The translations under genes and the position numbers were made by a program. Positions 1-64,000 of a DNA stretch of 64,000 nucleotides are shown here, in pieces. Origin of the DNA: Brevibacillus brevis (GTDB taxonomy: Bacteria; Bacillota; Bacilli; Brevibacillales; Brevibacillaceae). Where the stretch lies: contig NZ_CP134050.1 in assembly GCF_031583145.1 (NCBI RefSeq), positions 2,369,501 through 2,433,500 of the forward strand. Reading direction: 5' to 3'. Position 1 is the stretch's first letter, and every line of letters begins with the position of its first letter. Under the pieces are notes generated by a model. The model was not told the DNA's origin and searched no databases. It worked only from the letters and a program-made list of their open reading frames with translations.

Positions 1-188
1 TGGAAGAAATCAAGCGTACGGAAGTGCCGGAAGGGATGGACATGGCGCAGTGGGCGCTGGCCTGGTGCCTGAAGCATCCTGCCGTCACCACCGTCATTCC
101 GGGAAGCAAGAGTCCAGCTCAGGTGGAAGCCAATGCGAAAGCGGCAGAATTGGCGAGCGACGACCATCCGCAGGCAGTTGTAAAATAG
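1..188 (+). CDS. Aldo/keto reductase, C-terminal end (partial)
   Basis: The open frame enters from the left edge (first full codon at base 3) and ends at TAG 186-188, giving about 61 residues. The segment AQWALAWCLKHPAVTTVIPG followed by SKSPAQVEANAKAAEL is the typical C-terminal part of NADPH-dependent aldo/keto reductases: the last barrel helix, then the IPG.K..Q..EN motif that contacts the 2'-phosphate/adenine of NADPH. The catalytic tetrad lies outside the window, so the substrate cannot be judged. A terminator follows 22 bases later. Confidence 0.8.
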   Translation, partial: EEIKRTEVPEGMDMAQWALAWCLKHPAVTTVIPGSKSPAQVEANAKAAELASDDHPQAVVK

Positions 189-210
189 GCTGGGGCAAGA
201 AAAAGAAAGA

Positions 211-242
211 GGGCAGTGTCTCGACGGACACGCCCTTTTTTT
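211..242 (+). terminator. Rho-independent terminator after the aldo/keto reductase
   Basis: GGGC-A-GTGTC (211-220) pairs with GACAC-GCCC (227-235), with one bulged A and a 6-base loop, followed by seven T. The other strand has a C/T-rich tail and may serve the converging DCC gene. Confidence 0.85.
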
Positions 243-251
243 CATGCACAG

Positions 252-674
252 TTATTCCAGAAAGCGGGCCCTTGCCTCAGGGGTAGGCAGCATACACTGC
301 TTGGCTTGCCCCCACCAACGGTAGCGATTCCGGGCGATCCAATCATAGATCGGGTCGCGGAGGCTCCTTGGCAGCATCCTTGCGGCGGTTGCGAGGAAGG
401 GCCAAGCTCCATTCAGCTTGCGGCCTACGCGCAGGATCGCATCAGATTTGGTATACAGCTTCCCATTCTCGATCAGTACCACGGATTGGAGGTTGCCCTC
501 GTATTGAAAAGCGGACAGCAGTTCTTGACCTTTCGCCGATTGCAGGGATGCAAAGTGGATGCGGCCATGCGGGTCCCGGCGCAGAATGAACTGAACGGCG
601 CCATTGCAAAAATGGCAGACGCCGTCAAACAACAAGATGGATGCGGTATGGCCCGGCTGTTGGGATGTTGGCAC
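252..674 (-). CDS. DCC-family thiol-disulfide oxidoreductase (DUF393, YuxK-like)
   Basis: This 140-residue protein has FDGVCHFCNGAV near residue 16, the DxxCxxC signature of the DCC (DUF393) family. These are small thioredoxin-like proteins predicted to act on thiols and disulfides; their physiological substrates are poorly known. There is no signal peptide, so it is probably cytoplasmic. The start is GTG at 674: GGGAGG lies 8 bases upstream on the minus strand. It lies downstream of hutH on the same strand, about 100 bases away, but nothing in the sequence links them functionally. Confidence 0.85.
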   Translation of the reverse strand: MPTSQQPGHTASILLFDGVCHFCNGAVQFILRRDPHGRIHFASLQSAKGQELLSAFQYEGNLQSVVLIENGKLYTKSDAILRVGRKLNGAWPFLATAARMLPRSLRDPIYDWIARNRYRWWGQAKQCMLPTPEARARFLE

Positions 675-773
675 GGGGCAGTCCTCCCATTTTTCGACGA
701 ATCGAGTCGATGTAGCTTCCTTTTTATCTTAGCAGAGCTTCACGCGAAAAAGAATAGGGCAGTCCGGGGTAAG

Positions 774-2282
774 CTACACCCAGAAGAGCGTCCCCTTGCG
801 GATGAGCTCCTCCGCTCGCACGAGGTCGGGATTCATCTCCCGGTCATCAGTGAGGCGGGGAATGACCTTGCGCAGTTCTTTGAAAGCTCTCCGAGTTCCC
901 GCTCCCAGATCACCGGTGCCAAAATCGATCGCTTGCGCCGCAGCCAAATATTCGATGGCAAGTACCTTTGCCGTATTGTCTACAATCGTACGCAGCTTGC
1001 GGGCAGCTGTCGTCCCCATGCTTACATGGTCTTCCTGATTTGCAGATGACGGGATCGAGTCTACAGACGCAGGATGGCAAAGCACTTTGTTTTCCGAGAC
1101 GATCGACGCTGCCACATACTGCGTGATCATGAATCCGGAGTGCAGTCCTCCGTTTTCCGTCAGAAAGCCGGGGAGGCCGCTCAATTGCGGGTTGACCAGG
1201 CGTTCGGTTCGGCGCTCGGAGATGTTCGCGAGCTCTGCGACGGCGATGGCCATAAAATCCGCTGCAAGTGCCATGGGCTGGCCGTGGAAGTTTCCTCCTG
1301 AAATAACATCGCCGGTTTCTGTGAACAGGACGGGATTGTCGGTCACGCTGTTGCATTCACGAGTGACCGTGGACCATACGTATTCGAGGGTGTCCCTCGT
1401 GGCTCCGTGCACCTGGGGAATGCACCGAAGGCTGTACGCGTCTTGCACACGCAGCTGTCCTTGCTCAGTCGTGCGCTCGCTCCCTGCAAGATGGATCAGA
1501 AGCTTGCGGGCGGACTCCTGTTGTCCCGGGTGAGGACGGACGAGATGCAGCTGCGGATCGAATGCCTTCGGAATGCCGCGCAGAGCTTCGATCGTCATGG
1601 CGGAAATCACTTCTGCGCTCTCCAGAAGGACTCGTGCGTCGTACAAAGCGAGGCAAAGCTGAGCCGTCATCGCTTGCGTACCGTTGATGAGTGCGAGCCC
1701 TTCCTTTGCCTGGAGAGTGATCGGCGAAAGGCCTGCCTGCTCCAGCGCTTCCTTTCCTGGCATGCGCCGGCCGTTCACCTCGGCCTCTCCCTTGCCAAGC
1801 ATCACGAGGACCATATGGGCGAGCGGGGCCAGGTCGCCGCTTGCTCCCAGCGAGCCTTGCTGGGGGATAATCGGGTGAACTCCCCTGTTGAGAAGCTCCA
1901 AAAGAAGCTGCAGCGTCTCTTCGCGGATGCCAGAGTAGCCCTTGGCCAGCGCATTGATGCGCAAAGCCATTATGGCCCGAACGACTTCCGACGGATACGG
2001 TTCGCCCATTCCGCAAGCGTGGCTCATAATGAGATTTTCCTGCAGCCTGCTCACGTCTTCTCCGGAAATCATTACGTCGGAAAACTTGCCGAAGCCGGTC
2101 GTGATGCCGTAAACAACACGCTGCTCCTGAACCATCTGTTCGACCATTTTCCGCGAGCGACGAACGCACTCCCATGCGTCCGCCGACAGCGCGATGCGGC
2201 CCCCGTGTCTCGCGATGGAGACGACATCGGATATTTCGAGTTCGTTTCCATTCAGGTAAATCAGGTTGGTTTGCTGGCTCAT
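774..2282 (-). CDS. hutH: Histidine ammonia-lyase
   Basis: HutH deaminates L-histidine to urocanate, the first step of histidine breakdown. The protein has 502 residues, normal for the family. GSLGASGDLAPLAH (ASG at about 147-149) supplies the Ala-Ser-Gly that cyclises to the MIO cofactor; TTGFG near 61-65 and the NFHGQP segment in the second half are further HutH signatures. ATG at 2282 has AAAGGAGG a few bases upstream. No hutU, hutI or hutG lies in the window, so the rest of the pathway is elsewhere. A sigma-A promoter, a short upstream reading frame and a terminator hairpin lie in front of it, suggesting control by transcription attenuation. Confidence 0.95.
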   Translation of the reverse strand: MSQQTNLIYLNGNELEISDVVSIARHGGRIALSADAWECVRRSRKMVEQMVQEQRVVYGITTGFGKFSDVMISGEDVSRLQENLIMSHACGMGEPYPSEVVRAIMALRINALAKGYSGIREETLQLLLELLNRGVHPIIPQQGSLGASGDLAPLAHMVLVMLGKGEAEVNGRRMPGKEALEQAGLSPITLQAKEGLALINGTQAMTAQLCLALYDARVLLESAEVISAMTIEALRGIPKAFDPQLHLVRPHPGQQESARKLLIHLAGSERTTEQGQLRVQDAYSLRCIPQVHGATRDTLEYVWSTVTRECNSVTDNPVLFTETGDVISGGNFHGQPMALAADFMAIAVAELANISERRTERLVNPQLSGLPGFLTENGGLHSGFMITQYVAASIVSENKVLCHPASVDSIPSSANQEDHVSMGTTAARKLRTIVDNTAKVLAIEYLAAAQAIDFGTGDLGAGTRRAFKELRKVIPRLTDDREMNPDLVRAEELIRKGTLFWV

Positions 2283-2322
2283 GTTCCAATTTCCTCCTTT
2301 AGCATAGCAGAGAACGAAAAGA

Positions 2323-2358
2323 AAGAGGGGTTAGGACCAATTGATCCTAACCCCTCTT
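2323..2358 (-). terminator. Leader terminator (attenuator) in front of hutH
   Basis: A perfect 14-bp stem (2323-2336 with 2345-2358; core AGAGGGGTTAGGA/TCCTAACCCCTCT) with an 8-base loop. In the hutH direction it is followed at once by the T-rich tract TTTCTTTTCGTT. The plus-strand side has no T run, so it is oriented for hutH and sits between its promoter and ribosome site. In B. subtilis, HutP antiterminates at a hairpin before hutH; whether a HutP homologue acts here cannot be seen. Confidence 0.75.
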
Positions 2359-2408
2359 ATCGGGTGCTGTATGTGATTGGCATAACGCAAAGGCTTATTG
2401 CCCGGCAT
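2331..2408 (-). CDS. Candidate hutH leader peptide, 25 residues
   Basis: A short frame on the minus strand starts with ATG at 2408, with GGAGG 7 bases upstream, and begins MPGNKPLRYANHIQHP. Its TAA (2333-2331) lies inside the 3' arm of the leader terminator. A ribosome translating it would therefore run through the hairpin and prevent it from forming. Two histidine codons (residues 12 and 15) come just before the 5' arm. I know of no described leader peptide for hutH. Placement, ribosome site and overlap are read from the sequence; the regulatory role is inference. Confidence 0.5.
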   Translation of the reverse strand: MPGNKPLRYANHIQHPIRGVRINWS

Positions 2409-2464
2409 ACGTATACCTCCACTTTCGTTCGCGCAAATGTCAGATTTTTTTCATAAGTACTTCA

Positions 2465-2492
2465 ATTGTATCGTATGCTGGCGCGCAGTCAA
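2465..2492 (-). promoter_or_regulatory. Sigma-A promoter of the hutH leader
   Basis: On the minus strand TTGACT (2492-2487) is separated by 16 bases from TACAAT (2470-2465). The predicted transcript would begin near 2458, about 50 bases before the leader peptide. Confidence 0.7.
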
Positions 2493-2587
2493 GTGATATG
2501 TTGTCACGGCGGCTTACCTATTTCCATAAAATCGGGCTTAGTCCATTTTTCCAAACTGGGCAAGTGTCGTTTCCCTGTACGGGATGA

Positions 2588-3856
2588 ATGTCATACCATG
2601 TACTGTGTGATTTCACCAGAAAGGACGTGTTCCATTCCGTGGAAAAGCGACGTAAAGTCCCGCCGAGCATGGCGCCAATGCCTCCCGCGCACCCGCGAAG
2701 GCCAAAGGAAATGCCGAAAGAAATGCCGAAGCAAATGCCGAAAGAAATGCCGAAGCAAATACCGAAAGAAATGCCGAAGCCTCCATCAATGATGCCGTCG
2801 CCGAATATGCCGTCCCCAAACATGCCTTCTCCAAACATGCCATCGCCCAATGTGTCACCGAACGTACCGTCACCGAACGTACCATCCCCAAACGTGCCAT
2901 CGCCAAACCTGTCGCCGAATGTGCCGTCGCCTGAGAAGCCGAAACCGGTGAAGCCTATGCGCCCGATACCTAAGCGGCCCGTACTTCCAGCCCCCAACGA
3001 ATCCATACAGAAGCCGAACCGGATGCCTGCCAACCCGATGCCGCCCAAAATGCCTGCCAACCCGATCGCACCGAAGCCCATGCTCCCGAACCGGAAGCCC
3101 GTTCAGCCGGTACCGCCGAATGCCGGTATGCCCAACAGACCTAACGTATCTCCAAATATGCCAAACAGGGGAATGCCAAACGTGTCTCCAAACATGCCGA
3201 ACAGGGGAATGCCAAACGTGTCGCCCAATATGCCGAACCGGAGAATGCCGAACCTCTCACCCAACATGCCGAACCGGAGAATGCCAAACGCATCGCCAAA
3301 TATGCCGAACCGAAGAATGCCAAACGCATCGCCCAATATGCCGAGCCGGAGAATGCCGAACGTGTCGCCCAATATGCCGAGCCGGAGAATGCCGAACGCA
3401 TCCCCCAACATGCCATACCATAAAATGCCGAACGCATCCCCCAATATGCCGCACAGAAAATGGCACGATGTCTCGCCAAATATGCCCCACATGATGCCGA
3501 ACAAAAAGGCGCCACATACATCGCCAAATGCTATGCCGCCCAAAGGACATGCGGGAGTGGACATCGAACTGTACCTGTTCAAATTCCAATTCCACATGGA
3601 CCGGATGCAATACTACCATCACAAATGCGAGCAGCATCGGGATAACCGCAGGAAGTACAACGAATACCGCAAGCACTACAAGCATCATCAGCGCAGGATG
3701 AAGCATTACCACGACCGCTGCAAGGGATGGGAGCACAAGATCAGCAGCTCGTTCAGTCGAGGATCTTCCTCTTTCAGTACCGGATCGTCCTCGTATAGCC
3801 ACAGATTTTCCTCGAGCGGTGATGGATACGGCTGCGATTGCGGCTGTTCCTATTAA
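2588..3856 (+). CDS. Pro/Met/Asn-rich tandem-repeat protein with His- and Cys-rich tail (spore coat or surface protein candidate)
   Basis: A 422-residue low-complexity protein in distinct zones. It has about six copies of a PKEM/PKQM tetrapeptide (2702-2782), then PSPNM/PSPNV pentapeptides, a proline-rich linker, ten copies of a 12-residue unit like MPNRRMPNASPN (3158-3533), a basic His/Tyr-rich segment (KHYKHHQRRMKHYHDRC), Ser/Gly repeats and a tail GYGCDCGCSY. No signal peptide or enzyme domain is visible. This make-up resembles morphogenetic or coat proteins of spores, but I do not recognise a family. ATG at 2588 lacks a convincing ribosome site; GTG at 2639 or ATG at 2669 are alternatives. 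A terminator follows. Confidence 0.65.
   Translation: MSYHVLCDFTRKDVFHSVEKRRKVPPSMAPMPPAHPRRPKEMPKEMPKQMPKEMPKQIPKEMPKPPSMMPSPNMPSPNMPSPNMPSPNVSPNVPSPNVPSPNVPSPNLSPNVPSPEKPKPVKPMRPIPKRPVLPAPNESIQKPNRMPANPMPPKMPANPIAPKPMLPNRKPVQPVPPNAGMPNRPNVSPNMPNRGMPNVSPNMPNRGMPNVSPNMPNRRMPNLSPNMPNRRMPNASPNMPNRRMPNASPNMPSRRMPNVSPNMPSRRMPNASPNMPYHKMPNASPNMPHRKWHDVSPNMPHMMPNKKAPHTSPNAMPPKGHAGVDIELYLFKFQFHMDRMQYYHHKCEQHRDNRRKYNEYRKHYKHHQRRMKHYHDRCKGWEHKISSSFSRGSSSFSTGSSSYSHRFSSSGDGYGCDCGCSY
2702..2782 (+). repeat. 12-base in-frame tandem repeat (PKEM/PKQM)
   Basis: Near-identical 12-base units (CCGAAAGAAATG and CCGAAGCAAATG) alternate in frame and encode PKEM, PKQM and PKQI. Confidence 0.85.
3158..3533 (+). 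repeat. 36-base in-frame tandem repeat, about 10 units
   Basis: Units start every 36 bases from 3158 (3194, 3230, 3266 and so on to 3482), each encoding a variant of MPNRRMPNVSPN. The last two are degenerate. Variation is mostly A/V/L in one position and R/G/K in another, with synonymous third-base changes, so the protein repeat appears to be maintained. Confidence 0.9.
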
Positions 3857-3864
3857 GCATACGC

Positions 3865-3895
3865 AAAAGACGCCAGTTGCGAGCGGGCGTCTTTT
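3865..3895 (+). terminator. Bidirectional terminator between the repeat protein and uvsE
   Basis: AAAAGACGCC (3865-3874) pairs perfectly with GGCGTCTTTT (3886-3895). T tracts on either strand allow it to serve both converging genes. Confidence 0.85.
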
Positions 3896-3915
3896 GTCCA
3901 TTTTTGCAAAAGCCA

Positions 3916-4845
3916 TTAGGACTGTGCCAATGCCTCAGCATCTACACCGCGCTTTCCAAGCTCTCTGCGCAATGTCAAAAGTGCATCGTCCTTGTTTTTG
4001 CATTCGAGCATGACATCGACGTTGTAAGGGGATAAACTCTCCACAATATGGACAAAGTCGTCCGGGTCGATATTGTCGGCATGGGAACGGAATTCCTTTT
4101 CCGACCTGGGCGATGACATATGAAACTTGGGTGTGCGGTCCCCCCATGTCCGAATGATGCGCGGCAAGTAATCGATCCAGTTTTCTCCTTCGGAATGGCA
4201 GCGGTGGTGGTGAATGTCGAGAACCATCGGGATGCCGATTCGCTCGCATAGTTCCAGCACATCCACCATCGTGAAAGACGTGTCATCGTTTTCGACGACC
4301 AGCCTCCTTTTCACCGTATCAGGGAGCCGCTCGAAGTTTTGGGCGAAACGGTCCAGCGCTGCCGCTTTGTCGCCCGAAATCCCGCCGACGTGCGTGACCA
4401 GCACGGAGTTGTCATCCAGCCCGAACAGATCGAAGACGCGGGAATGAAAGCGAAAGTCTTCGATCGTCGACTGGACCACGTTTGGCTTGTCGCTGTTTAA
4501 GATGCTGAAATGGCCTGGATGGGACGTCATGCGAATGCCGTGCTTGCGGATAAACTCACCGGCCTTTTGGAAGTCCCAGGAAAATTCGCTTGCCCAATCC
4601 CAGCCCTCTGCGACGGGATGGGTCGCAAGCGGCACGAATTCAGATGGAAGCCGATATAAAAAGATGCGATTCTCCACATTGTAGGCGAGGATGTCCATCA
4701 AATTGAAGAAGTTGGTTTGCAAAATTTGCCGGAGCTTTTTTAACCGGGCTTCCGAATCCAATTTGTTCAACTGAGCGACGGTTGTTTTCTTGTTGGGGTT
4801 GTTTTTCGTGTTTACGCTGATGCAGGCATAGCCCAAACGAATCAA
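3916..4845 (-). CDS. uvsE: UV damage endonuclease UvsE (UVDE)
   Basis: UvsE nicks DNA 5' of UV photoproducts and some abasic sites, starting an alternative excision repair in spore formers. The protein begins at IRLGYACISVN, the usual UVDE N-terminus. It contains LVTHVGG, VVENDDTSF and VLDIHHHRCH, the conserved His/Glu/Asp metal ligands of this TIM-barrel nuclease. I chose TTG at 4845 (309 residues) because GGGAG lies 8-10 bases upstream and the length then fits the family; the frame stays open upstream to 5016 but that extension looks unlike the family. Confidence 0.9.
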   Translation of the reverse strand: MIRLGYACISVNTKNNPNKKTTVAQLNKLDSEARLKKLRQILQTNFFNLMDILAYNVENRIFLYRLPSEFVPLATHPVAEGWDWASEFSWDFQKAGEFIRKHGIRMTSHPGHFSILNSDKPNVVQSTIEDFRFHSRVFDLFGLDDNSVLVTHVGGISGDKAAALDRFAQNFERLPDTVKRRLVVENDDTSFTMVDVLELCERIGIPMVLDIHHHRCHSEGENWIDYLPRIIRTWGDRTPKFHMSSPRSEKEFRSHADNIDPDDFVHIVESLSPYNVDVMLECKNKDDALLTLRRELGKRGVDAEALAQS

Positions 4846-5048
4846 GGCGCTCACTCCCTTTCGCGTAATCGTGGTTTTAGTATCCCCGGCTTGCCGACAG
4901 ATCGCTTCACGAAAAGTTCCCAAGGAAAGAGGCGGGAGAAGGGACAAATGAAGTCCCGAACTTCTTGTCAGATGATAACAAAAGGGATAAGATAGGGGAA
5001 TATTGCCAACATTCAAGTGGGAAGGGCTCGGTTAAAAGGGAGAGTGCC

Positions 5049-7469
5049 ATGAACACACTTAGTCATTCTTACAATCTTACCCTCGTTTTTTTCTCTTATG
5101 CACTCGCAGTATCGGCCTCCTACACGGCACTGAATTTGAGCGGACGTATCCATGAATCGCAAAGCAGGAGCCGCCTGCTTTGGTTGTGTACGGGCGCAGT
5201 ATCGATGGGACTGGGCATCTGGGCGATGCACTTTGTCGCCATGCTCGCTCTGCATTTGCCTATCCGGGTTCAATACCATCTCGGTATGGTCATCTTGTCG
5301 ATCCTGTTTGCCATTATCGCTTCCGGCATTGCGCTTTGGGCCATCAGCAAAAGGACGATGTCGTGGAGAAGGCTGGTGCTGGGGGCATTGTGCATGGGAA
5401 TTGGAATCGCTTCCATGCACTATACCGGGATGGCTGCCATGCAGATGAATGCTGCCATTCGGTACGACTGGTTCTGGTTTTCCGTGTCCATCGCCGTTGC
5501 GATCGGCGTATCTGTCGTCGCTCTCCTGTTGACGTTTCGCCTACGGCATGCAAACAGCTTCAGGGAGATGGGACTGAAAATGGCGGCAGGGCTGGTGATG
5601 GGGGCAGCGGTTGCCGGCATGCACTACACCGGGATGTACGCCACCACCTTTATCGGCCATGAGCATGTGGCAGCGGAAGAGGGAGCGTGGTCGGCCGCCC
5701 CGATCTGGATCGCCTATGCCGTCGGTGCAGTGACGCTTCTCATCCTGGGAGTGACGCTGCTATCGATGTACATGGACAAGCTGTTCAAAGGAAATACATG
5801 GCGAATGATGGAAAGCGACGAACGCTATCAGTCGCTCTTCGAAAACAACTACGACGCCGTCTTCTTTTACACGCTCGATGGCGAAGAAAGCGTCCTGAAC
5901 CCGGCCGCCAAGCGATTGACCGGTGCGGACAGACTCTCGCTGGAAGCGATGATGGGCATGTGCGATGCGAAAGACCGTGAGAACCTGGCTGCTCGCTTTG
6001 CGGAAGCGGTTGACGGAAGAGCTCAGACGTACGAGGCTGCATTGATCGCGATGGGCCGCCACGTGCATTTGAACCTGACCAATGTCCCCGTTTTTGTCGA
6101 CCAGCAAGTCGCCGGCGTTTTTATGATCGCACGGGACGTAACGGAGCAAAAGCAGACCGAGGAGCGGATCCAATACCTCGCCTTTCACGATGCGTTGACC
6201 GGGCTGCCGAACCGCAGATACGTAGAGGAAACGCTGGATGCCATGATCGACGAGGCCAGACGGATGGGCACAGTCGTCTACGTCATGTTTCTCGACCTGG
6301 ATCGTTTCAAACTCGTCAACGACTCGCTCGGGCACGACTACGGCGATTTGCTGCTCAAGGAAGCAGCGATGCGTCTGGTCAGCGGTATCGGAAATCGCGG
6401 TGTAGTGAGCAGGCTCGGCGGGGACGAATTCATGGTGATACTGGCTGAGACCTCTGAGCAGTCTGTGCTTGAAATCGCTGACTTGCTCAATCGGACAATC
6501 GAGCAGCCATTCTTGATCAACGGGCACGAGCTTTACATCACAACGAGCATCGGAATTTCCCGCTATCCGCAAGATGGAGAGGATCGCCACGGTTTGATGA
6601 AGACAGCGGATACCGCCATGTATTCTGCCAAGGAGCGGGGAAAGAACAGCTACCATATGTACGCTCCCGACCTCCAGCAGGCGACAGCCGATAAAATGTT
6701 CATCCAAAATGAGCTGAACCGCGCGCTTGCTTTAGGGGAGTTTACACTCTATTACCAACCGCAGGTCAGTCTGAAGGATGGCTCGGTAGTAGGCATGGAG
6801 GCGCTCATTCGCTGGAATCATCCGGAGCGGGGTGTGATGTTCCCCGATCAATTCATTAAGGTGGCCGAGGAAACCGGTTTAATCGTGCCGATCGGCGAAT
6901 GGGTACTGCGTGAGGCGTGCCGTCAAAACAGAGAGTGGCAAAACCTCGGCCTCCCTCCGCTGCGCGTCGCGGTCAATCTGTCTGCCCGTCAGTTTTTGAA
7001 GAAAGACTTTACCCAATCCGTTGCGGAGATTCTCGAGCAGTCGGGGCTCGAACCGCGCTACCTGGAGCTGGAGGTAACCGAAAGTACGATGATCGATGTT
7101 CATCGAGCCAGCAATACGCTTGCGGAACTGAAGGAGCTCGGCGTTCATATCGCCATCGATGACTTTGGCACAGGGTACAGCTCCTTATCCTATCTCAAGG
7201 AGTTTCCGCTCCATCGATTGAAGATTGACCGCTCGTTCGTCCGCGACATGAAGGGAAGCCCCAGCAATCGGGCGATTGTTCAGGCGATTATCGCCATGGC
7301 CCACCACTTGCAGCTCCATGTGATCGCAGAAGGCGTGGAGACGAGCGAAGAACTTGCTTTCTTGCAGGAGCATTTGTGCGAAGAGGTACAGGGCTATCTC
7401 TTCAGCAAGCCTTTGCCGCTTGCGGAAAGTACCTCGTTCATCCGGCAGCAAAACGAAAAAGTCAGCTGA
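5049..7469 (+). CDS. MHYT-PAS-GGDEF-EAL cyclic di-GMP signalling protein
   Basis: An 806-residue membrane protein likely to make and break cyclic di-GMP. The first 240 residues hold the MHYT sensor, about seven membrane helices with MHFVAM and two MHYTGM motifs, proposed to bind copper and sense a gas such as O2, CO or NO. A PAS domain (about 250-370) follows. The GGDEF domain has an intact RLGGDEF (about 457). The EAL domain has EALIRW (about 584) and DDFGTGYSS (about 704), so both activities look possible. ATG at 5049 has AAAGGGAG upstream; an in-frame ATG at 4965 has no ribosome site. It is divergent from uvsE and ends with its own terminator. Confidence 0.92.
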
Positions 7470-7483
7470 AACGACAATAATCT

Positions 7484-7511
7484 AAAGCGCAGGGAAGCGA
7501 TCCTGCGCTTT
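7484..7511 (+). terminator. Terminator after the GGDEF-EAL gene
   Basis: AAAGCGCAGG (7484-7493) pairs perfectly with CCTGCGCTTT (7502-7511) over an 8-base loop and is followed by T. Confidence 0.85.
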
Positions 7512-7643
7512 TTATGTTGCGAGCTCTCCGCGTCACAGCTCGACGTTTATTCACGTGGTCTAGCTGCTTATTTCATACGTACAATGTACTAGACTTGCTG
7601 CCTTGGCCACGTGAACGATCCGGGAGGAAAGGAGGGGGTATGA

Positions 7644-7781
7644 ATGCTTTGGCTGGGATTGCTGTTGGTGCTGGTGACCATCGGGGTAGCCGTCGCCATT
7701 GGCTATCGGGCGAATGAAAGCGTGCGCCGCTTTCAGGAAGGCGACCACGAAAGCTTCATCGGTTCGAAAGCGAATTCGTGA
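7644..7781 (+). CDS. Small single-span membrane protein next to the permease
   Basis: A 45-residue frame starts at ATG 7644 behind AGGAGGGGG. It begins MLWLGLLLVLVTIGVAVAIG, one membrane helix, and continues with a short charged tail (NESVRRFQEGDHESF). It ends 18 bases before the amino acid permease, so the two are almost certainly cotranscribed. I do not recognise a named family. A helper or stabilising subunit of the permease is a reasonable guess but is not shown. Confidence 0.65.
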   Translation: MLWLGLLLVLVTIGVAVAIGYRANESVRRFQEGDHESFIGSKANS

Positions 7782-7799
7782 ACAAAGGGGGGATAGCGG

Positions 7800-9329
7800 A
7801 TGCACGACAAAGAAAATCAACTGCTGGAGGACAAAAGGGATCTCAACAAGTTCGGCTATGCGCAAGAGCTTCTGCGGGATATGGGCGGGTTTTCCAACTT
7901 TGCGATTTCCTTCTCCATCATCTCGATTTTGACGGGAGCCGTTTCGCTGTACGGCCATGGTCTGTTGTACGGGGGACCCGGCATGATGGGCTTCGGCTGG
8001 ACGATCGTCGCCCTGTTTGTGATTCTGATTGCCGCCTCGATGGCGGAGCTCGCCTCGGCGATTCCGACGGCGGGAGCCCTGTATCACTGGGCGGCGGTAC
8101 TGGGGAGCAAACGGTGGGGCTGGTACACGGCCTGGATCAATCTGATCGGCCAAATCGGGATCGTCGCAGGAATCGACTACTCGTTTTCCCTCTTTGCGGA
8201 TCCACTGCTGGCGAGTGCTTTCGGCTACACGTCGACTGAAACGACCACGTTGATCCTGTTTGGCGTCACGTTGCTTCTGCACGGGATATTCAATCACATC
8301 GGCATTCGGCTGGTGGCCCGACTCAATGATTTTTCCGCGTGGTATCACATCGGCGTCGTGGTGATCCTCGTTGGCAGCCTGGTTTTCTTTTCTCGCCACG
8401 ACCTTCAGCCGCTCGACTACCTGTTCCAGGTCGGGCAGACGTTCTCGGACAAACCATACGCGCTCGCCTTTTTGATCGGACTGCTGCAGGCCCAGTGGAC
8501 GTTTACCGGCTACGACGCTTCCGCACACACGATCGAAGAGACGATCAATCCTCGGGTGCGCGCTGCTTGGGGAATTTTTACTTCTGTGGCCTTTTCCTTT
8601 ATCTTCGGGTTTATCATGCTCGCCTTTGTGACGTTGTCCATCACGGATGCGGAGGCGGCCAGCGGGGCGCAAAACGCGTTCATTTACGTCATCAGCGAGG
8701 CGCTGGGCGGTACATTCGGTTCGGTCGTCCTGTGGCTGGTGACCTTTGCGATGTGGTTTTGCGGACTGGCGTCCATTACCTCGTTTTCGCGGATGCTGTA
8801 CGCGTTTTCCCGTGACAAAGGCATGCCGTGGAGCCGCCATTGGGCGGAAATTTCCACCAAGTACCGGACGCCTGCCAAAGCGATCTGGCTCGTCATCATC
8901 CTTTCTTTTGCGCTGGCTTTGTTTGATTACATCGTGAAAACCGTCAATCCCAACACCACCTACACGACGCTCGCCTTTCTCACGGCGGTAAGCGTCGTCG
9001 GACTCTACGTCGCTTACGGTATTCCGCTCTACCTGAAGCTGCGGGCGGAGGCGCGGGGGCTCTTTCGGCGCAAGCATTACGGACCGTGGAATTTGGGCAG
9101 CTGGAGCAAAACGATCAATGTGCTGAGTCTGATCTGGATCGTCTTCATCTCGATCATGATGGTCATTCCGCCGAACGAAACAGCCGGCTACGCCCTGATC
9201 GCCATGTTTGTCCTGCTTCTTGTCATGGATCTGGCCTATTACAAAAAGCACTTCCCGGGACCGCAAGCGGCACTTGGCAATTCCGAAGAGGAGATTCGCA
9301 TGCAGGAAGAGAAGTTTCGAAACCCATGA
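7800..9329 (+). CDS. APC-superfamily amino acid permease (amino acid/choline transporter type)
   Basis: This 509-residue protein has about 12 hydrophobic segments and the N-terminal GFSNFAISFSIISILTGA block of the amino acid/choline transporter branch of the APC superfamily, the group that includes GABA and choline permeases of fungi and their bacterial relatives. MAELASAIPTAGALYHWAAV and TGYDASAHTIEET are further landmarks of this branch, with the unwound helix sites that bind substrate. It imports an amine or amino acid with protons or by exchange; the exact substrate cannot be read. ATG at 7800 lies behind AAAGGGGGG. It forms an operon with the small membrane protein upstream and has its own terminator. 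Confidence 0.88.
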   Translation: MHDKENQLLEDKRDLNKFGYAQELLRDMGGFSNFAISFSIISILTGAVSLYGHGLLYGGPGMMGFGWTIVALFVILIAASMAELASAIPTAGALYHWAAVLGSKRWGWYTAWINLIGQIGIVAGIDYSFSLFADPLLASAFGYTSTETTTLILFGVTLLLHGIFNHIGIRLVARLNDFSAWYHIGVVVILVGSLVFFSRHDLQPLDYLFQVGQTFSDKPYALAFLIGLLQAQWTFTGYDASAHTIEETINPRVRAAWGIFTSVAFSFIFGFIMLAFVTLSITDAEAASGAQNAFIYVISEALGGTFGSVVLWLVTFAMWFCGLASITSFSRMLYAFSRDKGMPWSRHWAEISTKYRTPAKAIWLVIILSFALALFDYIVKTVNPNTTYTTLAFLTAVSVVGLYVAYGIPLYLKLRAEARGLFRRKHYGPWNLGSWSKTINVLSLIWIVFISIMMVIPPNETAGYALIAMFVLLLVMDLAYYKKHFPGPQAALGNSEEEIRMQEEKFRNP

Positions 9330-9350
9330 AAGCCGAACAGTTATAGTCGG

Positions 9351-9383
9351 AAAGCTCTCTGCACAAGGCGGAGGGCTTTTTTG
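9351..9383 (+). terminator. Terminator after the permease
   Basis: AAAGCTCTC (9351-9359) pairs with GAGGGCTTT (9371-9379, one G.U pair), followed by more T. Confidence 0.75.
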
Positions 9384-9453
9384 CATAGGGAGAGGGGAGG
9401 GCCGGGGAAGCTACGAACAATACTAGGCGTTTCGAGAAAGGGGCTTTTGGAGG

Positions 9454-9903
9454 ATGTGGAAGGCTAAACAAGCAGCGGTGACGGCAATTGCAGCCAGTTG
9501 TCTCTTGTTTTTGCCTGTGATAAGCGGCCTTTCGCTGCCAAGCTTGTACGCGCAGGAAACGGGGAATCGGTACGCCGTCGCCGGCATTACGGATCCCGAT
9601 CAGTTCGAGGCATTCTACGCAAAGCTGCAAAAGTGGGTGAACAGAGAAAACAAGGCTGCCGTGGCTCGAAACGTTCAGTATCCGCTGAGGGTGAACAAAG
9701 ACGGGCAAAGCCGCTTCGTGACGGATGAAAAGCAGTTTATCGCCGAATACGAGGAAATCATGACGGAAAGGGTCAGGCTGGCTTTGGAGCATCAGCCTGC
9801 GAGTGAGACTTTCGTGAACTATCAGGGAGTCATGGTAGGAAGCGGGGAGATCTGGCTTAGGCAAAGTCAGGGCAAGTTTTACATTGTCGCGATCAATCCA
9901 TAG
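9454..9903 (+). CDS. Exported protein of unknown function
   Basis: A 149-residue protein with a clear Sec signal peptide: MWKAKQ, a hydrophobic core to about residue 27, and a probable cut after LYAQ. The mature part (about 115 residues) contains an acidic/basic alpha-beta pattern ending in a GEIWLRQSQGKFYIVAINP segment, suggestive of an NTF2-like fold, but I cannot assign a family. It stands alone. ATG at 9454 follows GGAGG directly; GAAAGGGG ten bases upstream is the likelier ribosome site. Confidence 0.7.
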   Translation: MWKAKQAAVTAIAASCLLFLPVISGLSLPSLYAQETGNRYAVAGITDPDQFEAFYAKLQKWVNRENKAAVARNVQYPLRVNKDGQSRFVTDEKQFIAEYEEIMTERVRLALEHQPASETFVNYQGVMVGSGEIWLRQSQGKFYIVAINP

Positions 9904-10009
9904 GGGATGGCAGGACCAGTCATCAGTACGATGAACTGGTTTTCGTCTGTGAAAGGCCATGTTTTCCCGTAATCAAAATGATTTTACCATTCATAAAGTT
10001 TGTTTAGCG

Positions 10010-10038
10010 TGGACAGAATCAGTGGAATTGACTAAAAT
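10010..10038 (+). promoter_or_regulatory. Candidate upstream promoter for the M20/DUF3100 operon
   Basis: TGGACA (10010-10015), 17-base spacer, TAAAAT (10033-10038). It lies in the 294-base gap 9904-10197, which holds this promoter, an imperfect inverted repeat and a second promoter. Confidence 0.45.
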
Positions 10039-10061
10039 GTCTTATAAATCCGAAAAAAAGA

Positions 10062-10087
10062 GAGGAGAATCAAACGGATTTGTCCTC
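10062..10087 (+). other. Inverted repeat between two promoters
   Basis: GAGGA-g-AATC (10062-10071) and GATT-tg-TCCTC (10077-10087) flank a 5-base centre. It could be an operator or a leader hairpin of the upstream transcript. Confidence 0.35.
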
Positions 10088-10100
10088 CTGGAATGGACAT

Positions 10101-10129
10101 TTGTCATTTGCCTGAAAACATGATATATT
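10101..10129 (+). promoter_or_regulatory. Sigma-A promoter for the M20/DUF3100 operon
   Basis: TTGTCA (10101-10106), 17-base spacer, TATATT (10124-10129), 68 bases before the start codon. Confidence 0.65.
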
Positions 10130-10197
10130 CACCAAAGGTTATTATTTTTAATGATAGTTAAATTTTGAGGCAGCTTTGCGAAAAGGAGAGGTTTTAG

Positions 10198-11373
10198 ATG
10201 AGTTGGGATCCACAAGCATTGGCAGCAGAAGTCGCTGAGCAAGTGGTCGCATGGCGCCGCTATCTGCACCAAAATCCGGAGCTCTCGTTTCAAGAGAACA
10301 AGACCTCCCAGTACATTTACGAGACATTGACTTCCTTTGGAAACCTGGAAATCACCCGTCCGACCCCGACGAGCGTAGTAGCGAGACTGATCGGCGCACA
10401 GCCAGGGCCCGTGCTCGGCATCCGTGCGGATATTGACGCCTTGCCGATTCAGGAGGAAAATCAGGTGCCATATGCGTCCAGCGAGCCTGGCGTCATGCAC
10501 GCATGCGGCCATGACGGGCACACGGCGATGCTCTTGGGGACAGCGAAGATCCTATCCCGGTTCAAAGACCGGATCAAGGGCGAAGTGCGGTTCTTCTTCC
10601 AGCACGCGGAAGAGCTGCCGCCTGGGGGCGCGGCAGAAATTGTAAAGGCCGGTGCGGCGGACGGAATGGATTCGATTATCGGCATCCATCTGGCTTCGTA
10701 CATGCCTGTTGGCAAATTCGGCGTTCTTTACGGAGCGCTCACGTCTTCCACAGACCGGTTCGACATCACGGTCCAGGGCAAAGGCGGGCATTCCTCCCAG
10801 CCTGAGCTGACAGTCGATCCGATCGTGATCGGCGCCCAGATCGTCACTCATTTGCAGCAGATCGTGTCGCGCAATGTAAGCGCGCTGGACAAGCTGGTCA
10901 TTTCCGTCACGATGCTGAATGCCGGCACCGCCTACAACATCATTCCGGATACCCTGACCATCACGGGCTCTACCCGCTGTTTCGATGCGGAAATCCGCAA
11001 ACAGATCCCCGTGTGGATCGAACGAATCGTCAAGGGGATCACGGAGGCCCACGGCGCTTCCTACGAGTTTACCTACTCACTCGGATACTCTTCGGTCGTC
11101 AACGACGAAAAAGTGACGAAGCTGATGGAAGACACCATTCGCGAGCGGTGGGGAGACGAAGACATCATGTACATCGATCCGCTGATGCCGGGAGAGGACT
11201 TCTCCGCCTATTTGGAAAAGGCACCAGGCTGCTTCATCCAACTGGGGGCAGGCAATCCGGAAAAAGGCTTCACATACCCGCACCACCATCCTCGCTTCGA
11301 CTTCGACGAAGACTGTCTCGTCCGGGGAGTGGAGCTGTTCATCCGTGCGGCTGAAAAAGTGGTTATGAAATAA
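10198..11373 (+). CDS. M20-family amidohydrolase (N-acyl amino acid / IAA-amino acid hydrolase type)
   Basis: A 391-residue dimetal hydrolase of the M20D group. RRYLHQNPELSFQE at the N-terminus, GIRADIDALPIQE, HACGHDGHTAMLLG (around residue 100) and FFFQHAEELPPGGA hold the metal ligands and the catalytic acid of this family. Members remove acyl groups or split dipeptides and N-acyl amino acids; the exact substrate is not visible. ATG at 10198 follows AAAAGGAGAGG. It is the first gene of an operon with two membrane proteins (33 bases to the next), which suggests that the hydrolase works on something those proteins import or export. Confidence 0.9.
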   Translation: MSWDPQALAAEVAEQVVAWRRYLHQNPELSFQENKTSQYIYETLTSFGNLEITRPTPTSVVARLIGAQPGPVLGIRADIDALPIQEENQVPYASSEPGVMHACGHDGHTAMLLGTAKILSRFKDRIKGEVRFFFQHAEELPPGGAAEIVKAGAADGMDSIIGIHLASYMPVGKFGVLYGALTSSTDRFDITVQGKGGHSSQPELTVDPIVIGAQIVTHLQQIVSRNVSALDKLVISVTMLNAGTAYNIIPDTLTITGSTRCFDAEIRKQIPVWIERIVKGITEAHGASYEFTYSLGYSSVVNDEKVTKLMEDTIRERWGDEDIMYIDPLMPGEDFSAYLEKAPGCFIQLGAGNPEKGFTYPHHHPRFDFDEDCLVRGVELFIRAAEKVVMK

Positions 11374-11405
11374 AAATTCGGGAACGAACAAACGGGGGGA
11401 GCATC

Positions 11406-12230
11406 ATGACGGAGCAACGCGTTAATGTGTTCAAGCTGCACTTCATTGTACTCATTCTGGTCATGCTGACTGAGTTTATCGGCACGCGAAAAATCAACAT
11501 CGGCATCGGGGTCATTGCCTTGTTCCCAATGCTGTATGCATTGGTGCTTGGCGGCTTTATCAGCTGGCCCAAATTCAAGTGGCTGAAAGAAAAAGAGATG
11601 AACGCCGCGGCGAACATCCTGGGCTTGTCGTTCCTGCTCTTCATCTGCAAGCTGGGGGCAAACATCGGTCCCGAGCTTCCGAAGCTGATGGGGTCTGGCG
11701 TTTCACTCTTGTTCCAGGAGGTCGGCCACATCGTAGGGACGATCATCCTCGGATTGCCGGTAGCCTTGCTGATTGGGCTCAAGCGCGAGTCGATCGGCGC
11801 GACCTATTCCTTGGACCGTGAACCAAACCTCGCTATCATCGTGGACAAATTCGGAGCGAACTCCGCCGAGGCGCGCGGGGCCTTGGGCGTATACATCTGC
11901 GGAACGCTGTTCGGCGCGATCTACATGTCGATCCTCGCCAGCCTTTTGGGCAGCAGCGGGCTGTTCCATCCGATTTCCCTCGCGATGGGGGCAGCCGTCG
12001 GATCGGGCAGCATGATGGCAGCAGCGACAGGCTCTCTCGCCGTCATTTTTCCGGAAGCGACAAAAGACATCGCCTTCTATTCCGGTGCAGCCAACCTGAT
12101 GATGAGCATTATCGGCACGTACGTATGTATCTTTGTATCCCTCCCGCTTACCCAGCGCCTGTACCAATGGCTGGAGCCGGTGATCGGAAAGAAGAGCAAG
12201 AACAGCTATGAAGGAGGGCACCAGGCATGA
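11406..12230 (+). CDS. DUF3100-type integral membrane protein
   Basis: A 274-residue protein with about eight hydrophobic segments, beginning VNVFKLHFIVLILVMLTEFI. Its organisation (paired helical bundles with GLPVALLIGLKRESIGATYS and GAAVGSGSMMAAATGSLAVIF) matches my memory of DUF3100 proteins, a family of unknown function. The Gly/Ser-rich re-entrant-like stretch AMGAAVGSGSMMAAA is reminiscent of secondary transporters. ATG at 11406 has GGGGGGA upstream. Its last four bases overlap the next gene, so the two products are probably one complex. Confidence 0.7.
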   Translation: MTEQRVNVFKLHFIVLILVMLTEFIGTRKINIGIGVIALFPMLYALVLGGFISWPKFKWLKEKEMNAAANILGLSFLLFICKLGANIGPELPKLMGSGVSLLFQEVGHIVGTIILGLPVALLIGLKRESIGATYSLDREPNLAIIVDKFGANSAEARGALGVYICGTLFGAIYMSILASLLGSSGLFHPISLAMGAAVGSGSMMAAATGSLAVIFPEATKDIAFYSGAANLMMSIIGTYVCIFVSLPLTQRLYQWLEPVIGKKSKNSYEGGHQA

Positions 12231-12664
12231 ACCAAATCCTGACGATAGTACTCATCGGTGCCATCGCGCTACTGGGCAACTGGATCGGTTATCACGTGCC
12301 GCCGGCGGAATCCGTGCCAGGCATTCTGCTGCTGGTGGTCATCACCTTGATCGCCATGGGCTTTACCCGAATCCTGCCGTTCAAGTCTCCGGCCATCGTC
12401 TGGATCTCGCTGTTCGCGATGATCGCGACCTCTCCGTTCTTTCCGGGCAACGCCTACACGGCGGCCGCAATCGGTAAAATCAACCTGCTGGCTCTGGCTA
12501 CGCCGATTCTCGCATACGCCGGATTGTCGCTGGGAAAAGACATTCATCTATTCAAGCAGCTGAGCTGGCGAATCGTCTTGGTGTCCCTGGTCGTGTTCAC
12601 GGGTACTTTCCTCTTTGCTACGTTGTTTGCCGAAATCATTTTCAAGATTCAAGGGAAGTTTTAA
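12227..12664 (+). CDS. Small integral membrane protein, partner of the DUF3100 protein
   Basis: A 145-residue, very hydrophobic protein with about five membrane segments, starting MNQILTIVLIGAIALLGNWI. ATGA overlaps the stop of the preceding gene, so the two are translationally coupled. I do not recognise a named family. With the larger neighbour it looks like a two-subunit secondary transporter serving the M20 hydrolase; that role is inference. A terminator follows 18 bases later. Confidence 0.7.
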   Translation: MNQILTIVLIGAIALLGNWIGYHVPPAESVPGILLLVVITLIAMGFTRILPFKSPAIVWISLFAMIATSPFFPGNAYTAAAIGKINLLALATPILAYAGLSLGKDIHLFKQLSWRIVLVSLVVFTGTFLFATLFAEIIFKIQGKF

Positions 12665-12681
12665 TCGAGAGCGCATGAACG

Positions 12682-12719
12682 AAAACCTCCGTGGGCGACT
12701 TTTTCCCATGGAGGTTTTT
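12682..12719 (+). terminator. Terminator of the M20/DUF3100 operon
   Basis: AAAACCTCC-g-TGGG and CCCA-t-GGAGGTTT (12682-12695 with 12705-12718) form a long stem followed by T. Confidence 0.85.
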
Positions 12720-12736
12720 CACATGGTACAAAAGAA

Positions 12737-12765
12737 TTGATCGATCAGGAAATGACGGGTATACT
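12737..12765 (+). promoter_or_regulatory. Sigma-A promoter of the YlmA-like gene
   Basis: TTGATC (12737-12742), 17-base spacer, TATACT (12760-12765). Confidence 0.6.
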
Positions 12766-12818
12766 CGTAATAATCAGAACATTTAGGGATCATAGAGAAA
12801 AACGGGAGTGGAGAAACC

Positions 12819-13610
12819 ATGATTATCGATGTGAAAAACATTACGTGGCAACGAGACGAGACGACGATCCTGGACGGAATCGACTGGCAAGTAAAAGAAG
12901 GAGAGCACTGGTGCCTCGTCGGCTTGAACGGGTCGGGAAAAACGAGTCTGCTAAAAATCATTAGCGGGTACACCTGGCCGACCAAGGGCGAGGTCAGCGT
13001 CCTCGACAATCTGTACGGGACCGTAGACCTGCGTGAAGTGCGCAAATCGATCGGTTGGGTGAGCACGGCTCTGATGGCGCAGCTGCACGAGCACGAATCG
13101 GCATACCGCATCATTTTGAGCGGACGCGAAGCCACCATCGGGCTGTATACGGCTCCGAGCGAAGAAGATAAGCAGACAGCTCAGGAGCTTCTGGAGATGT
13201 TCGGTTGTGTGGCCCTGAAAGATCGTCCCTATGGAGCCCTGTCGCAAGGGGAACGCCAAAAGGTACTGATCGCGCGTGCCCTCATGGCAAAGCCTCGGCT
13301 GCTGATTTTGGACGAGCCATGTACGGGGCTCGACCTGTTGTCTCGCGAGCAGCTCCTGGCGATGATCGAGAAAATCGCCAAACAGCCGGGCGGACCAGCG
13401 CTTGTCTACGTTACCCACCATATCGAGGAAATTTTGCCCTGCTTCACCCACACCTTGCTTTTAAAGGCTGGCAAGGTCGACCAGGCAGGTGAGACGGCAG
13501 AAGTGCTGACGGCAGACAGACTGACGCGCTTCTTCGGTGTCAGCGTAAACATTCACCGCTCTGGGGGGCGGGTCTGGATCAGCCTAGGGGAAGAAGCAGT
13601 GGTGCGATAA
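12819..13610 (+). CDS. ABC ATPase, YlmA-like
   Basis: A 263-residue nucleotide-binding subunit with Walker A GLNGSGKTSLL (about 37-47), signature LSQGERQK, Walker B LLILDEPCTGLD and the switch histidine in YVTHHIEEI. The opening MIIDVKNITWQRDETTILDGIDW is typical of the YlmA/ModF-like group. No permease or binding protein lies next to it and a promoter and flanking units isolate it, as for ylmA of B. subtilis, whose role is unknown. It may assist a membrane partner encoded elsewhere or act without one. Confidence 0.85.
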   Translation: MIIDVKNITWQRDETTILDGIDWQVKEGEHWCLVGLNGSGKTSLLKIISGYTWPTKGEVSVLDNLYGTVDLREVRKSIGWVSTALMAQLHEHESAYRIILSGREATIGLYTAPSEEDKQTAQELLEMFGCVALKDRPYGALSQGERQKVLIARALMAKPRLLILDEPCTGLDLLSREQLLAMIEKIAKQPGGPALVYVTHHIEEILPCFTHTLLLKAGKVDQAGETAEVLTADRLTRFFGVSVNIHRSGGRVWISLGEEAVVR

Positions 13611-13612
13611 GT

Positions 13613-13652
13613 TTGGCGGCTGAAAGCACGCTCGTGTATGATTGTGTATAAT
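13613..13652 (+). promoter_or_regulatory. Candidate promoter(s) of the metallo-hydrolase gene
   Basis: TTGGCG (13613-13618) is 18 bases from TATGAT (13637-13642), and a second -10-like TATAAT lies at 13647-13652. Confidence 0.4.
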
Positions 13653-13694
13653 AACAATAGGAACAGTATCTGGGAGGAGAGGAGAGATGGAGGC

Positions 13695-14384
13695 ATGACC
13701 AATGTGGTTGCACCGATCGCAGACTCCACCTGGGCGATCATCACCTATGAAGAAGCGTGGAAAAGCTACATCAATAGCTATGTGATCAAACAAGGTGACA
13801 CGTTCGTGTTAATCGATTCCCAATTGCGAAAGAATCGGGCCTTTTTTCAAAAATCGCTTGAGGACATCGGAGTCAAACCCGACAAAATCGAGTACGTCTA
13901 CTTCACGCATCGCCACCCTGATCATATCGGCAATGCCGACTTGTTTCCATCCCGGAACAACTGGATTCATTTGGACGACTACTACGAACTGGACGATTTC
14001 TCCCAGACCTTGTTCGGCCACACGTTTACCGGCAGCGGAGGGGATGTTCCTTCGCTGCGGTTCCGCCAACTTTCCTACCATACGGAAGGGTCTGTCGCGC
14101 TGTTCGATCCGCAAACGAAGGTGTGCTTCACAGGCGACCATCTCTGTTTTCCCGATTCCGAGCTGGGCAGCATCGTAGGGGAGGAGCCCGAGGTTCGCGA
14201 TGCGTACAAACAATACATTCTCCTCTGGAAGACGAAAGAGCCTGAGCGCGCGATCGAATACGCGGAAGGGCTGGAGATCCTGCTTGACTGGCCGATCGAA
14301 GTGCTGGCGACCGGGCATGGACCGATTTTGAAAGGCGATGTCGTGTCTTTCATCCAAGAGATCATTGCTCTCGTCCGCAGTTGA
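13695..14384 (+). CDS. MBL-fold metallo-hydrolase
   Basis: A 229-residue metallo-beta-lactamase-fold protein. FTHRHPDHIGN is the HxHxDH zinc motif; FTGDHLCF and the late ATGHGP histidine supply further ligands. These enzymes hydrolyse thioesters, lactones or phosphodiesters, and the substrate cannot be told. ATG at 13695 is preferred over the upstream in-frame ATG at 13638, which overlaps the -10 elements of the likely promoter; GGAGAGGAG lies about 11 bases before 13695. It is a single-gene unit converging on the SurA_N gene over a shared terminator. Confidence 0.85.
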   Translation: MTNVVAPIADSTWAIITYEEAWKSYINSYVIKQGDTFVLIDSQLRKNRAFFQKSLEDIGVKPDKIEYVYFTHRHPDHIGNADLFPSRNNWIHLDDYYELDDFSQTLFGHTFTGSGGDVPSLRFRQLSYHTEGSVALFDPQTKVCFTGDHLCFPDSELGSIVGEEPEVRDAYKQYILLWKTKEPERAIEYAEGLEILLDWPIEVLATGHGPILKGDVVSFIQEIIALVRS

Positions 14385-14390
14385 TCCGAG

Positions 14391-14428
14391 AAAAAAGACT
14401 TGTGCCGACTAGGGCACAAGTCTTTTTT
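14391..14428 (+). terminator. Strong bidirectional terminator
   Basis: AAAAAAGACTTGTGCC (14391-14406) is a perfect mirror of 14413-14428 around a 6-base loop, with T runs in both directions. It serves the metallo-hydrolase and the converging SurA_N gene. Confidence 0.95.
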
Positions 14429-14444
14429 ACGTGACGCGACATTG

Positions 14445-15062
14445 CTACTCTTTAGCTTTCTTGTCTACGAGAGCCGGATCAAGGATCTGGACGTTGTATT
14501 TTTTGCGGAGATCTTCCAGCCATTTTTCAATGTTGGACCTTCTGTTTTTGTCTTTCACTTTTTCTACGATTTCCGGACGTGCCTGCTCCAGCGTCTGCTT
14601 CTCGTACTTTTCTTTGTATTTCTCGTAGTACGCCTTGATCTGGTCTTCTGTGACTGGAAACGCTTTGTCGAGCATTTTGTCGCGCAGCAGAATGAGTCGG
14701 CTCTTTTCGCGGAGCTCCTTCTCATCCATTTTTTTGGCATCCAGATACTCCTGGAATTTTTCAGGCGTCTTCAATTTTTCCTTGATCGGGTTGATGAGCT
14801 TGTCCAGTTCCTCGTCGCTTACGGTTACGCCCTGCGCTGCTGCTTCCAATTTGAAGAGCTCGGCAGTCACCAGCTGTGACGTTTCGGCAGCGCCCTCTTT
14901 TTTCTTGAGTGCGTCATACAGTTGAGATTGGGTAATGGTGATATTGCCAACCTTCGCCACCGCTGCATCAGTCGATTGCTCCTTCGCTTGCGAGACGCCG
15001 ATGACAGCAAGGCCGAGAATTAATACGGATACAGTAAGGACGGATAAATCAAATTTTTTCAT
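14445..15062 (-). CDS. SurA_N-type exported chaperone without a PPIase domain
   Basis: A 205-residue protein. The N-terminus MKKFDLSVLTVSVLILGLAVIG is a signal peptide or membrane anchor. The rest matches the N-terminal helical chaperone part of PrsA/SurA foldases: VAKVGNITITQSQLYDALKK, then helices with DEELDKLINPIKEKLKTPEKFQEYL. The parvulin domain that normally follows is absent; only a charged helical tail remains. It probably holds unfolded secreted proteins on the outer face of the membrane. ATG at 15062 has AGAGAGGG seven bases upstream, better than the in-frame ATG at 15086. Confidence 0.78.
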   Translation of the reverse strand: MKKFDLSVLTVSVLILGLAVIGVSQAKEQSTDAAVAKVGNITITQSQLYDALKKKEGAAETSQLVTAELFKLEAAAQGVTVSDEELDKLINPIKEKLKTPEKFQEYLDAKKMDEKELREKSRLILLRDKMLDKAFPVTEDQIKAYYEKYKEKYEKQTLEQARPEIVEKVKDKNRRSNIEKWLEDLRKKYNVQILDPALVDKKAKE

Positions 15063-15180
15063 AGATGGACCCTCTCTTTCTTGCATATCTGCTAAACAGT
15101 ATAGGTAGAAGATACGGGAGAAAAATGTAATGCGCTCCTACAAGAATTCCACATTTGCAAGGGGATTGTGGAAGACATGG

Positions 15181-15213
15181 AAAAGCCGCACAGCCAAAAC
15201 GAATGTGCGGCTT
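15181..15213 (-). terminator. Terminator of the TPR gene
   Basis: On the minus strand AAGCCGCACA pairs perfectly with TGTGCGGCTT (15183-15192 with 15204-15213), followed by a short T run. The rest of 15063-15235 shows nothing else. Confidence 0.75.
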
Positions 15214-15235
15214 GTGGGTGTGTTGCCATCTTTCG

Positions 15236-15925
15236 TTATCCGGCTTGCGTGGATGCTTTTTGCCATTCTTCCAATCGCTTCTCCAATTCAGAATGATTCA
15301 GATGGAGAAAAGCGTTGGAGGATTTGCTCATCAGCTGTCGCAGGTGGGCGAGTGCGCGCTCGTAGTTTCCTTTGGCCGCTTCGATCTCGGCGAGACAGAA
15401 CAGCTTCCATTCGCGGGCCGAACGCTTGGTAGCGATCAGTTGATAAGCCTCGATGGCGCTTTCCACTTCTCCCAGACGAGCGTGGGAGCAGGCGATGACC
15501 GCAAGTGAATCGGTCATGCCCTGATCGCGCTGATAGATGCGGAAAGCGACTTCCAATGCTTCGCTGTATCGGCCGGACGAATAGTACACGATGGCCAGAT
15601 TGTAAAACAAGTAGTGAATCATCGCCTGGTTGAACAAGGTAGGCTGATCCTTGCACACATGAATGCCCTGAACGATGAACTTTTCCGCCAGATCGTAGTT
15701 GCCGGTCATGATTTCATGGGTGGATTTATCCAGCATCGCTACTGCGCGCGAACGGTTCTTCCGATAGGAGGCTTCCAGCCAGCTCAGCCTCACTTCCAGA
15801 CGTCGTTTGAACAGGTTGGCCATATATTGAAAGCGGAAAGGCCAGTGCAGTCGAACAAACATGACCAAGAGAACGACTGCCGCCCCCGCCAACGTTGATG
15901 TCAGATTCAGATTCAAGTACTCCAC
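15236..15925 (-). CDS. Membrane-anchored TPR protein
   Basis: A 229-residue protein with one N-terminal membrane helix (LAGAAVVLLVMFVRLHW). Helical repeats of the TPR type follow: YNLAIVYYSSGRYSEALEVA, SHARLGEVESAIEAYQLI and AEIEAAKGNYERALAHL fit the W-LG-Y-A-F-A-P pattern. It is probably a scaffold at the inner face of the membrane; partner unknown. The start is GTG at 15925, with AAAGGGTGT upstream on the minus strand. Confidence 0.75.
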   Translation of the reverse strand: MEYLNLNLTSTLAGAAVVLLVMFVRLHWPFRFQYMANLFKRRLEVRLSWLEASYRKNRSRAVAMLDKSTHEIMTGNYDLAEKFIVQGIHVCKDQPTLFNQAMIHYLFYNLAIVYYSSGRYSEALEVAFRIYQRDQGMTDSLAVIACSHARLGEVESAIEAYQLIATKRSAREWKLFCLAEIEAAKGNYERALAHLRQLMSKSSNAFLHLNHSELEKRLEEWQKASTQAG

Positions 15926-16003
15926 GCAGTTGACACCCTTTCTTCCCTGCTTCTACTCATCCATCTTAGCACAGAACCTGTTCGCGTGACAGAGCAACGC
16001 CTT

Positions 16004-17974
16004 TTATTTCGTCAGAGAAAGAGTGCCGAGCTGGCGTCCTCCTTCTATTTTCTGAGCGGCTACGCGGCCTTCGGAAACGGTGTACAGCGTGTCGTTGATG
16101 GTAAGAATGCGGTTGATGTTGTGTTGGCTCGCATACCAGCCGTCTCCCGATTTTTTCCTTTCGTCCTCGCTGAGATGGGTGATTTTGCTGGTCAGCGTAA
16201 AGCCTGACTCCAAGTTCAGATGATAGACGTACGCCCCTTGGAAGGTGAACGTGCCGTATTCGCGAATATCGCCTCCGGACTTTTGCCTGTCTGTCCGTTC
16301 GTAGACGGTCACGGGGAAGGCGAGCAGCTCTTTTTCCTTGGAAAAAAGGAGTGCTTTATGGTTGCTCAAGAGCTCCGAGTCCGTCCCGCGATCTCCAATG
16401 ACGGTTTTGAACGCTTCCTTCGGATGTTGGACGTCCGTCACGTCGAAGAGGGCGATTTTCATTCCCTGGTAGTAGGCCATGTCTTTATCCGACTCGGCTT
16501 CCTTGCCGAAGCCAATAATGTGCGTTTCGTCGTACGGATGCAGGTAGTCGCTGTATCCGGGTATCTTCAGTGCTCCGAGAATCGCAGGAGCTTTCGGTTG
16601 CGCCAGATCGATGACGAACAGCGGGTCGACTTTTTTGAAGGTCACCATATAGGCGCGGTCGCCCATGAAGCGGACGGAGTAGATGCGCTCCCCCGGCGCG
16701 ACGTTTTCCAGCTTCCCGACAGTCTCCAGCTTGTCGTTCAGCACGTACAGGTTGTTTTTGGATGTATGCTCATCGGTGCGCCAGATGTCCCCGCTGGTTG
16801 TCGCCATTCGCAAGTAGCCGTCGTGCTCGTCGAGGGAAAACTGGTTCAAGACGGTCCCAGGAACGGTGCCTTTCCCGGAGAACGCAAGCGTGCCGCCCTT
16901 CATTGCGAAGCGGTAGACGGTCGTCTTGGACTTATCGGCCACAGGCAGAAGGGCAGGTGCCGCCGGTTGCTTGACCGGCTGGGAAGCGGTCCTCACTGCT
17001 TCGTGCTCGGTCACTGCTACGTACAGGTGGTCCGGGGTAGCGTAAATGTTTTCGCCGGCGCCCAAATATGTGTGAAGGGACATTTTTTGCTGAGGACGAT
17101 CCAGATTGACGCCGGCCACCAGCAAGTAATCAGGCTGGATTCTCTCCGGGAAGTACTGGATGTCTCCGTACGGCACATTCTGGTACGTATCGCCCTGCGC
17201 ACTATCCCGGTAGAGCGGACCCGGCAGTTCCTCCTTGCCTTCGAGGATGCGGTACGCGTCCACGTATTGATTCGCGGTGATGTACAGATTCGCGCCGATT
17301 TTGCGAGAGGACAGGTACTGGCCTTCCACATCGAGCTGCCGGATCAAGCGAGGGTTGGCCTTGTCGGATGTGTCGTAAATCATCGCTTTTACGGTTTGCT
17401 GCTCGCGGATGTAGGGAACTCTCCACTTGGCGGAAGTCTGCGGAGCAGCCTTGATCGACTCGTGCGCCTGGCCGATGACGATCAGTCGACTCGCATCCAC
17501 GTACAGCTCCAGAGGCGAAAAGAGTCCGTCTGCATAGGTGATGCGACTGGCGACCCGCATGCGGTCGGCTGGATAGGCCTGGATGATGCGCACTTCCTGA
17601 GGTGTCGCTTGGTACAGGTATGAGCCGTCTGTCTTGACGATGTCTGCCTCATCAACGCCCGCTACCTGTGTATTCGTCCTGGAGAAGTCTGCCGAGGCGC
17701 CTGGTGCTGCACCTGCCATGCTGGACTGCGGGGCGGCGGCCTGTTTTTCGACGACGGCCGACTCCATGATGCCCGCATATCCGCCTCGTCCTTGTTCTTG
17801 CCACTTTGTCTCCAGCAGCTTCTTGAGCTGGCTATACGAGCCTACAGTCGGCAAACCGTCATCGCCGGCTGCCGCTACTTCTTCTTCGCTCAGCGCGCCC
17901 GAACCCGCAAATAGCGGAGTGAATGCGAGCGTAAGCACGGTCGCGACGAGCAGCAAGGACCATCTCTTCTTCAT
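16004..17974 (-). CDS. Secreted beta-propeller domain protein (COG4880 type)
   Basis: A 656-residue protein with a signal peptide (MKKRWSLLLVATVLTLAF, cut after about residue 24). It carries the SRTNTQVAGVDEADIVKTDG motif that marks the secreted C-terminal beta-propeller family distantly related to WD40 proteins. Repeated blades such as GDRAYMVTFKKVDPLFVIDL fill the rest. The role of the family is unknown; binding or sensing at the cell surface is likely. ATG at 17974 follows AAAGGGGG. The product ends at GTLSLTK. Confidence 0.85.
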   Translation of the reverse strand: MKKRWSLLLVATVLTLAFTPLFAGSGALSEEEVAAAGDDGLPTVGSYSQLKKLLETKWQEQGRGGYAGIMESAVVEKQAAAPQSSMAGAAPGASADFSRTNTQVAGVDEADIVKTDGSYLYQATPQEVRIIQAYPADRMRVASRITYADGLFSPLELYVDASRLIVIGQAHESIKAAPQTSAKWRVPYIREQQTVKAMIYDTSDKANPRLIRQLDVEGQYLSSRKIGANLYITANQYVDAYRILEGKEELPGPLYRDSAQGDTYQNVPYGDIQYFPERIQPDYLLVAGVNLDRPQQKMSLHTYLGAGENIYATPDHLYVAVTEHEAVRTASQPVKQPAAPALLPVADKSKTTVYRFAMKGGTLAFSGKGTVPGTVLNQFSLDEHDGYLRMATTSGDIWRTDEHTSKNNLYVLNDKLETVGKLENVAPGERIYSVRFMGDRAYMVTFKKVDPLFVIDLAQPKAPAILGALKIPGYSDYLHPYDETHIIGFGKEAESDKDMAYYQGMKIALFDVTDVQHPKEAFKTVIGDRGTDSELLSNHKALLFSKEKELLAFPVTVYERTDRQKSGGDIREYGTFTFQGAYVYHLNLESGFTLTSKITHLSEDERKKSGDGWYASQHNINRILTINDTLYTVSEGRVAAQKIEGGRQLGTLSLTK

Positions 17975-18091
17975 AAATTTCCCCCTTTATACGTTCGGAC
18001 AACGGTATGGTCACCTGATTATAGGACGGATGGTTGCGGCAAATGTTTCACACTTCTTCGGTCACAACCTACGGACAGCCAAGAGAGCGTA

Positions 18092-18100
18092 TGCTATAAT
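18092..18100 (+). promoter_or_regulatory. Extended -10 promoter of the fumarase gene
   Basis: TGCTATAAT (TGn plus a perfect -10) with no good -35. It lies 52 bases before the start codon. Confidence 0.55.
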
Positions 18101-18152
18101 AGTAGGCGGTTTAGGATACCAAACACACCACTTCTCAAAAGGGGCGTCATAG

Positions 18153-19685
18153 ATGGAAAACTTGTACCAAAGCATCCTCGAGCTGATCACGGATACGTCC
18201 ACCAACCTGCCGCCTGACGTGCGCCGCGCCGTCAACGCTGCAAAACAAAAAGAAGATTTGGGCACTCGCGCTGCGCTTTCCTTGTCTACGATTGCGCAAA
18301 ACGTAGTGATGGCAGAAGAGAACGTTTCTCCGATCTGCCAAGATACCGGCATGCCGACGTTTGAAGTGAAGACGCCAGTCGGTGTCAACCAACTGATCAT
18401 CAAAAAAGCGATCAAGGAAGCAATCGCAGAAGCGACCAAAACAGGCAAGTTGCGGTCCAACTCCGTAGATTCCTTGACCGGAGCAAACACTGGGGACAAC
18501 CTCGGACCAGGTACTCCCGTCATTCACTTTGAGCAGTGGGAAGAAGACGAGATCGAAATCAAGCTGATCCTCAAGGGCGGCGGATGTGAAAACAAAAACA
18601 TTCAATACTCGCTTCCTTGTGAGCTCGAGGGCCTCGGAAAAGTAGGCCGCAACCTGGATGGCGTGCGCAAGTGCATCCTGCATGCGGTATATCAAGCGCA
18701 AGGTCAAGGCTGCTCCGCAGGCTTCATCGGCGTGGGCATCGGGGGAGACCGCACATCCGGCTATGCGCTGGCGAAGCATCAGCTGTTCCGCCGCGTGGAC
18801 GACGTGAATCCGATTCCGGAACTGGCCGAGCTGGAAAACTACATCATGGAAACCGCGAACCAGCTGGGAATCGGAACCATGGGCTTCGGCGGAAATGCGA
18901 CACTGCTCGGCTGTAAGATCGGAGCAGAAAACCGCCTGCCAGCCAGCTTCTTCGTTTCCGTAGCGTATAACTGCTGGGCATTCCGCCGCCAGGGCGTCCG
19001 CCTCAATCCGGAAACAGGCGAAATCATCCGCTATCTGTACAAAGATGAGAAAGTGGAAATGGACCTGACTCCGGCAGCGGCTGCAGAAGAAAAAACCGAG
19101 CGTCGGGAAGTCGTCCTGCAAGCGCCGATTTCTGAAGAGCAGATCCGCAGCCTGAAAGTAGGCGATGTGGTTATCATCAACGGCGAAATGCACACAGGCC
19201 GCGATGCTTTGCACAGCTACCTGATGGAAAACGATTGCCCGGTCGATCTGAACGGCGGAATCATCTATCACTGTGGTCCGGTCATGCTCAAAGACGAAGC
19301 GGGCGAGTGGCATGTGAAAGCGGCAGGTCCGACGACCTCCATCCGCGAGGAGCCTTACCAAGGCGAGATCATCAAAAAGTTCGGTATCCGCGCTGTCATC
19401 GGAAAAGGCGGTATGGGTGCGAAGACGCTGAAAGCTCTGCAAGAGCACGGGGCCGTCTACCTCAATGCAATCGGGGGAGCCGCGCAATACTATGCTGAAT
19501 GCTTGGAAAAAGTAGAAGGTGTGGACTTCATGGAATTCGGTATTCCGGAAGCGATGTGGCACCTGCGCGTGAAAGGCTTCGCCGCGATCGTCACGATGGA
19601 TTCGCATGGCAACAGCTTGCACGCGGATGTAGAGAAATCTTCGCTGGAAAAATTGGCGCAATTTGCTGCACCGGTATTTAAATAA
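18153..19685 (+). CDS. Class I fumarate hydratase (iron-sulfur type)
   Basis: A 510-residue enzyme of the TCA cycle that interconverts fumarate and malate. It is the single-chain form in which the alpha (TtdA-like) part, about 1-285, is joined to the beta (TtdB-like) part, about 320-510. Three cysteines in SPICQDTG (about 62), GGGCENKN (about 146) and GQGCSAGF (about 187) should hold the [4Fe-4S] cluster. MHTGRDALH and IGKGGMG in the second half are typical of the beta part. ATG at 18153 follows AAAAGGGG. It is a single-gene unit with its own promoter and terminator. Confidence 0.95.
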   Translation: MENLYQSILELITDTSTNLPPDVRRAVNAAKQKEDLGTRAALSLSTIAQNVVMAEENVSPICQDTGMPTFEVKTPVGVNQLIIKKAIKEAIAEATKTGKLRSNSVDSLTGANTGDNLGPGTPVIHFEQWEEDEIEIKLILKGGGCENKNIQYSLPCELEGLGKVGRNLDGVRKCILHAVYQAQGQGCSAGFIGVGIGGDRTSGYALAKHQLFRRVDDVNPIPELAELENYIMETANQLGIGTMGFGGNATLLGCKIGAENRLPASFFVSVAYNCWAFRRQGVRLNPETGEIIRYLYKDEKVEMDLTPAAAAEEKTERREVVLQAPISEEQIRSLKVGDVVIINGEMHTGRDALHSYLMENDCPVDLNGGIIYHCGPVMLKDEAGEWHVKAAGPTTSIREEPYQGEIIKKFGIRAVIGKGGMGAKTLKALQEHGAVYLNAIGGAAQYYAECLEKVEGVDFMEFGIPEAMWHLRVKGFAAIVTMDSHGNSLHADVEKSSLEKLAQFAAPVFK

Positions 19686-19694
19686 GAAGATTGG

Positions 19695-19729
19695 AAACCC
19701 TCCGGCACTTGATGTGTCGGAGGGTTTTC
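19695..19729 (+). terminator. Terminator after fumarase
   Basis: AAACCCTCCGGCAC (19695-19708) pairs with GTGTCGGAGGGTTT (19714-19727, one G.U), then T. Confidence 0.9.
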
Positions 19730-19888
19730 GTTTGGGCATGGTAGGAAAGCCTGGCATTTCGCAAGGGGGCACGGCGTTTAACCTGGGTGTTTGACTATTC
19801 TTGCAAAAATGGGTATTGGTTTAGGGTCGCCGGGCGCGGCAGGGAATAGGCTAGTAGCGAAACATATCCCATAAGGAGTGATCCTAAC

Positions 19889-20281
19889 GTGAACTATGTA
19901 GTCCGTGCGGGGGACACACTGAACAGCATCGCTGCCCGGTTTGGCGTATCGGTCCAGGAACTGATCCGCGTCAATAATATCGCTTACCCGTATTACATCT
20001 ACGTCGGGCAGACCATCTACATCCCGACAGCTACCACCCCAACTCCGACTCCACCGCCCATGAGCGACTTCGACCGTCGTCTGACGAGGGCCGAATACCG
20101 GATCGATGCGCTGCGCGACGACTATACCAAGCTGGATGACCGCGTAGACAGGCTAGAGACCAGAATCGGCAGACTGGAGACACGCGTCAACAATCTGGAG
20201 CGGCCCTATCCGACGTCGGCACCTCGCCCACGTCCGGCGACAACTCCGACTCCTCGTCCCACCACGCCTCCGCGTTCGTAA
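19889..20281 (+). CDS. LysM-domain protein with coiled coil
   Basis: A 130-residue protein. Residues 1-45 form one LysM domain (YVVRAGDTLNSIAARFGVSV, then NNIAYPYYIYVGQTIYIP), which binds peptidoglycan or chitin-like glycans. A Pro/Thr linker leads to a heptad coiled coil (DRVDRLETRIGRLETRVNNLE) and a Pro/Arg/Thr-rich tail. No signal peptide is present, as in several LysM proteins placed on spores from the mother cell. The start is GTG at 19889 behind AAGGAGTGA. The role in spore surface or envelope is inference. Confidence 0.85.
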   Translation: MNYVVRAGDTLNSIAARFGVSVQELIRVNNIAYPYYIYVGQTIYIPTATTPTPTPPPMSDFDRRLTRAEYRIDALRDDYTKLDDRVDRLETRIGRLETRVNNLERPYPTSAPRPRPATTPTPRPTTPPRS

Positions 20282-20371
20282 AGAAGGTGCGATAATTTTT
20301 CTCGTCTGGCCATTTCCTCCACAGGCTCTGCTGCATAGGTTGATAGGAGAGAATCAAGAGGAGGTGCGGCC

Positions 20372-20560
20372 ATGTTCGGGCTCAATGGGAAAGTTGTGCG
20401 CCATCATTTCAATGGTGTCTACGGGAAAGTAGTGCAGATCCGGGAGCTGGTGGAAGTCCTGGATACCGTATTCGATTCCTTTCACAAAGTAAATACCATC
20501 AGCAAGACCATGCTTGGACCGCGCAAACCGAGCGCCAAAAAGCTGGACCGACTTCGCTGA
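20372..20560 (+). CDS. Small basic protein, unknown function
   Basis: A 62-residue frame from ATG 20372 with AGGAGGTG seven bases upstream and a terminator 15 bases after the stop. It begins MFGLNGKVVRHHFNGVYGKV and ends with a basic PRKPSAKKLDRLR. No membrane helix or known motif is seen. It lies between the LysM gene and a converging spore-protein gene, so a spore role is possible but unproven. Confidence 0.6.
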   Translation: MFGLNGKVVRHHFNGVYGKVVQIRELVEVLDTVFDSFHKVNTISKTMLGPRKPSAKKLDRLR

Positions 20561-20574
20561 CGGAGCAAACGAAG

Positions 20575-20614
20575 AGAACCCCGCTGCCTTTGGCAATAGG
20601 CAACGGGGTTCTTT
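20575..20614 (+). terminator. Terminator between the small protein and the SASP gene
   Basis: AGAACCCCG-c-TGCC pairs with GGCA-a-CGGGGTTCT, followed by a T tract. It is nearly symmetrical and can serve both converging genes. Confidence 0.8.
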
Positions 20615-20639
20615 CATCAAGCCGATAAAAAACGAAGCA

Positions 20640-20906
20640 TCAGGTTTTTGGATTCGAACGGTTCTGCACGGCCTGCATGCCCATTTTGATCATTTCTTTG
20701 ACCATGCTGCCGCCGAGGCGTCCGCCGATGCGGCCGGCATCATGAGAACTGAGCTGCCCATTGTAGCCGTCCGACAGCGGGACATGCAGTTCGCGAGCGA
20801 CTTCATACTTCGCCTGATCCGGATCAGTGACATCCGCGACTCGCGCCTTCAGCGCATCCAGACCTGTGCGGGCATTCGGGACCAAAGGGCGCCTTCTTCT
20901 GCTCAT
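20640..20906 (-). CDS. Alpha/beta-type small acid-soluble spore protein (SASP)
   Basis: An 88-residue protein. KYEVARELHVPLSDGYNG, then LSSHDAGRIGGRLGGSMVKEMI, is the diagnostic sequence of alpha/beta-type SASPs. These coat spore DNA, push it toward A-like form and protect it from UV and heat, and are cut by the GPR protease on germination. ATG at 20906 has AGAGGTGATC upstream, an unusually exact match to the 16S tail. A basic N-terminal RRRRPL extension precedes the core. It would be transcribed by the forespore sigma G in relatives; no promoter was identified here. Confidence 0.95.
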   Translation of the reverse strand: MSRRRRPLVPNARTGLDALKARVADVTDPDQAKYEVARELHVPLSDGYNGQLSSHDAGRIGGRLGGSMVKEMIKMGMQAVQNRSNPKT

Positions 20907-20937
20907 TTTGATCACCTCTGTCCCTTATCATGCCCGT

Positions 20938-22053
20938 TTAGACCAATGCCTTGCGCAAGGTGAAGTCCGTTTCCGGATAGTAGGTATTGGCAACGAGCAA
21001 ATTGGGGCCGGCGCATTTGGCAGCCGGACAATGGCAATTGATGGTTTGATTCAGCGGGTGGTTTTGCCACGCCGCGAACATCGTCTCCAGGCGATCGGTC
21101 CGGATGTTGCCGAGCGGTTCGACATCGCCGAAATCGGTCACGATCACGTCGCCGGTAAAGATGTTGACGTTGAGGCGATTGCGGCCGTCCGGATCGTTGC
21201 GTGTCGTTACATTTTTGGATTCGCGCAGGCGCAGGATCAGCTCGCGGTCCGCTTCATGCGGACTGCATGCGAAGAACGGCAAGGTGCCGAACAGCATCCA
21301 AAGCTCGTCGTTGCGGATGTCGAGCATCCGGTGAATGGCGGCGCGCAGCTCTTCCAGCGTGAGTACGTCCAGATCGCGGGCAAAGTCGCTCGCGTACATC
21401 GGATGCACTTCGTGGCGGCGGGCACCCATCTCCTGAATCTGCTGGTGCAGTGTCGCAAGCTTTGGCCAAGTCCGATGGTTCAGCATCGTTTCGGCAGAGA
21501 CGAAGACCCCCGCATCCGCCAATTTTCGCGCATTGTCCATGATGCCGTGAAACAAGGCTTCCGCCTGCTTGATTGAAACCGACTGTCTGCCTTTTGCGTA
21601 AACAATATCATGGAATTCTTCAGGGGTAGACCAGTTCCATGAAATGTGCATGACGTCTATGTAGGGCAAAATCAGTTCGTAGCGCGAAAACGGCATGGTC
21701 ATGTTGGAATTGATTTGCGTCCGCAGTCCGCGTTCGGCGGCGTACCGGAGTATCGGCAGAATCACTTCTTTGACCGTACGCTCGCTGTACATCGGTTCGC
21801 CGCCTGTTATACTGAGGGTAGTGAGATCGCTCGCTTCGTCCATCCGACGCAGGAGCAGATCGACGGGAAGTGCAGGATCGTCCTTGTAACGCAATGTATC
21901 GCCTACCGCGCAATGCTCGCAGCGGAGATTGCACAGGTTCGTTACGGTAAATTCGACGCTGGTCAGCTTGTATGCTGGCGGTGTCGCACCTGTCAGCGGC
22001 TCCCATGGGTCTTGCTTAGGTGTGATGGGTGTAGTCGGAACCATTCGGATCAA
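20938..22053 (-). CDS. yfkAB: Radical SAM protein of the YfkAB type (CxCxxxxC motif)
   Basis: A 371-residue radical SAM protein. CNLRCEHC (Cys 41, 45 and 48) binds the SAM-coordinating [4Fe-4S] cluster and SITGGEPM is the usual GGE motif. The C-terminal CHCPAAKC is the CxCxxxxC motif that defines the YfkAB group and probably binds a second cluster. In B. subtilis yfkA and yfkB are parts of the same gene; here the protein is one chain. Substrate and product are unknown. It is not overlapped by the SASP gene 32 bases downstream, and its own start at 22053 is followed immediately by MIRMVPTTPI. Confidence 0.88.
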   Translation of the reverse strand: MIRMVPTTPITPKQDPWEPLTGATPPAYKLTSVEFTVTNLCNLRCEHCAVGDTLRYKDDPALPVDLLLRRMDEASDLTTLSITGGEPMYSERTVKEVILPILRYAAERGLRTQINSNMTMPFSRYELILPYIDVMHISWNWSTPEEFHDIVYAKGRQSVSIKQAEALFHGIMDNARKLADAGVFVSAETMLNHRTWPKLATLHQQIQEMGARRHEVHPMYASDFARDLDVLTLEELRAAIHRMLDIRNDELWMLFGTLPFFACSPHEADRELILRLRESKNVTTRNDPDGRNRLNVNIFTGDVIVTDFGDVEPLGNIRTDRLETMFAAWQNHPLNQTINCHCPAAKCAGPNLLVANTYYPETDFTLRKALV

Positions 22054-22129
22054 TGGTGGAAACCTCCTTCAATTACGCGTACATCCTAACCATTATAACG
22101 ACATTCGGGCGGAAGGAGAATAGCTAACG

Positions 22130-22807
22130 ATGATTATGGGCATGTCTTTTAGTCGGGGAGTGTTTTTTCACGACCGCAATGTCCTGGCATGCGCGGAAGT
22201 GAAAGATGGCGTCATCCATATATGGGCGGAAAAAATCACACTGCGAACGATCGGAAAGCTCTGGTACCGAATTTTTTTCTCTTTTCCCTGGTATTATCAG
22301 TTGTTTCATCTGCTTCTGGCCGGTTTTGCCATAGCGGCTTTGGCCGTTCCTTCTCTGGCAATAATCGACCCCATGTGGATTGCAGTCTACATAGGAGGGT
22401 TTCACTTCGTCTTCCCGAAGGTCATGAAAAAGTTTCACGGAGCAGAGCATAAAGTATTTAGCTATCCCGGAAGGAAAACGCTGGACGCCTTGGGGGAAAT
22501 CGCGAAGGCCGATATCGTCAACGCAGGGTGTTCGACCAACCTGGTGGTCTGGTTTTTCATCGGGTTCTTGCTGGCTGTCTTATTCCTCCCGCTTGAGTGG
22601 AGTGTTGCTTGCGGCGTGGCAGGGTTGCTTGCGGGGATGCTTGGAGACCGGTACTTGCGCAAATATTGCGGGTTTGCCTACAGGCTTTCGGCATTTTTCC
22701 AAAAACATTTCACGACAAAGGAGCCTGACCGGCTGCATCTGGAGACGGCGATCCGTTCGTACATGCTATTCGAGCACATGCGCGAGATGGAGCGTCGGGT
22801 GGCGTGA
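22130..22807 (+). CDS. DUF1385 (YqhQ-like) membrane protein
   Basis: A 225-residue protein with about four membrane helices in two pairs. FHGAEHKVFSYPG followed by ADIVNAGCSTNLVVWF corresponds to the HGAEHK and R.STNL motifs of YqhQ-type DUF1385 proteins. Function of the family is unknown. The start ATG at 22130 lies about 11 bases after AAGGAG; ATGs at 22136 and 22142 are also possible. It stands alone, with a terminator just behind. Confidence 0.75.
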   Translation: MIMGMSFSRGVFFHDRNVLACAEVKDGVIHIWAEKITLRTIGKLWYRIFFSFPWYYQLFHLLLAGFAIAALAVPSLAIIDPMWIAVYIGGFHFVFPKVMKKFHGAEHKVFSYPGRKTLDALGEIAKADIVNAGCSTNLVVWFFIGFLLAVLFLPLEWSVACGVAGLLAGMLGDRYLRKYCGFAYRLSAFFQKHFTTKEPDRLHLETAIRSYMLFEHMREMERRVA

Positions 22808-22817
22808 CAGGAATAGC

Positions 22818-22854
22818 AAAAGAGGAGAGGGCGGACCCCTCTCCTTTGTTTTTT
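22818..22854 (+). terminator. Terminator between the DUF1385 and DMT genes
   Basis: GGAGAGGG (22824-22831) pairs with CCCTCTCC (22837-22844), flanked by AAAG and TTTG, then six T. Confidence 0.85.
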
Positions 22855-22870
22855 GTCGTCAGGATGAACG

Positions 22871-23797
22871 TTATTTGCCGATGTGCCGTACGACTTTCGG
22901 TTCTCTGTCCAACAGCTGCCTCAGGCTTTGCAGATTGACGAGAATAATTCCCGAAAGGATCGTGATCCCCCCAGCCAATGAAAGCAACGACAACGGCTCG
23001 CCGTAAAATGCCACCCCGAGGCACAAGGAAATCAACGGGGAGATGTACAGCCAGGTGGATGGAAAGACTGGACCTGCCTTGGCGACAAGCCAGTAAAAAA
23101 TCGTGTGTCCCATCATCGAGCCGACGAAAATCAAGTACAAAAGCGAGAGAGAGGATCGCGGATCGGCAAACATCGATCCGATGTGCACGTTCTCGGTGAA
23201 CAGCGACACGATCAGCAGCAGCAGCCCGCCATGCACCATTTGCGCGGCATTCAAAGCGATCGGAGAGGTATCCTGGAAGTGTTGGATGACGTGCCGGGAG
23301 TACACAGCCCCGACGGCGTAAAACAGCTCCCCGACCACAACCGCCAGGCATCCGAGCACCCACCATTTGTCGTACGTGATCGTCAGACCGGGCAAAACCA
23401 GCAGGATGACCCCGAGCAAGCCGATGAGGCAGCCGGCCAATGTGGTTCCGGAAAGCGAAAGACGGGTGACCCGCGACTGGATGAGCATGATCATCAGCGG
23501 GCCTGTCGCCGACAAGACAGCGGCAATCCCGGAGCTTACGTATTGTTCAGCCCAGTACAGGGCGGCGAATACTCCGAAGGTCAAGCCGATCCCCGTCAAA
23601 AACATTTCTTTTCGTAAAAGAAGCGAAAGCCGCGCCTTTTTCGTGCAAACCATCCACCCGAGCAAGATCACACCCGCCAGAAAAAAGCGGATCCCGGCGG
23701 AGAAAAAGGGGGTGGCTCCGGCATCGATTCCGATTTTGATGGCCAAAAACGTCGTCCCGAAGATCAAGCACATCACGATATAATTGAACAGTACCAT
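22871..23797 (-). CDS. DMT-superfamily exporter with two EamA domains
   Basis: A 308-residue protein with ten predicted membrane helices in two EamA repeats (about 5-135 and 150-290). FGTTFLAIKIGIDAGATPFF at the start and PVFPSTWLYISPLISLCLGV in the second half are typical. Family members export amino acids or metabolites. It is divergent from a MocR-type regulator, an arrangement often seen where the regulator controls the exporter. ATG at 23797 follows AAAGGAGG. Confidence 0.88.
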   Translation of the reverse strand: MVLFNYIVMCLIFGTTFLAIKIGIDAGATPFFSAGIRFFLAGVILLGWMVCTKKARLSLLLRKEMFLTGIGLTFGVFAALYWAEQYVSSGIAAVLSATGPLMIMLIQSRVTRLSLSGTTLAGCLIGLLGVILLVLPGLTITYDKWWVLGCLAVVVGELFYAVGAVYSRHVIQHFQDTSPIALNAAQMVHGGLLLLIVSLFTENVHIGSMFADPRSSLSLLYLIFVGSMMGHTIFYWLVAKAGPVFPSTWLYISPLISLCLGVAFYGEPLSLLSLAGGITILSGIILVNLQSLRQLLDREPKVVRHIGK

Positions 23798-23837
23798 GTC
23801 TATTCCTCCTTTTCCCTATCATAAGCGGGGAGGAATA

Positions 23838-23864
23838 GAACAGATGTGATCGAACAGAACAGAT
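23838..23864. promoter_or_regulatory. Candidate MocR operator: two GAACAGAT direct repeats
   Basis: GAACAGAT occurs at 23838-23845 and 23857-23864, with a further GAACAG at 23852, in the 114-base divergent gap. MocR regulators often bind direct repeats. TATGAT at 23880 could be the -10 of the MocR gene. Confidence 0.45.
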
Positions 23865-23911
23865 AAGGATCGCGCTCTCGTATGATAAGGGGACGGAAGG
23901 AGGGAGCCTGC

Positions 23912-25345
23912 ATGAAACGACAAGTGCTTGCCAGCGAACAATCCGAAAAGCTCTTCGAACAAATCTGCGACTACTTGTTGGAGAGGATCAGACGAGGCGA
24001 ATGGAAACCGCATGAGAAGCTGCCCTCTGTACGCGCTTTGGCAGCACAGTTTCAGGTCCATCGGCTGACTGTCTTTAAAGCGTATCAGTTGCTCAAACAA
24101 AATGGAAACGTGTACGTCAAGGACAAATCGGGTTATTTCGTACAACCCGGCAACAAATGGTCCATGGGGGCCGATCACGATCCGATCGTGTCCGCCTACG
24201 TGCAGGAAAGCCATCTATCGGAAATTCACCAGGTGCAGGCGGCGTACCAATTTTCCAAGGCGTTGCTCGACCCGAACCTCCTGCCCAATCTGTACTTTTC
24301 CGAGTACGTCAAAAAGGTGTTCGATCTGTATCCGAAAGTGCTGGGCACGTATTCCACGACGCAAGGGGATGAGGAGCTGAGGGAGGCTCTGTGCCGCTAT
24401 TTTACGGAGGAGTACCGCTTCTATCTGTCTCCGGAGGAATTGCTGATCTCATCCGGTTCGCAGGAAGCCATCGACTTGATCGCGAGGGTTCTGGTCAAGC
24501 CAAGAGACGCCGTGCTCATCGAAAGGCCTACGTACAGCCCTGCCATTGATGTCTTTCGCAGGGAGGGTGCAGCGATCGTTCCGGTCGAGATCGGGCGGGA
24601 CGGTTATGACCTGGGCGAGGTGGAACGGCTGATGAAAACACACAAGCCGCGCCTGTTTTATCTCAATCCGACTTTTCACAATCCGACGGGTTATACCGTG
24701 CCGGCCGAGCAGCGCAAGCGCCTTGCGGAAATCGCCCAGGAGTACCAGTGCCTGCTGATAGAGGATGACCCGTACCGCGATATTTACTTTGGGGAGAAGC
24801 CGCCGTTGCCGATTTTTTCCTATGATACCTCAGGGACTGTCATTTACATCCGCAGCTTCAGCAAATATGTCGGGCCCGGCTTGGGGATCGCCACCGTGGC
24901 ATGCCGTCCCTCCATCATGAAGCTGTTGATCCGGGCAAAGTCACTCGCGGACAGCGGCACTCCGCTGCTCAATCAAAAAATCTTTCTGCATTACTTCTTT
25001 TCCAGTCGGATGCAGCAGCATTTGGAGAAGCTGCGAATCGCTCTTTCGGTTCGCAAGGAGATCATGGAAGAAGGACTGTCTGATACCGACTGGCAATGGT
25101 CCAGCCCGCAAGGAGGCTTTAATTTGTGGGTGAGGCTGCCTGAATCGGTGCGCATGGACTTTTTGCTCGCCAAAAGCATCGAGCAATCCATCACGTTTGT
25201 CCCCGGATCGATTTGCGACCCGCAAAGGGAGCTGGATTCGTGGATGAGGGTGAGCTATTCCTTCCTGAACGAACAGCAACTGCGGGATGGAATCAAAAGG
25301 CTTGTTGGTGTGTACCGGGAGCTTCCGCAATCGTGCGACGCTTGA
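23912..25345 (+). CDS. MocR/GntR-family regulator with aminotransferase-like domain
   Basis: A 477-residue protein. Residues 1-75 form a GntR winged helix (LLERIRRGEWKPHEKLPSVRALAAQFQVHR is the recognition region). The rest is a fold-type I aminotransferase domain with the PLP lysine in YIRSFSKYVGPGLG (about 317) and NPTFHNPTGY. MocR proteins use PLP and an amine ligand to switch nearby genes on or off. ATG at 23912 follows GGAGGGAG. The divergent DMT exporter is the likely target. Confidence 0.9.
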   Translation: MKRQVLASEQSEKLFEQICDYLLERIRRGEWKPHEKLPSVRALAAQFQVHRLTVFKAYQLLKQNGNVYVKDKSGYFVQPGNKWSMGADHDPIVSAYVQESHLSEIHQVQAAYQFSKALLDPNLLPNLYFSEYVKKVFDLYPKVLGTYSTTQGDEELREALCRYFTEEYRFYLSPEELLISSGSQEAIDLIARVLVKPRDAVLIERPTYSPAIDVFRREGAAIVPVEIGRDGYDLGEVERLMKTHKPRLFYLNPTFHNPTGYTVPAEQRKRLAEIAQEYQCLLIEDDPYRDIYFGEKPPLPIFSYDTSGTVIYIRSFSKYVGPGLGIATVACRPSIMKLLIRAKSLADSGTPLLNQKIFLHYFFSSRMQQHLEKLRIALSVRKEIMEEGLSDTDWQWSSPQGGFNLWVRLPESVRMDFLLAKSIEQSITFVPGSICDPQRELDSWMRVSYSFLNEQQLRDGIKRLVGVYRELPQSCDA

Positions 25346-25488
25346 CTCTTTTTCTCATTTTGACTCGGGAACGATAGACAAGGAAAGGCCGGGAAACCGT
25401 GTTCAGGTTGGCTTCCCGGCCTTTTTGGCGCGGCGAAATTCACGTCTGGAAAGCGGTTATTGGCCAGGTGAGGGAATTTTTTCAAATA

Positions 25489-25549
25489 ATTAGTTGCAAT
25501 ACCATCCTATTTGGCGTATCCTGCTATTAGTTGCAAATACATCCTATTT
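25489..25549 (+). promoter_or_regulatory. Promoter with two 24-base direct repeats before the MarR operon
   Basis: Two close copies of ATTAGTTGCAAnACATCCTATTT-like sequence lie at 25489-25512 and 25526-25549, 37 bases apart. TTGCAA in the first copy (25494-25499) is 17 bases from TATCCT (25517-25522), so the first repeat covers the -35 and spacer and the second lies at or just past the transcription start. This suits repression by the MarR protein encoded next. Confidence 0.65.
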
Positions 25550-25562
25550 AGGAGGGAGTAAA

Positions 25563-26030
25563 TTGAGCGAGCGTGTGAGGCAAAAGGACGAGAGAGCAAC
25601 GGAATCGCACGGGCAATACATCTCAGCTATCTATCGACACATGCAGGTGTTGATCTCTGCCGAGCTGGCGCCTTACCGAATCGGAAGCGGACAGTACATT
25701 TATTTGATGGCGATTGCCTTCCAGCAGCCAATCACGCAGAAGGCCCTGAGCGAGAAGCTGCTGATCGACAAGACGACCACAGCCAAGGCCATTGCCAAAT
25801 TGGAGGCGGAGGGATACGTGCGCAGAGAAGCCGACCCTGCCGACAACCGCTATCAGCTGCTCTATTTGACCGAAGCGGGGCGCGAGGTGGTGCCGAAGGT
25901 CCAGGAAGCGCTGGGCCGGGTCAAGAGCAAAACGCGGAAAGGAATTTCCGATCAGGAGTACGACTTGCTGCTTGACCTTTTGAAGACTGTGCTTCGAAAT
26001 CTGACCGAGCAGGAGGAGATGGGCGTATGA
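25563..26030 (+). CDS. MarR-family transcriptional regulator
   Basis: A 155-residue winged-helix protein: ITQKALSEKLLIDKTTTAKAIAKLEAEGYV is the DNA-reading helix pair and READPADNRYQLLYLTEAG the wing. The start is TTG at 25563: AGGAGGGAG lies four bases upstream, while the in-frame ATG at 25494 lies inside the promoter repeats. It overlaps the next gene by 4 bases. The repeats upstream suggest that it regulates its own operon. Confidence 0.88.
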   Translation: MSERVRQKDERATESHGQYISAIYRHMQVLISAELAPYRIGSGQYIYLMAIAFQQPITQKALSEKLLIDKTTTAKAIAKLEAEGYVRREADPADNRYQLLYLTEAGREVVPKVQEALGRVKSKTRKGISDQEYDLLLDLLKTVLRNLTEQEEMGV

Positions 26031-26347
26031 GCGAGTACGTAGGAGCTGGCTTGACCGAAGAGCTGTTGTCCTGGTCTGGTGTTGAGATGCACCCTCATCG
26101 GTTTGGAGGGGTCGAATTTCAGTTGAATGGCCGTGAGATTGGGCATCTTCACGGCAACCGCCTGTTTGACATACTCTTGCCAAAATCCGAACGTGACCGC
26201 TGGATTGGGGATGGGAAGGCAAAACCCCATCACATCTACCCTGATTCCGGATGGGTGTCCGTGTACCTGGAGACGGAGAAAGAAGTAGCGCATGCCATTG
26301 AAATTGCCCGCTCGAAATACGATCAGTTGAACCGGGGGAGGAAGTAA
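26027..26347 (+). CDS. DUF5519 (luciferase-domain) family protein
   Basis: A 106-residue protein. HPHRFGGVEFQLNGREIGHLHG is the hallmark of the DUF5519 family, named after fungal luciferase-like sequences. The family has conserved histidines but no proven activity in bacteria. It overlaps the MarR gene (ATGA) and is followed by a VOC protein 4 bases later, so the three form one operon. Confidence 0.75.
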   Translation: MSEYVGAGLTEELLSWSGVEMHPHRFGGVEFQLNGREIGHLHGNRLFDILLPKSERDRWIGDGKAKPHHIYPDSGWVSVYLETEKEVAHAIEIARSKYDQLNRGRK

Positions 26348-26350
26348 GAG

Positions 26351-26719
26351 ATGATTGCCTATCCATTCATCGCAGTGGAGAACTGCAAGGAAGAAATCAA
26401 GTACTATCAGGGAGTCTTCGGCGGCGAGGTTGAGATTTTGCGCAAGCAGGGAGAAGAGGTGTTCAATGCGGACCTGCATGTAGGCGGGGCGACCCTCAAG
26501 TTTGCGGATACGAAAGCGGCAAAGCCGGCAGCAAAAGGCGATTACGTGAGAGTTTTCCTGAGGATCGAAACGGAGGCAGCGTTTCGCAAGATCTACGGAG
26601 AATTTGCGGCTGAAGGGACGATCAATACAGAGGTATACGAAGCTCCGTTCAACGGTCTTTTGGCAATCGTCACGGACCGCAATGGCGTCTGCTGGGTGCT
26701 GTCTTATTATCGTGTGTAA
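26351..26719 (+). CDS. VOC-family protein, PhnB-like
   Basis: A 122-residue vicinal oxygen chelate protein: AYPFIAVENCKEEIKYYQGVFGG at the start and DRNGVCWVLSY at the end fit the PhnB-like branch of the glyoxalase/bleomycin resistance superfamily. Activity is unknown; relatives bind or modify small toxic molecules. It is the last gene of the MarR operon. The following 126 bases show no feature. Confidence 0.82.
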   Translation: MIAYPFIAVENCKEEIKYYQGVFGGEVEILRKQGEEVFNADLHVGGATLKFADTKAAKPAAKGDYVRVFLRIETEAAFRKIYGEFAAEGTINTEVYEAPFNGLLAIVTDRNGVCWVLSYYRV

Positions 26720-26845
26720 TGAGACGATCATTAAAAAATCATGTGCATTCTGAAGATGTCTGTTGTATCCTAAACCGTATGACAATTTTGACCATTCATG
26801 TGCGAGTGCAGGTGGATGAGAGTTGGAGCAGAGGAGAGCTGAGAT

Positions 26846-27565
26846 ATGATGAGCAGGCAGGATGTGTATGAACAAGTAGGAGTAGCCATGACATGCCGGT
26901 CGCTGCAGGAGTATGTCGACATGTTTCAATTGAGTGGGGACTGGATGTCTCAAGGCCCCATTCTCGACGTGGCGGCAGGTGCATCTTCGTTCGTTGCCCA
27001 GGTACGGAAAGCTGGAGGAGATGCGGTAGCTGTCGATCCGCTTTACCTGGGGCAAGCAGAGGAGCTGTATGCCCGCGGGAAGCGGGAAATCGCAAATTCC
27101 ACGGAAAAGCTGCGGAACATTGCGCATACTTACGACTGGGGCTACTACGGATCGTTGGAGCAGCATCGGCTTAACCGGGAGCAGGCGTTGGAAGAGTTTA
27201 TCCAGACCTACGCGAACGATGGTACGAAGCAAATTTTCGTCCCAGGCGGGCTGCCGCGTCTGCCATTTGCTGACGATCGGTTTTCCCAGGTGTTTTGCAG
27301 TCATTTCCTGTTTTTGTACCATCAGCAGTTTGATGAGGAGTTTCACCGTCAAGCGATCGCTGAACTGGTTCGCATTTGCCGACCGGGCGGTGAGGTGAGG
27401 CTGTATCCGCTGGTGGGACTGGACCGAAAACAATATGTACACCTTGCTGAATTGATCAGCGATCTGAGACAGGACGGTCACGAGGTCGCATTGGTGCCGA
27501 CTACCTTCCGATTCCTGGAGGGAGCTACCCGATTTTTGCAAATATGTAAAAAAGCCGCTCGCTAG
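26846..27565 (+). CDS. Class I SAM-dependent methyltransferase
   Basis: A 239-residue protein. PILDVAAGASSFVAQ is motif I of the Rossmann-fold methyltransferases and AVDPLY the acidic ribose-binding loop. FADDRFSQVFCSHFLFLY and ICRPGGEVRLYP are motifs IV and V/VI. The substrate cannot be told. ATG at 26846 follows AGAGGAG by 9 bases. Its stop codon lies within the following terminator. Confidence 0.85.
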   Translation: MMSRQDVYEQVGVAMTCRSLQEYVDMFQLSGDWMSQGPILDVAAGASSFVAQVRKAGGDAVAVDPLYLGQAEELYARGKREIANSTEKLRNIAHTYDWGYYGSLEQHRLNREQALEEFIQTYANDGTKQIFVPGGLPRLPFADDRFSQVFCSHFLFLYHQQFDEEFHRQAIAELVRICRPGGEVRLYPLVGLDRKQYVHLAELISDLRQDGHEVALVPTTFRFLEGATRFLQICKKAAR

Positions 27566-27575
27566 CGGCTTTTTT
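27548..27575 (+). terminator. Terminator overlapping the methyltransferase stop
   Basis: AAAAAAGCCGCT (27548-27559) pairs with AGCGGCTTTTTT (27564-27575) over a 4-base loop, and is bidirectional. The TAG stop forms part of the hairpin. Confidence 0.9.
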
Positions 27576-27579
27576 TTGC

Positions 27580-28113
27580 TTATTCTCTCTCCAGCGGTGT
27601 CTGCTCCAACTGGCGGTAGATCTTGCCTTTATCGACGTACGATTGACGGATGCGGACGAATTCCTTGTAATCGGCTTCAGTCAATTCGCGCTTGACCTTG
27701 GCTGGGTTGCCGACAACCAGCGTGCGAGGAGGCACCTTCATTCCGGGAGGCACGAGCGCGCCGGCGGCGACCATGGCATCCTCTCCGATCTCGGCTTTAT
27801 CCATGATGATGGAGCCCATTCCGATCAAGGCCCCGCGTCTGACGATGCAGCTGTGCAGTACGGCATTGTGTCCGACCGTCACCTCATCCTCCAAAATCAA
27901 AGGGTTGTTCGGGCTTTGGTGCAGCGTGCTGTTGTCCTGCACGCTGACACGGCGGCCGATGACAGTGGGGGCGATGTCTCCACGAATGACCGTGTTGTAC
28001 CAGATCGACGAGTCTTCGCCGATTTCCACGTCTCCGGAGACGACGACACCTTTCGCGAGGAATACGGATGGATGAATGCGCGGCTTGACATTTTCAAAAG
28101 AGAGCAGTAGCAT
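27580..28113 (-). CDS. Gamma-class carbonic anhydrase family protein (YtoA-like)
   Basis: A 177-residue left-handed beta-helix protein built of hexapeptide repeats (VVVSGDVEIGEDSSIW and similar). The zinc histidines of the gamma-carbonic anhydrase fold are present in DNSTLHQSP and VGHNAVLHSC. Many bacterial members have uncertain carbonic anhydrase activity. ATG at 28113 follows AGGAGG. It lies 13 bases after the HesB-like gene on the same strand. Confidence 0.88.
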   Translation of the reverse strand: MLLLSFENVKPRIHPSVFLAKGVVVSGDVEIGEDSSIWYNTVIRGDIAPTVIGRRVSVQDNSTLHQSPNNPLILEDEVTVGHNAVLHSCIVRRGALIGMGSIIMDKAEIGEDAMVAAGALVPPGMKVPPRTLVVGNPAKVKRELTEADYKEFVRIRQSYVDKGKIYRQLEQTPLERE

Positions 28114-28126
28114 GATTTCCTCCTAG

Positions 28127-28435
28127 TCAATGGATGTGTGGACAATCGCTTTGGACGGAGCGGGGATGCTCAATGGAAAAGCGGCCTGTCACCGCATCGC
28201 AGTCGATGACGGTGCCAAACAGCTGCCCCGCGTCCTCCTCCTGGTAAAGAAAGCGAATTCCGTTGATTTCCAGTACGCGATCGCGCCTTCCGGCTTCCGT
28301 AATCGCGATGCTGTATGTGTAGCTCCCACAGCCCGTAGTCGTAGGGACGAGCTTGATCCCGAGCTTGTCTGCATCAGGCTCTTCCGCGATCAACAGGGCG
28401 AGGCGTGCAGCTGCGTGCGGGGTAATGGTAATCAC
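28127..28435 (-). CDS. HesB-like (iron-sulfur biosynthesis family) protein
   Basis: A 102-residue protein beginning ITITPHAAARLALLI, the usual start of the HesB/IscA-like fold, with TTGCGSYTYSIAI around the middle. Only one of the IscA cysteines is obvious, so a classical scaffold role is uncertain. The start is GTG at 28435, with AAGGAGGG upstream. It is the first gene of a two-gene unit with the gamma-carbonic anhydrase. Confidence 0.8.
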   Translation of the reverse strand: MITITPHAAARLALLIAEEPDADKLGIKLVPTTTGCGSYTYSIAITEAGRRDRVLEINGIRFLYQEEDAGQLFGTVIDCDAVTGRFSIEHPRSVQSDCPHIH

Positions 28436-28516
28436 GGTCAACCCTCCTTGTAACCCCTTTATTGTACTACTGTTTGGGGGAATGAACAATTTGGCAGGGT
28501 TGCCAGCACACTTCGG

Positions 28517-28545
28517 TTGACCGAAGAGATGCCATGTGATAAAGT
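28517..28545 (+). promoter_or_regulatory. Sigma-A promoter of rnpB
   Basis: TTGACC (28517-28522), 17-base spacer, TAAAGT (28540-28545); transcription would start about 28552, just before the RNA. Confidence 0.7.
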
Positions 28546-28566
28546 ATATCTTGCTGATCAAAGATT

Positions 28567-28964
28567 AGCAGGAAATGTGGGTAGTCGCTGCCGCGGTCTT
28601 TTGTGATCGGCGGTAGAGGAAAGTCCAGGCTCGCCCAGGCTGAGATGCCTGGAGTGTTCGTACCTGGTGCAAACCAGGGCAGCGAGGCACGCCTCGCTGA
28701 CGGCGTGGAAAGGGCTCTCTCTGAGGCCCGAGTACGCTGAAAGTGCCACAGAAACGTAGCTTTTCTGGCGACAGAAAAGATGGAACGCGGTAAACCCTGC
28801 GAGCGAGAAACCCAAATTTGGTAGGGGAACCGTCCCAAGGGAACTGAACGGAGGGACGGATGGCGTCATTTGGCGCCATAGATAGATGGCTACCGCTCTT
28901 GGTGCGAGGGGCAACCCGCTTGCAGCACGGGAGAAACAGAACCTGGCTTATAGCATTTCCTGCT
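28567..28964 (+). ncRNA. rnpB: RNase P RNA, type B
   Basis: The catalytic RNA of RNase P, which matures tRNA 5' ends. GTAGAGGAAAGTCCAGGCTC near the 5' end is the conserved region I sequence; GGTAAACCC, GAGGGGCAACCC and ACAGAACCTGGCTTATAGC near the 3' end match the remaining conserved blocks. The terminal helix P1 closes the molecule: AGCAGGAAATG (28567-28577) pairs perfectly with CATTTCCTGCT (28954-28964). At about 398 bases the length fits the Bacillus (type B) form. A promoter and terminator frame it. Confidence 0.95.
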
Positions 28965-28976
28965 GGAACGAAACGT

Positions 28977-29007
28977 AAAACCGCCTGAGTCATTCAGGCG
29001 GTTTTTT
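28977..29007 (+). terminator. Terminator of rnpB
   Basis: AAAACCGCCTGA and TCAGGCGGTTTT form a perfect stem with a 5-base loop, then more T. Confidence 0.92.
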
Positions 29008-29068
29008 GGCGTTTAGCGGCCCAGTGGGTGGTGTCAAAAGAAGAAGAGTATGGAATAGACAGCTTCGG

Positions 29069-29087
29069 GCATGATTTTGTATCATGC
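29069..29087. promoter_or_regulatory. Palindrome before the glycosyltransferase gene
   Basis: GCATGAT (29069-29075), TTTGT, ATCATGC (29081-29087): a perfect 7-base inverted repeat suitable for a dimeric regulator. A second dyad, TGGTGG-actg-CCCACCA, lies at about 29100-29117. Confidence 0.4.
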
Positions 29088-29153
29088 TCTCAACGGGATT
29101 GGTGGACTGCCCACCATACATAGCAGAACGTTAACTTTTGAAAGGGGATGCCT

Positions 29154-30356
29154 ATGGCACGAGTTTTGTTTATCAACGGAGGTTCAGAAGGACATATCAA
29201 TCCAACGATCGGCGTCATCCGAGAACTGATTCGTCGTGGCGAAGAAGTCGTTTACTTTGCAGCGGAACCATTTCGTGATCGCGTCGAGAAAGCGGGCGCA
29301 AAGGTCATTACTTTCGATATCGGCAAATTTATTGAGGCGTTCCTTGCCGGCGGAAGAAATCCATGGGGGCGAGTGAATGGGCTTTTGCGCACGGCCGACA
29401 TCATCATTCCACGTGTCCTGGACCAAATAAAAGAGGAGCGTTTTGATTACCTCATTCATGACTCGATGTTCGGATGTGGCCGATTGCTCGCGCAAATGCT
29501 TGATCTGCCCGCGGTCAGCTCGTGCACGAGCTTTGCCATGCAGCAAGATAGCTTTGACCGTATGCAAGATAGCCTCTCGAACCATTTTCCGGAAGACGTG
29601 ATTGTACGTGCGAAAGAGGAGTATCATGATTTGCTTGGCAGCGTACAAGAAAAATACAAGGTGAAAGTGGAATCCGCCTACGAGGTTTTCTGCAATCCCG
29701 CTCCACTGACCATCGTCTACACGTCGAAACTCTTCCAGCCCGAGGAAGAGCGGTTCGATGCGACGTACAAGTTTGTCGGTCCATCCATCGCGCCGCGCAC
29801 AGACGATCCATTTGATTTTACCGGGGTAGACACGGAACATCTGATCTACATATCACTGGGCACTGTTCTCAATCAGGCGGTGGATTTTTACAAGCTCTGT
29901 TTTGAAGCCTTTGCGGAAACGAAATACACTGTGATTCTATCCGTTGGCAGCAAAACCCAGATTTCTGACCTGGGGAACATTCCTGCGAATTTTGTCGTTC
30001 GCAGCTACGTACCGCAACTCGACGTGCTGCAACATGCCAAACTGTTTGTCACACACGGCGGCATGAACAGCACGAATGAAGGTCTTTACTTCGGGGTTCC
30101 GCTGATTGTGCTTCCGCAAAGCGCCGACCAGCCTTATTTGGCTCGGCGCGTGTCTGAAATCGGTGCCGGTCTCCACCTGAATTACGAAGGCTTGACCGCA
30201 GGAGAACTGCGAGAGGCGGCGGAACGCGTATGCAAGGATGCGTCCATGCGAAACAAATGTGTTGAAATTGGCGATTCATTCCGGTCTGCGGGCGGGTATG
30301 AGCGAGCCGTCGAAGAGATCTTCACGTATAAACGAGGCCTTGGCATTGCTCCTTAA
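29154..30356 (+). CDS. MGT-family (macrolide-type) glycosyltransferase, YjiC-like
   Basis: A 400-residue GT1 glycosyltransferase. RVLFINGGSEGHINPTIGVI is the acceptor-domain start with the catalytic histidine, and THGGMNSTNEGLYFGVPLIV (around residue 300) is the UDP-sugar binding motif. Members attach a sugar to macrolides, flavonoids or other hydrophobic acceptors and can inactivate antibiotics. I chose ATG at 29154 because AAAGGGG directly abuts the ATG at 29148 and is correctly spaced only for 29154. It is a single-gene unit. Confidence 0.88.
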   Translation: MARVLFINGGSEGHINPTIGVIRELIRRGEEVVYFAAEPFRDRVEKAGAKVITFDIGKFIEAFLAGGRNPWGRVNGLLRTADIIIPRVLDQIKEERFDYLIHDSMFGCGRLLAQMLDLPAVSSCTSFAMQQDSFDRMQDSLSNHFPEDVIVRAKEEYHDLLGSVQEKYKVKVESAYEVFCNPAPLTIVYTSKLFQPEEERFDATYKFVGPSIAPRTDDPFDFTGVDTEHLIYISLGTVLNQAVDFYKLCFEAFAETKYTVILSVGSKTQISDLGNIPANFVVRSYVPQLDVLQHAKLFVTHGGMNSTNEGLYFGVPLIVLPQSADQPYLARRVSEIGAGLHLNYEGLTAGELREAAERVCKDASMRNKCVEIGDSFRSAGGYERAVEEIFTYKRGLGIAP

Positions 30357-30395
30357 TACCCAAAAAAGAATGTTCTCTGCACGGTTGGCAAAAAG

Positions 30396-30404
30396 TGGTA
30401 CAAT
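30396..30404 (+). promoter_or_regulatory. Extended -10 promoter of the SLH-protein leader
   Basis: TGGTACAAT fits TGn plus TACAAT, with no good -35. Transcription would start near 30411, just before the structured leader. Confidence 0.5.
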
Positions 30405-30414
30405 GTGAACAAGT

Positions 30415-30505
30415 AGTCGGCACCGATCGATGAAAAGCCGACTGAACCGCAGCGGCTTTTCCAGGCTCTTATCAAGTCTGAGTCGGCCGCTGTTTCTTTT
30501 TATTT
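30415..30505 (+). promoter_or_regulatory. Attenuator-like leader RNA before the SLH protein
   Basis: Four segments can pair in exclusive ways. AGTCGGC 30415-30421 pairs with GCCGACT 30437-30443. CAGCGGC 30450-30456 pairs with GCCGCTG 30486-30492, followed by TTTCTTTTTATTT (terminator form). GAAAAGCCG 30432-30440 pairs with CGGCTTTTC 30453-30461, which would break both others (antiterminator form). GCCGACT can also pair with a second AGTCGGC at 30481-30487. I match it to no known riboswitch. The 368-base gap 30357-30724 holds this element, the promoter, tandem repeats and about 190 bases without visible structure. Confidence 0.5.
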
Positions 30506-30531
30506 GATCATCTGGTTATTTGATCATCTGG
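30500..30531 (+). repeat. Perfect 16-base tandem repeat
   Basis: TTATTTGATCATCTGG occurs twice head to tail (30500-30515 and 30516-30531). Each copy holds the palindrome TGATCA. It lies just past the leader terminator. Confidence 0.85.
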
Positions 30532-30724
30532 GACTCATAATTCGAAGGTAGTAGGGCCATTCAAAAAATTGGAAGGAGGGAGGCGTGCAACATTTCTCCT
30601 CTTGTCCACGTCAAATAGAGCACTTGCCCAGGTATAACAGACGGCGGTCGTGATCGCCACTGAGATGAGGCAAGACCAGAGAGAAAAAGAAACGGGTTAC
30701 TTCAATTTGCATGGAGGGATTTTT

Positions 30725-33061
30725 TTGAAGAACATCAAGTCACGTTCCACGAACGATTTGAAAAAACTGTTGGCCACAGCCGTTTTGGCGGGAGTATTGG
30801 CTGTCCCTGGCGCGGGAATGGCCGCTTCATCGCTTCCGTTATCGGATATCAGCCAAAATGCGAATAAAGATGCGATTTTGAAATTGAACTACGCCGGGGT
30901 GCTGAAAGGCTACACGGATGGCACTTTCAAACCGGACAAGGAAGTCACTCGTGCGGAATTCGCCAAGATCGCGGTTCTCGCCATGGGCTACACCGATGAG
31001 CAGGCAAACCTTTTGAAAGGCACGACGGTATTCAAGGACTTGCCTGCGAGCCATTGGGCTACCGGGTATATCAATCTCGCGGTTTCCCAAGGGATCATCA
31101 AAGGCTATCCGGACGGTACGTTCAAGCCGAACAACAACGTGAAGATCGCGGAAGCCTTGACAGTGTACGTCCAGGGGCTGAAGATCAGCGTGAACCCGCC
31201 TTCCTCGGGCGAGTGGTACTACCCGTACTTGCTGGCGGCAGACAAAGCGGGAATTTACGAGGCGAAAGAAACGCCGACGATCGCCGCGAAGCGCGACATC
31301 GTGGCCAAGTACACCGATCGGTTCATGGAGACGCCTGTCTACGCCAATGGGGCATACTATGACAAGAACGGCAATGCGAACGGAACGGTCAAAAAGCTGC
31401 CGGTGGTGAAAGGTACGGTCGCATCTTATGACAAGTCCGCCAAAAAGGTGAAGCTGGTCGGACAAAGCAGCGACATCGCCATCGCGGACAATGCTCAGGT
31501 GTACGGAAACATCGTCACGGGAGCGCAAATCGAATACATCGCAAAGAACGGGAAGATTGCGTTCCTGACCGTGTCTACGGCGGACAGCAACATCGTGGAA
31601 GGGGTCGTGAAGACCAGCCTGAACTTTACGACAGCCGTGGGCGACGAGAAAAAATTCAAAGCGATCGTAAACGGCAAAGAAGTCGTACTCGAGGTCGAAA
31701 ATGGAGTCAGCGTCTCCCGTTCCCAAATCGGACAAAAGTTTGTCGCTGTTCTGGATGAAGACGGTAAGGTAGCGTCGATCACGTTCTCGAAAAACACGAC
31801 TGCCGGCATCGTCGAAAAGGTCTCGTCGGTAAGCGGCTCCAGCGCGAAAAAGGAAATCAAGGTCGGCGGAACGACCTACACGCTGGCCAGCTCTGCTACC
31901 GTCAAAGAAAAATCCCACCCCCAAGCGAAAGAGGCGAGCAGCAGCTTTTCCAGCATCGAAAAAGGCGATCTGGTCGAGTTGACCTTGGACGTCGACGGAA
32001 AAGTGACAGCAGTGACCATTACCAAGCTGAGCACGACGGGAACCATCCGCGTCGATGCCAATGACAACACGATCACGCTGGACGGCGTAGAATACGACGT
32101 GCTGGAGGATACCGAGCTTTACGTTGATGAGGATGAAGTGACCGAGCTCGACGACCTGAAGAACGGCCAGATGGCGATCCTCACGTTTGATGAGAACGGC
32201 AGCCTGACAAAAGTGGAGCAAGGGGTCGGAGTGGCAGACGGCAAGCTGATTGACGATACGACTGCCTATCAAGTGGGCAGCCCCGCAACGATCAAGGTAG
32301 AGGGCAAGACGTACGCCATTTTGCCAACAGCCAAGCTGACCGTCGATGGGGAAAGCGTGTCGCCGAGCTCCATCCGTGCGGATCAATTCAATGACTACCG
32401 CATCATCACCTGGAAGTACAACGTCGGCACCAGGGACATCGTCGAACTGACGATGGAAAAACAATCGGTGACCGGATACGTGACCAAAAAATCCGGCGAC
32501 AAAATCACCGTGAACGGAAAGGTGTACCAGCTGGCATCCGGCGTTACGATCGACAGCGACGCGGCTACCAACGACAAGGAGTACACGCTGACCCTGAACA
32601 ACGCAGGCAAGGTCAAAGCGGTATCCGGAGCTGCCAAAAAAGTGAGCGGCGTTGTTGATTCCGTGGAAGTGCGCAAGGAGGACGGCAAGCTGGTCTCGGC
32701 CGTCGTGGAAGTTGGCGGCAAGAAGTATGATGTCCGTGACGAAGACGCGATCGCGGAAGTCGAACAGTTCGAGTACGCAACGCTCACCCTGGATCGGGAA
32801 GGCGAGGTGACGGCTGCATCCGTCCAAGGGAAAAAGGCGCTGCAAGGGGTCAAATTCGTCGGAATCGAGACGAGGGTGAACGGCGATCGCTACGTGTTCT
32901 ACGGCGACGTATCCACCAGCCTCAAAATGACGAAGGACGCCGAGATCAAGGACGAAGACGGCTCCGATCTTGATGCGGATGATCTCAAAAAGACGGACAA
33001 GGTCGACCTGTGGACGGACGCAAACGGCCAAGTCTACGTCATCGTAGTCGTGAACGACTAA
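30725..33061 (+). CDS. S-layer homology (SLH) domain cell-surface protein
   Basis: A 778-residue exported protein. The start is TTG at 30725, with GGAGGGA upstream and directly followed by a signal peptide (KNIKSRSTNDLKKLLATAVL to about residue 35, AMAA-like cut). Three SLH domains follow: SDISQNANKDAILKLNYAGV with FKPDKEVTRAEFAKI (about 38-92), FKDLPASHWATGYINLAVSQ with FKPNNNVKIAEAL (about 100-155), and a degenerate third (about 156-205). They anchor the protein to pyruvylated cell-wall polymer. The remaining 570 residues are Lys/Asp/Thr/Val-rich repeated beta modules (KVTAVTITKL, TVDGKVYxL types) of no known family. It could be an S-layer or accessory surface protein. Confidence 0.88.
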   Translation: MKNIKSRSTNDLKKLLATAVLAGVLAVPGAGMAASSLPLSDISQNANKDAILKLNYAGVLKGYTDGTFKPDKEVTRAEFAKIAVLAMGYTDEQANLLKGTTVFKDLPASHWATGYINLAVSQGIIKGYPDGTFKPNNNVKIAEALTVYVQGLKISVNPPSSGEWYYPYLLAADKAGIYEAKETPTIAAKRDIVAKYTDRFMETPVYANGAYYDKNGNANGTVKKLPVVKGTVASYDKSAKKVKLVGQSSDIAIADNAQVYGNIVTGAQIEYIAKNGKIAFLTVSTADSNIVEGVVKTSLNFTTAVGDEKKFKAIVNGKEVVLEVENGVSVSRSQIGQKFVAVLDEDGKVASITFSKNTTAGIVEKVSSVSGSSAKKEIKVGGTTYTLASSATVKEKSHPQAKEASSSFSSIEKGDLVELTLDVDGKVTAVTITKLSTTGTIRVDANDNTITLDGVEYDVLEDTELYVDEDEVTELDDLKNGQMAILTFDENGSLTKVEQGVGVADGKLIDDTTAYQVGSPATIKVEGKTYAILPTAKLTVDGESVSPSSIRADQFNDYRIITWKYNVGTRDIVELTMEKQSVTGYVTKKSGDKITVNGKVYQLASGVTIDSDAATNDKEYTLTLNNAGKVKAVSGAAKKVSGVVDSVEVRKEDGKLVSAVVEVGGKKYDVRDEDAIAEVEQFEYATLTLDREGEVTAASVQGKKALQGVKFVGIETRVNGDRYVFYGDVSTSLKMTKDAEIKDEDGSDLDADDLKKTDKVDLWTDANGQVYVIVVVND

Positions 33062-33078
33062 AAGAAAGCAGGACTCCC

Positions 33079-33126
33079 GAAGCTCCCTTCATTTTCGCCG
33101 TGAAAATGAAGCGGGGCTTTTCCTTT
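33079..33126 (+). terminator. Terminator of the SLH-protein gene
   Basis: AAGCTCC-c-TTCATTTTC and GAAAATGAA-g-cGGGGCTT form a long stem, followed by TTTTCCTTTT. Confidence 0.8.
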
Positions 33127-33229
33127 TCTGGACGTCTATCCATGGTTGGCCCACTTTTTCAAAACGGGTGGCAAACGGGCGTACTAGCATAAGCCCTTTT
33201 CCATACGGTTTAGGGAGGGGGTGAATTCC

Positions 33230-33793
33230 TTGGATGAATGGCGCATGTTCAAACAGTTTATCCATTCCGCCGAACGAGTCTGGACTCAGATTGCGGCTTC
33301 GCCGAGAGGGAAGCCAGTCTACACGGTGGGCGGTCTGGATTACACGCCATTGCCGGAAAAGTACAACACCAAGCGCAAAATTTCGCGCATTTTTCGCCGC
33401 TACTGGGGAAGACAGCTGAGCGAGACGATGATTCGCAACCTGAATCTTCGTCTGGTCAAAGGAAAGCTCTGCGTGCCGTACAAGGAGATTCCGTCGTTCC
33501 CTACCATCGTTCAGTCGCTGCAAGTGAAAGCCAACAGTCCCAACCAGAAAGTCGTATCCGCAGTCTTGATGGGAGGAAGCAAGAAGGTGCGGGTCGAATA
33601 TCGGTTCATCCGTGCCGGTGCGACAGCTCCTTACACGATCATGAAACGATCCGCAAGGGAAAATGACCCGCGTTATCGGCTGCCGGGGGCTGCAAAAACG
33701 AAGGCAAAGGCAAAACCTACAGCCCAGGCAAAACCTAAAGCCAAGCCAAAACAGCAGTCCAATGGAAGGAAGAAGCTCCTCAAAACCCCATGA
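33230..33793 (+). CDS. Basic protein of unknown function with Lys/Ala/Pro-rich tail
   Basis: A 187-residue protein, strongly basic. The first 145 residues look folded (ERVWTQIAASPRGKPVYTVG, RVEYRFIRAGATAPYTI) and match no family I know. The last 40 (AKTKAKAKPTAQAKPKAKPK) form a flexible tail like those of nucleic-acid-binding or wall-binding proteins. There is no signal peptide. I prefer TTG at 33230, eight bases after GGGAGGGG, over GTG at 33221. Its stop lies inside the following hairpin. Confidence 0.6.
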   Translation: MDEWRMFKQFIHSAERVWTQIAASPRGKPVYTVGGLDYTPLPEKYNTKRKISRIFRRYWGRQLSETMIRNLNLRLVKGKLCVPYKEIPSFPTIVQSLQVKANSPNQKVVSAVLMGGSKKVRVEYRFIRAGATAPYTIMKRSARENDPRYRLPGAAKTKAKAKPTAQAKPKAKPKQQSNGRKKLLKTP

Positions 33794-33815
33794 ACATGGG
33801 GTCGAGGAGCTTTGC
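33773..33815 (+). terminator. Bidirectional hairpin ending the basic-protein and asparagine synthase genes
   Basis: AAGCTCCTC and GAGGAGCTT (33773-33781 with 33804-33812) enclose ACCCCAT-gaac-ATGGGGT. The T tracts are short, so it may be a weak terminator. Confidence 0.65.
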
Positions 33816-33819
33816 TCGT

Positions 33820-35667
33820 TTACGACAGGATGGTAACGCGGTATTCGCGGAGCCAGTAATCGAGCTGGCCGAGAAACGCAAATAGCTGAGGGGTGCTCAT
33901 GAGTTGGCCGAAGAACGGGATACTGGATGCCTGAGCGTCCGATTCAGCGATTCGCCTGATGGTCGGGACGTCGATGAGAGGCAGCAAGGGAGACGCCGGA
34001 TCGCTCAAAATATCGAGGAGCCAGGCGCGAACCCCCTCGGTGTAAGAGGGATTGTGCGTCTTGGGATAAGGGCTTTTTTTGCGATAGAGGACTTCGTCGG
34101 GCAGGATTCCTTCCATCGCTTTTCGCAGGATGCCTTTTTCCCGGTTTCCGTACGTTTTCAGCTCCCATGGGATGTTCCAGACATACTCCACGATGCGATG
34201 GTCGCAAAACGGCACACGGGCCTCCAGGCTGGCAGCCATGCTCATCCGGTCTTTGCGATCCAGCAGCGTATTCATGAACCAGGTCAGATTGAGGTAAAAC
34301 ATTTCGCGACGGCGTGCTTCAAAGGGGCTTTCGCCGGGCAGTTGCGGCACTTCGTCAAGGGTTTCTTCGTACCGCATCGCGACGTATTCCTCCGGCTTGA
34401 CCCAGTCCCTCAGCTCGGGCGAAAGCCAGGATGCCCGCTCTTTCGTGGCCCTGGCCCACGGGAATGTCCGCGCATTCAGCATGTCTTCCCGATGGAACCA
34501 CGGATAGCCGCCAAACACCTCGTCGGCGCATTCTCCGGAAAGGACGACAGTCGTCTCCTTTTTGATCTCGCGGCAAAACAGGTACAGGGAGGCGTCCACA
34601 TCGGCCATTCCCGGAAGATCGCGCGCGAGGGTAGCAGTCCGCAGGGCATCGATCAGCTCGTCGGTATCGAACTGGATGTCGTGATGGTGGGTTCCCAGAT
34701 GCTGCGAGACCAGTCTGACGAACGGAGCGTCCTCATTCGGCTGGAAGGCGCTCGCCTGAAAATGTCTGGCGTTGTCGACGTAATCGATGGAATAGGTGTG
34801 CAGGGGGCCGCGGCCTTCCTGTTCGAAGTAGCGGGCGGCCACTGCCGTGATCACGCTGGAGTCCAATCCGCCGGAGAGCAGCGTCGAAACAGGAACGTCG
34901 GCCACCAGCTGCCTTTGGATCGAATCCGTCACCAGCTCTTTGACCCGTGCCGCGGTCGTCTCCAGGTCATCTGTATGCGGACGACTCTCGAGCTGCCAGT
35001 AACGGCTGATCTTAACCCCGTCGCGCGTGACGGTCAGCGCGCACCCAGGCCGCACTTCGTAGACCTCGTGAAAGACCCCGTGTCCCGGTGTGCGGGCAGG
35101 GCTGATGGCGAATACCTCCGCCAACCCTTCGCGGGAGAGCGCCGGTTTCACATCCGGGTGTGCAAGAAGGGATTTCAGCTCTGAGGCGAAGAGGAAAGAG
35201 CTGCCCCGCTCTGCGTAAAACAACGGCTTTACCCCCATGCGGTCGCGGGCGAGGAAAAGGCGCTGCCTGCGTTCATCCCAGATGGCAAAGGCGAAGATCC
35301 CGTTGAGTCGGCTGGTGCAATCCGCCCCCCATTCGAGGTAGGCATGTAGCAGCACTTCCGTATCCGAATGGGAGCGAAATGTATGGCCTGCCGCAAGCAA
35401 TTCGGCACGCAAATCTTCCGTATTGTACAGCTCGCCGTTGTAAATCATGGTGCACGCATTTTCGTTCTGGACAGCCGTCATGGGCTGCAGGCCACCGGAT
35501 GGATCGACGACGACCAGCCGGCGGTGTCCAAACGCCACGCGGGGTGTGACCCAAAAGCCTTCCGCATCGGGTCCCCGCCTTGTCAAACAATTCGTCATCG
35601 CTTGCAAAACCGGGCGCTCCTGGGAAAGGTCTTTTTCCCAATCCAACCAACCAACGATTCCACACAT
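33820..35667 (-). CDS. asnB: Asparagine synthase (glutamine-hydrolysing)
   Basis: A 615-residue two-domain enzyme that makes asparagine from aspartate, glutamine and ATP. MCGIVGW gives Cys2 as the glutaminase nucleophile (domain about 2-210). LLSGGLDSSVI (around 265) is the PP-loop that binds ATP in the synthetase domain (about 240-610). The size resembles AsnO/AsnB of Bacillus. The context gives no sign of a special amidation pathway, but amidotransferases of this class sometimes modify peptides or wall polymers. ATG at 35667 follows AAAGGGTG. Confidence 0.9.
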   Translation of the reverse strand: MCGIVGWLDWEKDLSQERPVLQAMTNCLTRRGPDAEGFWVTPRVAFGHRRLVVVDPSGGLQPMTAVQNENACTMIYNGELYNTEDLRAELLAAGHTFRSHSDTEVLLHAYLEWGADCTSRLNGIFAFAIWDERRQRLFLARDRMGVKPLFYAERGSSFLFASELKSLLAHPDVKPALSREGLAEVFAISPARTPGHGVFHEVYEVRPGCALTVTRDGVKISRYWQLESRPHTDDLETTAARVKELVTDSIQRQLVADVPVSTLLSGGLDSSVITAVAARYFEQEGRGPLHTYSIDYVDNARHFQASAFQPNEDAPFVRLVSQHLGTHHHDIQFDTDELIDALRTATLARDLPGMADVDASLYLFCREIKKETTVVLSGECADEVFGGYPWFHREDMLNARTFPWARATKERASWLSPELRDWVKPEEYVAMRYEETLDEVPQLPGESPFEARRREMFYLNLTWFMNTLLDRKDRMSMAASLEARVPFCDHRIVEYVWNIPWELKTYGNREKGILRKAMEGILPDEVLYRKKSPYPKTHNPSYTEGVRAWLLDILSDPASPLLPLIDVPTIRRIAESDAQASSIPFFGQLMSTPQLFAFLGQLDYWLREYRVTILS

Positions 35668-35799
35668 GTATGTTCACCCTTTCCCTGAAGCATTGCACAC
35701 ACAGCGTATGCGAGACGCCCAGTTTGATTGCGTGTCCAGCAGGGAAATCGGAAGTGAAGGCTGAAATTATAGAAGATTTCTACGGAGGTGGAGGATGCA

Positions 35800-37551
35800 G
35801 TGGACAATCTCACGTTGCTGCTTATCGAAAGAATGGGGATATTGCTGACGCTGGCCTTTATCCTCACCCGTATTCCGCTGTTCCGCCAGCTTTTGGACAG
35901 GGAAATCCATGCGGGGACTTCCATCTCGTATTCCTTGATGTTCGGTTTGTTCGGCATCGCCGGGACGTACGCCGGTGTAGTGGTAAACGAAGACACCTAT
36001 TCGCCGACATTTTGGATCTTTTCGCTCGCTCCGGGCGAAGTGATCGCCAATTCGACGCTCGTGGGAGTCGTCATCGGCGGACTGCTCGGCGGTCCGCTTG
36101 TCGGGCTGGGGGCAGGGATGATTGCCGGAGCCCATGTGTACGGGATGGGCGGGTTCGCCGCGGCCGCGGTCGGCCTTTCGATTCCGCTGACCGGTCTTCT
36201 TGCCGGATATGTCGCGCGCTTTTTTTCCCAAGAGAGGGTCATTTCTCCTTCCAAGGCGATGTTCATCGGGATGTTCGCGCCCGTCCTGCAGATGTCGCTC
36301 ATCCTGATCATAGCGGGGCCGCCGGAGCTCGTTCGCAGTGTCGTCAACCTGATCGGCGTGCCGATGGTCCTGACCAACAGCATCTCGATCGCCATTTTTA
36401 CGACCATGATCCGCGTCGCCCTGCAGGAACAAGAGCGCTCCGCGGCGATGGAAGCAGAGCGGGCGTTTACCATCGCAGAACGGATCCTGCCCCATTTGCA
36501 AAGGGGGCTCACGCCTCAGACCGCCCAGGCGGCGGCACTGCTTTTGCAGCGGGAAGTGAAGGCCGCTGCGGTAGCGGTTACCGATCGCGAGCAGCTGTTG
36601 GCCCACGTCGGAGCGGGAGCGGAGCATCATGTGCCCGGACAGGCCATCGAAGGCGAGCTGGACAAGCGAGCATTGTTTAGCGGTGTCATCGAAAAGGGAA
36701 TGACTCCCGAGGCGCTTGGGTGCAGGCAGAAAAACTGCATCCTGCAGTCGGCGATTTTGGTGCCGATCCGGGAGGGCGGCAGCGTCGTCGGACTGATCAA
36801 GCTGTACTTCCGCCGTCCGCAGCAGATCGGCAAAGTGCAGGAAGCGCTGGCAAAGGGTCTTAGCAACCTGATATCCAACCAGCTCACCCTGACCTTGACG
36901 GAAAAGATGAAAGGCCTCATGAAGGATGCGGAGCTGCGGATGCTGCAAGCGCAGATTCATCCTCATTTCCTGTTCAACACGCTGAATTCCATCGTCACCC
37001 TGATCCGTATCGACCCGCACCTGGCCCGCCACATGACAGTCCAGCTCGGAAACTTCATGCGTCTGTCGCTCAAGCTGACATCCACGCCGGTCGTTTCCGT
37101 ACGGCAGGAGCTGGACCATTTGTTCGCCTACCTGGAAATTATCCAAATCCGGTTTTCGGAGCAATTGAAAGTGCGCTGCGAGATCGGCGATGGCGTCGAG
37201 GAGGCGCTCATCCCCCCCGGTACGCTGCAGCCGCTTGTGGAGAACAGTATTCAACACGGTCTCAGACATCGGCCGACGGGGGGAGAGATCGTCCTGACCG
37301 TGAGGCGGGAGCGGGAGCATGTCCTGTTCAGCCTGGAGGACAACGGCTGCGGTGTCTCCCCGGAACTGCTGGAAATCTTGGGGCGCATTCCGACGGGAAG
37401 CCGGGAGGGGAACGGCATCGGAGTCCACAATGTCAATCAGCGTCTGGTGAGTCTGTGCGGGCCGGATGCGCAGCTCATTTTTTCCAACAAGGCTGAAGGC
37501 GGCTGCCTGATCACCTTTTCCATCCCACTTGCAAAAGAGGAGAGTGCTTGA
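35800..37551 (+). CDS. LytS-family sensor histidine kinase
   Basis: A 583-residue kinase. The first 190 residues are the 5TMR-LYT membrane sensor (LLLIERMGILLTLAFILTR; NSTLVGVVIGGLLGGPLVGL). A GAF-like domain (about 215-365) follows, then the His_kinase block LQAQIHPHFLFNTLNSI with the phosphorylated His near 387, and an HATPase domain (PLVENSIQHGLRH, LEDNGCGVS). GTG at 35800 has GGAGGTGGAGG five bases upstream and gives the usual LytS start; GTG at 35788 is the alternative. It overlaps the response regulator. LytS-type systems of Bacillus sense pyruvate or acetate-like acids, which fits the transporters downstream. Confidence 0.9.
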   Translation: MDNLTLLLIERMGILLTLAFILTRIPLFRQLLDREIHAGTSISYSLMFGLFGIAGTYAGVVVNEDTYSPTFWIFSLAPGEVIANSTLVGVVIGGLLGGPLVGLGAGMIAGAHVYGMGGFAAAAVGLSIPLTGLLAGYVARFFSQERVISPSKAMFIGMFAPVLQMSLILIIAGPPELVRSVVNLIGVPMVLTNSISIAIFTTMIRVALQEQERSAAMEAERAFTIAERILPHLQRGLTPQTAQAAALLLQREVKAAAVAVTDREQLLAHVGAGAEHHVPGQAIEGELDKRALFSGVIEKGMTPEALGCRQKNCILQSAILVPIREGGSVVGLIKLYFRRPQQIGKVQEALAKGLSNLISNQLTLTLTEKMKGLMKDAELRMLQAQIHPHFLFNTLNSIVTLIRIDPHLARHMTVQLGNFMRLSLKLTSTPVVSVRQELDHLFAYLEIIQIRFSEQLKVRCEIGDGVEEALIPPGTLQPLVENSIQHGLRHRPTGGEIVLTVRREREHVLFSLEDNGCGVSPELLEILGRIPTGSREGNGIGVHNVNQRLVSLCGPDAQLIFSNKAEGGCLITFSIPLAKEESA

Positions 37552-38288
37552 TGACCATTCGCATAATGATTGCGGAAGATGAACGACTCGCTCGGGAAGA
37601 GCTCATTTATTTGCTCCAGCAGGAAGGAGATGTCGAGCTGATCGCCACAGCCACGAACGGACGTGAATTGATGGAGCTGGTGGAGCAAAACGAACCCGAC
37701 GTGGTATTTCTCGACGTGAAAATGCCTGAGCTGGAAGGCACGCAGGCTGCACGGATGCTCGCTGCGCGCAGGCACCAGCCGCTCATCGTCTTCTGCACCG
37801 CGTACGAGGAATACGCGGTGGACGCCTTCAAACTGTATGCGGTCGATTATTTGCTCAAGCCATTTGAGCCGAAAAGGCTGCAGGAGACGCTGCAGCGTGT
37901 GCGGGAGAGGCTGGCGAAGACGAAGGGGGAGCAGACCCAGACCGCGCCGGCAAAGCGCTCCAAGCTGCTGGTGGAGGAGAACCACCGGCTCGTCGTAATC
38001 GATCCGGCAACGATCGTGTACGCGGTGCGGGAAGAGCGGTTCGTGCAAATCCATACGCAGACAGAGGCGTACACGACCCGGATGACGCTCGCACAGCTCG
38101 AGGAAAAGCTGCAGGCGTACGACTTTTTTCGGACGCACAAAAGCTATCTGGTGAATCTGCAGTACATCAGCGAGCTTACCCCTTGGTTCAATGGAGCCTA
38201 CAACCTGGTGTTGAAAGGCGATCCGAGCATCCGTATCCCCGTCTCCCGGACGGCGGCGAAAGACCTCTTGCGGAAACTGGAAGAGTGA
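37551..38288 (+). CDS. LytTR-family response regulator
   Basis: A 245-residue regulator. The receiver domain (1-120) has VVFLDVKMPE with the phosphorylated aspartate and FCTAYEEYAVDAFKLYAVDY. The LytTR DNA-binding domain (about 140-245) has VRVKTEERFVQIHT-like strands and FFRTHKSYLVNLQYI. The start codon shares the A of the kinase stop (TGATG), so the two are coupled. The neighbours downstream (DUF485 and symporter genes) are the likely targets, as in other LytST-transporter clusters. Confidence 0.92.
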   Translation: MTIRIMIAEDERLAREELIYLLQQEGDVELIATATNGRELMELVEQNEPDVVFLDVKMPELEGTQAARMLAARRHQPLIVFCTAYEEYAVDAFKLYAVDYLLKPFEPKRLQETLQRVRERLAKTKGEQTQTAPAKRSKLLVEENHRLVVIDPATIVYAVREERFVQIHTQTEAYTTRMTLAQLEEKLQAYDFFRTHKSYLVNLQYISELTPWFNGAYNLVLKGDPSIRIPVSRTAAKDLLRKLEE

Positions 38289-38424
38289 CCTTCCGGCGTG
38301 GGCTGATTTGGGCCGAACCATCCGACTTTTCAGACAAATGGCGGTGTAAAAGCTGCCGTTGGCGCGCGATCCCCGACATGTTGCGCAGAAATCCGCCATG
38401 GAAGCGCCATATTTTCTACAATAT

Positions 38425-38438
38425 AGGAAGCGCTTACA
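38425..38438 (+). promoter_or_regulatory. cre-like site before the symporter operon
   Basis: AGGAAGCGCTTACA matches the catabolite-responsive element (TGWAANCGNTNWCA) except at two positions. It lies 28 bases before the DUF485 start, suggesting CcpA control of carboxylate uptake. Confidence 0.5.
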
Positions 38439-38465
38439 ATTTTGTTTGGAAGAGGGGAGATTCCA

Positions 38466-38813
38466 ATGGGCAATTCGGTTTCAGCACAGAAGAGCGGGGA
38501 CCAGGGCAAGTCCCGGAACTACGCGGCGATTATCCAGTCTGAGTCTTTTCAAGAATTGTTGAGACGGAAGAAAGCATTCATCTTGCCATCATCCATCTTT
38601 TTCTTCGTCTTCTACTTCTCGCTCCCGATCTTGACCTCCTACTTCACGATCCTAAACACCAAGGCCTTTGGAGCCATCTCGTGGGCATGGGTGTTCGGGT
38701 TTGCGCAATTCATCATGACCTGGGGCCTCTGCATCCTGTACACCAAGCGCGCGAAGGAGTTCGATGTGCTGGTTGAGAAGATCAAGCAGGAAAATGGAGG
38801 GAAAAAATCATGA
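38466..38813 (+). CDS. DUF485 membrane protein (symporter partner)
   Basis: A 115-residue protein with two membrane helices (ILPSSIFFFVFYFSLPIL and WAWVFGFAQFIMTWGLCILY) and a Tyr/Lys-rich cytoplasmic end. DUF485 proteins almost always precede an acetate-type sodium:solute symporter, as ywcB precedes ywcA. ATG at 38466 follows AGAGGGGAG. It overlaps the symporter gene by four bases. Confidence 0.88.
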   Translation: MGNSVSAQKSGDQGKSRNYAAIIQSESFQELLRRKKAFILPSSIFFFVFYFSLPILTSYFTILNTKAFGAISWAWVFGFAQFIMTWGLCILYTKRAKEFDVLVEKIKQENGGKKS

Positions 38814-40336
38814 ACGTGACCGCATTTTTGCTCTTCCTCGCGATCGTCGTACTGACGCTGGTCATCACGTACTACGCGTCGAAGAAAACCAATACGACCA
38901 GCGAATTTTACACGGCTGGCGGCGGTTTGACAGGGTGGCAAAACGGGCTTGCGATTGCGGGCGATTACATGTCGGCTGCCTCTTTTCTGGGCATCGCTGG
39001 CATGATCGCGCTAAACGGTTTCGACGGGTTCTTCTACAGCATCGGTTTCCTGGTGGCGTATCTGGTGGTGCTCTACCTGGTCGCGGAGCCGCTGCGCAAC
39101 CTCGGGAAGTACACGATGGCAGATATGATCGCGGCGCGGTTCAACAACAAGAAGATCCGCGGGGTGGCAGCCCTGAACTCGATCGCGATCTCCATCTTTT
39201 ACATGATCGCCCAGCTGGTAGGGGCGGGTGCGCTGATCAAGCTGCTGCTCGGCCTCGACTATACGACCTCCGTCCTGATCGTCGGTGCCTTGATGACCGT
39301 TTACGTGGTGTTTGGAGGCATGACGGCGACATCGTGGGTGCAGATCGTAAAAGCGGTGCTGCTGATGGTCGGTACGTTCGTCATCTCCGTGATGGTCTTC
39401 GCCAAATTCGATTTCAACTTGATGAAAATGTTCGAACACTTGCAGACGGCGACACCGTTGGGCGAAAAGTTCCTGAATCCCGGAAACAAGTTCAAGATCG
39501 GCCTGGACACGATCTCTCTCAATCTGGCACTGGTGCTTGGAACAGCAGGCCTGCCGCACATCCTCATTCGCTTCTTCACCGTAAAGGATGCGACGACAGC
39601 TCGCAAATCGGTGGTGTACGCCACCTGGATCATCGGGATCTTCTACGTCATGACCGTGTTCCTCGGATTCGGGGCGGCTGCTTTCGTAGGCGCAGCGAAC
39701 ATGGACCCGGCAGGGAATATGGGTGCGCCGCTGCTCGCGCAATCCATCGGCGGAAACTTCCTGTTCGCATTCATCTCGGCAGTGGCGTTCGCCACCATTC
39801 TCGCGGTCGTGGCGGGCTTGGTGCTCACGGCGGCCTCCGCGTTTGCCCATGACTTTTACGGACATGTGCTCAAGGGCGGCAAGGCGTCGGAGAAAAAGCA
39901 AATGCAGATGGCAAAATGGGCCTCTGTCGGAGTATCGATCATTTCCATCCTGCTCGCACTGTTTGCCCAAAAGCTGAATGTGGCGTTCCTCGTGTCGTTG
40001 GCCTTCGCGGTTGCGGCGAGCGCGAACCTGCCCGTCATCCTGTTCACCATCTTCTGGCGACGTTTCAACACGGCAGGGGCCATCACAGGAATGCTGGTCG
40101 GGCTGTTCAGCGCCCTGATTCTGGTTGCTTTGAGCCCGAACGTCTGGAATCCGGAAGCAGGAAAAGCGATCCTGGTGGGAGAAGCGCTCTTCCCGCTGCC
40201 AAACCCGGGGATCGTTTCCATCCCGCTCGGCTTCCTGGCTGCCTGGGTCGGCACCTTGCTGTCCAGTCAGCGCAACGATGACAAATACGACGAAATTTTG
40301 GTCAAGGCCAATACAGGAATGCAAGAGCCTGCATAG
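38810..40336 (+). CDS. Sodium:solute symporter, acetate/monocarboxylate type
   Basis: A 508-residue SSS-family transporter with about 13 membrane helices. AGDYMSAASFLGIAGMIA is the typical early motif of ActP/MctC-type monocarboxylate symporters, and GTAGLPHILIRFFTVKDA is diagnostic of this branch. It should import acetate, pyruvate or another short carboxylate with Na+. It is translationally coupled to the DUF485 protein. Confidence 0.9.
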   Translation: MNVTAFLLFLAIVVLTLVITYYASKKTNTTSEFYTAGGGLTGWQNGLAIAGDYMSAASFLGIAGMIALNGFDGFFYSIGFLVAYLVVLYLVAEPLRNLGKYTMADMIAARFNNKKIRGVAALNSIAISIFYMIAQLVGAGALIKLLLGLDYTTSVLIVGALMTVYVVFGGMTATSWVQIVKAVLLMVGTFVISVMVFAKFDFNLMKMFEHLQTATPLGEKFLNPGNKFKIGLDTISLNLALVLGTAGLPHILIRFFTVKDATTARKSVVYATWIIGIFYVMTVFLGFGAAAFVGAANMDPAGNMGAPLLAQSIGGNFLFAFISAVAFATILAVVAGLVLTAASAFAHDFYGHVLKGGKASEKKQMQMAKWASVGVSIISILLALFAQKLNVAFLVSLAFAVAASANLPVILFTIFWRRFNTAGAITGMLVGLFSALILVALSPNVWNPEAGKAILVGEALFPLPNPGIVSIPLGFLAAWVGTLLSSQRNDDKYDEILVKANTGMQEPA

Positions 40337-40365
40337 AAAAAAGAAAGCTAGGAAGCTCGTGCCAA

Positions 40366-40398
40366 GAGGCTGGGGTCATCCCCGGCTTCTTTTCTTTC
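40366..40398 (+). terminator. Hairpin with T tract between the two symporter genes
   Basis: GAGGCTGGGG (40366-40375) pairs with CCCCGGCTTC (40380-40389, two G.U), followed by TTTTCTTTCT. It could stop or attenuate transcription before the second symporter. Confidence 0.65.
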
Positions 40399-40427
40399 TG
40401 GGACGTTCACTTGGGGAGGTGATGCTG

Positions 40428-41984
40428 ATGACAACCATCATCTTTTTTCTGGCCGTGATCATTGGGACCATGGCCATTACCTATTCAGCCGCGAAGCAAA
40501 CGGGTACGACGCGAGAATTTTACGCGGCGGGGAATCGGCTGACCGGTCTCCAAAACGGCATCGCCATCGCGGGGGACTATATGAGCGCCGCTTCTTTTCT
40601 CGGGATCGCAGGGACGATCGCGCTATACGGGTTTGACGGGTTTGTGTATGCGATTGGATTTTTTGTCTCTTACTTGATTATTTTGTTCATCATCGCGGAG
40701 CCTCTTCACAATCTGGGGCGGTACACCCTCGCCGATGCCATCGCCGTCCGGTTCGGCAGCTTGTGGCTGCGCGGTGTCGTCGCTTTTACCACGCTGTCGA
40801 TCACGATCTTTTACATGCTGGCCCAGCTCGTTGGAGCGGGAGCGCTGATTCATTACCTGCTAGGGGTGGATTACAGCAAGGCAGTTCTCGTCGTCGGGAG
40901 CTTGATGACGTTTTACGTGGTGTTCGGAGGGATGGTGGCCACCTCCTGGGTGCAAATCATTAAGGCCATTTTGCTGTTGACCGGAACGCTGATTCTCAGC
41001 CTGATCGTTTTTTCCCGCTTTCACTGGAATCCTTCCGCGATGTTTGAGCATGTAAGCATGATTACTCCGCTCAAAGAGCAATTTTTGCAGCCCGGCAATC
41101 ATTTGAACGAGCCGCTGGAGACGATTTCCTTGCATTTGGCGCTCATTTTGGGCACGGCGGGCCTGCCGCACATCATCTCCCGCTTGTTTACGGTCAAAGA
41201 TGCCGTCACGACACGCTATTCCATCTACACAGCCACCTGGGTCATCGGCGCCTTTTACCTGATGACGATTTTCCTCGGGTTTGGAGCCAGCGCGTTCGTA
41301 GGCTATGAGGCGCTTCAGCGGGTCGGCTTCGGGGGCAACCTGACGGTGACGCTTCTCGCCAACGAGCTCGGCGGAGAGTTTCTGATGGCATACATCGCCG
41401 CGGTCGCCTTTGCGACGATACTCGCTGTGGTCACCGGTCTTGTGCTTTCTGCTTCGTCCGCCTTTGCTCATGACGTGTACAGCCATCTGATCCGGAAGGG
41501 CATGGCTTCGGAAAGGGAGCAGGTCCGCGTCGCCAAGTTTTCCTCGGTTGCGGTCGGCCTCATTTCGATCTGGCTGGCGATTGGCGCGGAAAAAATGAAT
41601 GTCGCCATCCTGGTCGGGTTGACCTTTGCCGTGGCAGCTTCTTCCAACTTGCCCCTGCTCCTGTGCACGTTGTACTGGCGCAGGTTTACAGTCGAGGGCG
41701 CTATCGCCGGAGTGCTGACAGGCTTGATCTCGTCTGTCGTGCTAGTAGTGACCGGACCGGCTGTCATGGATCCGGAGCATGGTCTGATTCTGCACACCCC
41801 CATTTTTCCGCTGACCAATCCCGGATTGGTTTCCATTCCTCTCGGTTTTTTAGGTGCGTGGATCGGTACGATCTGCAGCAGGCCTCGCCCCGACGCGGAC
41901 GCTCAGTACGAGCGTGTGATCTTTCAAGCGCTTACAGGCATTCGCCCCGGGATGGCCTCTAAAATGGAGAAAGATAGTGCATAA
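40428..41984 (+). CDS. Second sodium:solute symporter, monocarboxylate type
   Basis: A 518-residue paralogue of the preceding transporter, with the same landmarks (AGDYMSAASFLGIAGTIA, GTAGLPHIISRLFTVKDA). The protein is clearly homologous over its full length but differs in many residues, so it is an old duplication with perhaps a different substrate. ATG at 40428 is six bases past GGGGAGGTG; the ATG at 40422 is too close. A terminator-like hairpin separates it from the first symporter, allowing separate control. Confidence 0.9.
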   Translation: MTTIIFFLAVIIGTMAITYSAAKQTGTTREFYAAGNRLTGLQNGIAIAGDYMSAASFLGIAGTIALYGFDGFVYAIGFFVSYLIILFIIAEPLHNLGRYTLADAIAVRFGSLWLRGVVAFTTLSITIFYMLAQLVGAGALIHYLLGVDYSKAVLVVGSLMTFYVVFGGMVATSWVQIIKAILLLTGTLILSLIVFSRFHWNPSAMFEHVSMITPLKEQFLQPGNHLNEPLETISLHLALILGTAGLPHIISRLFTVKDAVTTRYSIYTATWVIGAFYLMTIFLGFGASAFVGYEALQRVGFGGNLTVTLLANELGGEFLMAYIAAVAFATILAVVTGLVLSASSAFAHDVYSHLIRKGMASEREQVRVAKFSSVAVGLISIWLAIGAEKMNVAILVGLTFAVAASSNLPLLLCTLYWRRFTVEGAIAGVLTGLISSVVLVVTGPAVMDPEHGLILHTPIFPLTNPGLVSIPLGFLGAWIGTICSRPRPDADAQYERVIFQALTGIRPGMASKMEKDSA

Positions 41985-42031
41985 AGAGGATGGTCTGGTC
42001 CCACCCTACTGAGGGAAGGAGGAGGGACGTC

Positions 42032-42343
42032 ATGTACAGCGATCATGGGAAGGATTCTGTATCCACTTCAGAGACGGATGTGTACGAGCGTGCGGAAACC
42101 GCATTGATCGATTTGATCAAGGAGCTGTGCGAAGCGCTGGGTGAAAACGGGACGGAAAAATACAAACGGCAAGGGTACGAAATGATCGGCCATTATTTTC
42201 GCGAACCGGTCAATACCGGCGTGTTGACATTGACCTTTGCCACTGTGCTCCAGGATATTTTGCACAAGCTGGAGCTTACCCAGAAAGGCGGGGACGTCTC
42301 CATGGTGCGAGATGAATACAGTGTGATGAAACGAGAAGAGTAA
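42032..42343 (+). CDS. Small acidic protein of unknown function
   Basis: A 103-residue soluble protein from ATG 42032 with GAAGGAGGAGGG upstream. It is mostly helical (TALIDLIKELCEALGENGTEK, TVLQDILHKLELTQKGG) and acidic. It follows the second symporter by 47 bases and ends at a terminator, so it is probably the last gene of that unit. I do not recognise a family. Confidence 0.65.
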   Translation: MYSDHGKDSVSTSETDVYERAETALIDLIKELCEALGENGTEKYKRQGYEMIGHYFREPVNTGVLTLTFATVLQDILHKLELTQKGGDVSMVRDEYSVMKREE

Positions 42344-42371
42344 AACGGCCCTGTGCGGTCGTTTTTTTTTT
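42343..42371 (+). terminator. Terminator of the symporter operon
   Basis: AAACGGCC (42343-42350) pairs with GGTCGTTT (42357-42364, one G.U), followed by a long T run. Confidence 0.85.
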
Positions 42372-42479
42372 GTGAAGATGCCCGGCAGCCTGCTAGCAGC
42401 AGCGAAGCGATTCTGTCGCCTTTTTCTGGTGCGACAGTAATGCTTTGGATCAAAAAGTTTTACATTCGTTCGTGTCCGA

Positions 42480-42506
42480 TGTCACAGATCGGAGCCTTGC
42501 GTTGTT
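42480..42506 (+). promoter_or_regulatory. ECF41-type promoter of the oxidoreductase gene
   Basis: TGTCACA at 42480-42486 is exactly the -35 element known for ECF41 sigma factors. The -10 is less clear: TGTT sits at the expected 16-base spacing in place of CGTC, while CGTT occurs at 13 bases. An ECF41-type sigma factor is encoded just downstream. Confidence 0.55.
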
Positions 42507-42539
42507 CTATGTGCAAAACGTAAAGGAGCTGAGGGAAGG

Positions 42540-43727
42540 ATGAACGAATTGACATGCGTCATCATCGGAGGCGGCCATGCAGGGCTTCATGCGTTCAAAG
42601 CGATAAAAGATAAGACTCGGGGTATGGCAAACGGAAGGCGGATTCGGTTTGTTCTGTTCGACAAGCAGCCTGGTCATGTGCGCAAAGTGCTGTTGTTCCG
42701 TCCGGCTGTCAGCGGGGAAGAGATCGTGGTTCCCTGGACGCGTTGGTCTTCAGAAGGAATCGAATTCGTGCAAGGTGCGGTGACTTCTATCGATAGCGCG
42801 GAAAAACAGATTCGATATACGGATGGGGAAGGAAATGAAGCCAGAGCTCATTATGACCTTTTAGTTGTGGCGGTCGGCAGCATCGTTCGGCGGCCGGATC
42901 CCGCTCAGGGCGGTATCGCCTTGACCGACCCCCAAGCCGCGGCGGATATCCGGGAGCGCTGGCTCGCCAACCTGCAAAAGGCTGCACGAGAAACGAGTCC
43001 TGAAGAACGCAAGCGCTTGTTGACCGGTGTGGTTGCGGGAGCGGGCATCAGCGGAATCGAGACGTCCGCCGAACTGGCGCTCGCGATGCGGGAGGAAGCC
43101 TCCGCGCTCGGGCTGAATCCATCTGATATCTCCGTCTATTTGCTGAATGCGCAGGAGCGGCTGTTTCCGGAAGCTCCGGAGAAAGTGAGTCGGAAGCTGG
43201 AAATAACGCTCAAAGAATGTGGAGTGACAGTGCTGCACAATCGCAAGGCGATGCGGGAGGATGCAGGCGCGGTGACGCTCACCAATAGCGAAAGTCTGGC
43301 GGTTGGCCTTTGTGTATGGACGATTGGACTGATACCGAACCCGGCCCTGCGCAGCATGGGCTTGCCTCTTACTCCTGAAGGCCAGGTGCTGGTGGATGAA
43401 TGCTATCGCGTCCAGGGGGCGCCGGGCGTATACAGCATCGGGGACTGCGCGAGAATCGTCGATCCGAGGACCGGCAAGGCGGATCTGATGAGGTGTGGAG
43501 ATGGTGTACTTCAGGCGGATCGGCTGGGGAAAATTGTGATGGCCGATCTGGAGGGCCGCCCCGCACCGGTTCACAAATCGGTACCGCTGGATTTTTTCTG
43601 CATCGGCCTGGGTGAAAATCGCGGATTGGTGTGGGGACGCAAATGGGGGCTTACGATGATGATAACGGGAAAGCCCGCCTGGAAATTCAGGAATCTGGCG
43701 TGGGATGCAGGAAGCATGCTACGATAG
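42540..43727 (+). CDS. NAD(P)/FAD-dependent oxidoreductase, probable ECF41 target
   Basis: A 395-residue flavoprotein. CVIIGGGHAGLHAFKAI is the N-terminal FAD-binding GxGxxG; GVVAGAGISGIETSAELA the second dinucleotide fold for NAD(P)H; YSIGDCARI the C-terminal FAD contact. It resembles type II NADH dehydrogenases and related disulfide-independent reductases. ATG at 42540 follows GAGGGAAGG. Oxidoreductases are one of the classes of partners (carboxymuconolactone decarboxylases, oxidoreductases, epimerases) known to be encoded next to, and controlled by, ECF41 sigma factors. Confidence 0.85.
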   Translation: MNELTCVIIGGGHAGLHAFKAIKDKTRGMANGRRIRFVLFDKQPGHVRKVLLFRPAVSGEEIVVPWTRWSSEGIEFVQGAVTSIDSAEKQIRYTDGEGNEARAHYDLLVVAVGSIVRRPDPAQGGIALTDPQAAADIRERWLANLQKAARETSPEERKRLLTGVVAGAGISGIETSAELALAMREEASALGLNPSDISVYLLNAQERLFPEAPEKVSRKLEITLKECGVTVLHNRKAMREDAGAVTLTNSESLAVGLCVWTIGLIPNPALRSMGLPLTPEGQVLVDECYRVQGAPGVYSIGDCARIVDPRTGKADLMRCGDGVLQADRLGKIVMADLEGRPAPVHKSVPLDFFCIGLGENRGLVWGRKWGLTMMITGKPAWKFRNLAWDAGSMLR

Positions 43728-43784
43728 CGAAAAGAGACCAGGAATGGCCATGTTTTTAACAACCGGGAAAAGGTGAGACGGCGA

Positions 43785-44642
43785 ATGGAGGAATTGTACG
43801 CTCAATATAAAGCGCTGCTGTTCACGCTGGCTTATCAGCTGACAGGATCTGCGGCAGACGCGGAGGATGCGGTGCAGGACGTGTTTATGAAGGCATGCGA
43901 CGTACATCCTGAACGTTTGGAGGAGCCAAAAGCGTATTTGTGCAAAATGGTAACCAATCACTGCCTCAATCAGCAGAAGTCGGCCCGGAAGAGGCGGGAA
44001 ATGTACGTCGGTCCATGGCTCCCTGAACCGATTCCGACGCCTGAATCGGATACGCTCGAGACGACAGTCGTCCGTCACGATCTGCTGTCTTACGCCATGC
44101 TCGTTCTGTTGGAAAGGCTATCGCCGACAGAGCGGGCGGTTTTCGTCCTGCGTGAGGCGCTGGGTTTCGATTATTCCGAAATCGCCGAACTGCTCGGCAA
44201 GCAAGAGGCAAATTGCCGCAAGCTGATGAGCCGCGCAAAAAGCAAGATGGGAATATCCGAGGAGGAGCCAGTCGCTGCCGAAGCGGTCGAAATGGAATGG
44301 GTCAGCCGGTTCCTCACATCCCTCGAGCAAGGGAATGTCGATGATGTGATGTCTTTGTTGACTGAGGATGTCGTGTTCGTGGCCGACGGTGGCGGAAAAG
44401 CAGTTGCATTCAAACATCCGGTACAAACACGCGATCACGTGGCCCGAGTCCTGCTCGACGGGTTCAAAGCGACCATTTACCAGGGAAGATTTCGCTTTGA
44501 AATTGCCCCATTGAACGGCGAGGCCGGTATCCTCATCCGTTCGGGGGACGAAACCGTGGCCGCCTTATGTGTACAGCTTCGACGCGGCAAGCTTTGCCGA
44601 ATGTACGCCGTACGAAACCCGGAAAAGCTTGCCCGGATATAG
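43785..44642 (+). CDS. ECF41-type sigma factor with C-terminal SnoaL-like domain
   Basis: A 285-residue sigma factor. Region 2 (about 1-70: LFTLAYQLTGSAADAEDAVQ) and region 4 (LSPTERAVFVLREALGFDYS, then IAELLGKQEANCRKLMSRA) form the ECF core. The extra C-terminal domain, about 170-285, has the SnoaL/NTF2-like fold with VADGGGKAVAF and RNPEKLARI, matching the DGGGK and NPDKL motifs of the ECF41 group, where this domain replaces an anti-sigma factor. ATG at 43785 follows AAAAGGTG. It sits 57 bases after the oxidoreductase it probably controls. Confidence 0.9.
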   Translation: MEELYAQYKALLFTLAYQLTGSAADAEDAVQDVFMKACDVHPERLEEPKAYLCKMVTNHCLNQQKSARKRREMYVGPWLPEPIPTPESDTLETTVVRHDLLSYAMLVLLERLSPTERAVFVLREALGFDYSEIAELLGKQEANCRKLMSRAKSKMGISEEEPVAAEAVEMEWVSRFLTSLEQGNVDDVMSLLTEDVVFVADGGGKAVAFKHPVQTRDHVARVLLDGFKATIYQGRFRFEIAPLNGEAGILIRSGDETVAALCVQLRRGKLCRMYAVRNPEKLARI

Positions 44643-44652
44643 GGAATCGACT

Positions 44653-44721
44653 CAGGCTGACGGGTTCACCGTCAGCCTGTTGACGTACCGGGCAGGATCG
44701 TGCAAAGAGGGCACGATTGCC
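44653..44721 (+). terminator. Two hairpins after the sigma factor gene
   Basis: CAGGCTGACGG/CCGTCAGCCTG (44653-44679) is a perfect 11-bp stem but without a T run. A second stem, ATCGTGC/GCACGAT, with outer GGC/GCC, spans 44691-44721. They may terminate inefficiently or protect the mRNA end. Confidence 0.5.
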
Positions 44722-44814
44722 GCACCAGATGATAAAAGCTGCCCGCAGAGACAAAAAGAGAGGGCGGCGGGATGCCGCCAACTTGAATCCTAGGGGACAG
44801 ACAAAGATCTTTCC

Positions 44815-45360
44815 TTACAGATTTCTGTCTAACAACCTCCCCGTTTGTTCTGCCATCAACCGAGATGGAACAGGCATGCCATTCAAGATCCACCATTCTA
44901 CCGCCCCTACGACAGCAGCCCCAAAAAATTGGAGAAGAACATCCTCACGTATTCCTTGATTTTTCCCATTGGTTACATCCACTTCCACTTTATACTCTTG
45001 GACGACTAACTCAAGAAACCGACTACGAAAAGTAGCGGCACTTTTCGTGGTTAACATGGTGGAGAAAAATAAAAAGTTTTTCTCAAAGTAGTCGAACCAC
45101 ACGTAATTACCTTCTTGAAAAGTGAGATCAGATGCCGAGCGGCAAAGTTCCCGGAGTTTGTTCATGTGTTCTTCGATGATCTTGTCCAGCAGATCAAATT
45201 TATCCATGTAGTGAAGGTAGACGGTTGCCCGGTTCACATTTGCCCTGTCGGCAATTTCCTGAATGGTAATGTCATCCAGATTTTTTTCGGACATGAGTTC
45301 AAGTAACGCTTTTTTAATCGCTTCCTGAGATTTGAGAATTCTTCTGTCCACTTTCGCCAT
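44815..45360 (-). CDS. TetR/AcrR-family regulator
   Basis: A 181-residue regulator. KSQEAIKKALLELMSEKNLDD, then ITIQEIADRANVNRATVYLHY, is the TetR N-terminal helix-turn-helix. The C-terminal ligand domain resembles that of the TetR_C_33-like group. It is divergent from the CMD gene. Its promoter overlaps an inverted repeat, indicating autoregulation. This gene and the following block to about 48 kb are more A+T-rich than their surroundings, suggesting later acquisition. Confidence 0.88.
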   Translation of the reverse strand: MAKVDRRILKSQEAIKKALLELMSEKNLDDITIQEIADRANVNRATVYLHYMDKFDLLDKIIEEHMNKLRELCRSASDLTFQEGNYVWFDYFEKNFLFFSTMLTTKSAATFRSRFLELVVQEYKVEVDVTNGKNQGIREDVLLQFFGAAVVGAVEWWILNGMPVPSRLMAEQTGRLLDRNL

Positions 45361-45408
45361 CGTTCCGTCACCAAACTTTCCATGAGATCATCTACAAAAT
45401 GAATGGAT

Positions 45409-45426
45409 TTGTTGAATAATCAACAA
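45409..45426. promoter_or_regulatory. Perfect palindrome in the TetR leader
   Basis: TTGTTGA-ATAA-TCAACAA, a candidate second operator or hairpin between the tetR promoter and start codon. The 419-base gap 45361-45779 holds this, the tetR promoter/operator and a CMD promoter. Confidence 0.4.
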
Positions 45427-45470
45427 TTCGCGCTGTATTAACGATTGTATGGCTCTTGTATCTGTACTAA

Positions 45471-45508
45471 ATTATAGACAAATGACGATTAAGCAATCAA
45501 TGTCATTT
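45471..45508 (-). promoter_or_regulatory. tetR promoter with overlapping operator-like inverted repeat
   Basis: On the minus strand TTGATT (45500-45495) is 18 bases from TATAAT (45476-45471). The inverted repeat AAATGAC (45480-45486) / GTCATTT (45502-45508) spans the spacer and -35, a good site for self-repression. Confidence 0.6.
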
Positions 45509-45624
45509 ATTTATAGGGTGTGAAATGATATACCCTTTGACCATCAGCCTGCTAAAGCTTTGAAGCAAGAAGCTGTCCGACAGGAGACAGGGAAGCTTAC
45601 ACCATATCCAGGCTTGATTGCGAA

Positions 45625-45653
45625 TTGATCCACGATCGGTGGGAAGATATAGC
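45625..45653 (+). promoter_or_regulatory. Candidate promoter of the CMD gene
   Basis: TTGATC (45625-45630), 17-base spacer, TATAGC (45648-45653), 127 bases before the start codon. Confidence 0.45.
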
Positions 45654-45779
45654 AAGCACCTGGAAAATCGACATGTTTCACCCGTGCGAACAGTAGGTTG
45701 GAGCGCCGCTGTACAGTCGCAATTGCTGTCATTCTTGGGCAGACTCATTAAACACCCGCAACCAAAAAGGGAGGTATGT

Positions 45780-46550
45780 ATGAATCGAGTTGAGCGGAGC
45801 AAAGAAACGTACAAACAACTATTTGGTGATGGCGTACCTTCCGCGTATGCGACCGACCCTGATTTTCAGGATATCCTGAGCCGCTTTATTTTCGGGGAAG
45901 TTTTCTACCAAGGTCAGCTGCATCATATGGAGCGTGAGCTGATCACTTTGGTCGTGCTCACCGCCAATCAGTCATGGCCCCAGCTAAAAGCGCACGTGAA
46001 CGCTGCACTGAACGTTGGGCTGACACCGGTAGAGATCAAAGAGGCCCTTTACCAATGCGCACCATACCTTGGATTCCCCACAACGTTGAACGCCATCGCC
46101 GTGGCAAATGAGGTTTTCGAAGCGAGGAATATAGCGCTGCCCATTGAAAGTCAAAAGCAGGTTGAAGAAGAAAATCGTCATGAGAAGGGACTTGCCGTAC
46201 AGGTTGAAATTTTTGGCGATGTCATCGCCAACAATCGGGCGTCTGCTCCCTCTAATCAAAAGCATATCCAGGACTATCTTTCCGCTTTCTGCTTTGGCGA
46301 TTTTTACACCCGTAGTGGTCTTGCTTTAAAAATGCGCGAGCTGCTCACGCTGTGTATGGTGAGTTCGTTGGGAGGTTGTGAAAGCCAAGTGAAAGCTCAT
46401 GTACAGGGCAATCTCCATGTGGGAAATACCAAGGAAACCATGATCGCTGCCATCACGCACTGTCTTCCCTACATCGGTTTTCCCAGAGCGCTGAACGCAA
46501 TGGCTTGCATCAATGAAATCATTCCCGAAAAGCAAGAAGGGATGTTTTGA
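45780..46550 (+). CDS. Carboxymuconolactone decarboxylase family protein, two domains
   Basis: A 256-residue protein with two tandem CMD/AhpD-like domains (about 20-115 and 150-245). The repeats can be seen by eye: LITLVVLTANQSWPQLKAHVNAALNVG against LLTLCMVSSLGGCESQVKAHVQGNLHVG. The CxxC disulfide of AhpD is absent; one Cys remains in the second repeat. Activity is unclear; family members act as decarboxylases or redox enzymes. ATG at 45780 follows GGGAGG; upstream frame is not coding. Its usual companions in Bacillus, an SDR and a cupin, follow, the first as a relic. Confidence 0.88.
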   Translation: MNRVERSKETYKQLFGDGVPSAYATDPDFQDILSRFIFGEVFYQGQLHHMERELITLVVLTANQSWPQLKAHVNAALNVGLTPVEIKEALYQCAPYLGFPTTLNAIAVANEVFEARNIALPIESQKQVEEENRHEKGLAVQVEIFGDVIANNRASAPSNQKHIQDYLSAFCFGDFYTRSGLALKMRELLTLCMVSSLGGCESQVKAHVQGNLHVGNTKETMIAAITHCLPYIGFPRALNAMACINEIIPEKQEGMF

Positions 46551-46564
46551 ATTGGTCTATTCTG

Positions 46565-46687
46565 CAAGATAAAGTGGTCGTGTGATTACGGGGACTTCTT
46601 GAGGCATTGGAGAAGCGACCGCTATAGAGCCTGCAGCCAAGGGGGATGATTATTCGTCCACCCATTCAAGTCGGCTACTCATCATGA
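46565..46687 (+). pseudogene. Relic of a short-chain dehydrogenase/reductase (SDR)
   Basis: Codons from 46565 read QDKVVV, then after a 2-base frame change ITGTS, a TGA stop at 46600, and GIGEATAIEPAAKG: plainly the VVITGASSGIGEATAxELAAKG cofactor-binding start of an SDR, with one Ser codon now TGA. At 46646 the frame jumps to MIIRPPIQVGYSS and a stop at 46685-46687, like the RPxxQ C-terminus of this family. So about 200 central codons are missing and both ends remain. It has no ribosome site of its own. Confidence 0.75.
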
Positions 46688-46699
46688 AGGAGGATATAA

Positions 46700-47098
46700 A
46701 TGAAAAACGAACATTTGTGCAAGAGCACGATCTTCCCATTGGGCCAAAAAGTAGAACAATATTTTGTGGGCGATGCTTACTTGCAGATGGTGTTTACGGA
46801 TCCGAAGCCGCTGAATACAGCGATCGGGAATGTAACCTTTGCTCCTGGAGCTCGCAATAACTGGCACTCTCATCAGGCTGGGCAGGTCTTGTTGGTTACC
46901 GGCGGCGAGGGATGGTATCAAGAAGAAGGACAACCGGCTCAATTACTAAAAACAGGCGATGTGGTAAATATCCCGGCTCATGTAAAGCATTGGCATGGAG
47001 CAACGAAGGACAGTTGGTTTGTTCATCTAGCACTTACACCGGGGCAAACAGACTGGCTAGAACCCGTAACCGATGAAGAATATCGCAATCTTACGTAA
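46700..47098 (+). CDS. Cupin-domain protein
   Basis: A 132-residue single-domain cupin. NVTFAPGARNNWHSHQAGQVLLV is cupin motif 1 (metal-binding His pair and Glu/Gln region) and VVNIPAHVKHWHGA motif 2. Such cupins accompany CMD and SDR proteins in conserved Bacillus clusters of unknown function. ATG at 46700 follows AAGGAGGA. It is downstream of the CMD gene and the SDR relic. Confidence 0.88.
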   Translation: MKNEHLCKSTIFPLGQKVEQYFVGDAYLQMVFTDPKPLNTAIGNVTFAPGARNNWHSHQAGQVLLVTGGEGWYQEEGQPAQLLKTGDVVNIPAHVKHWHGATKDSWFVHLALTPGQTDWLEPVTDEEYRNLT

Positions 47099-47255
47099 AG
47101 GAAGGGAAAACATAGAGAAGGCAGCCGTGATGCGGCTGCCCTTTTTTTGTTTGAAAATCGGTTTCTATCTCTCGAATGGTTCAAACTACAAGGATGGGAG
47201 GGTAACTGGGGAAGATGACAAGAGACGAAGGAGGAAAAACCAGGATGAAATCATT

Positions 47256-47627
47256 GTGACCAGTTTATTCGTACAAGATCAAGACAAGGCACTGGAGTTT
47301 TACTCAGAAAAGCTGGGGTTTGTAAAAAAAGAAGACGTCCCCGTCGGAGAATATAGGTGGATTACACTTGTCTCTCCCGATGATCAGGAGGGTACCGAGC
47401 TTTTGCTCGAACCCAATAACCATCCTGCCGCAAAGGAGTATCAACAAAAGATATTTGCCGAGGGGATCCCAGCAACCATGTTTGGCGTTGCGGATATTCG
47501 AAACGAGTACCATCGATTACTGGAAAAAGGAGTAAAGTTTACGATGGAACCGACAAAAATGGGCGACGTCACAATTGCGGTCTTCGACGATACATGCGGC
47601 AACCTTATTCAGATCGTGCAGAAGTAG
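47256..47627 (+). CDS. VOC-family protein with disturbed start (possible frameshift)
   Basis: The frame codes a typical VOC/glyoxalase-fold protein: VTSLFVQDQDKALEFYSEKL, VGEYRWITLVSPDDQEG, TMEPTKMGDVTIAVFDDTCG. Its natural start would be ATG-AAA-ATC-ATT-GTG. The sequence has ATGAAATCATTGTGA at 47245, with GAAGGAGG ten bases upstream; one A is missing, so this ATG runs into a stop after four codons. Either the gene is disabled or the A was lost in sequencing. GTG at 47256 (124 residues) is possible but is 21 bases from the ribosome site. Confidence 0.6.
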   Translation: MTSLFVQDQDKALEFYSEKLGFVKKEDVPVGEYRWITLVSPDDQEGTELLLEPNNHPAAKEYQQKIFAEGIPATMFGVADIRNEYHRLLEKGVKFTMEPTKMGDVTIAVFDDTCGNLIQIVQK

Positions 47628-47721
47628 CTTCATGATGCAAGAGGGTTGGCGGATACCGGCTTCCTTGACCATTTCTTCCAGAAAGGCGTCCTCATAGCCT
47701 TGTTCAGACAAGTACAACTGG

Positions 47722-47757
47722 CTACCTCCGTCCGCATACGGAAGTAGCTTTTTTTGC
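47722..47757 (+). terminator. Terminator after the VOC gene
   Basis: GCTACCTCCGT (47722-47732) pairs with ACGGAAGTAGC (47739-47749, one mismatch), followed by eight T. Confidence 0.8.
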
Positions 47758-47792
47758 TTATACGGAGGCTTGAAAAGTTTGTTTTTAAAATA

Positions 47793-47845
47793 TTGACAAA
47801 TATCAGAAAACAATTTATTCTTTTCACTAAGGTAAGCGCTTAACC
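47793..47845 (+). promoter_or_regulatory. Promoter and operator of the ABC importer operon
   Basis: TTGACA (47793-47798), 17-base spacer, TATTCT (47816-47821), a near-ideal sigma-A promoter. GGTAAGCGCTTAACC at 47831-47845 lies just past the start point: a LacI-type operator with a 10-base palindromic core that also resembles cre. The 487-base gap 47628-48114 holds a terminator, this promoter and a second site. Confidence 0.75.
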
Positions 47846-47908
47846 TGATTTTTATGCTTATCTTTCTGAAATATTTTGCTAGATCTTTTTATATTCTCTG
47901 CGAAATAA

Positions 47909-47922
47909 GGTAAGCGTTTTCG
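47909..47922 (+). promoter_or_regulatory. Second LacI-type operator-like site before the importer
   Basis: GGTAAGCGTTTTCG shares GGTAAGCG with the site at 47831, 78 bases away, a spacing that would allow looping by a LacI-family tetramer or two dimers. Confidence 0.45.
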
Positions 47923-48114
47923 TTTTTGGGCCCATGACAGAGGAGATCCCCAAAAATCCGCTGTAACAAAAAACGTATCCGAAATTGCGGGTGCTGGAAA
48001 TCTGGCGGGAACCTGCGCAATCGGCGAAGGGAGGAAAATCTGCAAGTCTATGGCTGCGATGTTTCACCGGGCATTCGCAAAGACAACAAGAGAAAAGAGA
48101 AGGAGCGTGGATTC

Positions 48115-49164
48115 ATGCGACGCAAAATCAAGACATGGGTTGGCATGCTGCTGGCATGCTTGCTGCTCACGGCGGGGTGCGGGTCCTCGAACGCCGGGCA
48201 GGCCGGGAAACCATCGAACAGGCTGACCGTTTACACGGCTTTTCCGGAACAGGAAGTGATCCCGTACATCGAAGCTTTCCGCAAAGAAACAGGCATCGAC
48301 GTCAAATTCGTTCGTTTGTCCGCAGGGGAGACACTTGTCAGGCTCCAGGCGGAAAAAAATGCGCCGCAGGCCAGCGTCTGGTACGGCGGACCGTCTGATA
48401 CGTTCCATGCGGCTGCACAGGAAGGCCTGCTGGAAAAGTATCAGCCGAAGGAAGCCGCGCAGCTCCCCAAACGTTTTACCGACCCACAGGGGTACTGGTC
48501 GCCCGTGTACGTAGGCGCGCTCGGTTTTGCAGTAAATGAGGAATGGCTGAAGAAAAAAGGTCTATCGGCACCGGAAAGCTGGGACGATCTGCTGAAGCCG
48601 GAGTATGCCGATAACGTGGTCATGGCGCACCCAGGTGCCTCGGGGACTGCCTATACCGTGCTGGCCACCCTGGTGCAGATGATGGGTGAGGAGAAGGCAT
48701 TCGCGTACTTGAAAAAGCTTGACGCCCACATGCGCCAGTACACGAAATCCGGAAGTGCCCCGGCGAAACAAGCAGGGCTGGGCGAAACCGGCGTCGGCAT
48801 TTCCTTCGCCCATGACATCCTCGCACCGAAAAGCGAAGGCTATCCGCTTCTGCTCACGTTCCCCAAAGAAGGAACCGGGTATGAAATCGGCGCGGTGGCG
48901 CTGATCAAAAACGGTCCCGCGGATGAATTGGAAAATGCCAAGAAGTTCATCGATTGGACTGCGGGTCTCGAATCGCAAAATTTGTACGCCAAAACGAAAA
49001 CGTTCCGTCTGCCTGTCCGCCCCGACGCGGAAGTTCCGGAGGGGGCGGTCACCTTCGACAAGATCAAGCTGGCCGATTACGACGCAGTCTGGGCCGGAGA
49101 ACACCGGAAGGAGCTGGTGAAAAAGTTCGAGACCGAAGTCAGGGGGCAGTCGGGAGTCAAATAA
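48115..49164 (+). CDS. ABC substrate-binding lipoprotein, Fbp/Afu type (putative inositol phosphate binder)
   Basis: A 349-residue lipoprotein: signal MRRKIKTWVGMLLACLLLTA with lipobox LTAG-C. The mature part is a type-2 periplasmic-binding fold of the iron/thiamine/phosphorylated-sugar group (RLTVYTAFPEQEVIPYIEAF, SVWYGGPSDTFHAAAQEGLL, AHPGASGTAYTVLATLVQ). The adjacent Tyr-Tyr pair that binds Fe3+ in FbpA is absent, so iron is unlikely. Relatives (AfuA) bind hexose phosphates. With phytases and iol genes around, lower inositol phosphates are an attractive ligand, which is inference. ATG at 48115 follows GAAGGAG. Confidence 0.82.
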   Translation: MRRKIKTWVGMLLACLLLTAGCGSSNAGQAGKPSNRLTVYTAFPEQEVIPYIEAFRKETGIDVKFVRLSAGETLVRLQAEKNAPQASVWYGGPSDTFHAAAQEGLLEKYQPKEAAQLPKRFTDPQGYWSPVYVGALGFAVNEEWLKKKGLSAPESWDDLLKPEYADNVVMAHPGASGTAYTVLATLVQMMGEEKAFAYLKKLDAHMRQYTKSGSAPAKQAGLGETGVGISFAHDILAPKSEGYPLLLTFPKEGTGYEIGAVALIKNGPADELENAKKFIDWTAGLESQNLYAKTKTFRLPVRPDAEVPEGAVTFDKIKLADYDAVWAGEHRKELVKKFETEVRGQSGVK

Positions 49165-49192
49165 AAGTCTGCCTTGGAAGGAGCTGATGCGT

Positions 49193-50893
49193 ATGGCAAG
49201 TGACATGACGGTCTCCACGAAGCCAAAGCGGGAAAGAGGCGGTTTCATCCGGGTAAAAATGCTGGCGCGGGAGCCGTTCTTGCTCGGACTGATTGTTCTG
49301 GTCTTCTTGTCGCTGTTCCTGTTTGCCGTCCTGCCGATCTACCAGGTGATCAAAGTAACGGTCGTCGGTGATGCGGGAGCCGATCTTTCCAAAATCGGAG
49401 AAGTCCTGCAGGGTCATTTTCTTCATGTGATGTGGAACAGCATTCAATTGGGGCTCCTGTCCGCGGTGCTGTCCACGGTAGTTGGATTCGTGTTTGCCTT
49501 CGCCATTGCACGGACGGACATCAGGGGCAAGCGTCTGTTTCACTTGATTGCCCTCTTGCCGATCATCTCGCCGCCGTTCGTTCTGGCCTTGTCGACGATT
49601 TTGCTGTTCGGGCGCAACGGAATCATCACCCACGGCCTGCTCGGGCTGGAAGATGCGGACGTGTATGGGCTTGGCAGTCTAGTTTTTATCCAGACAATGG
49701 CGTTCTTTCCCCTTGCGTACCTGAACCTGCGGGGAGTCCTCGAATCGATCAATCCGTCGGTGGAAGATGCCTCGCTCAATCTGGGAGCAAGCCGGTGGCA
49801 AGTCTTCCGCACGGTCACCCTCCCGTTGGCGGTTCCGGGCATTTTTAGCTCGCTCCTGATCGTGTTCATCAAGTCGATTGAAGACTTCGGCAATCCGATG
49901 GTACTGGCGGGAGACTATTCGACGCTGGCCGTCCAGGCGTATTTGGAGATCACCGGGATGTACGATCTGCGATCGGGATCGTTCATGGCTGTTGCCATCC
50001 TGCTGCCTTCTATCACCGCCTTCTTGATCCAAAAGCACTGGCTCAGCAAAAAATCGTACGTCACCGTGACGGGAAAGCCGACCCAATCGTCCGTCCGCAT
50101 GGGTGAAAAGCGCATGGTGTACCCGCTCTTTGCCTTTTGCGCATTGGTCACGTCTGTCGTCCTGCTGTTTTACGGGACGGTGGCTGCCGGGGCATTCATC
50201 AAGCTGTGGGGGATCAACTTCACCTTTACCCTGGAGCATTTTTCCTACATCTTCACGCTCGGATTCGATTCCATCCTCAATTCCACCCTGCTGGCGGCAG
50301 CGTCCACGCCGCTCACGGCCATTTTGGGAATGGCGATCGCCTGGCTGGTGGTGAGGGAATCGTTCATCGGGAAAAAGGTGATGGAGCTGTCCTCGATCCT
50401 GACGTTTGCCGTTCCCGGCACGGTGGTCGGAATCGGCTACGTGCTCGCGTTCAACAAGCCGCCATTGCTTTTGACGGGAACGGCGCTGATTCTCATTGCC
50501 GCCTTTACATTCCGCAACATGTCGGTGGGGATTGAAGCCGGGACCAACAGCCTGAGGCAGATCGATGCATCGATCGAGGAGGCGTCGAAGAATTTGGGGG
50601 CGAGCAGCTTTGTCACCTTCTGGCGCATTTCGCTGCCGCTGATGAGGTCCGCGCTGTTCTCCGGACTCGTCTACTCGTTCGTACGCTCGATGACGTCCAT
50701 CAGCGCGGTCATTTTCCTCGTTTCCGCGAACTGGAATTTGCTGACCGTCTCGATTCTTTCTCAGGTTGAAGCGAGCAGGCTCGGGGCCGCTTCGGCGTAC
50801 TGCGTTCTCTTGATCGCAATGATCTTGTTCGCGATTGGCCTGCTGCAATTTCTCGTTAACCAACTCCAGCCAAAGAACAGGAGGAGAGCATGA
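49193..50893 (+). CDS. ABC permease, fused double-domain Fbp/Afu type
   Basis: A 566-residue permease formed of two fused halves with about 12 membrane helices. Each has the EAA loop that docks with the ATPase: EDASLNLGASRWQVFRTVTLPL (first half) and EEASKNLGASSFVTFWRISLPL (second half). This layout is typical of AfuB/FbpB. ATG at 49193 is nine bases past GGAAGGAG; ATG at 49187 is closer but possible. It is the middle gene of the importer operon and abuts the ATPase gene. Confidence 0.9.
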   Translation: MASDMTVSTKPKRERGGFIRVKMLAREPFLLGLIVLVFLSLFLFAVLPIYQVIKVTVVGDAGADLSKIGEVLQGHFLHVMWNSIQLGLLSAVLSTVVGFVFAFAIARTDIRGKRLFHLIALLPIISPPFVLALSTILLFGRNGIITHGLLGLEDADVYGLGSLVFIQTMAFFPLAYLNLRGVLESINPSVEDASLNLGASRWQVFRTVTLPLAVPGIFSSLLIVFIKSIEDFGNPMVLAGDYSTLAVQAYLEITGMYDLRSGSFMAVAILLPSITAFLIQKHWLSKKSYVTVTGKPTQSSVRMGEKRMVYPLFAFCALVTSVVLLFYGTVAAGAFIKLWGINFTFTLEHFSYIFTLGFDSILNSTLLAAASTPLTAILGMAIAWLVVRESFIGKKVMELSSILTFAVPGTVVGIGYVLAFNKPPLLLTGTALILIAAFTFRNMSVGIEAGTNSLRQIDASIEEASKNLGASSFVTFWRISLPLMRSALFSGLVYSFVRSMTSISAVIFLVSANWNLLTVSILSQVEASRLGAASAYCVLLIAMILFAIGLLQFLVNQLQPKNRRRA

Positions 50894-51985
50894 ATGGCTG
50901 TGCCGCACAGGGAACTGGTCCGTTCGTCATCCGTCACGCTGAAGAACGTGGCGAAGACATTTACAACACCTGCCGGGGAAATGGCGTTTGCCGTGAAGGA
51001 TGTCAATCTCGCAGTCGAGCCTGGCCAGCTGGTGACCTTGCTCGGCCCCTCGGGCTGCGGGAAAACGACGACGCTGCGCATGCTCGCCGGGTTCGAAACG
51101 CCGTCGTCCGGGGACATTTTCATCGGTCCGCAAAAGGTCACCACAGTACCGCCGAACAAGCGGGATGTGGGAATGGTGTTCCAAAGCTACGCGTTGTTTC
51201 CCCATCTCAGCGTCTACGACAACATCGCCTACGGGCTGGCGATCAAAAAGGTGCCCAAAGAGCAGCTGGCCTCTCGGGTGAAAAAGGTCCTGCAGCTCAT
51301 GCATTTGGATGAGCTGCAGGACCGGTTCCCCGCGCAGCTTTCCGGCGGGCAACAGCAGCGAGTAGCCTTGGCCCGCTCGGTTGTAACCGAACCGCGTGTG
51401 CTGCTGTTTGATGAGCCGCTGTCCAATCTGGACGCCAAACTGCGGGAGTACATGCGAGACGAGCTGAGGAAGCTGCAGCAAAGCCTGGGAATCACCAGTC
51501 TGTACGTGACCCATGACCAGTCGGAAGCGCTGGCGATCTCCGACATGGTCGTCATTATGAACAAAGGAAGCGTGCAGCAGATCGGCACGCCCCGCGACAT
51601 TTATTTGCAGCCCCAAAACCGCTTTGTCGCCGATTTTATGGGTAAAGCCAACTTTCTTTCCGCCAAAGTGAAGGAATGGCGGGGAACGGAGGCGGCAATC
51701 GAGTGGGCAGGAGGGGTGATCCGGGTGGAAACGAAGCGGCGGATGAGCGAGGGCCAACAAGTCGACTGCGTTGTTCGCCCTGAATTTTGGACCCTCGATC
51801 CGTCCGGAGAGTTTGAAGGGCGAGTCCTCCGCACGACATACCTCGGCACCCATGTGGAATACGAAATCTCCATCGGAAGCGATATCGTCACGATGTACGA
51901 CTACCAGCACCACGTGAACGGAGTCAGCCCGCAAGGAGAAAGGGTACGGCTAAGGCTGCGGTGTGAGTACATCACGCTGATTTGA
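50894..51985 (+). CDS. ABC importer ATPase, Fbp/Afu type
   Basis: A 363-residue ATPase: Walker A LLGPSGCGKTTTLRML, Q-loop MVFQSYALFPH, signature LSGGQQQRVALARS, Walker B VLLFDEPLSNLD, switch VTHDQSEAL. A C-terminal TOBE-like domain (about 285-360) follows, as in FbpC/PotA-type subunits. It starts directly at the stop of the permease gene. There is no other permease in the cluster so it must serve the fused permease. Confidence 0.92.
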   Translation: MAVPHRELVRSSSVTLKNVAKTFTTPAGEMAFAVKDVNLAVEPGQLVTLLGPSGCGKTTTLRMLAGFETPSSGDIFIGPQKVTTVPPNKRDVGMVFQSYALFPHLSVYDNIAYGLAIKKVPKEQLASRVKKVLQLMHLDELQDRFPAQLSGGQQQRVALARSVVTEPRVLLFDEPLSNLDAKLREYMRDELRKLQQSLGITSLYVTHDQSEALAISDMVVIMNKGSVQQIGTPRDIYLQPQNRFVADFMGKANFLSAKVKEWRGTEAAIEWAGGVIRVETKRRMSEGQQVDCVVRPEFWTLDPSGEFEGRVLRTTYLGTHVEYEISIGSDIVTMYDYQHHVNGVSPQGERVRLRLRCEYITLI

Positions 51986-52028
51986 TCCCTGTTCGGTTGC
52001 AAACGCACGGGGAAACGCGGCCTTTTGA

Positions 52029-52042
52029 GAAAGCGGTTAACC
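52029..52042 (+). promoter_or_regulatory. LacI-type operator-like site before the phytase
   Basis: GAAAGCGGTTAACC, similar to sites at 53570 and 54654. The 345-base gap 51986-52330 contains this, the importer terminator, and a GC-rich leader with a nested hairpin TCGG-GCGGT-gcga-ACCGC-CCGA at 52160-52186. I see no clear promoter. Confidence 0.45.
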
Positions 52043-52075
52043 TCATGATCAACAGAAAATGGATCGCCCATGTAG

Positions 52076-53449
<1,374 letters not shown>

Positions 53450-53473
53450 AAACCTTGCCAAAGATATTACGAC

Positions 53474-53509
53474 AAAAGGGGGCAGCTTTTTTCGAATGCT
53501 GCCCTTTTG
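53474..53509 (+). terminator. Terminator after phytase
   Basis: AAAAGGG-gg-CAGC and GCTGCCCTTTT form a stem with a 2-base bulge. The tail after the stem is short in T. Confidence 0.65.
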
Positions 53510-53533
53510 CGACAAAAATCAAAAAATTAACTC

Positions 53534-53585
53534 TTTTCAAACAAACGTGGCAACTGTATAATGATGGTAGGTTAAGCGGTTACCC
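53534..53585 (+). promoter_or_regulatory. iol operon promoter with LacI-type operator
   Basis: TTTTCA (53534-53539), 17-base spacer, TATAAT (53557-53562). GGTTAAGCGGTTACCC at 53570-53585 covers the expected start point, well placed for repression. Confidence 0.7.
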
Positions 53586-53623
53586 TTTTTGGAATCAACA
53601 AGAAGAGAAGGGAGATATTCATT

Positions 53624-54655
53624 TTGAAAACATTGACCATCGGCATGATCGGCGCCGGGAGAATCGGACTATTGCATGCCGAAAATTTGCTCCGCAACAA
53701 ACAGGTAAAGGTGAAGGCGATTTCCGACATCCGTGTGGATCACCTGCGTGAGTGGGCAGCTGCGGAACAGGTCGAAACGGTGACAGCAGACAGCCGGGCA
53801 TTGCTGCAGGACCCGGATCTCGACGCCGTTTTCATCTGTTCGTCCACTGACACCCACGTCTCCTACATCATCGAGGCGGCACGGGCAGGCAAGCACATCT
53901 TTTGCGAGAAGCCGATCAGCTTTGACCCGCAGGAAACGGCTCAGGCGCTGGCCGTCGTCAAGCAGTGCGGCGTGCAGCTGCAGACGGGCTTCAACCGGAG
54001 ATTCGACCACAATTTCATGAAAGTCCGCCAGCTGATTGAAACGGGCCAAATCGGCGAACCCCACATCATTCGGATTACGTCGCGGGACCCTGAGTTGCCT
54101 TCCTACGACTACATCAAAAGGTCGGGCGGCCTACTGTTCGATATGGCCATCCACGATTTTGACATGGCCCGCTTTTTGGCCGGCAGCGAGGTGGAAGAAG
54201 TGTACGTGAAGGGAGCCGTGCTCGTGGACGCCAAGGTCGGCGAACTGGGAGACATCGATACCGCGGTGACCTTGCTCACGTTTCAGAACGGCGCCGTCTG
54301 CGTGATCGACAACAGCCGCCGCGCTGCCTACGGCTACGATCAGCGGGTGGAGGTGTTCGGGTCGAAAGGAAGTGTCAGCGTGGTCAACGACACGGACAGT
54401 TCTGCAGAATGGAGCACGGCCGAAGGAGTGTTCCGCGAGAAGCCCAAGCACTTCTTCCTCGAGCGCTACCAGGAAGCATACGTCCGGGAGACGAACGCCT
54501 TCGTCGCCAGCATCCAAGCCGGGACTCCGGTGCCGGTGGACGGTCACGACGGATACATGGCGGAAGTGATCGCGGCTGCCGCACAAAAATCGCTGGCGGA
54601 GAAACGGCCGGTACCTGTTGCAGAGATGCTGCGAGCGTTTACGCATGCGGGTTGA
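53624..54655 (+). CDS. iolG: myo-Inositol 2-dehydrogenase
   Basis: A 343-residue NAD-dependent dehydrogenase of the Gfo/Idh/MocA family, oxidising myo-inositol to scyllo-inosose (2-keto-myo-inositol), the first catabolic step. MIGAGRIGLLHAENL is the NAD fold; CEKPISFD has the catalytic lysine and DMAIHDFDMARFLAG the Asp/His pair of IolG. Length equals the B. subtilis enzyme. The start is TTG at 53624, with AAGGGAG ten bases upstream. It is the first gene of the operon, directly behind a LacI-type operator. Confidence 0.92.
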   Translation: MKTLTIGMIGAGRIGLLHAENLLRNKQVKVKAISDIRVDHLREWAAAEQVETVTADSRALLQDPDLDAVFICSSTDTHVSYIIEAARAGKHIFCEKPISFDPQETAQALAVVKQCGVQLQTGFNRRFDHNFMKVRQLIETGQIGEPHIIRITSRDPELPSYDYIKRSGGLLFDMAIHDFDMARFLAGSEVEEVYVKGAVLVDAKVGELGDIDTAVTLLTFQNGAVCVIDNSRRAAYGYDQRVEVFGSKGSVSVVNDTDSSAEWSTAEGVFREKPKHFFLERYQEAYVRETNAFVASIQAGTPVPVDGHDGYMAEVIAAAAQKSLAEKRPVPVAEMLRAFTHAG

Positions 54656-54669
54656 TTAAGCGGTTACCC
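54654..54669 (+). promoter_or_regulatory. Operator-like site between iolG and iolD
   Basis: GATTAAGCGGTTACCC, 14 of 16 bases as in the iolG operator. It overlaps the iolG stop. No promoter is visible here, so it may act as a roadblock or auxiliary site. Confidence 0.5.
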
Positions 54670-54692
54670 TTAACGAAAGAAAGGAGAAGACT

Positions 54693-56558
54693 ATGTCGAA
54701 GACGATTCGCCTGACGATGGCGCAAGCCCTGCTCCGATTTTTGGACGCGCAATACGTAAGCGTAGACGGTGTGGAGCGAAAATTCGTCCGGGGGGTGATG
54801 GGAATATTCGGGCATGGCAACGTCACGGGAATGGGAGAGGCGCTGGAGCGGCAGCGAGGCGGCTTGGACTTCCTGCAGGGCAAGAACGAGCAGGGAATGG
54901 CCCACGCCGCGATCGCGTTTGCCAAGCAAAAAAACCGGCTGGAAATATTCGCTTGTACCTCTTCCATCGGACCGGGGGCGCTCAACATGGTAACCGCCGC
55001 GGCGACGGCGACAATCAATCGCATCCCGCTGTTGCTTTTGCCCGGCGACATATTTGCCTGCCGCCAGCCCGATCCCGTCCTGCAGCAGATCGAGCACGGA
55101 GCCGATTACACGGTGTCCGCGAACGATGCGTTCAAGCCGGTCAGCCGATACTGGGACCGAATCAGCCGGCCCGAACAGCTGATGACGGCAGCCGTCCACG
55201 CGATGAGAGTGCTCACCGACCCGGAGGAGACCGGGGCCGTGACACTGGCGTTGCCGCAAGATGTGCAATGCGAATCGTACGATTACCCGCAGGAGTTTTT
55301 CGAAAAGCGAGTTCACTGCCAGGAGAGACGCCCCCCTTCCGAAGAGGCTATGAAACGGGCGATTTCGCTGGTGATGGGGAAAAAGAAGCCGCTGATCATC
55401 GCGGGCGGCGGGGTCCACTATTCGCTGGCAACGGACGCGTTGGCGGATTTCGCCCGGACCTTCCACATCCCGGTGGCGGAAACGCAAGCCGGAAAAAGTG
55501 CCTTGCCGTGGGACTCGGAATGGAACGCGGGGTCTATCGGCGTGACCGGAGCGCTCCCGGCGAACCGGCTGGCCGCGGAAGCCGATCTGGTGATCGCGGT
55601 CGGAACCAGGCTGTCCGATTTCACCACGGCGTCCAAAACGGCGTTCCGCAACCCGGATGTCGAATTTCTCGGGATCAATGTCAGCCGTATGGACGCTGCA
55701 AAGCTGAGCGCCCACGAACTGGTGGCGGATGCTCGAATCGCCCTGAAGCGGCTGGGACAACAACTCCTGGCCGAAGGGTACCGCTCCTCGCATAACAGAG
55801 CCGAGCTTTCCGCCTTGAACGGGGAGTGGCGCGCAGAGGTCGATCGCTTGTACGCGGCAAGGGCGGAAGCTGGCTTGACACAGACGGAGGTGCTCGGCGA
55901 AATCAACCGCATAGTCGGAGAGGACGCCGTCATCGTATGCGCAGCGGGAAGCCTGCCCGGCGATCTGCACCGGCTGTGGCGCAGCCGGAAAGCGAAGTCG
56001 TACCACATGGAATACGGATTTTCCTGCATGGGCTACGAGGTGGCCGGCGCTTTCGGGGTAAAGCTGGCGGAGCCGAAGTGCGATGTGTACGCTCTCGTCG
56101 GGGACGGCAGTTACCTGATGCTCCACTCGGAACTCCTGACAAGCATTCAGGAAGGGGTCAAAATCAACATTTTGCTTTTCGACAACCACGGCTTCCAGTG
56201 CATTCACAACCTGCAGAGAAGCAATGGCAGCGACGGCTTCGGCAACGAATTTCGCAGGCGGTCGCAAAATGGTTCACTAGATGGAGCGTATTTGCCCGTA
56301 GATTACGCCGCCCACGCCAGGAGCATGGGGGCTGACGCGTGGACGGTGAAATCGTTGGAGGAATTGAGGGAGGCGCTCGACGCAGCCCGGCACAGCCCGG
56401 TCTCCGCGCTCATCGAGATCAAGGTGCTTCCCGGCACGAATACGGACGGGTACGAATCCTGGTGGCGGGTCGATCCCGCAGGTGTCTCCAACAGCGAGAA
56501 AGTGACGGCCGCCCGCGAGCGGATGGAAAGGCAGCTCGGATTCGCCAAACCGTTTTGA
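54693..56558 (+). CDS. iolD: 3D-(3,5/4)-trihydroxycyclohexane-1,2-dione hydrolase
   Basis: A 621-residue thiamine diphosphate enzyme that opens the ring of trihydroxycyclohexanedione to 5-deoxy-glucuronate. The three TPP-family domains are visible: pyrimidine domain with [20 protein letters not shown], middle domain, and PP domain with [16 protein letters not shown] (around 470) binding Mg-diphosphate. [18 protein letters not shown] is typical of IolD. ATG at 54693 follows AAAGGAG. It lies 37 bases after iolG, with an operator-like site between. Confidence 0.94.
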
Positions 56559-56574
56559 TGAAGGAGGAAACCGC

Positions 56575-57513
56575 ATGAGCATTGCTTGGGGCCAGCTGAA
56601 GCTCGGCATATCGCCGATTAACTGGGTAAACGAAGATGTGCTGGAGCTGGGCGATCACTATACCTACGAAGAAGTGCTAGACGACTTTGCCCGGCTTGGC
56701 TTTTCCGGCACGGAGAATTGTCGCAAATTTCCGAAAGATCCTCGTCTTCTAAAGGAGGCGCTGGGGGACCGGGGGATTCAACTGACGTCGCAATGGAAAG
56801 GAGTGGTGTTTTCCGACCCCGCCATTCGGCAAGCGGAGCTGGCGGCGTACCGTCGGCATGTGGAGTTCCTGCACGAAATGGGAAGCGAGCACGTCGTAAC
56901 TTGCGAGCTTGGCGGTTCCATCATCGGGGATGCGCGCCGACCCCGTGGAGTGGTAGAGGTCATCCCGCCAACCGACGAACAATGGAACCACATGGTGGAA
57001 GGGCTGCATCAGGCCGGCGACATCTGCCGGGAATACGGCATGAAGCTCGTCTACCACTACCATATCGGGACGATAGTGGAAAAACCGGAAGAGATCGACC
57101 GGCTGATGGAAACGACCGATCCGGATTTGGTCCACCTCTTGTTCGACACCGGGCATGCGTACTACGGCGGAGCGGATCCGCTGATGCTATTGACGAAGTA
57201 CGCGGACCGGATCCCCTACATTCATTTGAAGGATGTCCGCCAGGAAGTGCTTGATCGCGTGCGTGCGAAGCAGATGCCGTTCCAGTCGGCTATCCGCGAA
57301 GGAGTGTTTACGGTGCCGGGCGACGGCGCCATCGACTTTAGCCCCATTCTCCGGAAGCTGATTCAAAACGGCTTCGCAGGATGGATGATTCTCGAAGCCG
57401 AACAGGATCCGGCTATCGCCGAGCCAAACGCATACGCGGAAAAATGCAAACGCTATCTCGATTCCATTTTGCAGCCAAACGGCGGGAAGGAGGAGCAGCC
57501 TTGTCCAATCTGA
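56575..57513 (+). CDS. iolE: myo-Inosose-2 dehydratase
   Basis: A 312-residue TIM-barrel lyase (xylose isomerase-like fold) that dehydrates scyllo-inosose to trihydroxycyclohexanedione. LGISPINWVNEDVLELGDHY, then VYHYHIGTIVEKPEEIDRLM, HLLFDTGHAYYGG and IHLKDVRQE are characteristic; the His, Asp and Glu residues there bind the metal. ATG at 56575 follows AAGGAGG. It overlaps iolB by 13 bases. Confidence 0.93.
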   Translation: MSIAWGQLKLGISPINWVNEDVLELGDHYTYEEVLDDFARLGFSGTENCRKFPKDPRLLKEALGDRGIQLTSQWKGVVFSDPAIRQAELAAYRRHVEFLHEMGSEHVVTCELGGSIIGDARRPRGVVEVIPPTDEQWNHMVEGLHQAGDICREYGMKLVYHYHIGTIVEKPEEIDRLMETTDPDLVHLLFDTGHAYYGGADPLMLLTKYADRIPYIHLKDVRQEVLDRVRAKQMPFQSAIREGVFTVPGDGAIDFSPILRKLIQNGFAGWMILEAEQDPAIAEPNAYAEKCKRYLDSILQPNGGKEEQPCPI

Positions 57514-58301
57514 TTGTGCGAAAAGGCAGTCGCGGTCCGGGAGGCAACGTGCTGACCATCACACCCCAATCCGCAGGGTGGAAATACGTCGGCTTTGAGG
57601 TGTACCAGCTGAAGCAGGGGGAGACGCTCCAGAGGGACACGGACGGTCGAGAAGCATGCATCGTGCTGCTCGGCGGGAAGGCCCACGTAAAGACCGCCCA
57701 TGCCTCTTTTTCCGAAATCGGCCGGCGAATGAGCGTGTTCGAAGGAACGCCAGCCTGCTCGGTCTACGTCCCTGCTGGCGACCGGTTTGTCGTGGAAGCA
57801 GTCACGGATCTGGAATTCGCCTGCTGCTGGGCACCTGCACAGGGCATCCTCGAGGCGAGGCTCGTATCACCTGAGCAGGTAGGCGTGGAAAAGCGCGGAA
57901 ACGGTGAAATGGAAAGGACGGTCCACAACATTCTGCCGGAGAGCCAGCCCGCCGAAAGCTTGCTGGTGGTGGAAGTATTCACGCCTCCGGGGCACTGGTC
58001 CAGCTACCCGCCGCACAAGCACGATGTAATGAATCTGCCGCAAGAATCGCTGCTGGAGGAAACGTACTATCACAAGGTGGATCCGGCTCACGGGTTTTGC
58101 CTGCAGCGGGTGTACACCGACGACCGTTCTCTGGACGAAGTGCTCGTCGTACGGGACGGGGACGCGGTGCTCGTTCCTCGAGGGTATCATCCCGTTTCGG
58201 CTCCGCCGGGCTACGCCGTCTATTACTTGAACGTCATGGCGGGCCCGGTTCGGACCTGGAAATTTCGCAATGATCCCGATCACGAATGGTTGTTTACATG
58301 A
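57501..58301 (+). CDS. iolB: 5-Deoxy-glucuronate isomerase
   Basis: A 266-residue cupin-type isomerase turning 5-deoxy-glucuronate into 2-deoxy-5-keto-gluconate. NVLTITPQSAGWKYVGFEVY and SSYPPHKHDVMNLPQE are family signatures; the HKH with Glu and a later His bind the metal. The start is TTG at 57501, nine bases past AAGGAGG and inside the end of iolE. Length compares with 271 in B. subtilis. Confidence 0.92.
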   Translation: MSNLIVRKGSRGPGGNVLTITPQSAGWKYVGFEVYQLKQGETLQRDTDGREACIVLLGGKAHVKTAHASFSEIGRRMSVFEGTPACSVYVPAGDRFVVEAVTDLEFACCWAPAQGILEARLVSPEQVGVEKRGNGEMERTVHNILPESQPAESLLVVEVFTPPGHWSSYPPHKHDVMNLPQESLLEETYYHKVDPAHGFCLQRVYTDDRSLDEVLVVRDGDAVLVPRGYHPVSAPPGYAVYYLNVMAGPVRTWKFRNDPDHEWLFT

Positions 58302-58321
58302 AGCGCAGGGAGGAGCCGATC

Positions 58322-59323
58322 ATGAGCGTCTTGTCGTTCCCGGCAGATCGTCCGCTCGACTTTATCGGGCTGGGCAGACTGTGCGTGGACTTGAATGCGA
58401 ATGAAATACACCGTCCGATGGAAGACACGCGGACGTTTACGAAATACGTCGGGGGCTCTCCGGCGAATATCACCATCGCGCTGGCGAAACTGGGCATGCG
58501 TACAGGCTTTGTCGGCAGGGTGGCTGACGATGCCCACGGACGCTTCATCGTGCAGTATCTTCGGGAGTGCGCCATCAATACGGACGGAATCGTCGTGGAT
58601 CGGTCAGGTAGCGTGACAGGGCTGGCATTTACGGAAATCAAATCGCCGACGGATTGCAGCATCCTGATGTACCGGGACAATGTGGCTGACCTCAAACTGG
58701 AACCGTCCGACGTAGACGAAGCTTACATCCGGCAGGCCAAATCGCTCTTGATATCCGGTACCGCGCTGGCGAAAAGCCCTTCCCGAGAAGCGGTCTTCAC
58801 CGCCTTGGAATACGCCCGGAAACACGGAGTCGTCACGGTATTTGACATCGACTACCGGCCGTATACGTGGCAGTCGATTGCGGAGGTCGCGGTGTACGGG
58901 AGACTGGTCGCGGAAAAGTGCGACGTCATCCTCGGTGGACGGGAAGAATTCGATCTCCTGGAAGCGCTGGACGGACCGCCTGCGCAGGATGACCAGGCAA
59001 CGGCCCGCTACTGGCTGCGTCAGGGGGCAAAAATTGTCGTCGTCAAGCGCGGCTCGGAAGGCAACACTGCCTATTCCAGCGATGGGCGCATCAGCAAAGC
59101 GGCGATTTTCCCGGCTGAAGTCGTCAAGACGTTCGGTGCCGGCGATTCGTTTGCCGGAGCCTTTCTGTACGGATTGATGCAGGGGTATAGCCTCGATCGC
59201 TGCCAGCAGCTAGGGAGCGCAGCCGCTTCCATCGTCGTATCGAGCCACAGCTGCTCCGAGGCGATGCCTACCGTGGAACAGATCCGGCAGCGCATCGAGC
59301 GGTACGAGAAACAAGGAATTTGA
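58322..59323 (+). CDS. iolC: 5-Dehydro-2-deoxygluconokinase
   Basis: A 333-residue PfkB-family kinase that phosphorylates 2-deoxy-5-keto-gluconate. LDFIGLGRLCVDLNANEI and VGGSPANITIALAKLGMRTG form the N-terminal signature; TFGAGDSFAGAFLYGLM has the catalytic Asp and the anion hole. I prefer ATG at 58322, 7 bases past GGGAGGAG, over ATG 58298, which lies inside iolB. Confidence 0.92.
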   Translation: MSVLSFPADRPLDFIGLGRLCVDLNANEIHRPMEDTRTFTKYVGGSPANITIALAKLGMRTGFVGRVADDAHGRFIVQYLRECAINTDGIVVDRSGSVTGLAFTEIKSPTDCSILMYRDNVADLKLEPSDVDEAYIRQAKSLLISGTALAKSPSREAVFTALEYARKHGVVTVFDIDYRPYTWQSIAEVAVYGRLVAEKCDVILGGREEFDLLEALDGPPAQDDQATARYWLRQGAKIVVVKRGSEGNTAYSSDGRISKAAIFPAEVVKTFGAGDSFAGAFLYGLMQGYSLDRCQQLGSAAASIVVSSHSCSEAMPTVEQIRQRIERYEKQGI

Positions 59324-59335
59324 GGAGGAGATCAC

Positions 59336-60187
59336 GTGCTAGTGCATCTAAAGGAACTGGTGCAGGAAGCTTCGAGAAGCGATTACGCCGTCCCAGCCTT
59401 CAATGTCTTCGGATATGAAGACGCGGTGGCGGTCGTCCGGGCGGCGGAAGAAGTGGAGGCTCCCGTCATCCTCGCTACCAACCTGGCGGCGGTCAATCAT
59501 ATGCCGTTTCCTTTCATCGCGCCTGTCCTGATTGAAGTGGCCAAAGCAGCCAACGTGCCGGTGTGCCTGCATTTGGATCACGGAAAAGACTACGACTACG
59601 TCGCCGCTGCCATCGCCCACGGCTATACATCTGTCATGTTTGACGGCTCGCAGCTGCCGTTGGAAGAAAACATTCGCCAAACGAAGGCGATCGTCAAAAT
59701 GGCTGCCGAACACGGGGTTTCAACGGAAGCCGAGATTGGCTCGGTTGGCTACAGCGACCCTGCTATGGGGATGAAGCACGCGTACAGCGATCCGGAGGAA
59801 GTGCGGATTTTTGTGGAGGAGACGGGGATCGATGCCGTAGCCGTTTCGATCGGCACTGTCCACCGCATGGAGGAGCAGGGGGCCGACATCGATTTTGGCC
59901 TGCTGCACCAGATCGAGGCGAGAGTCCCTACCCCGCTCGTCCTGCACGGCTCGACCGGAGTCCGCGATGACGATTTGCGCCGGCTTGCTACCAGTCGGAT
60001 CGCCAAGGTCAATATCGGGACCGCTCTGCGAATGGCGTTCGGCAAAACGCTGCGCAGCGAAGTGGCGGAGAACCCGGACCAATTCGACCGCATCCAGCTG
60101 TTTCAACAGCCGATGGAAGCGGTGAAGCAGACAGCTTTGCAAAAGTTTTCACTTTTGGGGTTGGGGAGGAACGCATCATGTCGGTAA
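59336..60187 (+). CDS. iolJ: 6-Phospho-5-dehydro-2-deoxy-D-gluconate aldolase
   Basis: A 283-residue class II aldolase splitting the phosphorylated acid into dihydroxyacetone phosphate and malonate semialdehyde. [15 protein letters not shown] holds the zinc ligand and Asp; [20 protein letters not shown] and [14 protein letters not shown] give the remaining metal and phosphate sites. It is a homologue of fructose bisphosphate aldolase; the iol context indicates IolJ. The start is GTG at 59336 behind GAGGAGGAG. Its end overlaps iolA by 10 bases. Confidence 0.9.
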
Positions 60188-61632
60188 ACGTGTCGGTCTT
60201 GCAAAACTACATCGGAGGGAGGTGGGTCGATTCGGAAGCAGTCCGGGGAGAGCCGGTGCCCAATCCGGCGACCGGCGAGATTCTCGCGCAGGTCCCGCTT
60301 TCGACCGCGACAGATCTGGATCGCGCTGTCGACGCGGCGGCAAAGGCGTTTCAGGAGTGGAGAAGAGTGCCGGTACCGCGTCGGGCCCGCATCCTGTTTG
60401 CCTACCAGCAGCTGCTGGTGAAGCATTGGGACGAGCTGGCCCGTCTGATCACGGAGGAAAACGGGAAGAGCTACCAGGAAGCCTACGGGGAAGTGCAGCG
60501 CGGGATTGAATGCGTGGAATTTGCGGCAGGGGCGCCCACGCTCCTGATGGGATCTACACTGCCGGATATCGCAACGGGCATCGAATCGTCCATGTATCGG
60601 TACCCGCTCGGGGTTGTCGCCGGCATTACGCCGTTCAATTTTCCCATGATGGTTCCGTGCTGGATGTTTCCTCTCGCCATTGCTTGCGGAAACACGTTCG
60701 TGCTGAAACCGTCGGAGAGGACGCCGCTGCTTGCGAACCGGCTGGCACAGCTGCTTGCGGAAGCGGGCTTGCCGGACGGCGTGTTCAACATCGTCCACGG
60801 CGCACATGACGTCGTGAACGGAATGCTGGCCCATCCCGACATCGCGGCCGTTTCGTTCGTAGGTTCGCAGCCCGTCGCCGAATACGTGTACAAAACGGCG
60901 GCGGCCCACGGGAAACGCGTACAGGCGCTGGGCGGAGCCAAAAACCATTCGGTCGTGATGCCGGACGCCGACTTGGCGCTGGCTGCCAAAGAGATCATCA
61001 ATGCGGCATTCGGCTCCGCCGGGGAGCGCTGCATGGCCTGCTCGGTCGTCGCCGCCGTCGGAGGGATCGCCGATGAACTGGTAGATCGTCTGTACCAAGG
61101 AGCCAAACAGCTCACGGTCGGCAACGGTTTGCAGGAGAACGTGTTTTTGGGGCCGGTCATCCGGGAGGGACACAAGGAGAGGACCATCCGCTATATCGAG
61201 AAAGGCGTGGTAGAAGGGGCGAAGCTCGTTCTGGACGGCAGGCGGCATCCCGCCGCGGAAGGGGAAGGATACTTTCTCGGTCCGACTCTCTTCGACCATG
61301 CACAGGGCGGCATGACCATCTGGACAGATGAAATTTTTGCGCCCGTGCTCCAGGTCGTCCGGGTCAGCTCCTTGCAAGAAGCCATTCGTTTGGCCAACCG
61401 ATCGGAATTTGCCAACGGCGCGTGCATTTATACAAACAGCGCCAAAGCCATCCAGGAATTCAGGGAAACGGTGGATGCCGGGATGCTGGGCGTCAACGTA
61501 GGCGTACCCGCGCCAATGGCGTTCTTCCCGTTCTCCGGCTACAAAAAGTCGTTTTATGGCGATCTGCACGCCAACGGAAGGGACGGCGTCGAGTTTTACA
61601 CCCGCAAGAAGATGATGGTAGCCCGCTATTAA
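60178..61632 (+). CDS. iolA: Methylmalonate/malonate-semialdehyde dehydrogenase (CoA-acylating)
   Basis: A 484-residue aldehyde dehydrogenase that converts malonate semialdehyde with CoA and NAD to acetyl-CoA and CO2, the last step. [44 protein letters not shown] and [14 protein letters not shown] (catalytic Cys near 287) are IolA/MmsA signatures. ATG at 60178 follows GGGGAGG and lies inside the end of iolJ. With it the operon reaches central metabolism. Confidence 0.95.
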
Positions 61633-61656
61633 AATCCCGATCTTTTCACAGAACAT

Positions 61657-61686
61657 TTGTAAAACGATTCCCGGTTTGTATATGCT
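61657..61686 (+). promoter_or_regulatory. Candidate promoter of the lacI-type gene
   Basis: TTGTAA (61657-61662), then TATATG at 16 bases or TATGCT (61681-61686) at 18 bases spacing. Confidence 0.4.
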
Positions 61687-61752
61687 AGGAACAGGCACAA
61701 AGTGGATGGACAAGGATCCCTGTGCACTTGTAGAAGAAGTTGGGGGAGTCCA

Positions 61753-62757
61753 ATGGCTACAATCTATGACATTGCGAAAGAAGCGGGGGTTTCTATCGCT
61801 ACGGTCTCCAAAGTCATCAACCAAACCGGACGCATCAGCGACAAGACGAGACAGCACGTGATGGAGGTAATGAAGCGGCTGAATTACCAGCCGAGCGTGG
61901 TTGCATCGGCGCTCACCAAAAAACGGACGTACACGATCGGACTCTTGGTGCCGGATCTGGCCAACCCGTTTTTCGCGGAGATCGCGAGGAGCGTGGAGGA
62001 CCGCGCCCATGAACTGGGCTACAATCTGGTGATTTGCAATACCGACAACGACCTGAACAAGGAAGAGAGATACACCAATCTGCTTCGGCAGAAAAGCGCG
62101 GATGGCATTATTCTCGCGACCGGGGTCAGAAGCAGCGCCAGCCTGAAAAAGCTCCTTCAGCAGAAACAGGCCATCGCCGTGATCGCCCGCGACATGCCCG
62201 CCCTGGCAGTGGACACCGTGCTCGTCGACGACTTTTTGGGAGGATATTTGGCGGCGAGCCACCTTCTCGAGCTCGGCCATCGGCATATTGCCGTGATCTC
62301 GGAAGATTTGGAAGTCATGAGCAGCCGGGATCGGGTACGCGGCTATCGCCAGGCATTGGAGGAAGCCGACGTCCCCTTCGAGGAAAAATGGGTCCGGGTC
62401 AGTGCCTTTCAACTGCAGGACGGGAAAGAGACGGCCGGACGATTGCTCGACGAACCGGATCGGCCGACGGCGATTTTCGCCTGCAACGATCTGCTGGCCA
62501 TCGGCGCCATCCAGGCTGCACGAGAACGGGGATTGGCGGTGCCTCGAGATTTGTCCGTCGTCGGTTTTGACAACACGGTGTTGGCTGGCATCATCGACCC
62601 GCCTCTGACCACGATCGCCCAGCCGATTCAGGAAATGGGCAGGCAGGTCGTGAACCTGATCTCCCAGGAGATCAACGGGGAGAAAAACGCCAAACAGCGC
62701 GTGGTCTTGGTACCCGAGCTGGTGGTGCGCGAATCTACGGGGCAGTGGGGGGCCTAA
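61753..62757 (+). CDS. LacI-family regulator, probable regulator of the island
   Basis: A 334-residue repressor. ATIYDIAKEAGVSIATVSKV is the N-terminal helix-turn-helix, followed by a hinge and a periplasmic-binding-type ligand domain (GLLVPDLANPFFAEIARSVE; FACNDLLAIGAIQAARERGL; VVGFDNTVLAGIIDPPLTTI). ATG at 61753 follows GGGGGAG. It lies between iolA and the PTP-like phytase. B. subtilis controls iol with IolR of the DeoR family, so this is a different solution. Seven operator-like sites surround its neighbours; ligand unknown. Confidence 0.9.
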   Translation: MATIYDIAKEAGVSIATVSKVINQTGRISDKTRQHVMEVMKRLNYQPSVVASALTKKRTYTIGLLVPDLANPFFAEIARSVEDRAHELGYNLVICNTDNDLNKEERYTNLLRQKSADGIILATGVRSSASLKKLLQQKQAIAVIARDMPALAVDTVLVDDFLGGYLAASHLLELGHRHIAVISEDLEVMSSRDRVRGYRQALEEADVPFEEKWVRVSAFQLQDGKETAGRLLDEPDRPTAIFACNDLLAIGAIQAARERGLAVPRDLSVVGFDNTVLAGIIDPPLTTIAQPIQEMGRQVVNLISQEINGEKNAKQRVVLVPELVVRESTGQWGA

Positions 62758-62788
62758 CTTCACCTCCTTCACGCCCGAAGGCGAACTC

Positions 62789-62801
62789 GTAAGCGCTTTC
62801 C
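62789..62801 (+). promoter_or_regulatory. Operator/cre-like site before the PTP-like phytase
   Basis: GTAAGCGCTTTCC, core identical to the importer operator (AAGCGCTT). Confidence 0.45.
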
Positions 62802-62846
62802 TTAGGTGGGCGCGAGCTTGGCACATGGAGAAAGGAGTGGCATGGA

Positions 62847-63701
62847 ATGGAACTACCGCTGCTCATCATTGAGGCGGACAATACGGATGATCTCCCGCTG
62901 AGGTTTCGGATGGCAAGCACGCCGCATTCCGGGGAGACGGCAGGCATGCCGGACCTGGCCGGCTATCACGAGCTGAACATTTCGGGGAGCGGCCAGTTTT
63001 CGGAAAAAGGGCTCCGGCGTATGCGGCAGCTGATTGGCGAAGGTCCTGCTATAATCGTGGACCTGCGGCAGGAATGTCACGGATTTGTCAACGGAATGGC
63101 AGTCTGCTGGTTCGGTACCCACAACAACGCCAACAAGGGGCTGTCCCGGGAGCAGGTCGAAGAGCAGGAAGCACAGCGCCTGCGCGGCCTGAAGGAAGCG
63201 GCAGAAGTCGCGTTCGACTACCTGGAGGGCAAGTCGGCCGAGGTGCATCTGCCGGGACCGATCAGTTCGCCTGTAACCGTACAATCAGAAAAGGAACTGG
63301 CGAAGCAGGAAGGGTTTCTCTATACCCGCTTTTTTGTCACAGACCACCATCGTCCCGGGGACGACGAGGTCGATCGGTTCATCACGTTCGTAAACAGTCA
63401 AACGAACGAAATCTGGCTGCATTTTCACTGCCGGGGAGGCGTCGGAAGGACGACCACGTTCATGCTGATGTACGACATGATGCGAAACGCTAAGCGCGTC
63501 GGCCTGAGCGACATACTGGAACGCCACCGGCTGAGCGGTGGGCGCGACATGTACCGCATGGACCCGCAGCGGGACGGCTACAAGTACGCACCGGCGGTCG
63601 AAAGACTGGCTTTCCTTCAACAATTTTACCAGTATTGCGCCGACGATCAGGACGGATTTGAAACATCCTGGTCGGAGTGGCTGAAACGCCAGAACTCCTG
63701 A
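62847..63701 (+). CDS. PTP-like phytase (inositol phosphate phosphatase), cytoplasmic
   Basis: A 284-residue phosphatase of the protein-tyrosine-phosphatase-like phytase family. HCRGGVGRTTT (Cys about 195) is the CX5R P-loop; RFFVTDHHRPGDDEVD gives the TDH general-acid loop found in phytases of this family. YMxRMDPQRDGYKY-type and HELNISGSGQFSEKGLRR segments fit too. Known members are secreted; this one has no signal peptide, so it should work inside the cell on imported inositol phosphates. ATG at 62847 follows AAAGGAG. It is preceded by an operator-like site. Confidence 0.88.
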   Translation: MELPLLIIEADNTDDLPLRFRMASTPHSGETAGMPDLAGYHELNISGSGQFSEKGLRRMRQLIGEGPAIIVDLRQECHGFVNGMAVCWFGTHNNANKGLSREQVEEQEAQRLRGLKEAAEVAFDYLEGKSAEVHLPGPISSPVTVQSEKELAKQEGFLYTRFFVTDHHRPGDDEVDRFITFVNSQTNEIWLHFHCRGGVGRTTTFMLMYDMMRNAKRVGLSDILERHRLSGGRDMYRMDPQRDGYKYAPAVERLAFLQQFYQYCADDQDGFETSWSEWLKRQNS

Positions 63702-63719
63702 ACGGCAGGATTTTTTTTG
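63697..63719 (+). terminator. Weak terminator after the PTP-like phytase
   Basis: TCCTG (63697-63701) pairs with CAGGA (63707-63711), followed by eight T. The stem is only five pairs. Confidence 0.5.
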
Positions 63720-63727
63720 GCGGTCGA

Positions 63728-63743
63728 GGAAAAGCGCTTACCC
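63728..63743 (+). promoter_or_regulatory. Operator-like site before the last lipoprotein gene
   Basis: GGAAAAGCGCTTACCC, again with the AAGCGCTTA core seen at 47831. Confidence 0.5.
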
Positions 63744-63834
63744 GTGCAAACGACCGTAACTGTCCCGATAGTCGGGACCAACCGGATTGCAGAACCGGGT
63801 GCTTTCCCAAATACGTAAAACGGGGGGAACAAGG

Positions 63835-64000
63835 ATGAAGACGACCAAACAGAAACAGAAGGGGTTTCTCGCACTTGTGTCTTTGGCGGTGACGATGGCG
63901 ATGCTCACGGCGTGCGGAGGTGCTCCATCCGGCTCGTCATCTCCGGGCAGCAGTTCGCCAGGCTCGGAAACAAAGGCGCCAGGCACGGAATGGGCCGAGG
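63835..64000 (+). CDS. ABC-type substrate-binding lipoprotein, N-terminus (partial)
   Basis: The frame runs off the right edge. The first 55 residues hold a lipoprotein signal (MKTTKQKQKGFLALVSLAVT, lipobox LTAC near 27) and a Gly/Ser/Pro-rich linker (GGAPSGSSSPGSSSPGSET), as in sugar-binding lipoproteins of ABC importers. ATG at 63835 follows GGGGGGAA. It could belong to an inositol or sugar importer continuing outside; the substrate is unknown. Confidence 0.75.
   Translation, partial: MKTTKQKQKGFLALVSLAVTMAMLTACGGAPSGSSSPGSSSPGSETKAPGTEWAE

Follow-up and report, generated by a model that had tools for sequence, protein, structure and literature searches.

The hutH gene of Brevibacillus brevis is preceded by a short leader on the minus strand of the 64,000-nucleotide stretch of DNA analysed here (the window, to which all positions refer). 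hutH itself (774..2282, minus strand, ATG at 2282) encodes a histidine ammonia-lyase of 502 amino acids and lies above the profile cut-offs of both TIGR01225 (728 bits against 539) and NF006871. Read directly from 2492 to 2282, the sequence gives in order a promoter, a Shine-Dalgarno (SD) sequence, a short open reading frame, a terminator, and the SD and start codon of hutH. The promoter is composed of a -35 hexamer, TTGACT (2487..2492), and a -10 hexamer, TACAAT (2465..2470), 16 nt apart, found both by reading and by a promoter scan. It is sigma-A-type and constitutive-looking, the leaders of relatives carry similar promoters, and transcription is inferred to start near 2458. The leader SD, GGAGG (2416..2420), stands 7 nt from an ATG (2408-2406) that opens a frame of 25 codons (2331..2408) reading MPGNKPLRYANHIQHPIRGVRINWS and then a stop; two of these codons, 12 (2373..2375) and 15 (2364..2366), are CAC for histidine. 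The first of the two falls within a recurrent motif, CCAATCACATA (2370..2380, consensus CAAYCRCATA), located 12-24 nt 5' of the terminator stem. The intrinsic terminator (2323..2358), identified by a terminator scan, by folding and by compensatory changes on both sides in 9 of its 16 pairs, has a 16-pair stem, a loop of 4 and the tail TCTTTTCGTT. Its 5' arm lies entirely within the leader frame and its 3' arm does so for 8 of 16 nt, with the leader stop TAA (2333-2331) inside the 3' arm. The hutH SD that follows, AAAGGAGG (2293..2300), is nearly invariant among the A1 leaders. The initial annotation of this DNA had reported the same promoter, the GGAGG-7-ATG start, the 25-codon frame with two histidine codons and a hairpin with both arms mostly inside the frame, all of which we recover on the minus strand; the hairpin it described as a 14-bp terminator is present, but the stem amounts to 16 pairs once G-U and inner pairs are counted.

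The leader folds more stably than its own shuffles (z -4.4, none of 200 shuffles as good). One promoter match and one hairpin over 2.7 kb are about what shuffled sequence would yield, so that the weight of the case rests on conservation. hutH loci from Brevibacillus and related genera provided, after removal of duplicates, 38 distinct leaders (the near set). The leader can be recognised at the DNA level in 24 of the 26 Brevibacillus genomes, and the succession of promoter, SD, ORF and terminator upstream of canonical hutH is found in all 38 Brevibacillaceae leaders. In every one of them an ATG follows the SD at 6-10 nt and no stop occurs ahead of the terminator stem. Because leader ATGs were picked by SD spacing alone, not by openness, the open frame counts as a test; the two other frames contain stops in 15 (frame +1) and 16 (frame +2) of the 38 leaders. 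The product of the open probabilities in shuffled sequence, taken over 24 representatives with phylogeny ignored, is 2e-10. It should be kept in mind that related leaders are not independent, that our p-values ignore phylogeny, that the shuffles are mononucleotide and that the base of the stem is approximate in the near set.

What varies among these leaders is the position of the stop, found in the 5' arm, in the loop, in the 3' arm or past the terminator, often as a TAA before the hutH SD; the placement of the stop in the 3' arm, claimed for this leader, is correct here but does not extend to all relatives. Where the TAA of the 3' arm has changed, a stop is retained as TGA (L014) or TAG (L015, L020). 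Neither the peptide sequence nor the frame relative to the hairpin is conserved among the 38 leaders. Conservation bears not on the peptide but on the course of a ribosome, which would in each case be led into the stem. The core of the stem, GGTTAGGA, is almost fixed in Brevibacillaceae. Lack of the frame in relatives had been named beforehand as a result that would refute the initial annotation; instead start codon, SD, open frame, terminator and the overlap of frame and hairpin are kept in all 38 leaders. Second HAL paralogs with 48-58% identity (L093, L094, L095, L142-L148) lack the leader, which ties it to canonical hutH. One genome (G024) has only a paralogous HAL-like gene. In a record named Anoxybacillus sediminis PCH 117 (L021, NZ_CP064048.1), which is probably mis-named, both hutH (82% protein identity) and the leader are of Brevibacillus type.

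The leader also occurs outside the family. When 399 Bacilli genomes are searched with R1, a covariance model for the leader, it is recovered in 35 Brevibacillaceae genomes, and weaker matches, with rough E-values, appear in others. When R1 and hutH coordinates are compared, 13 weaker full-length matches lie directly 5' of hutH in other Bacilli families (genomes G380, G105, G260, G151, G352, G181, G292, G384, G236, G050, G211, G364 and G228); many other weak matches are not before hutH and are probably chance terminators. A model-free scan covered 73 hutH upstream regions of other families. Among 55 non-redundant HutP-less regions with a terminator, 36 have an SD-led ATG ORF running into it, as against 3.4 +/- 1.7 when the upstream sequence is shuffled. 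The program that chose these far ORFs favours open frames, and only the shuffle comparison counts there. Many far stems are unrelated in sequence to the near ones and are followed by a T-rich tail. The overlap of leader frame and hairpin, which the initial annotation had proposed to check in relatives, recurs across many HutP-less families of the Bacilli. The upstream regions of hutH in lineages L251-L256 contain neither a terminator nor such an ORF. In Longirhabdus pacifica (L061) the hutH leader ORF runs through and past an unrelated terminator and has no histidine codon before the stem.

Histidine codons are enriched in the leader frames. In the 24 near representatives they make up 37 of 406 codons (9.1%), 2.4 times the shuffle mean of 14.8, and none of 2000 shuffles reaches this number; no other residue is as strongly enriched, and histidine codons number only 12 and 20 in the two alternative frames. 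The 39 far leaders have 49 histidines in 703 codons, compared with 29 in shuffles (0 of 500 as high). Overall 7-9% of leader codons specify histidine, and they are rarely adjacent. Arginine is enriched as well (1.3-1.5 fold), and phenylalanine in the far set. The enrichment depends on distance: with near and far leaders taken together, histidine accounts for 3-4% of codons at 0-11 nt 5' of the stem, 11.1% at 12-17 nt, 18.3% at 18-23 nt and about 7% at 24-41 nt. Conservation of the histidine codons, proposed as a check, is incomplete: enriched though they are, 9 of the 38 near leaders and 8 of the 39 far ones have none ahead of the stem, and sensing through histidine codons therefore cannot be universal. 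The CAAYCRCATA motif recurs: RCATA is present ahead of the stem in 31 of 63 leaders, where 6.1 would be expected. CAT is in frame in 18 of the 31 and two others have CAC, the peptide then containing Q-x-H-I or N-H-I. Distant families again show QSHI, QPHI or QLHI, in many cases 8-14 codons ahead of the stop. In some leaders the motif is out of frame, and nucleotide conservation extends beyond the reading frame.

A ribosome with its A site 12-23 nt from the stem would reach about to the stem base and leave the stem uncovered, assuming a leading edge of about 13 nt. In the computed fold of RNA 3' of a ribosome on this leader, the whole terminator is available at His12, 10 bp at His15 and none at the stop. 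Likewise, among leaders with gapless stems, a stall at 49 of 51 histidine codons leaves at least 9 stem pairs free, and a ribosome at the stop leaves none. A design in which a wait at histidine leaves the hairpin free, and an advance invades it at once, would require such a spacing. We find no competitor for the terminator 5' arm in upstream RNA: compared with shuffled sequence, near leaders pair this arm less well (mean z +0.85) and far leaders pair it no better. On this evidence no antiterminator is found. A second helix, P1, joins GAACGAAAG (2422..2430), just 5' of the leader SD, to CTTTTCGTTC (2312..2321), immediately after the terminator stem. P1 pairs better within species than across species (permutation p=0.0001), with changes on both sides in 4 of 8 pairs (A1). 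It is formable only in read-through RNA and may shut off the leader SD or expose that of hutH, its role being unestablished.

We propose, with rather more belief than doubt, that the hutH leader acts as a ribosome-gated transcription attenuator of direct sign, in which fluent decoding of histidine would open the terminator and a stall would let the hairpin form. By default the intrinsic terminator would halt RNA polymerase before hutH. From its good SD, the short ORF would be translated into the terminator. When histidyl-tRNA is plentiful, the ribosome would clear the histidine codons, enter the stem and stop inside or just past it, keeping the 5' arm single-stranded so that polymerase continues into hutH. 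With charged tRNA-His in short supply, the ribosome would wait at a histidine codon, typically 12-23 nt before the stem and not on it, the hairpin would form and hutH would remain off. No separate antiterminator helix would be needed. A link between hutH expression and leader translation, as the initial annotation suggested, is supported by the comparative evidence. Translation of the leader, function of the terminator and the need for a ribosome to follow polymerase closely are nonetheless inferences made without expression or translation data, as are the direction of the histidine response and its specificity. The signal itself is probably charged tRNA-His, with a lesser chance that it is general translation and a small one that it is a histidine-sensing nascent peptide; these were scored singly, overlap slightly, and cannot be told apart from sequence.

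Several other mechanisms could be invoked for a terminator in front of hutH. HutP-dependent antitermination, as in B. subtilis, concerns the same gene with a terminator just upstream, and histidine induction is presumed in both systems. HutP (PF09021), however, has no match in the genome of the window or in any of 26 Brevibacillus genomes, with a positive B. subtilis control; it is present in 47 of 399 Bacilli genomes and in none of the 48 with the leader before hutH (Fisher p about 3e-6, phylogeny ignored). Moreover, an SD-led ORF entering the terminator, which characterizes the present leader, is absent from the four HutP-bearing hutH loci with terminators that were tested (L257-L260). HutP control is rejected on this genome-wide absence despite the terminator before hutH; barring an unrecognisable HutP it is already refuted, and we give it next to no credence. 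The initial annotation had distinguished its mechanism from that of B. subtilis while leaving HutP-like control possible. A classical his-type attenuator, where a stall at histidine codons prevents termination via an antiterminator, would account for histidine codons and a terminator sharing one leader. We hold it highly improbable, given that the 5' arm has no competing pairing, that the terminator overlaps the ORF and does not lie downstream of it, and that the sign is wrong for a catabolic gene. A T-box or known riboswitch is rejected for lack of any Rfam match at the leader: at the gathering threshold only RNase P is found in the whole window, with nothing near cut-off at the leader. A reading of the palindrome as a DNA operator fails as well, as GGTTAGGA-N-TCCTAACC has no second exact match elsewhere in the genome; the unrelated stems with T-rich tails in many far families also speak against it.

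The remaining alternatives retain the leader but alter what it senses. Leader translation might gate the terminator without specific sensing of histidine, as in ampC or pyrBI, reporting general translation, growth state or the distance between polymerase and ribosome, with histidine codons incidental or a minor tuner and histidine induction arising elsewhere. That the open frame into the terminator is universal (38/38) yet histidine codons before the stem are missing in 9 of 38 fits this well, as does the lack of a conserved peptide or frame; we judge it unlikely, though by no means negligible, because in each of two sequence sets no residue is more enriched than histidine, and its codons cluster at a single distance from the stem. 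An inducible arrest resembling that of TnaC, with a nascent Q-x-H-I peptide holding the ribosome over the terminator at high free histidine, would suit catabolism through direct sensing of excess, and would explain the recurrence of QSHI, QPHI and QLHI in distant families, often 8-14 codons before the stop. But the spacing from histidine to stop and the position of the stop vary, several leaders stop after the terminator, C-termini differ by frame and the motif is out of frame in some leaders. We regard such an arrest as quite doubtful; a conserved arrest peptide as such is rejected, because from species to species the peptide changes and so does its frame with respect to the hairpin. Control of termination by an unknown protein that binds RNA, or by an RNA that binds a small molecule, through recognition of CAAYCRCAUA, the stem or P1, the ORF being secondary, draws on the nucleotide motif kept beyond the frame, the nearly fixed GGTTAGGA of Brevibacillaceae and the covariation of P1. 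It gives no account of the SD, the ATG and the open frame; many far stems have no sequence in common with those of the near set, no Rfam family exceeds its gathering score at the leader, and we think it very unlikely.

A ribosome-gated attenuator reading histidine codons is not free of difficulties. Stalling at histidine codons senses starvation and not excess; for a catabolic gene, sensing of free histidine would be the more natural arrangement. The view that polymerase outruns ribosomes in Bacilli also counts against gating by a ribosome. In E. coli, ribosomes that stop near or inside a terminator repress termination, but terminators within the first 100 bp of a coding region are poorly repressed unless polymerase pauses (PMC4824070). 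The main doubt is therefore one of timing, as terminators early in an ORF escape repression without a polymerase pause and no pause site has been demonstrated for the hutH leader. For B. subtilis, there is a case of an intrinsic terminator under the control of leader translation and NusG pausing (PMC6851288).

Leader peptides that govern the use of an amino acid are known in other settings. As in E. coli tnaC, the hutH leader peptide would govern a catabolic amino-acid gene. TnaC is a conserved arrest peptide that acts with Rho, whereas the hutH leader has an intrinsic terminator and a peptide that is not conserved, with Q-x-H-I shared by only some of the leaders. In layout the leader resembles E. 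coli pyrBI (and ampC and pyrE), where the terminator overlaps the leader ORF, as in 38 of 38 near leaders, and a trailing ribosome blocks the hairpin. pyrBI senses UTP through polymerase pausing, whereas the apparent sensor of the hutH leader is histidine codons at a set distance; the two are also unrelated in gene, phylum and sequence. For pyrBI, the terminator is contained within the 135-bp leader gene; in biosynthetic attenuators the terminator lies more than 20 bp past the leader gene (PMC4824070). The his and trp attenuators share with the hutH leader codons for the amino acid of the pathway, in a leader ORF 5' of the terminator, but in them a stall leads to read-through via an antiterminator, while here no antiterminator is found, the terminator falls within the ORF and the opposite sign is predicted. 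In B. subtilis yxjB and vmlR (PMC6851288, PMC9226507), also Firmicute leader ORFs with an intrinsic terminator set by ribosome position, antibiotic stalling leads to read-through, whereas in hutH a stall is predicted to cause termination.

The leader is undescribed in the literature searched, which was limited to open-access articles. Evenly balanced, in our judgement, is the broader claim that it represents a widespread, undescribed family of direct-logic attenuators that replaces HutP in many Bacilli, with the ribosome as antiterminator and with histidine codons 12-23 nt before the stem making hutH depend on fluent decoding of histidine, which would be biosynthetic attenuation in mirror image. 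Such a family would offer an explanation of hut control in the many Bacilli that lack HutP. If true, attenuation by amino-acid codons would here have its sign reversed and serve catabolism, and a leader needing a ribosome within about 100 nt of polymerase would test the view that coupling in Bacilli is loose.

The other hut genes lie elsewhere: hutU, hutI and hutG are about 2 Mb from hutH (L149 4241-9850; G000 near C1:4,374,000-4,380,000), with a response-regulator/AraC-type gene upstream and a gene for a Gate-domain transporter downstream. No similar leader before hutU is seen by eye at this locus, and apart from the hutH leader R1 matches only the reverse strand of the same hairpin in this genome. 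Divergent from hutH is an ORF of 422 amino acids (2588-3856, plus strand) with (S)PNMPNR-type repeats and a C-terminus rich in His/Lys and in Ser; it has no Pfam or NCBIfam match and is possibly a spore-coat-like protein. The interval between the hutH promoter and this gene (2500-2590) is strongly conserved across Brevibacillus (CGACACTYGCCCA...TGGACTAAGCCCGTTTTT) and probably regulatory for the divergent gene. The RNase P RNA of the window is of class B (Rfam RF00011) and occupies 28573-28955 on the plus strand.

Follow-up and report, generated by a model that had tools for sequence, protein, structure and literature searches.

A PTP-like phytase without a signal peptide, encoded beside a putative importer and inositol catabolic genes, suggests a two-stage route for phytate use in Brevibacillus brevis

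The gene at positions 62847–63701 of the window (the whole stretch of DNA analysed, 64,000 nucleotides from Brevibacillus brevis) probably codes for a PTP-like inositol-polyphosphate phosphatase that acts in the cytoplasm and would provide one step of a two-stage pathway for the consumption of phytate. This interpretation draws on what the sequence shows, namely the enzyme family, the intact catalytic residues, the lack of an export signal and a conserved co-localisation with other genes. Phytate is the main plant store of phosphorus, and its use by bacteria is usually described as dephosphorylation outside the cell or in the periplasm, after which phosphate and inositol are taken up. It seems fairly likely that the gene set described here represents an undescribed bacterial route, in which inositol polyphosphates would be taken up by a dedicated ABC importer and dephosphorylated in the cytoplasm (by the signal-less PTP-like phytase, a HAD enzyme and an inositol monophosphatase), with coupling to inositol catabolism and priming outside the cell by a propeller phytase.

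The open reading frame, on the forward strand, runs exactly from 62847 to 63701, starts with ATG (N-terminus MELPLLIIEADNTDD) about 9 nucleotides downstream of a ribosome-binding site (AAGGAG) and codes for 284 amino acids. The product scored 91.4 bits against the Pfam family PTPlike_phytase (PF14566; cut-off 27) and its best match among solved structures was the phytase 3f41 (E = 1.2e-99), which confirmed the family assignment made in an earlier sequence-only reading. The best 20 of the 39 solved-structure sequences listed belong to the PTP-like phytase family (E = 1.2e-99 to 8e-37); 16 of these are named as phytases or myo-inositol phosphohydrolases, three only as tyrosine phosphatases and one is a designed derivative. 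Most of the remaining 19 matches, which start at E = 2e-4, are ordinary phosphatases of the tyrosine or dual-specificity kind. The score against the NCBIfam XopH model (NF041348) was 179.1 bits and did not reach the equivalog cut-off of 500. The P-loop HCRGGVGRT (C195 and R201) and the acid loop TDH (D166) are intact, as that reading had also stated, and these three residues were invariant in all 10 PTP-like phytases aligned, as were D72, R74, E76 and H78 of the DLRxExHG region. A predicted structure of the protein, aligned with its homologue from locus L003, was of low confidence (mean pLDDT 37.2), probably because too few sequences were aligned.

Activity on InsP6 is inferred, and the protein might instead be a cytoplasmic phosphatase for some other substrate, such as a phosphoprotein, a nucleotide or a phosphorylated inositol intermediate (e.g. 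the IolC product). Some PTP-like phytases do have broad specificity, according to the available part of PMC3981807, and broader PTP families also match the protein weakly. We nevertheless regard this explanation as improbable, as the family matched is specific for phytases, the nearest solved relatives are inositol-polyphosphate phosphatases, and the Arg that follows the P-loop Cys is common to Bd1204, where, in the part of the Bd1204 work available, R207 was modelled near InsP6.

The window genome (G000) appears to contain a complete kit for phytate consumption, those of its genes that lie in the window being on the forward strand. A beta-propeller phytase gene (52331–53449), whose product has a hydrophobic, signal-like N-terminus and scored 565.4 bits against PF02333 (cut-off 21), precedes iolG (inositol 2-dehydrogenase, 53624–54655, TIGR04380), iolD (54693–56558, TIGR04377) and iolE (myo-inosose-2 dehydratase, 56575–57513, TIGR04379). 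The scores of the latter three (460.2, 963 and 392.7 bits) exceed the equivalog cut-offs of 355, 715 and 290, so that the test for a myo-inositol catabolic cluster was met. Pfam matches identified iolB (KduI/IolB family, 57501–58301, start codon uncertain), an iolC-like kinase gene (PfkB, 58286–59323) and an iolJ-like aldolase gene (59336–60187), and these are followed by an iolA-like gene for a (methyl)malonate semialdehyde dehydrogenase (Aldedh, 60178–61632), a gene matching the LacI family of regulators (61753–62757) and the PTP-like phytase gene. The importer that the sequence-only reading had placed nearby proved to be real: the gene for its substrate-binding lipoprotein starts at 63835, passes the end of the window at 64000 and runs on to L002:3059 in the same genome. 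Beyond the window, L002:3097–9460 encodes a TIM barrel protein, a fused permease, an ATPase, an MgtC-family protein, a HAD-IIB phosphatase and an inositol monophosphatase, with gaps of 1–40 bases from the lipoprotein gene to the monophosphatase gene (some start codons are approximate). The monophosphatase scored 230.6 bits against PF00459 (cut-off 27) and 171.2 against PRK10757 (equivalog cut-off 332). It was the finding of the propeller phytase, a second and probably secreted phytase that the earlier reading had not mentioned, that led to the two-stage picture.

Elsewhere in the genome (G000:C1:1106534–1107616; L044:7535–8653) there is a second beta-propeller phytase gene, 52% identical to the first; one of the 39 genomes of the order, that of the window, has propeller phytases, in these two copies. 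Just before the phytate-related stretch, the G+C content falls to 0.475 (window positions 44001–48000), compared with 0.52–0.59 elsewhere, and this dip may mark the edge of an old insertion. A second ABC system (48115–51985; PhnS2/PhnU2/PhnT2-like, below cut-offs) lies just upstream of the propeller phytase gene. It was considered as the importer and rejected, as it was not found in the other four loci described below, where only weak cross-matches of ATPase and permease were seen.

Searches for PTP-like phytases comprised 1872 genome look-ups, repeats included; a pattern scan of 84,980 species used exact eight-residue patterns and was therefore insensitive. Signal-less homologues were found in five genomes, namely that of the window, a Pseudogracilibacillus MAG (G783, phytase 50% identical) and three of the 235 genomes of another family (G1685, G1730 and G1734). 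The gene is present in one of the 39 genomes of the window's own order; a weak match in G037/G870 (64 residues, E = 5.7e-4) was dismissed as unrelated, with no P-loop pattern in the locus. The five phytases are 47–62% identical to one another, and in two (G1685 and G1734) Ala replaces the Thr after the P-loop Arg. All five loci contain genes for the PTP-like phytase, lipoprotein, TIM barrel, fused permease, ATPase, MgtC, HAD phosphatase and inositol monophosphatase, as well as a LacI-family gene and iolG, D, E, B, C and A, so that an importer, two further phosphatase genes and inositol catabolic genes accompany the phytase in every case (hereafter, the module). Identities to the window genome's set are 50–61% for the phytase, 41–56% for the lipoprotein, 59–74% for the permease, 68–76% for the ATPase and 38–70% for MgtC; with importer and phosphatase proteins only 38–76% identical, the conservation does not reflect recent copying. 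Three gene orders were seen, one in G000 and G1730, a second in G1685 and G1734 and a third in G783.

The remaining members of the module vary more. IolJ resembles that of the window in G783 and G1730, is only 33% identical in G1685 and was unmatched in G1734. Judged by identity, the LacI protein of G1730 is an orthologue (82%) and that of G783 probably is (48%), those of G1685 and G1734 being only 32–34% identical. A natural fusion in G1730 joins the HAD-IIB phosphatase and the inositol monophosphatase in one reading frame of 545 amino acids (L051:18183–19820) with both Pfam domains. The iolD gene of the same genome (L051:3248–5115) is split into two overlapping reading frames, by a frameshift or a sequencing error. 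Propeller phytases with a signal-like N-terminus are encoded in four of the five module loci; none was found in the parts of G783 that were compared (L003 and L029), so that trimming outside the cell is either not obligatory or is done elsewhere.

Export was assessed from N-terminal hydropathy (the highest mean over 10 residues) together with a check of start codons, and not with a trained predictor. The value for the window phytase was 1.55. Two proteins of its locus that served as controls, the propeller phytase and the lipoprotein, gave 2.58 and 2.50, and relatives of the Selenomonad type with an ATG start gave 2.47–3.56. Before the ATG, the frame stays open for 18 codons (as far as a stop at 62790) with no ATG, GTG, TTG or CTG among them, and an upstream start that could add a signal peptide was thus excluded; the earlier claim that the protein has no such peptide was upheld. 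The other module homologues gave values of 1.56 (G783), 1.09 (G1730), 1.18 (G1734) and 0.31 (G1685; 0.75 from its farthest upstream ATG), so by hydropathy the signal is absent from all five, and an N-terminal hydrophobic stretch is clear in 4/4 propeller phytases and 5/5 lipoproteins of the module loci. For comparison, a search of the phylum provided 11 PTP-like phytase stretches in nine reading frames from five other genomes. Every one of the nine has a hydrophobic N-terminal stretch (2.47–3.65), in two cases only if a non-ATG start is accepted, and a tree (unrooted, with few groups sampled) separated the five module proteins from the 11 exported stretches with branch support of 100/100.

The statement in the earlier reading that characterised members of the family are exported agrees with the available parts of two papers, in which Bd1204 is periplasmic (PMC3981807) and XopH is injected (PMC5735085). 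An export signal is, however, a habit of the characterised PTP-like phytases and not a definition of the family. As these relatives act outside the cytoplasm of the producing cell, at least according to those parts, the window protein could also be an ordinary extracellular phytase that leaves the cell without a classical signal, by non-classical export or lysis. This seems very improbable, since all five module homologues lack a signal where their neighbours have one, the locus already encodes a phytase with a signal-like N-terminus, and the phytase gene is adjoined by an importer and by genes for monophosphatases of an intracellular type. The proposal of a cytoplasmic enzyme with an importer nearby is supported as far as sequence can go, with five of five homologues signal-less and the same importer alongside; the cytoplasmic localisation itself is inferred.

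To place the module among other inositol loci, we used as controls four (L040–L043) of the eight other genomes of the order with iolD above its cut-off (nine of 39, including G000). None of the four control iol loci gave a tblastn match at 1e-8 to the module phytases, lipoprotein or permease, or to the TIM barrel, MgtC, HAD or monophosphatase proteins; ATPase matches were 25–29% identical and represent other ABC systems. L040 and L041 encode, beside the iol genes, a double-domain ABC ATPase of the sugar type (about 500 amino acids), and the system to which it belongs is likely to be a free-inositol importer. The idea that the module importer is the usual inositol transporter of the group was rejected, as the two control loci whose genes were read one by one have this different ATPase. 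Importer orthologues without the phytase were sought in the order and none was found, the best other lipoprotein matches being partial and 24–33% identical.

The substrate of the importer is inferred. The binding protein scored 38.7 bits against the PhnS2 NCBIfam equivalog (cut-off 392.75), and the fused permease and ATPase scored 137.4 and 319 bits against 2-aminoethylphosphonate importer equivalogs (cut-offs 593.25 and 457.7), so none of the three was met. Binding proteins of all five modules match organophosphonate binders, specifically the 2-aminoethylphosphonate model NF011620, far below its cut-off. No solved structure resembles the binding protein more than weakly (E about 1e-6, over half of the chain) and the predicted structure of the L003 binding protein was of low confidence (mean pLDDT 37.6, probably from too few aligned sequences); consequently, the ligand is a guess. 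According to the available part of PMC4546632, AfuA, which falls broadly into the class of this binding protein, has nanomolar affinity for sugar phosphates and does not bind free sugar. An alternative that we consider unlikely is that the importer carries another substrate (free inositol, a phosphonate or glycerophospho-inositol) and that the phytase has a side role, for example in clearing inositol phosphates that arise or enter by other routes. The best family models, all 2-aminoethylphosphonate transporters although all far below cut-off, and a TIM barrel that matches only the phosphodiesterase CbiR and would fit a diester substrate, are compatible with it; yet none of the gene families identified in the module is a phosphonate-degrading one, and the module instead has three phosphomonoesterase families plus, in four of five cases, the propeller phytase, and phosphatases would be unneeded for free inositol, the control iol loci being without them. 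Import of inositol phosphates remains the reading that we prefer.

The roles of two other conserved proteins are also inferred. The TIM barrel (L002:3097–4011), which is CbiR/endonuclease-IV-like and present in all five modules, has CbiR as its only NCBIfam match in each (E down to 5e-9) and retains a group of invariant His, Glu and Asp residues reminiscent of the metal ligands of endonuclease IV; it may act on an inositol phosphate as a metal-dependent phosphatase or diesterase. The MgtC-family membrane protein (L002:7056–7820), likewise present in 5/5, may be linked to the balance of Mg2+ or phosphate while phytate is being used.

Operator-like palindromes were found before several of the genes: the PTP-like phytase gene (LacI-type or cre-like, 62787–62802, core AAGCGCTT at 62791–62798), the lipoprotein gene (GGAAAAGCGCTTACCC, 63728–63743), iolG (GGTTAAGCGGTTACCC, 53570–53585), iolD (GATTAAGCGGTTACCC, 54654–54669) and, at a distance of 296 bp, the propeller phytase gene (GAGAAAGCGGTTAACC, 52027–52042). 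The same kind of palindrome occurs at 47830, 277 bp before the second ABC system. With up to three mismatches to GGTTAAGCGCTTAACC allowed, four sites were present in the window compared with 0.14 expected (0/100 shuffles reached four), and these precede the second ABC system, iolG, iolD and the lipoprotein gene. A looser scan of 47601–71459, which gained the site before the propeller phytase gene, gave eight sites (mean 1.32 and maximum 5 in 100 random sequences), one of which overlaps another and two of which are inside genes; the site before the window phytase gene is under the looser threshold, with its core retained. Sites in G1730 precede the propeller phytase gene, iolG (L051:2129), iolD (L051:3219) and, at the same place as in the window, the PTP-like phytase gene (L051:11331); no good sites were found in G1685 or G1734. 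We infer that the LacI-family regulator probably controls the gene set, but the palindromes may instead be CcpA sites, which look similar, so the regulator is not proven. More AAGCGCTT sites lie at 38428, 41926 and 43011, in and near genes for two solute symporters and a dehydrogenase; these could be recognised by CcpA or be due to chance.

Dephosphorylation by PTP-like phytases generally halts at Ins(2)P, a poor substrate for inositol monophosphatases, and this would explain why the HAD enzyme, and possibly the TIM barrel, is needed. The propeller phytases of Bacillus are reported to finish at Ins(2,4,6)P3 (available part of PMC11943157), leaving a substrate for a second enzyme, and this end product, taken with sugar-phosphate binding by AfuA, suggested a model of trimming, import, dephosphorylation inside the cell and entry into the iol pathway. 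According to the model, the order of whose steps is inferred, the secreted propeller phytase would remove part of the phosphates from (calcium) phytate outside the cell, the PhnS-like lipoprotein would bind those inositol phosphates that remain (most likely InsP3 and lower), and their import would fall to the fused permease and the ATPase. Inside the cell, the PTP-like phytase would continue the dephosphorylation, and the last phosphates would be removed by the HAD enzyme and the inositol monophosphatase, perhaps together with the CbiR-like TIM barrel; free myo-inositol would then enter the iol pathway, with IolG acting first, and the freed phosphate would be used or controlled, perhaps with MgtC.

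No bacterial inositol-phosphate importer or cytoplasmic PTP-like phytase was evident from titles or the openings of abstracts in the open-licence literature (subscription papers and preprints were outside the search), and neither is described in the available parts of PMC9430895, PMC10128089, PMC6409689, PMC3981807, PMC5735085, PMC12482443, PMC12838507, PMC11943157 or PMC4546632. Within those parts, a 2025 review of inositol metabolism in the gut emphasises that specific phytate transporters are lacking there (PMC12482443), and a 2026 pig-gut study saw no conservation between genera in the genes that surround phytase genes (PMC12838507). Bacterial import of inositol phosphates thus seems to be undescribed, and a two-stage module for phytate import and catabolism is likely to be new. 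The conserved module would give a first candidate for a bacterial inositol-phosphate importer and would explain a possible fate of the InsP3 left by propeller phytases. It would also couple the gain of phosphorus and carbon from a single molecule that is not shared with neighbours.

The window protein has the fold family, P-loop, general-acid loop and DLRxExHG region of PhyA (Selenomonas), PhyAmm (3f41) and Bd1204 (Bdellovibrio), and is 28–38% identical to the exported PTP-like phytase stretches found; however, those three have signal peptides and act outside the cell or in the periplasm, whereas the module proteins have none, carry HCRGGVGR[TA] and form a separate group. It shares its catalytic domain with XopH and other injected PTP-like phytases but has no effector context, sitting instead in a metabolic operon. 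The propeller phytase resembles Bacillus PhyC and PhyD in its PF02333 domain and its hydrophobic, signal-like N-terminus, but its gene lies with iol genes and a second, probably cytoplasmic phytase. The importer has the binding-protein class and the ATPase and permease type of AfuABC and PhnSTUV, although the equivalog cut-offs were missed by far. In B. subtilis, the iol genes are served by a DeoR-type regulator, IolR, and an MFS carrier, IolT. Compared with the Bacillus iol operon (iolABCDEFGHIJ), with which it shares iolG, D and E above NCBIfam cut-offs and the families of iolB, C, J and A, the window locus adds phosphatases, phytases, MgtC, an organophosphate-type importer and a LacI-family regulator.
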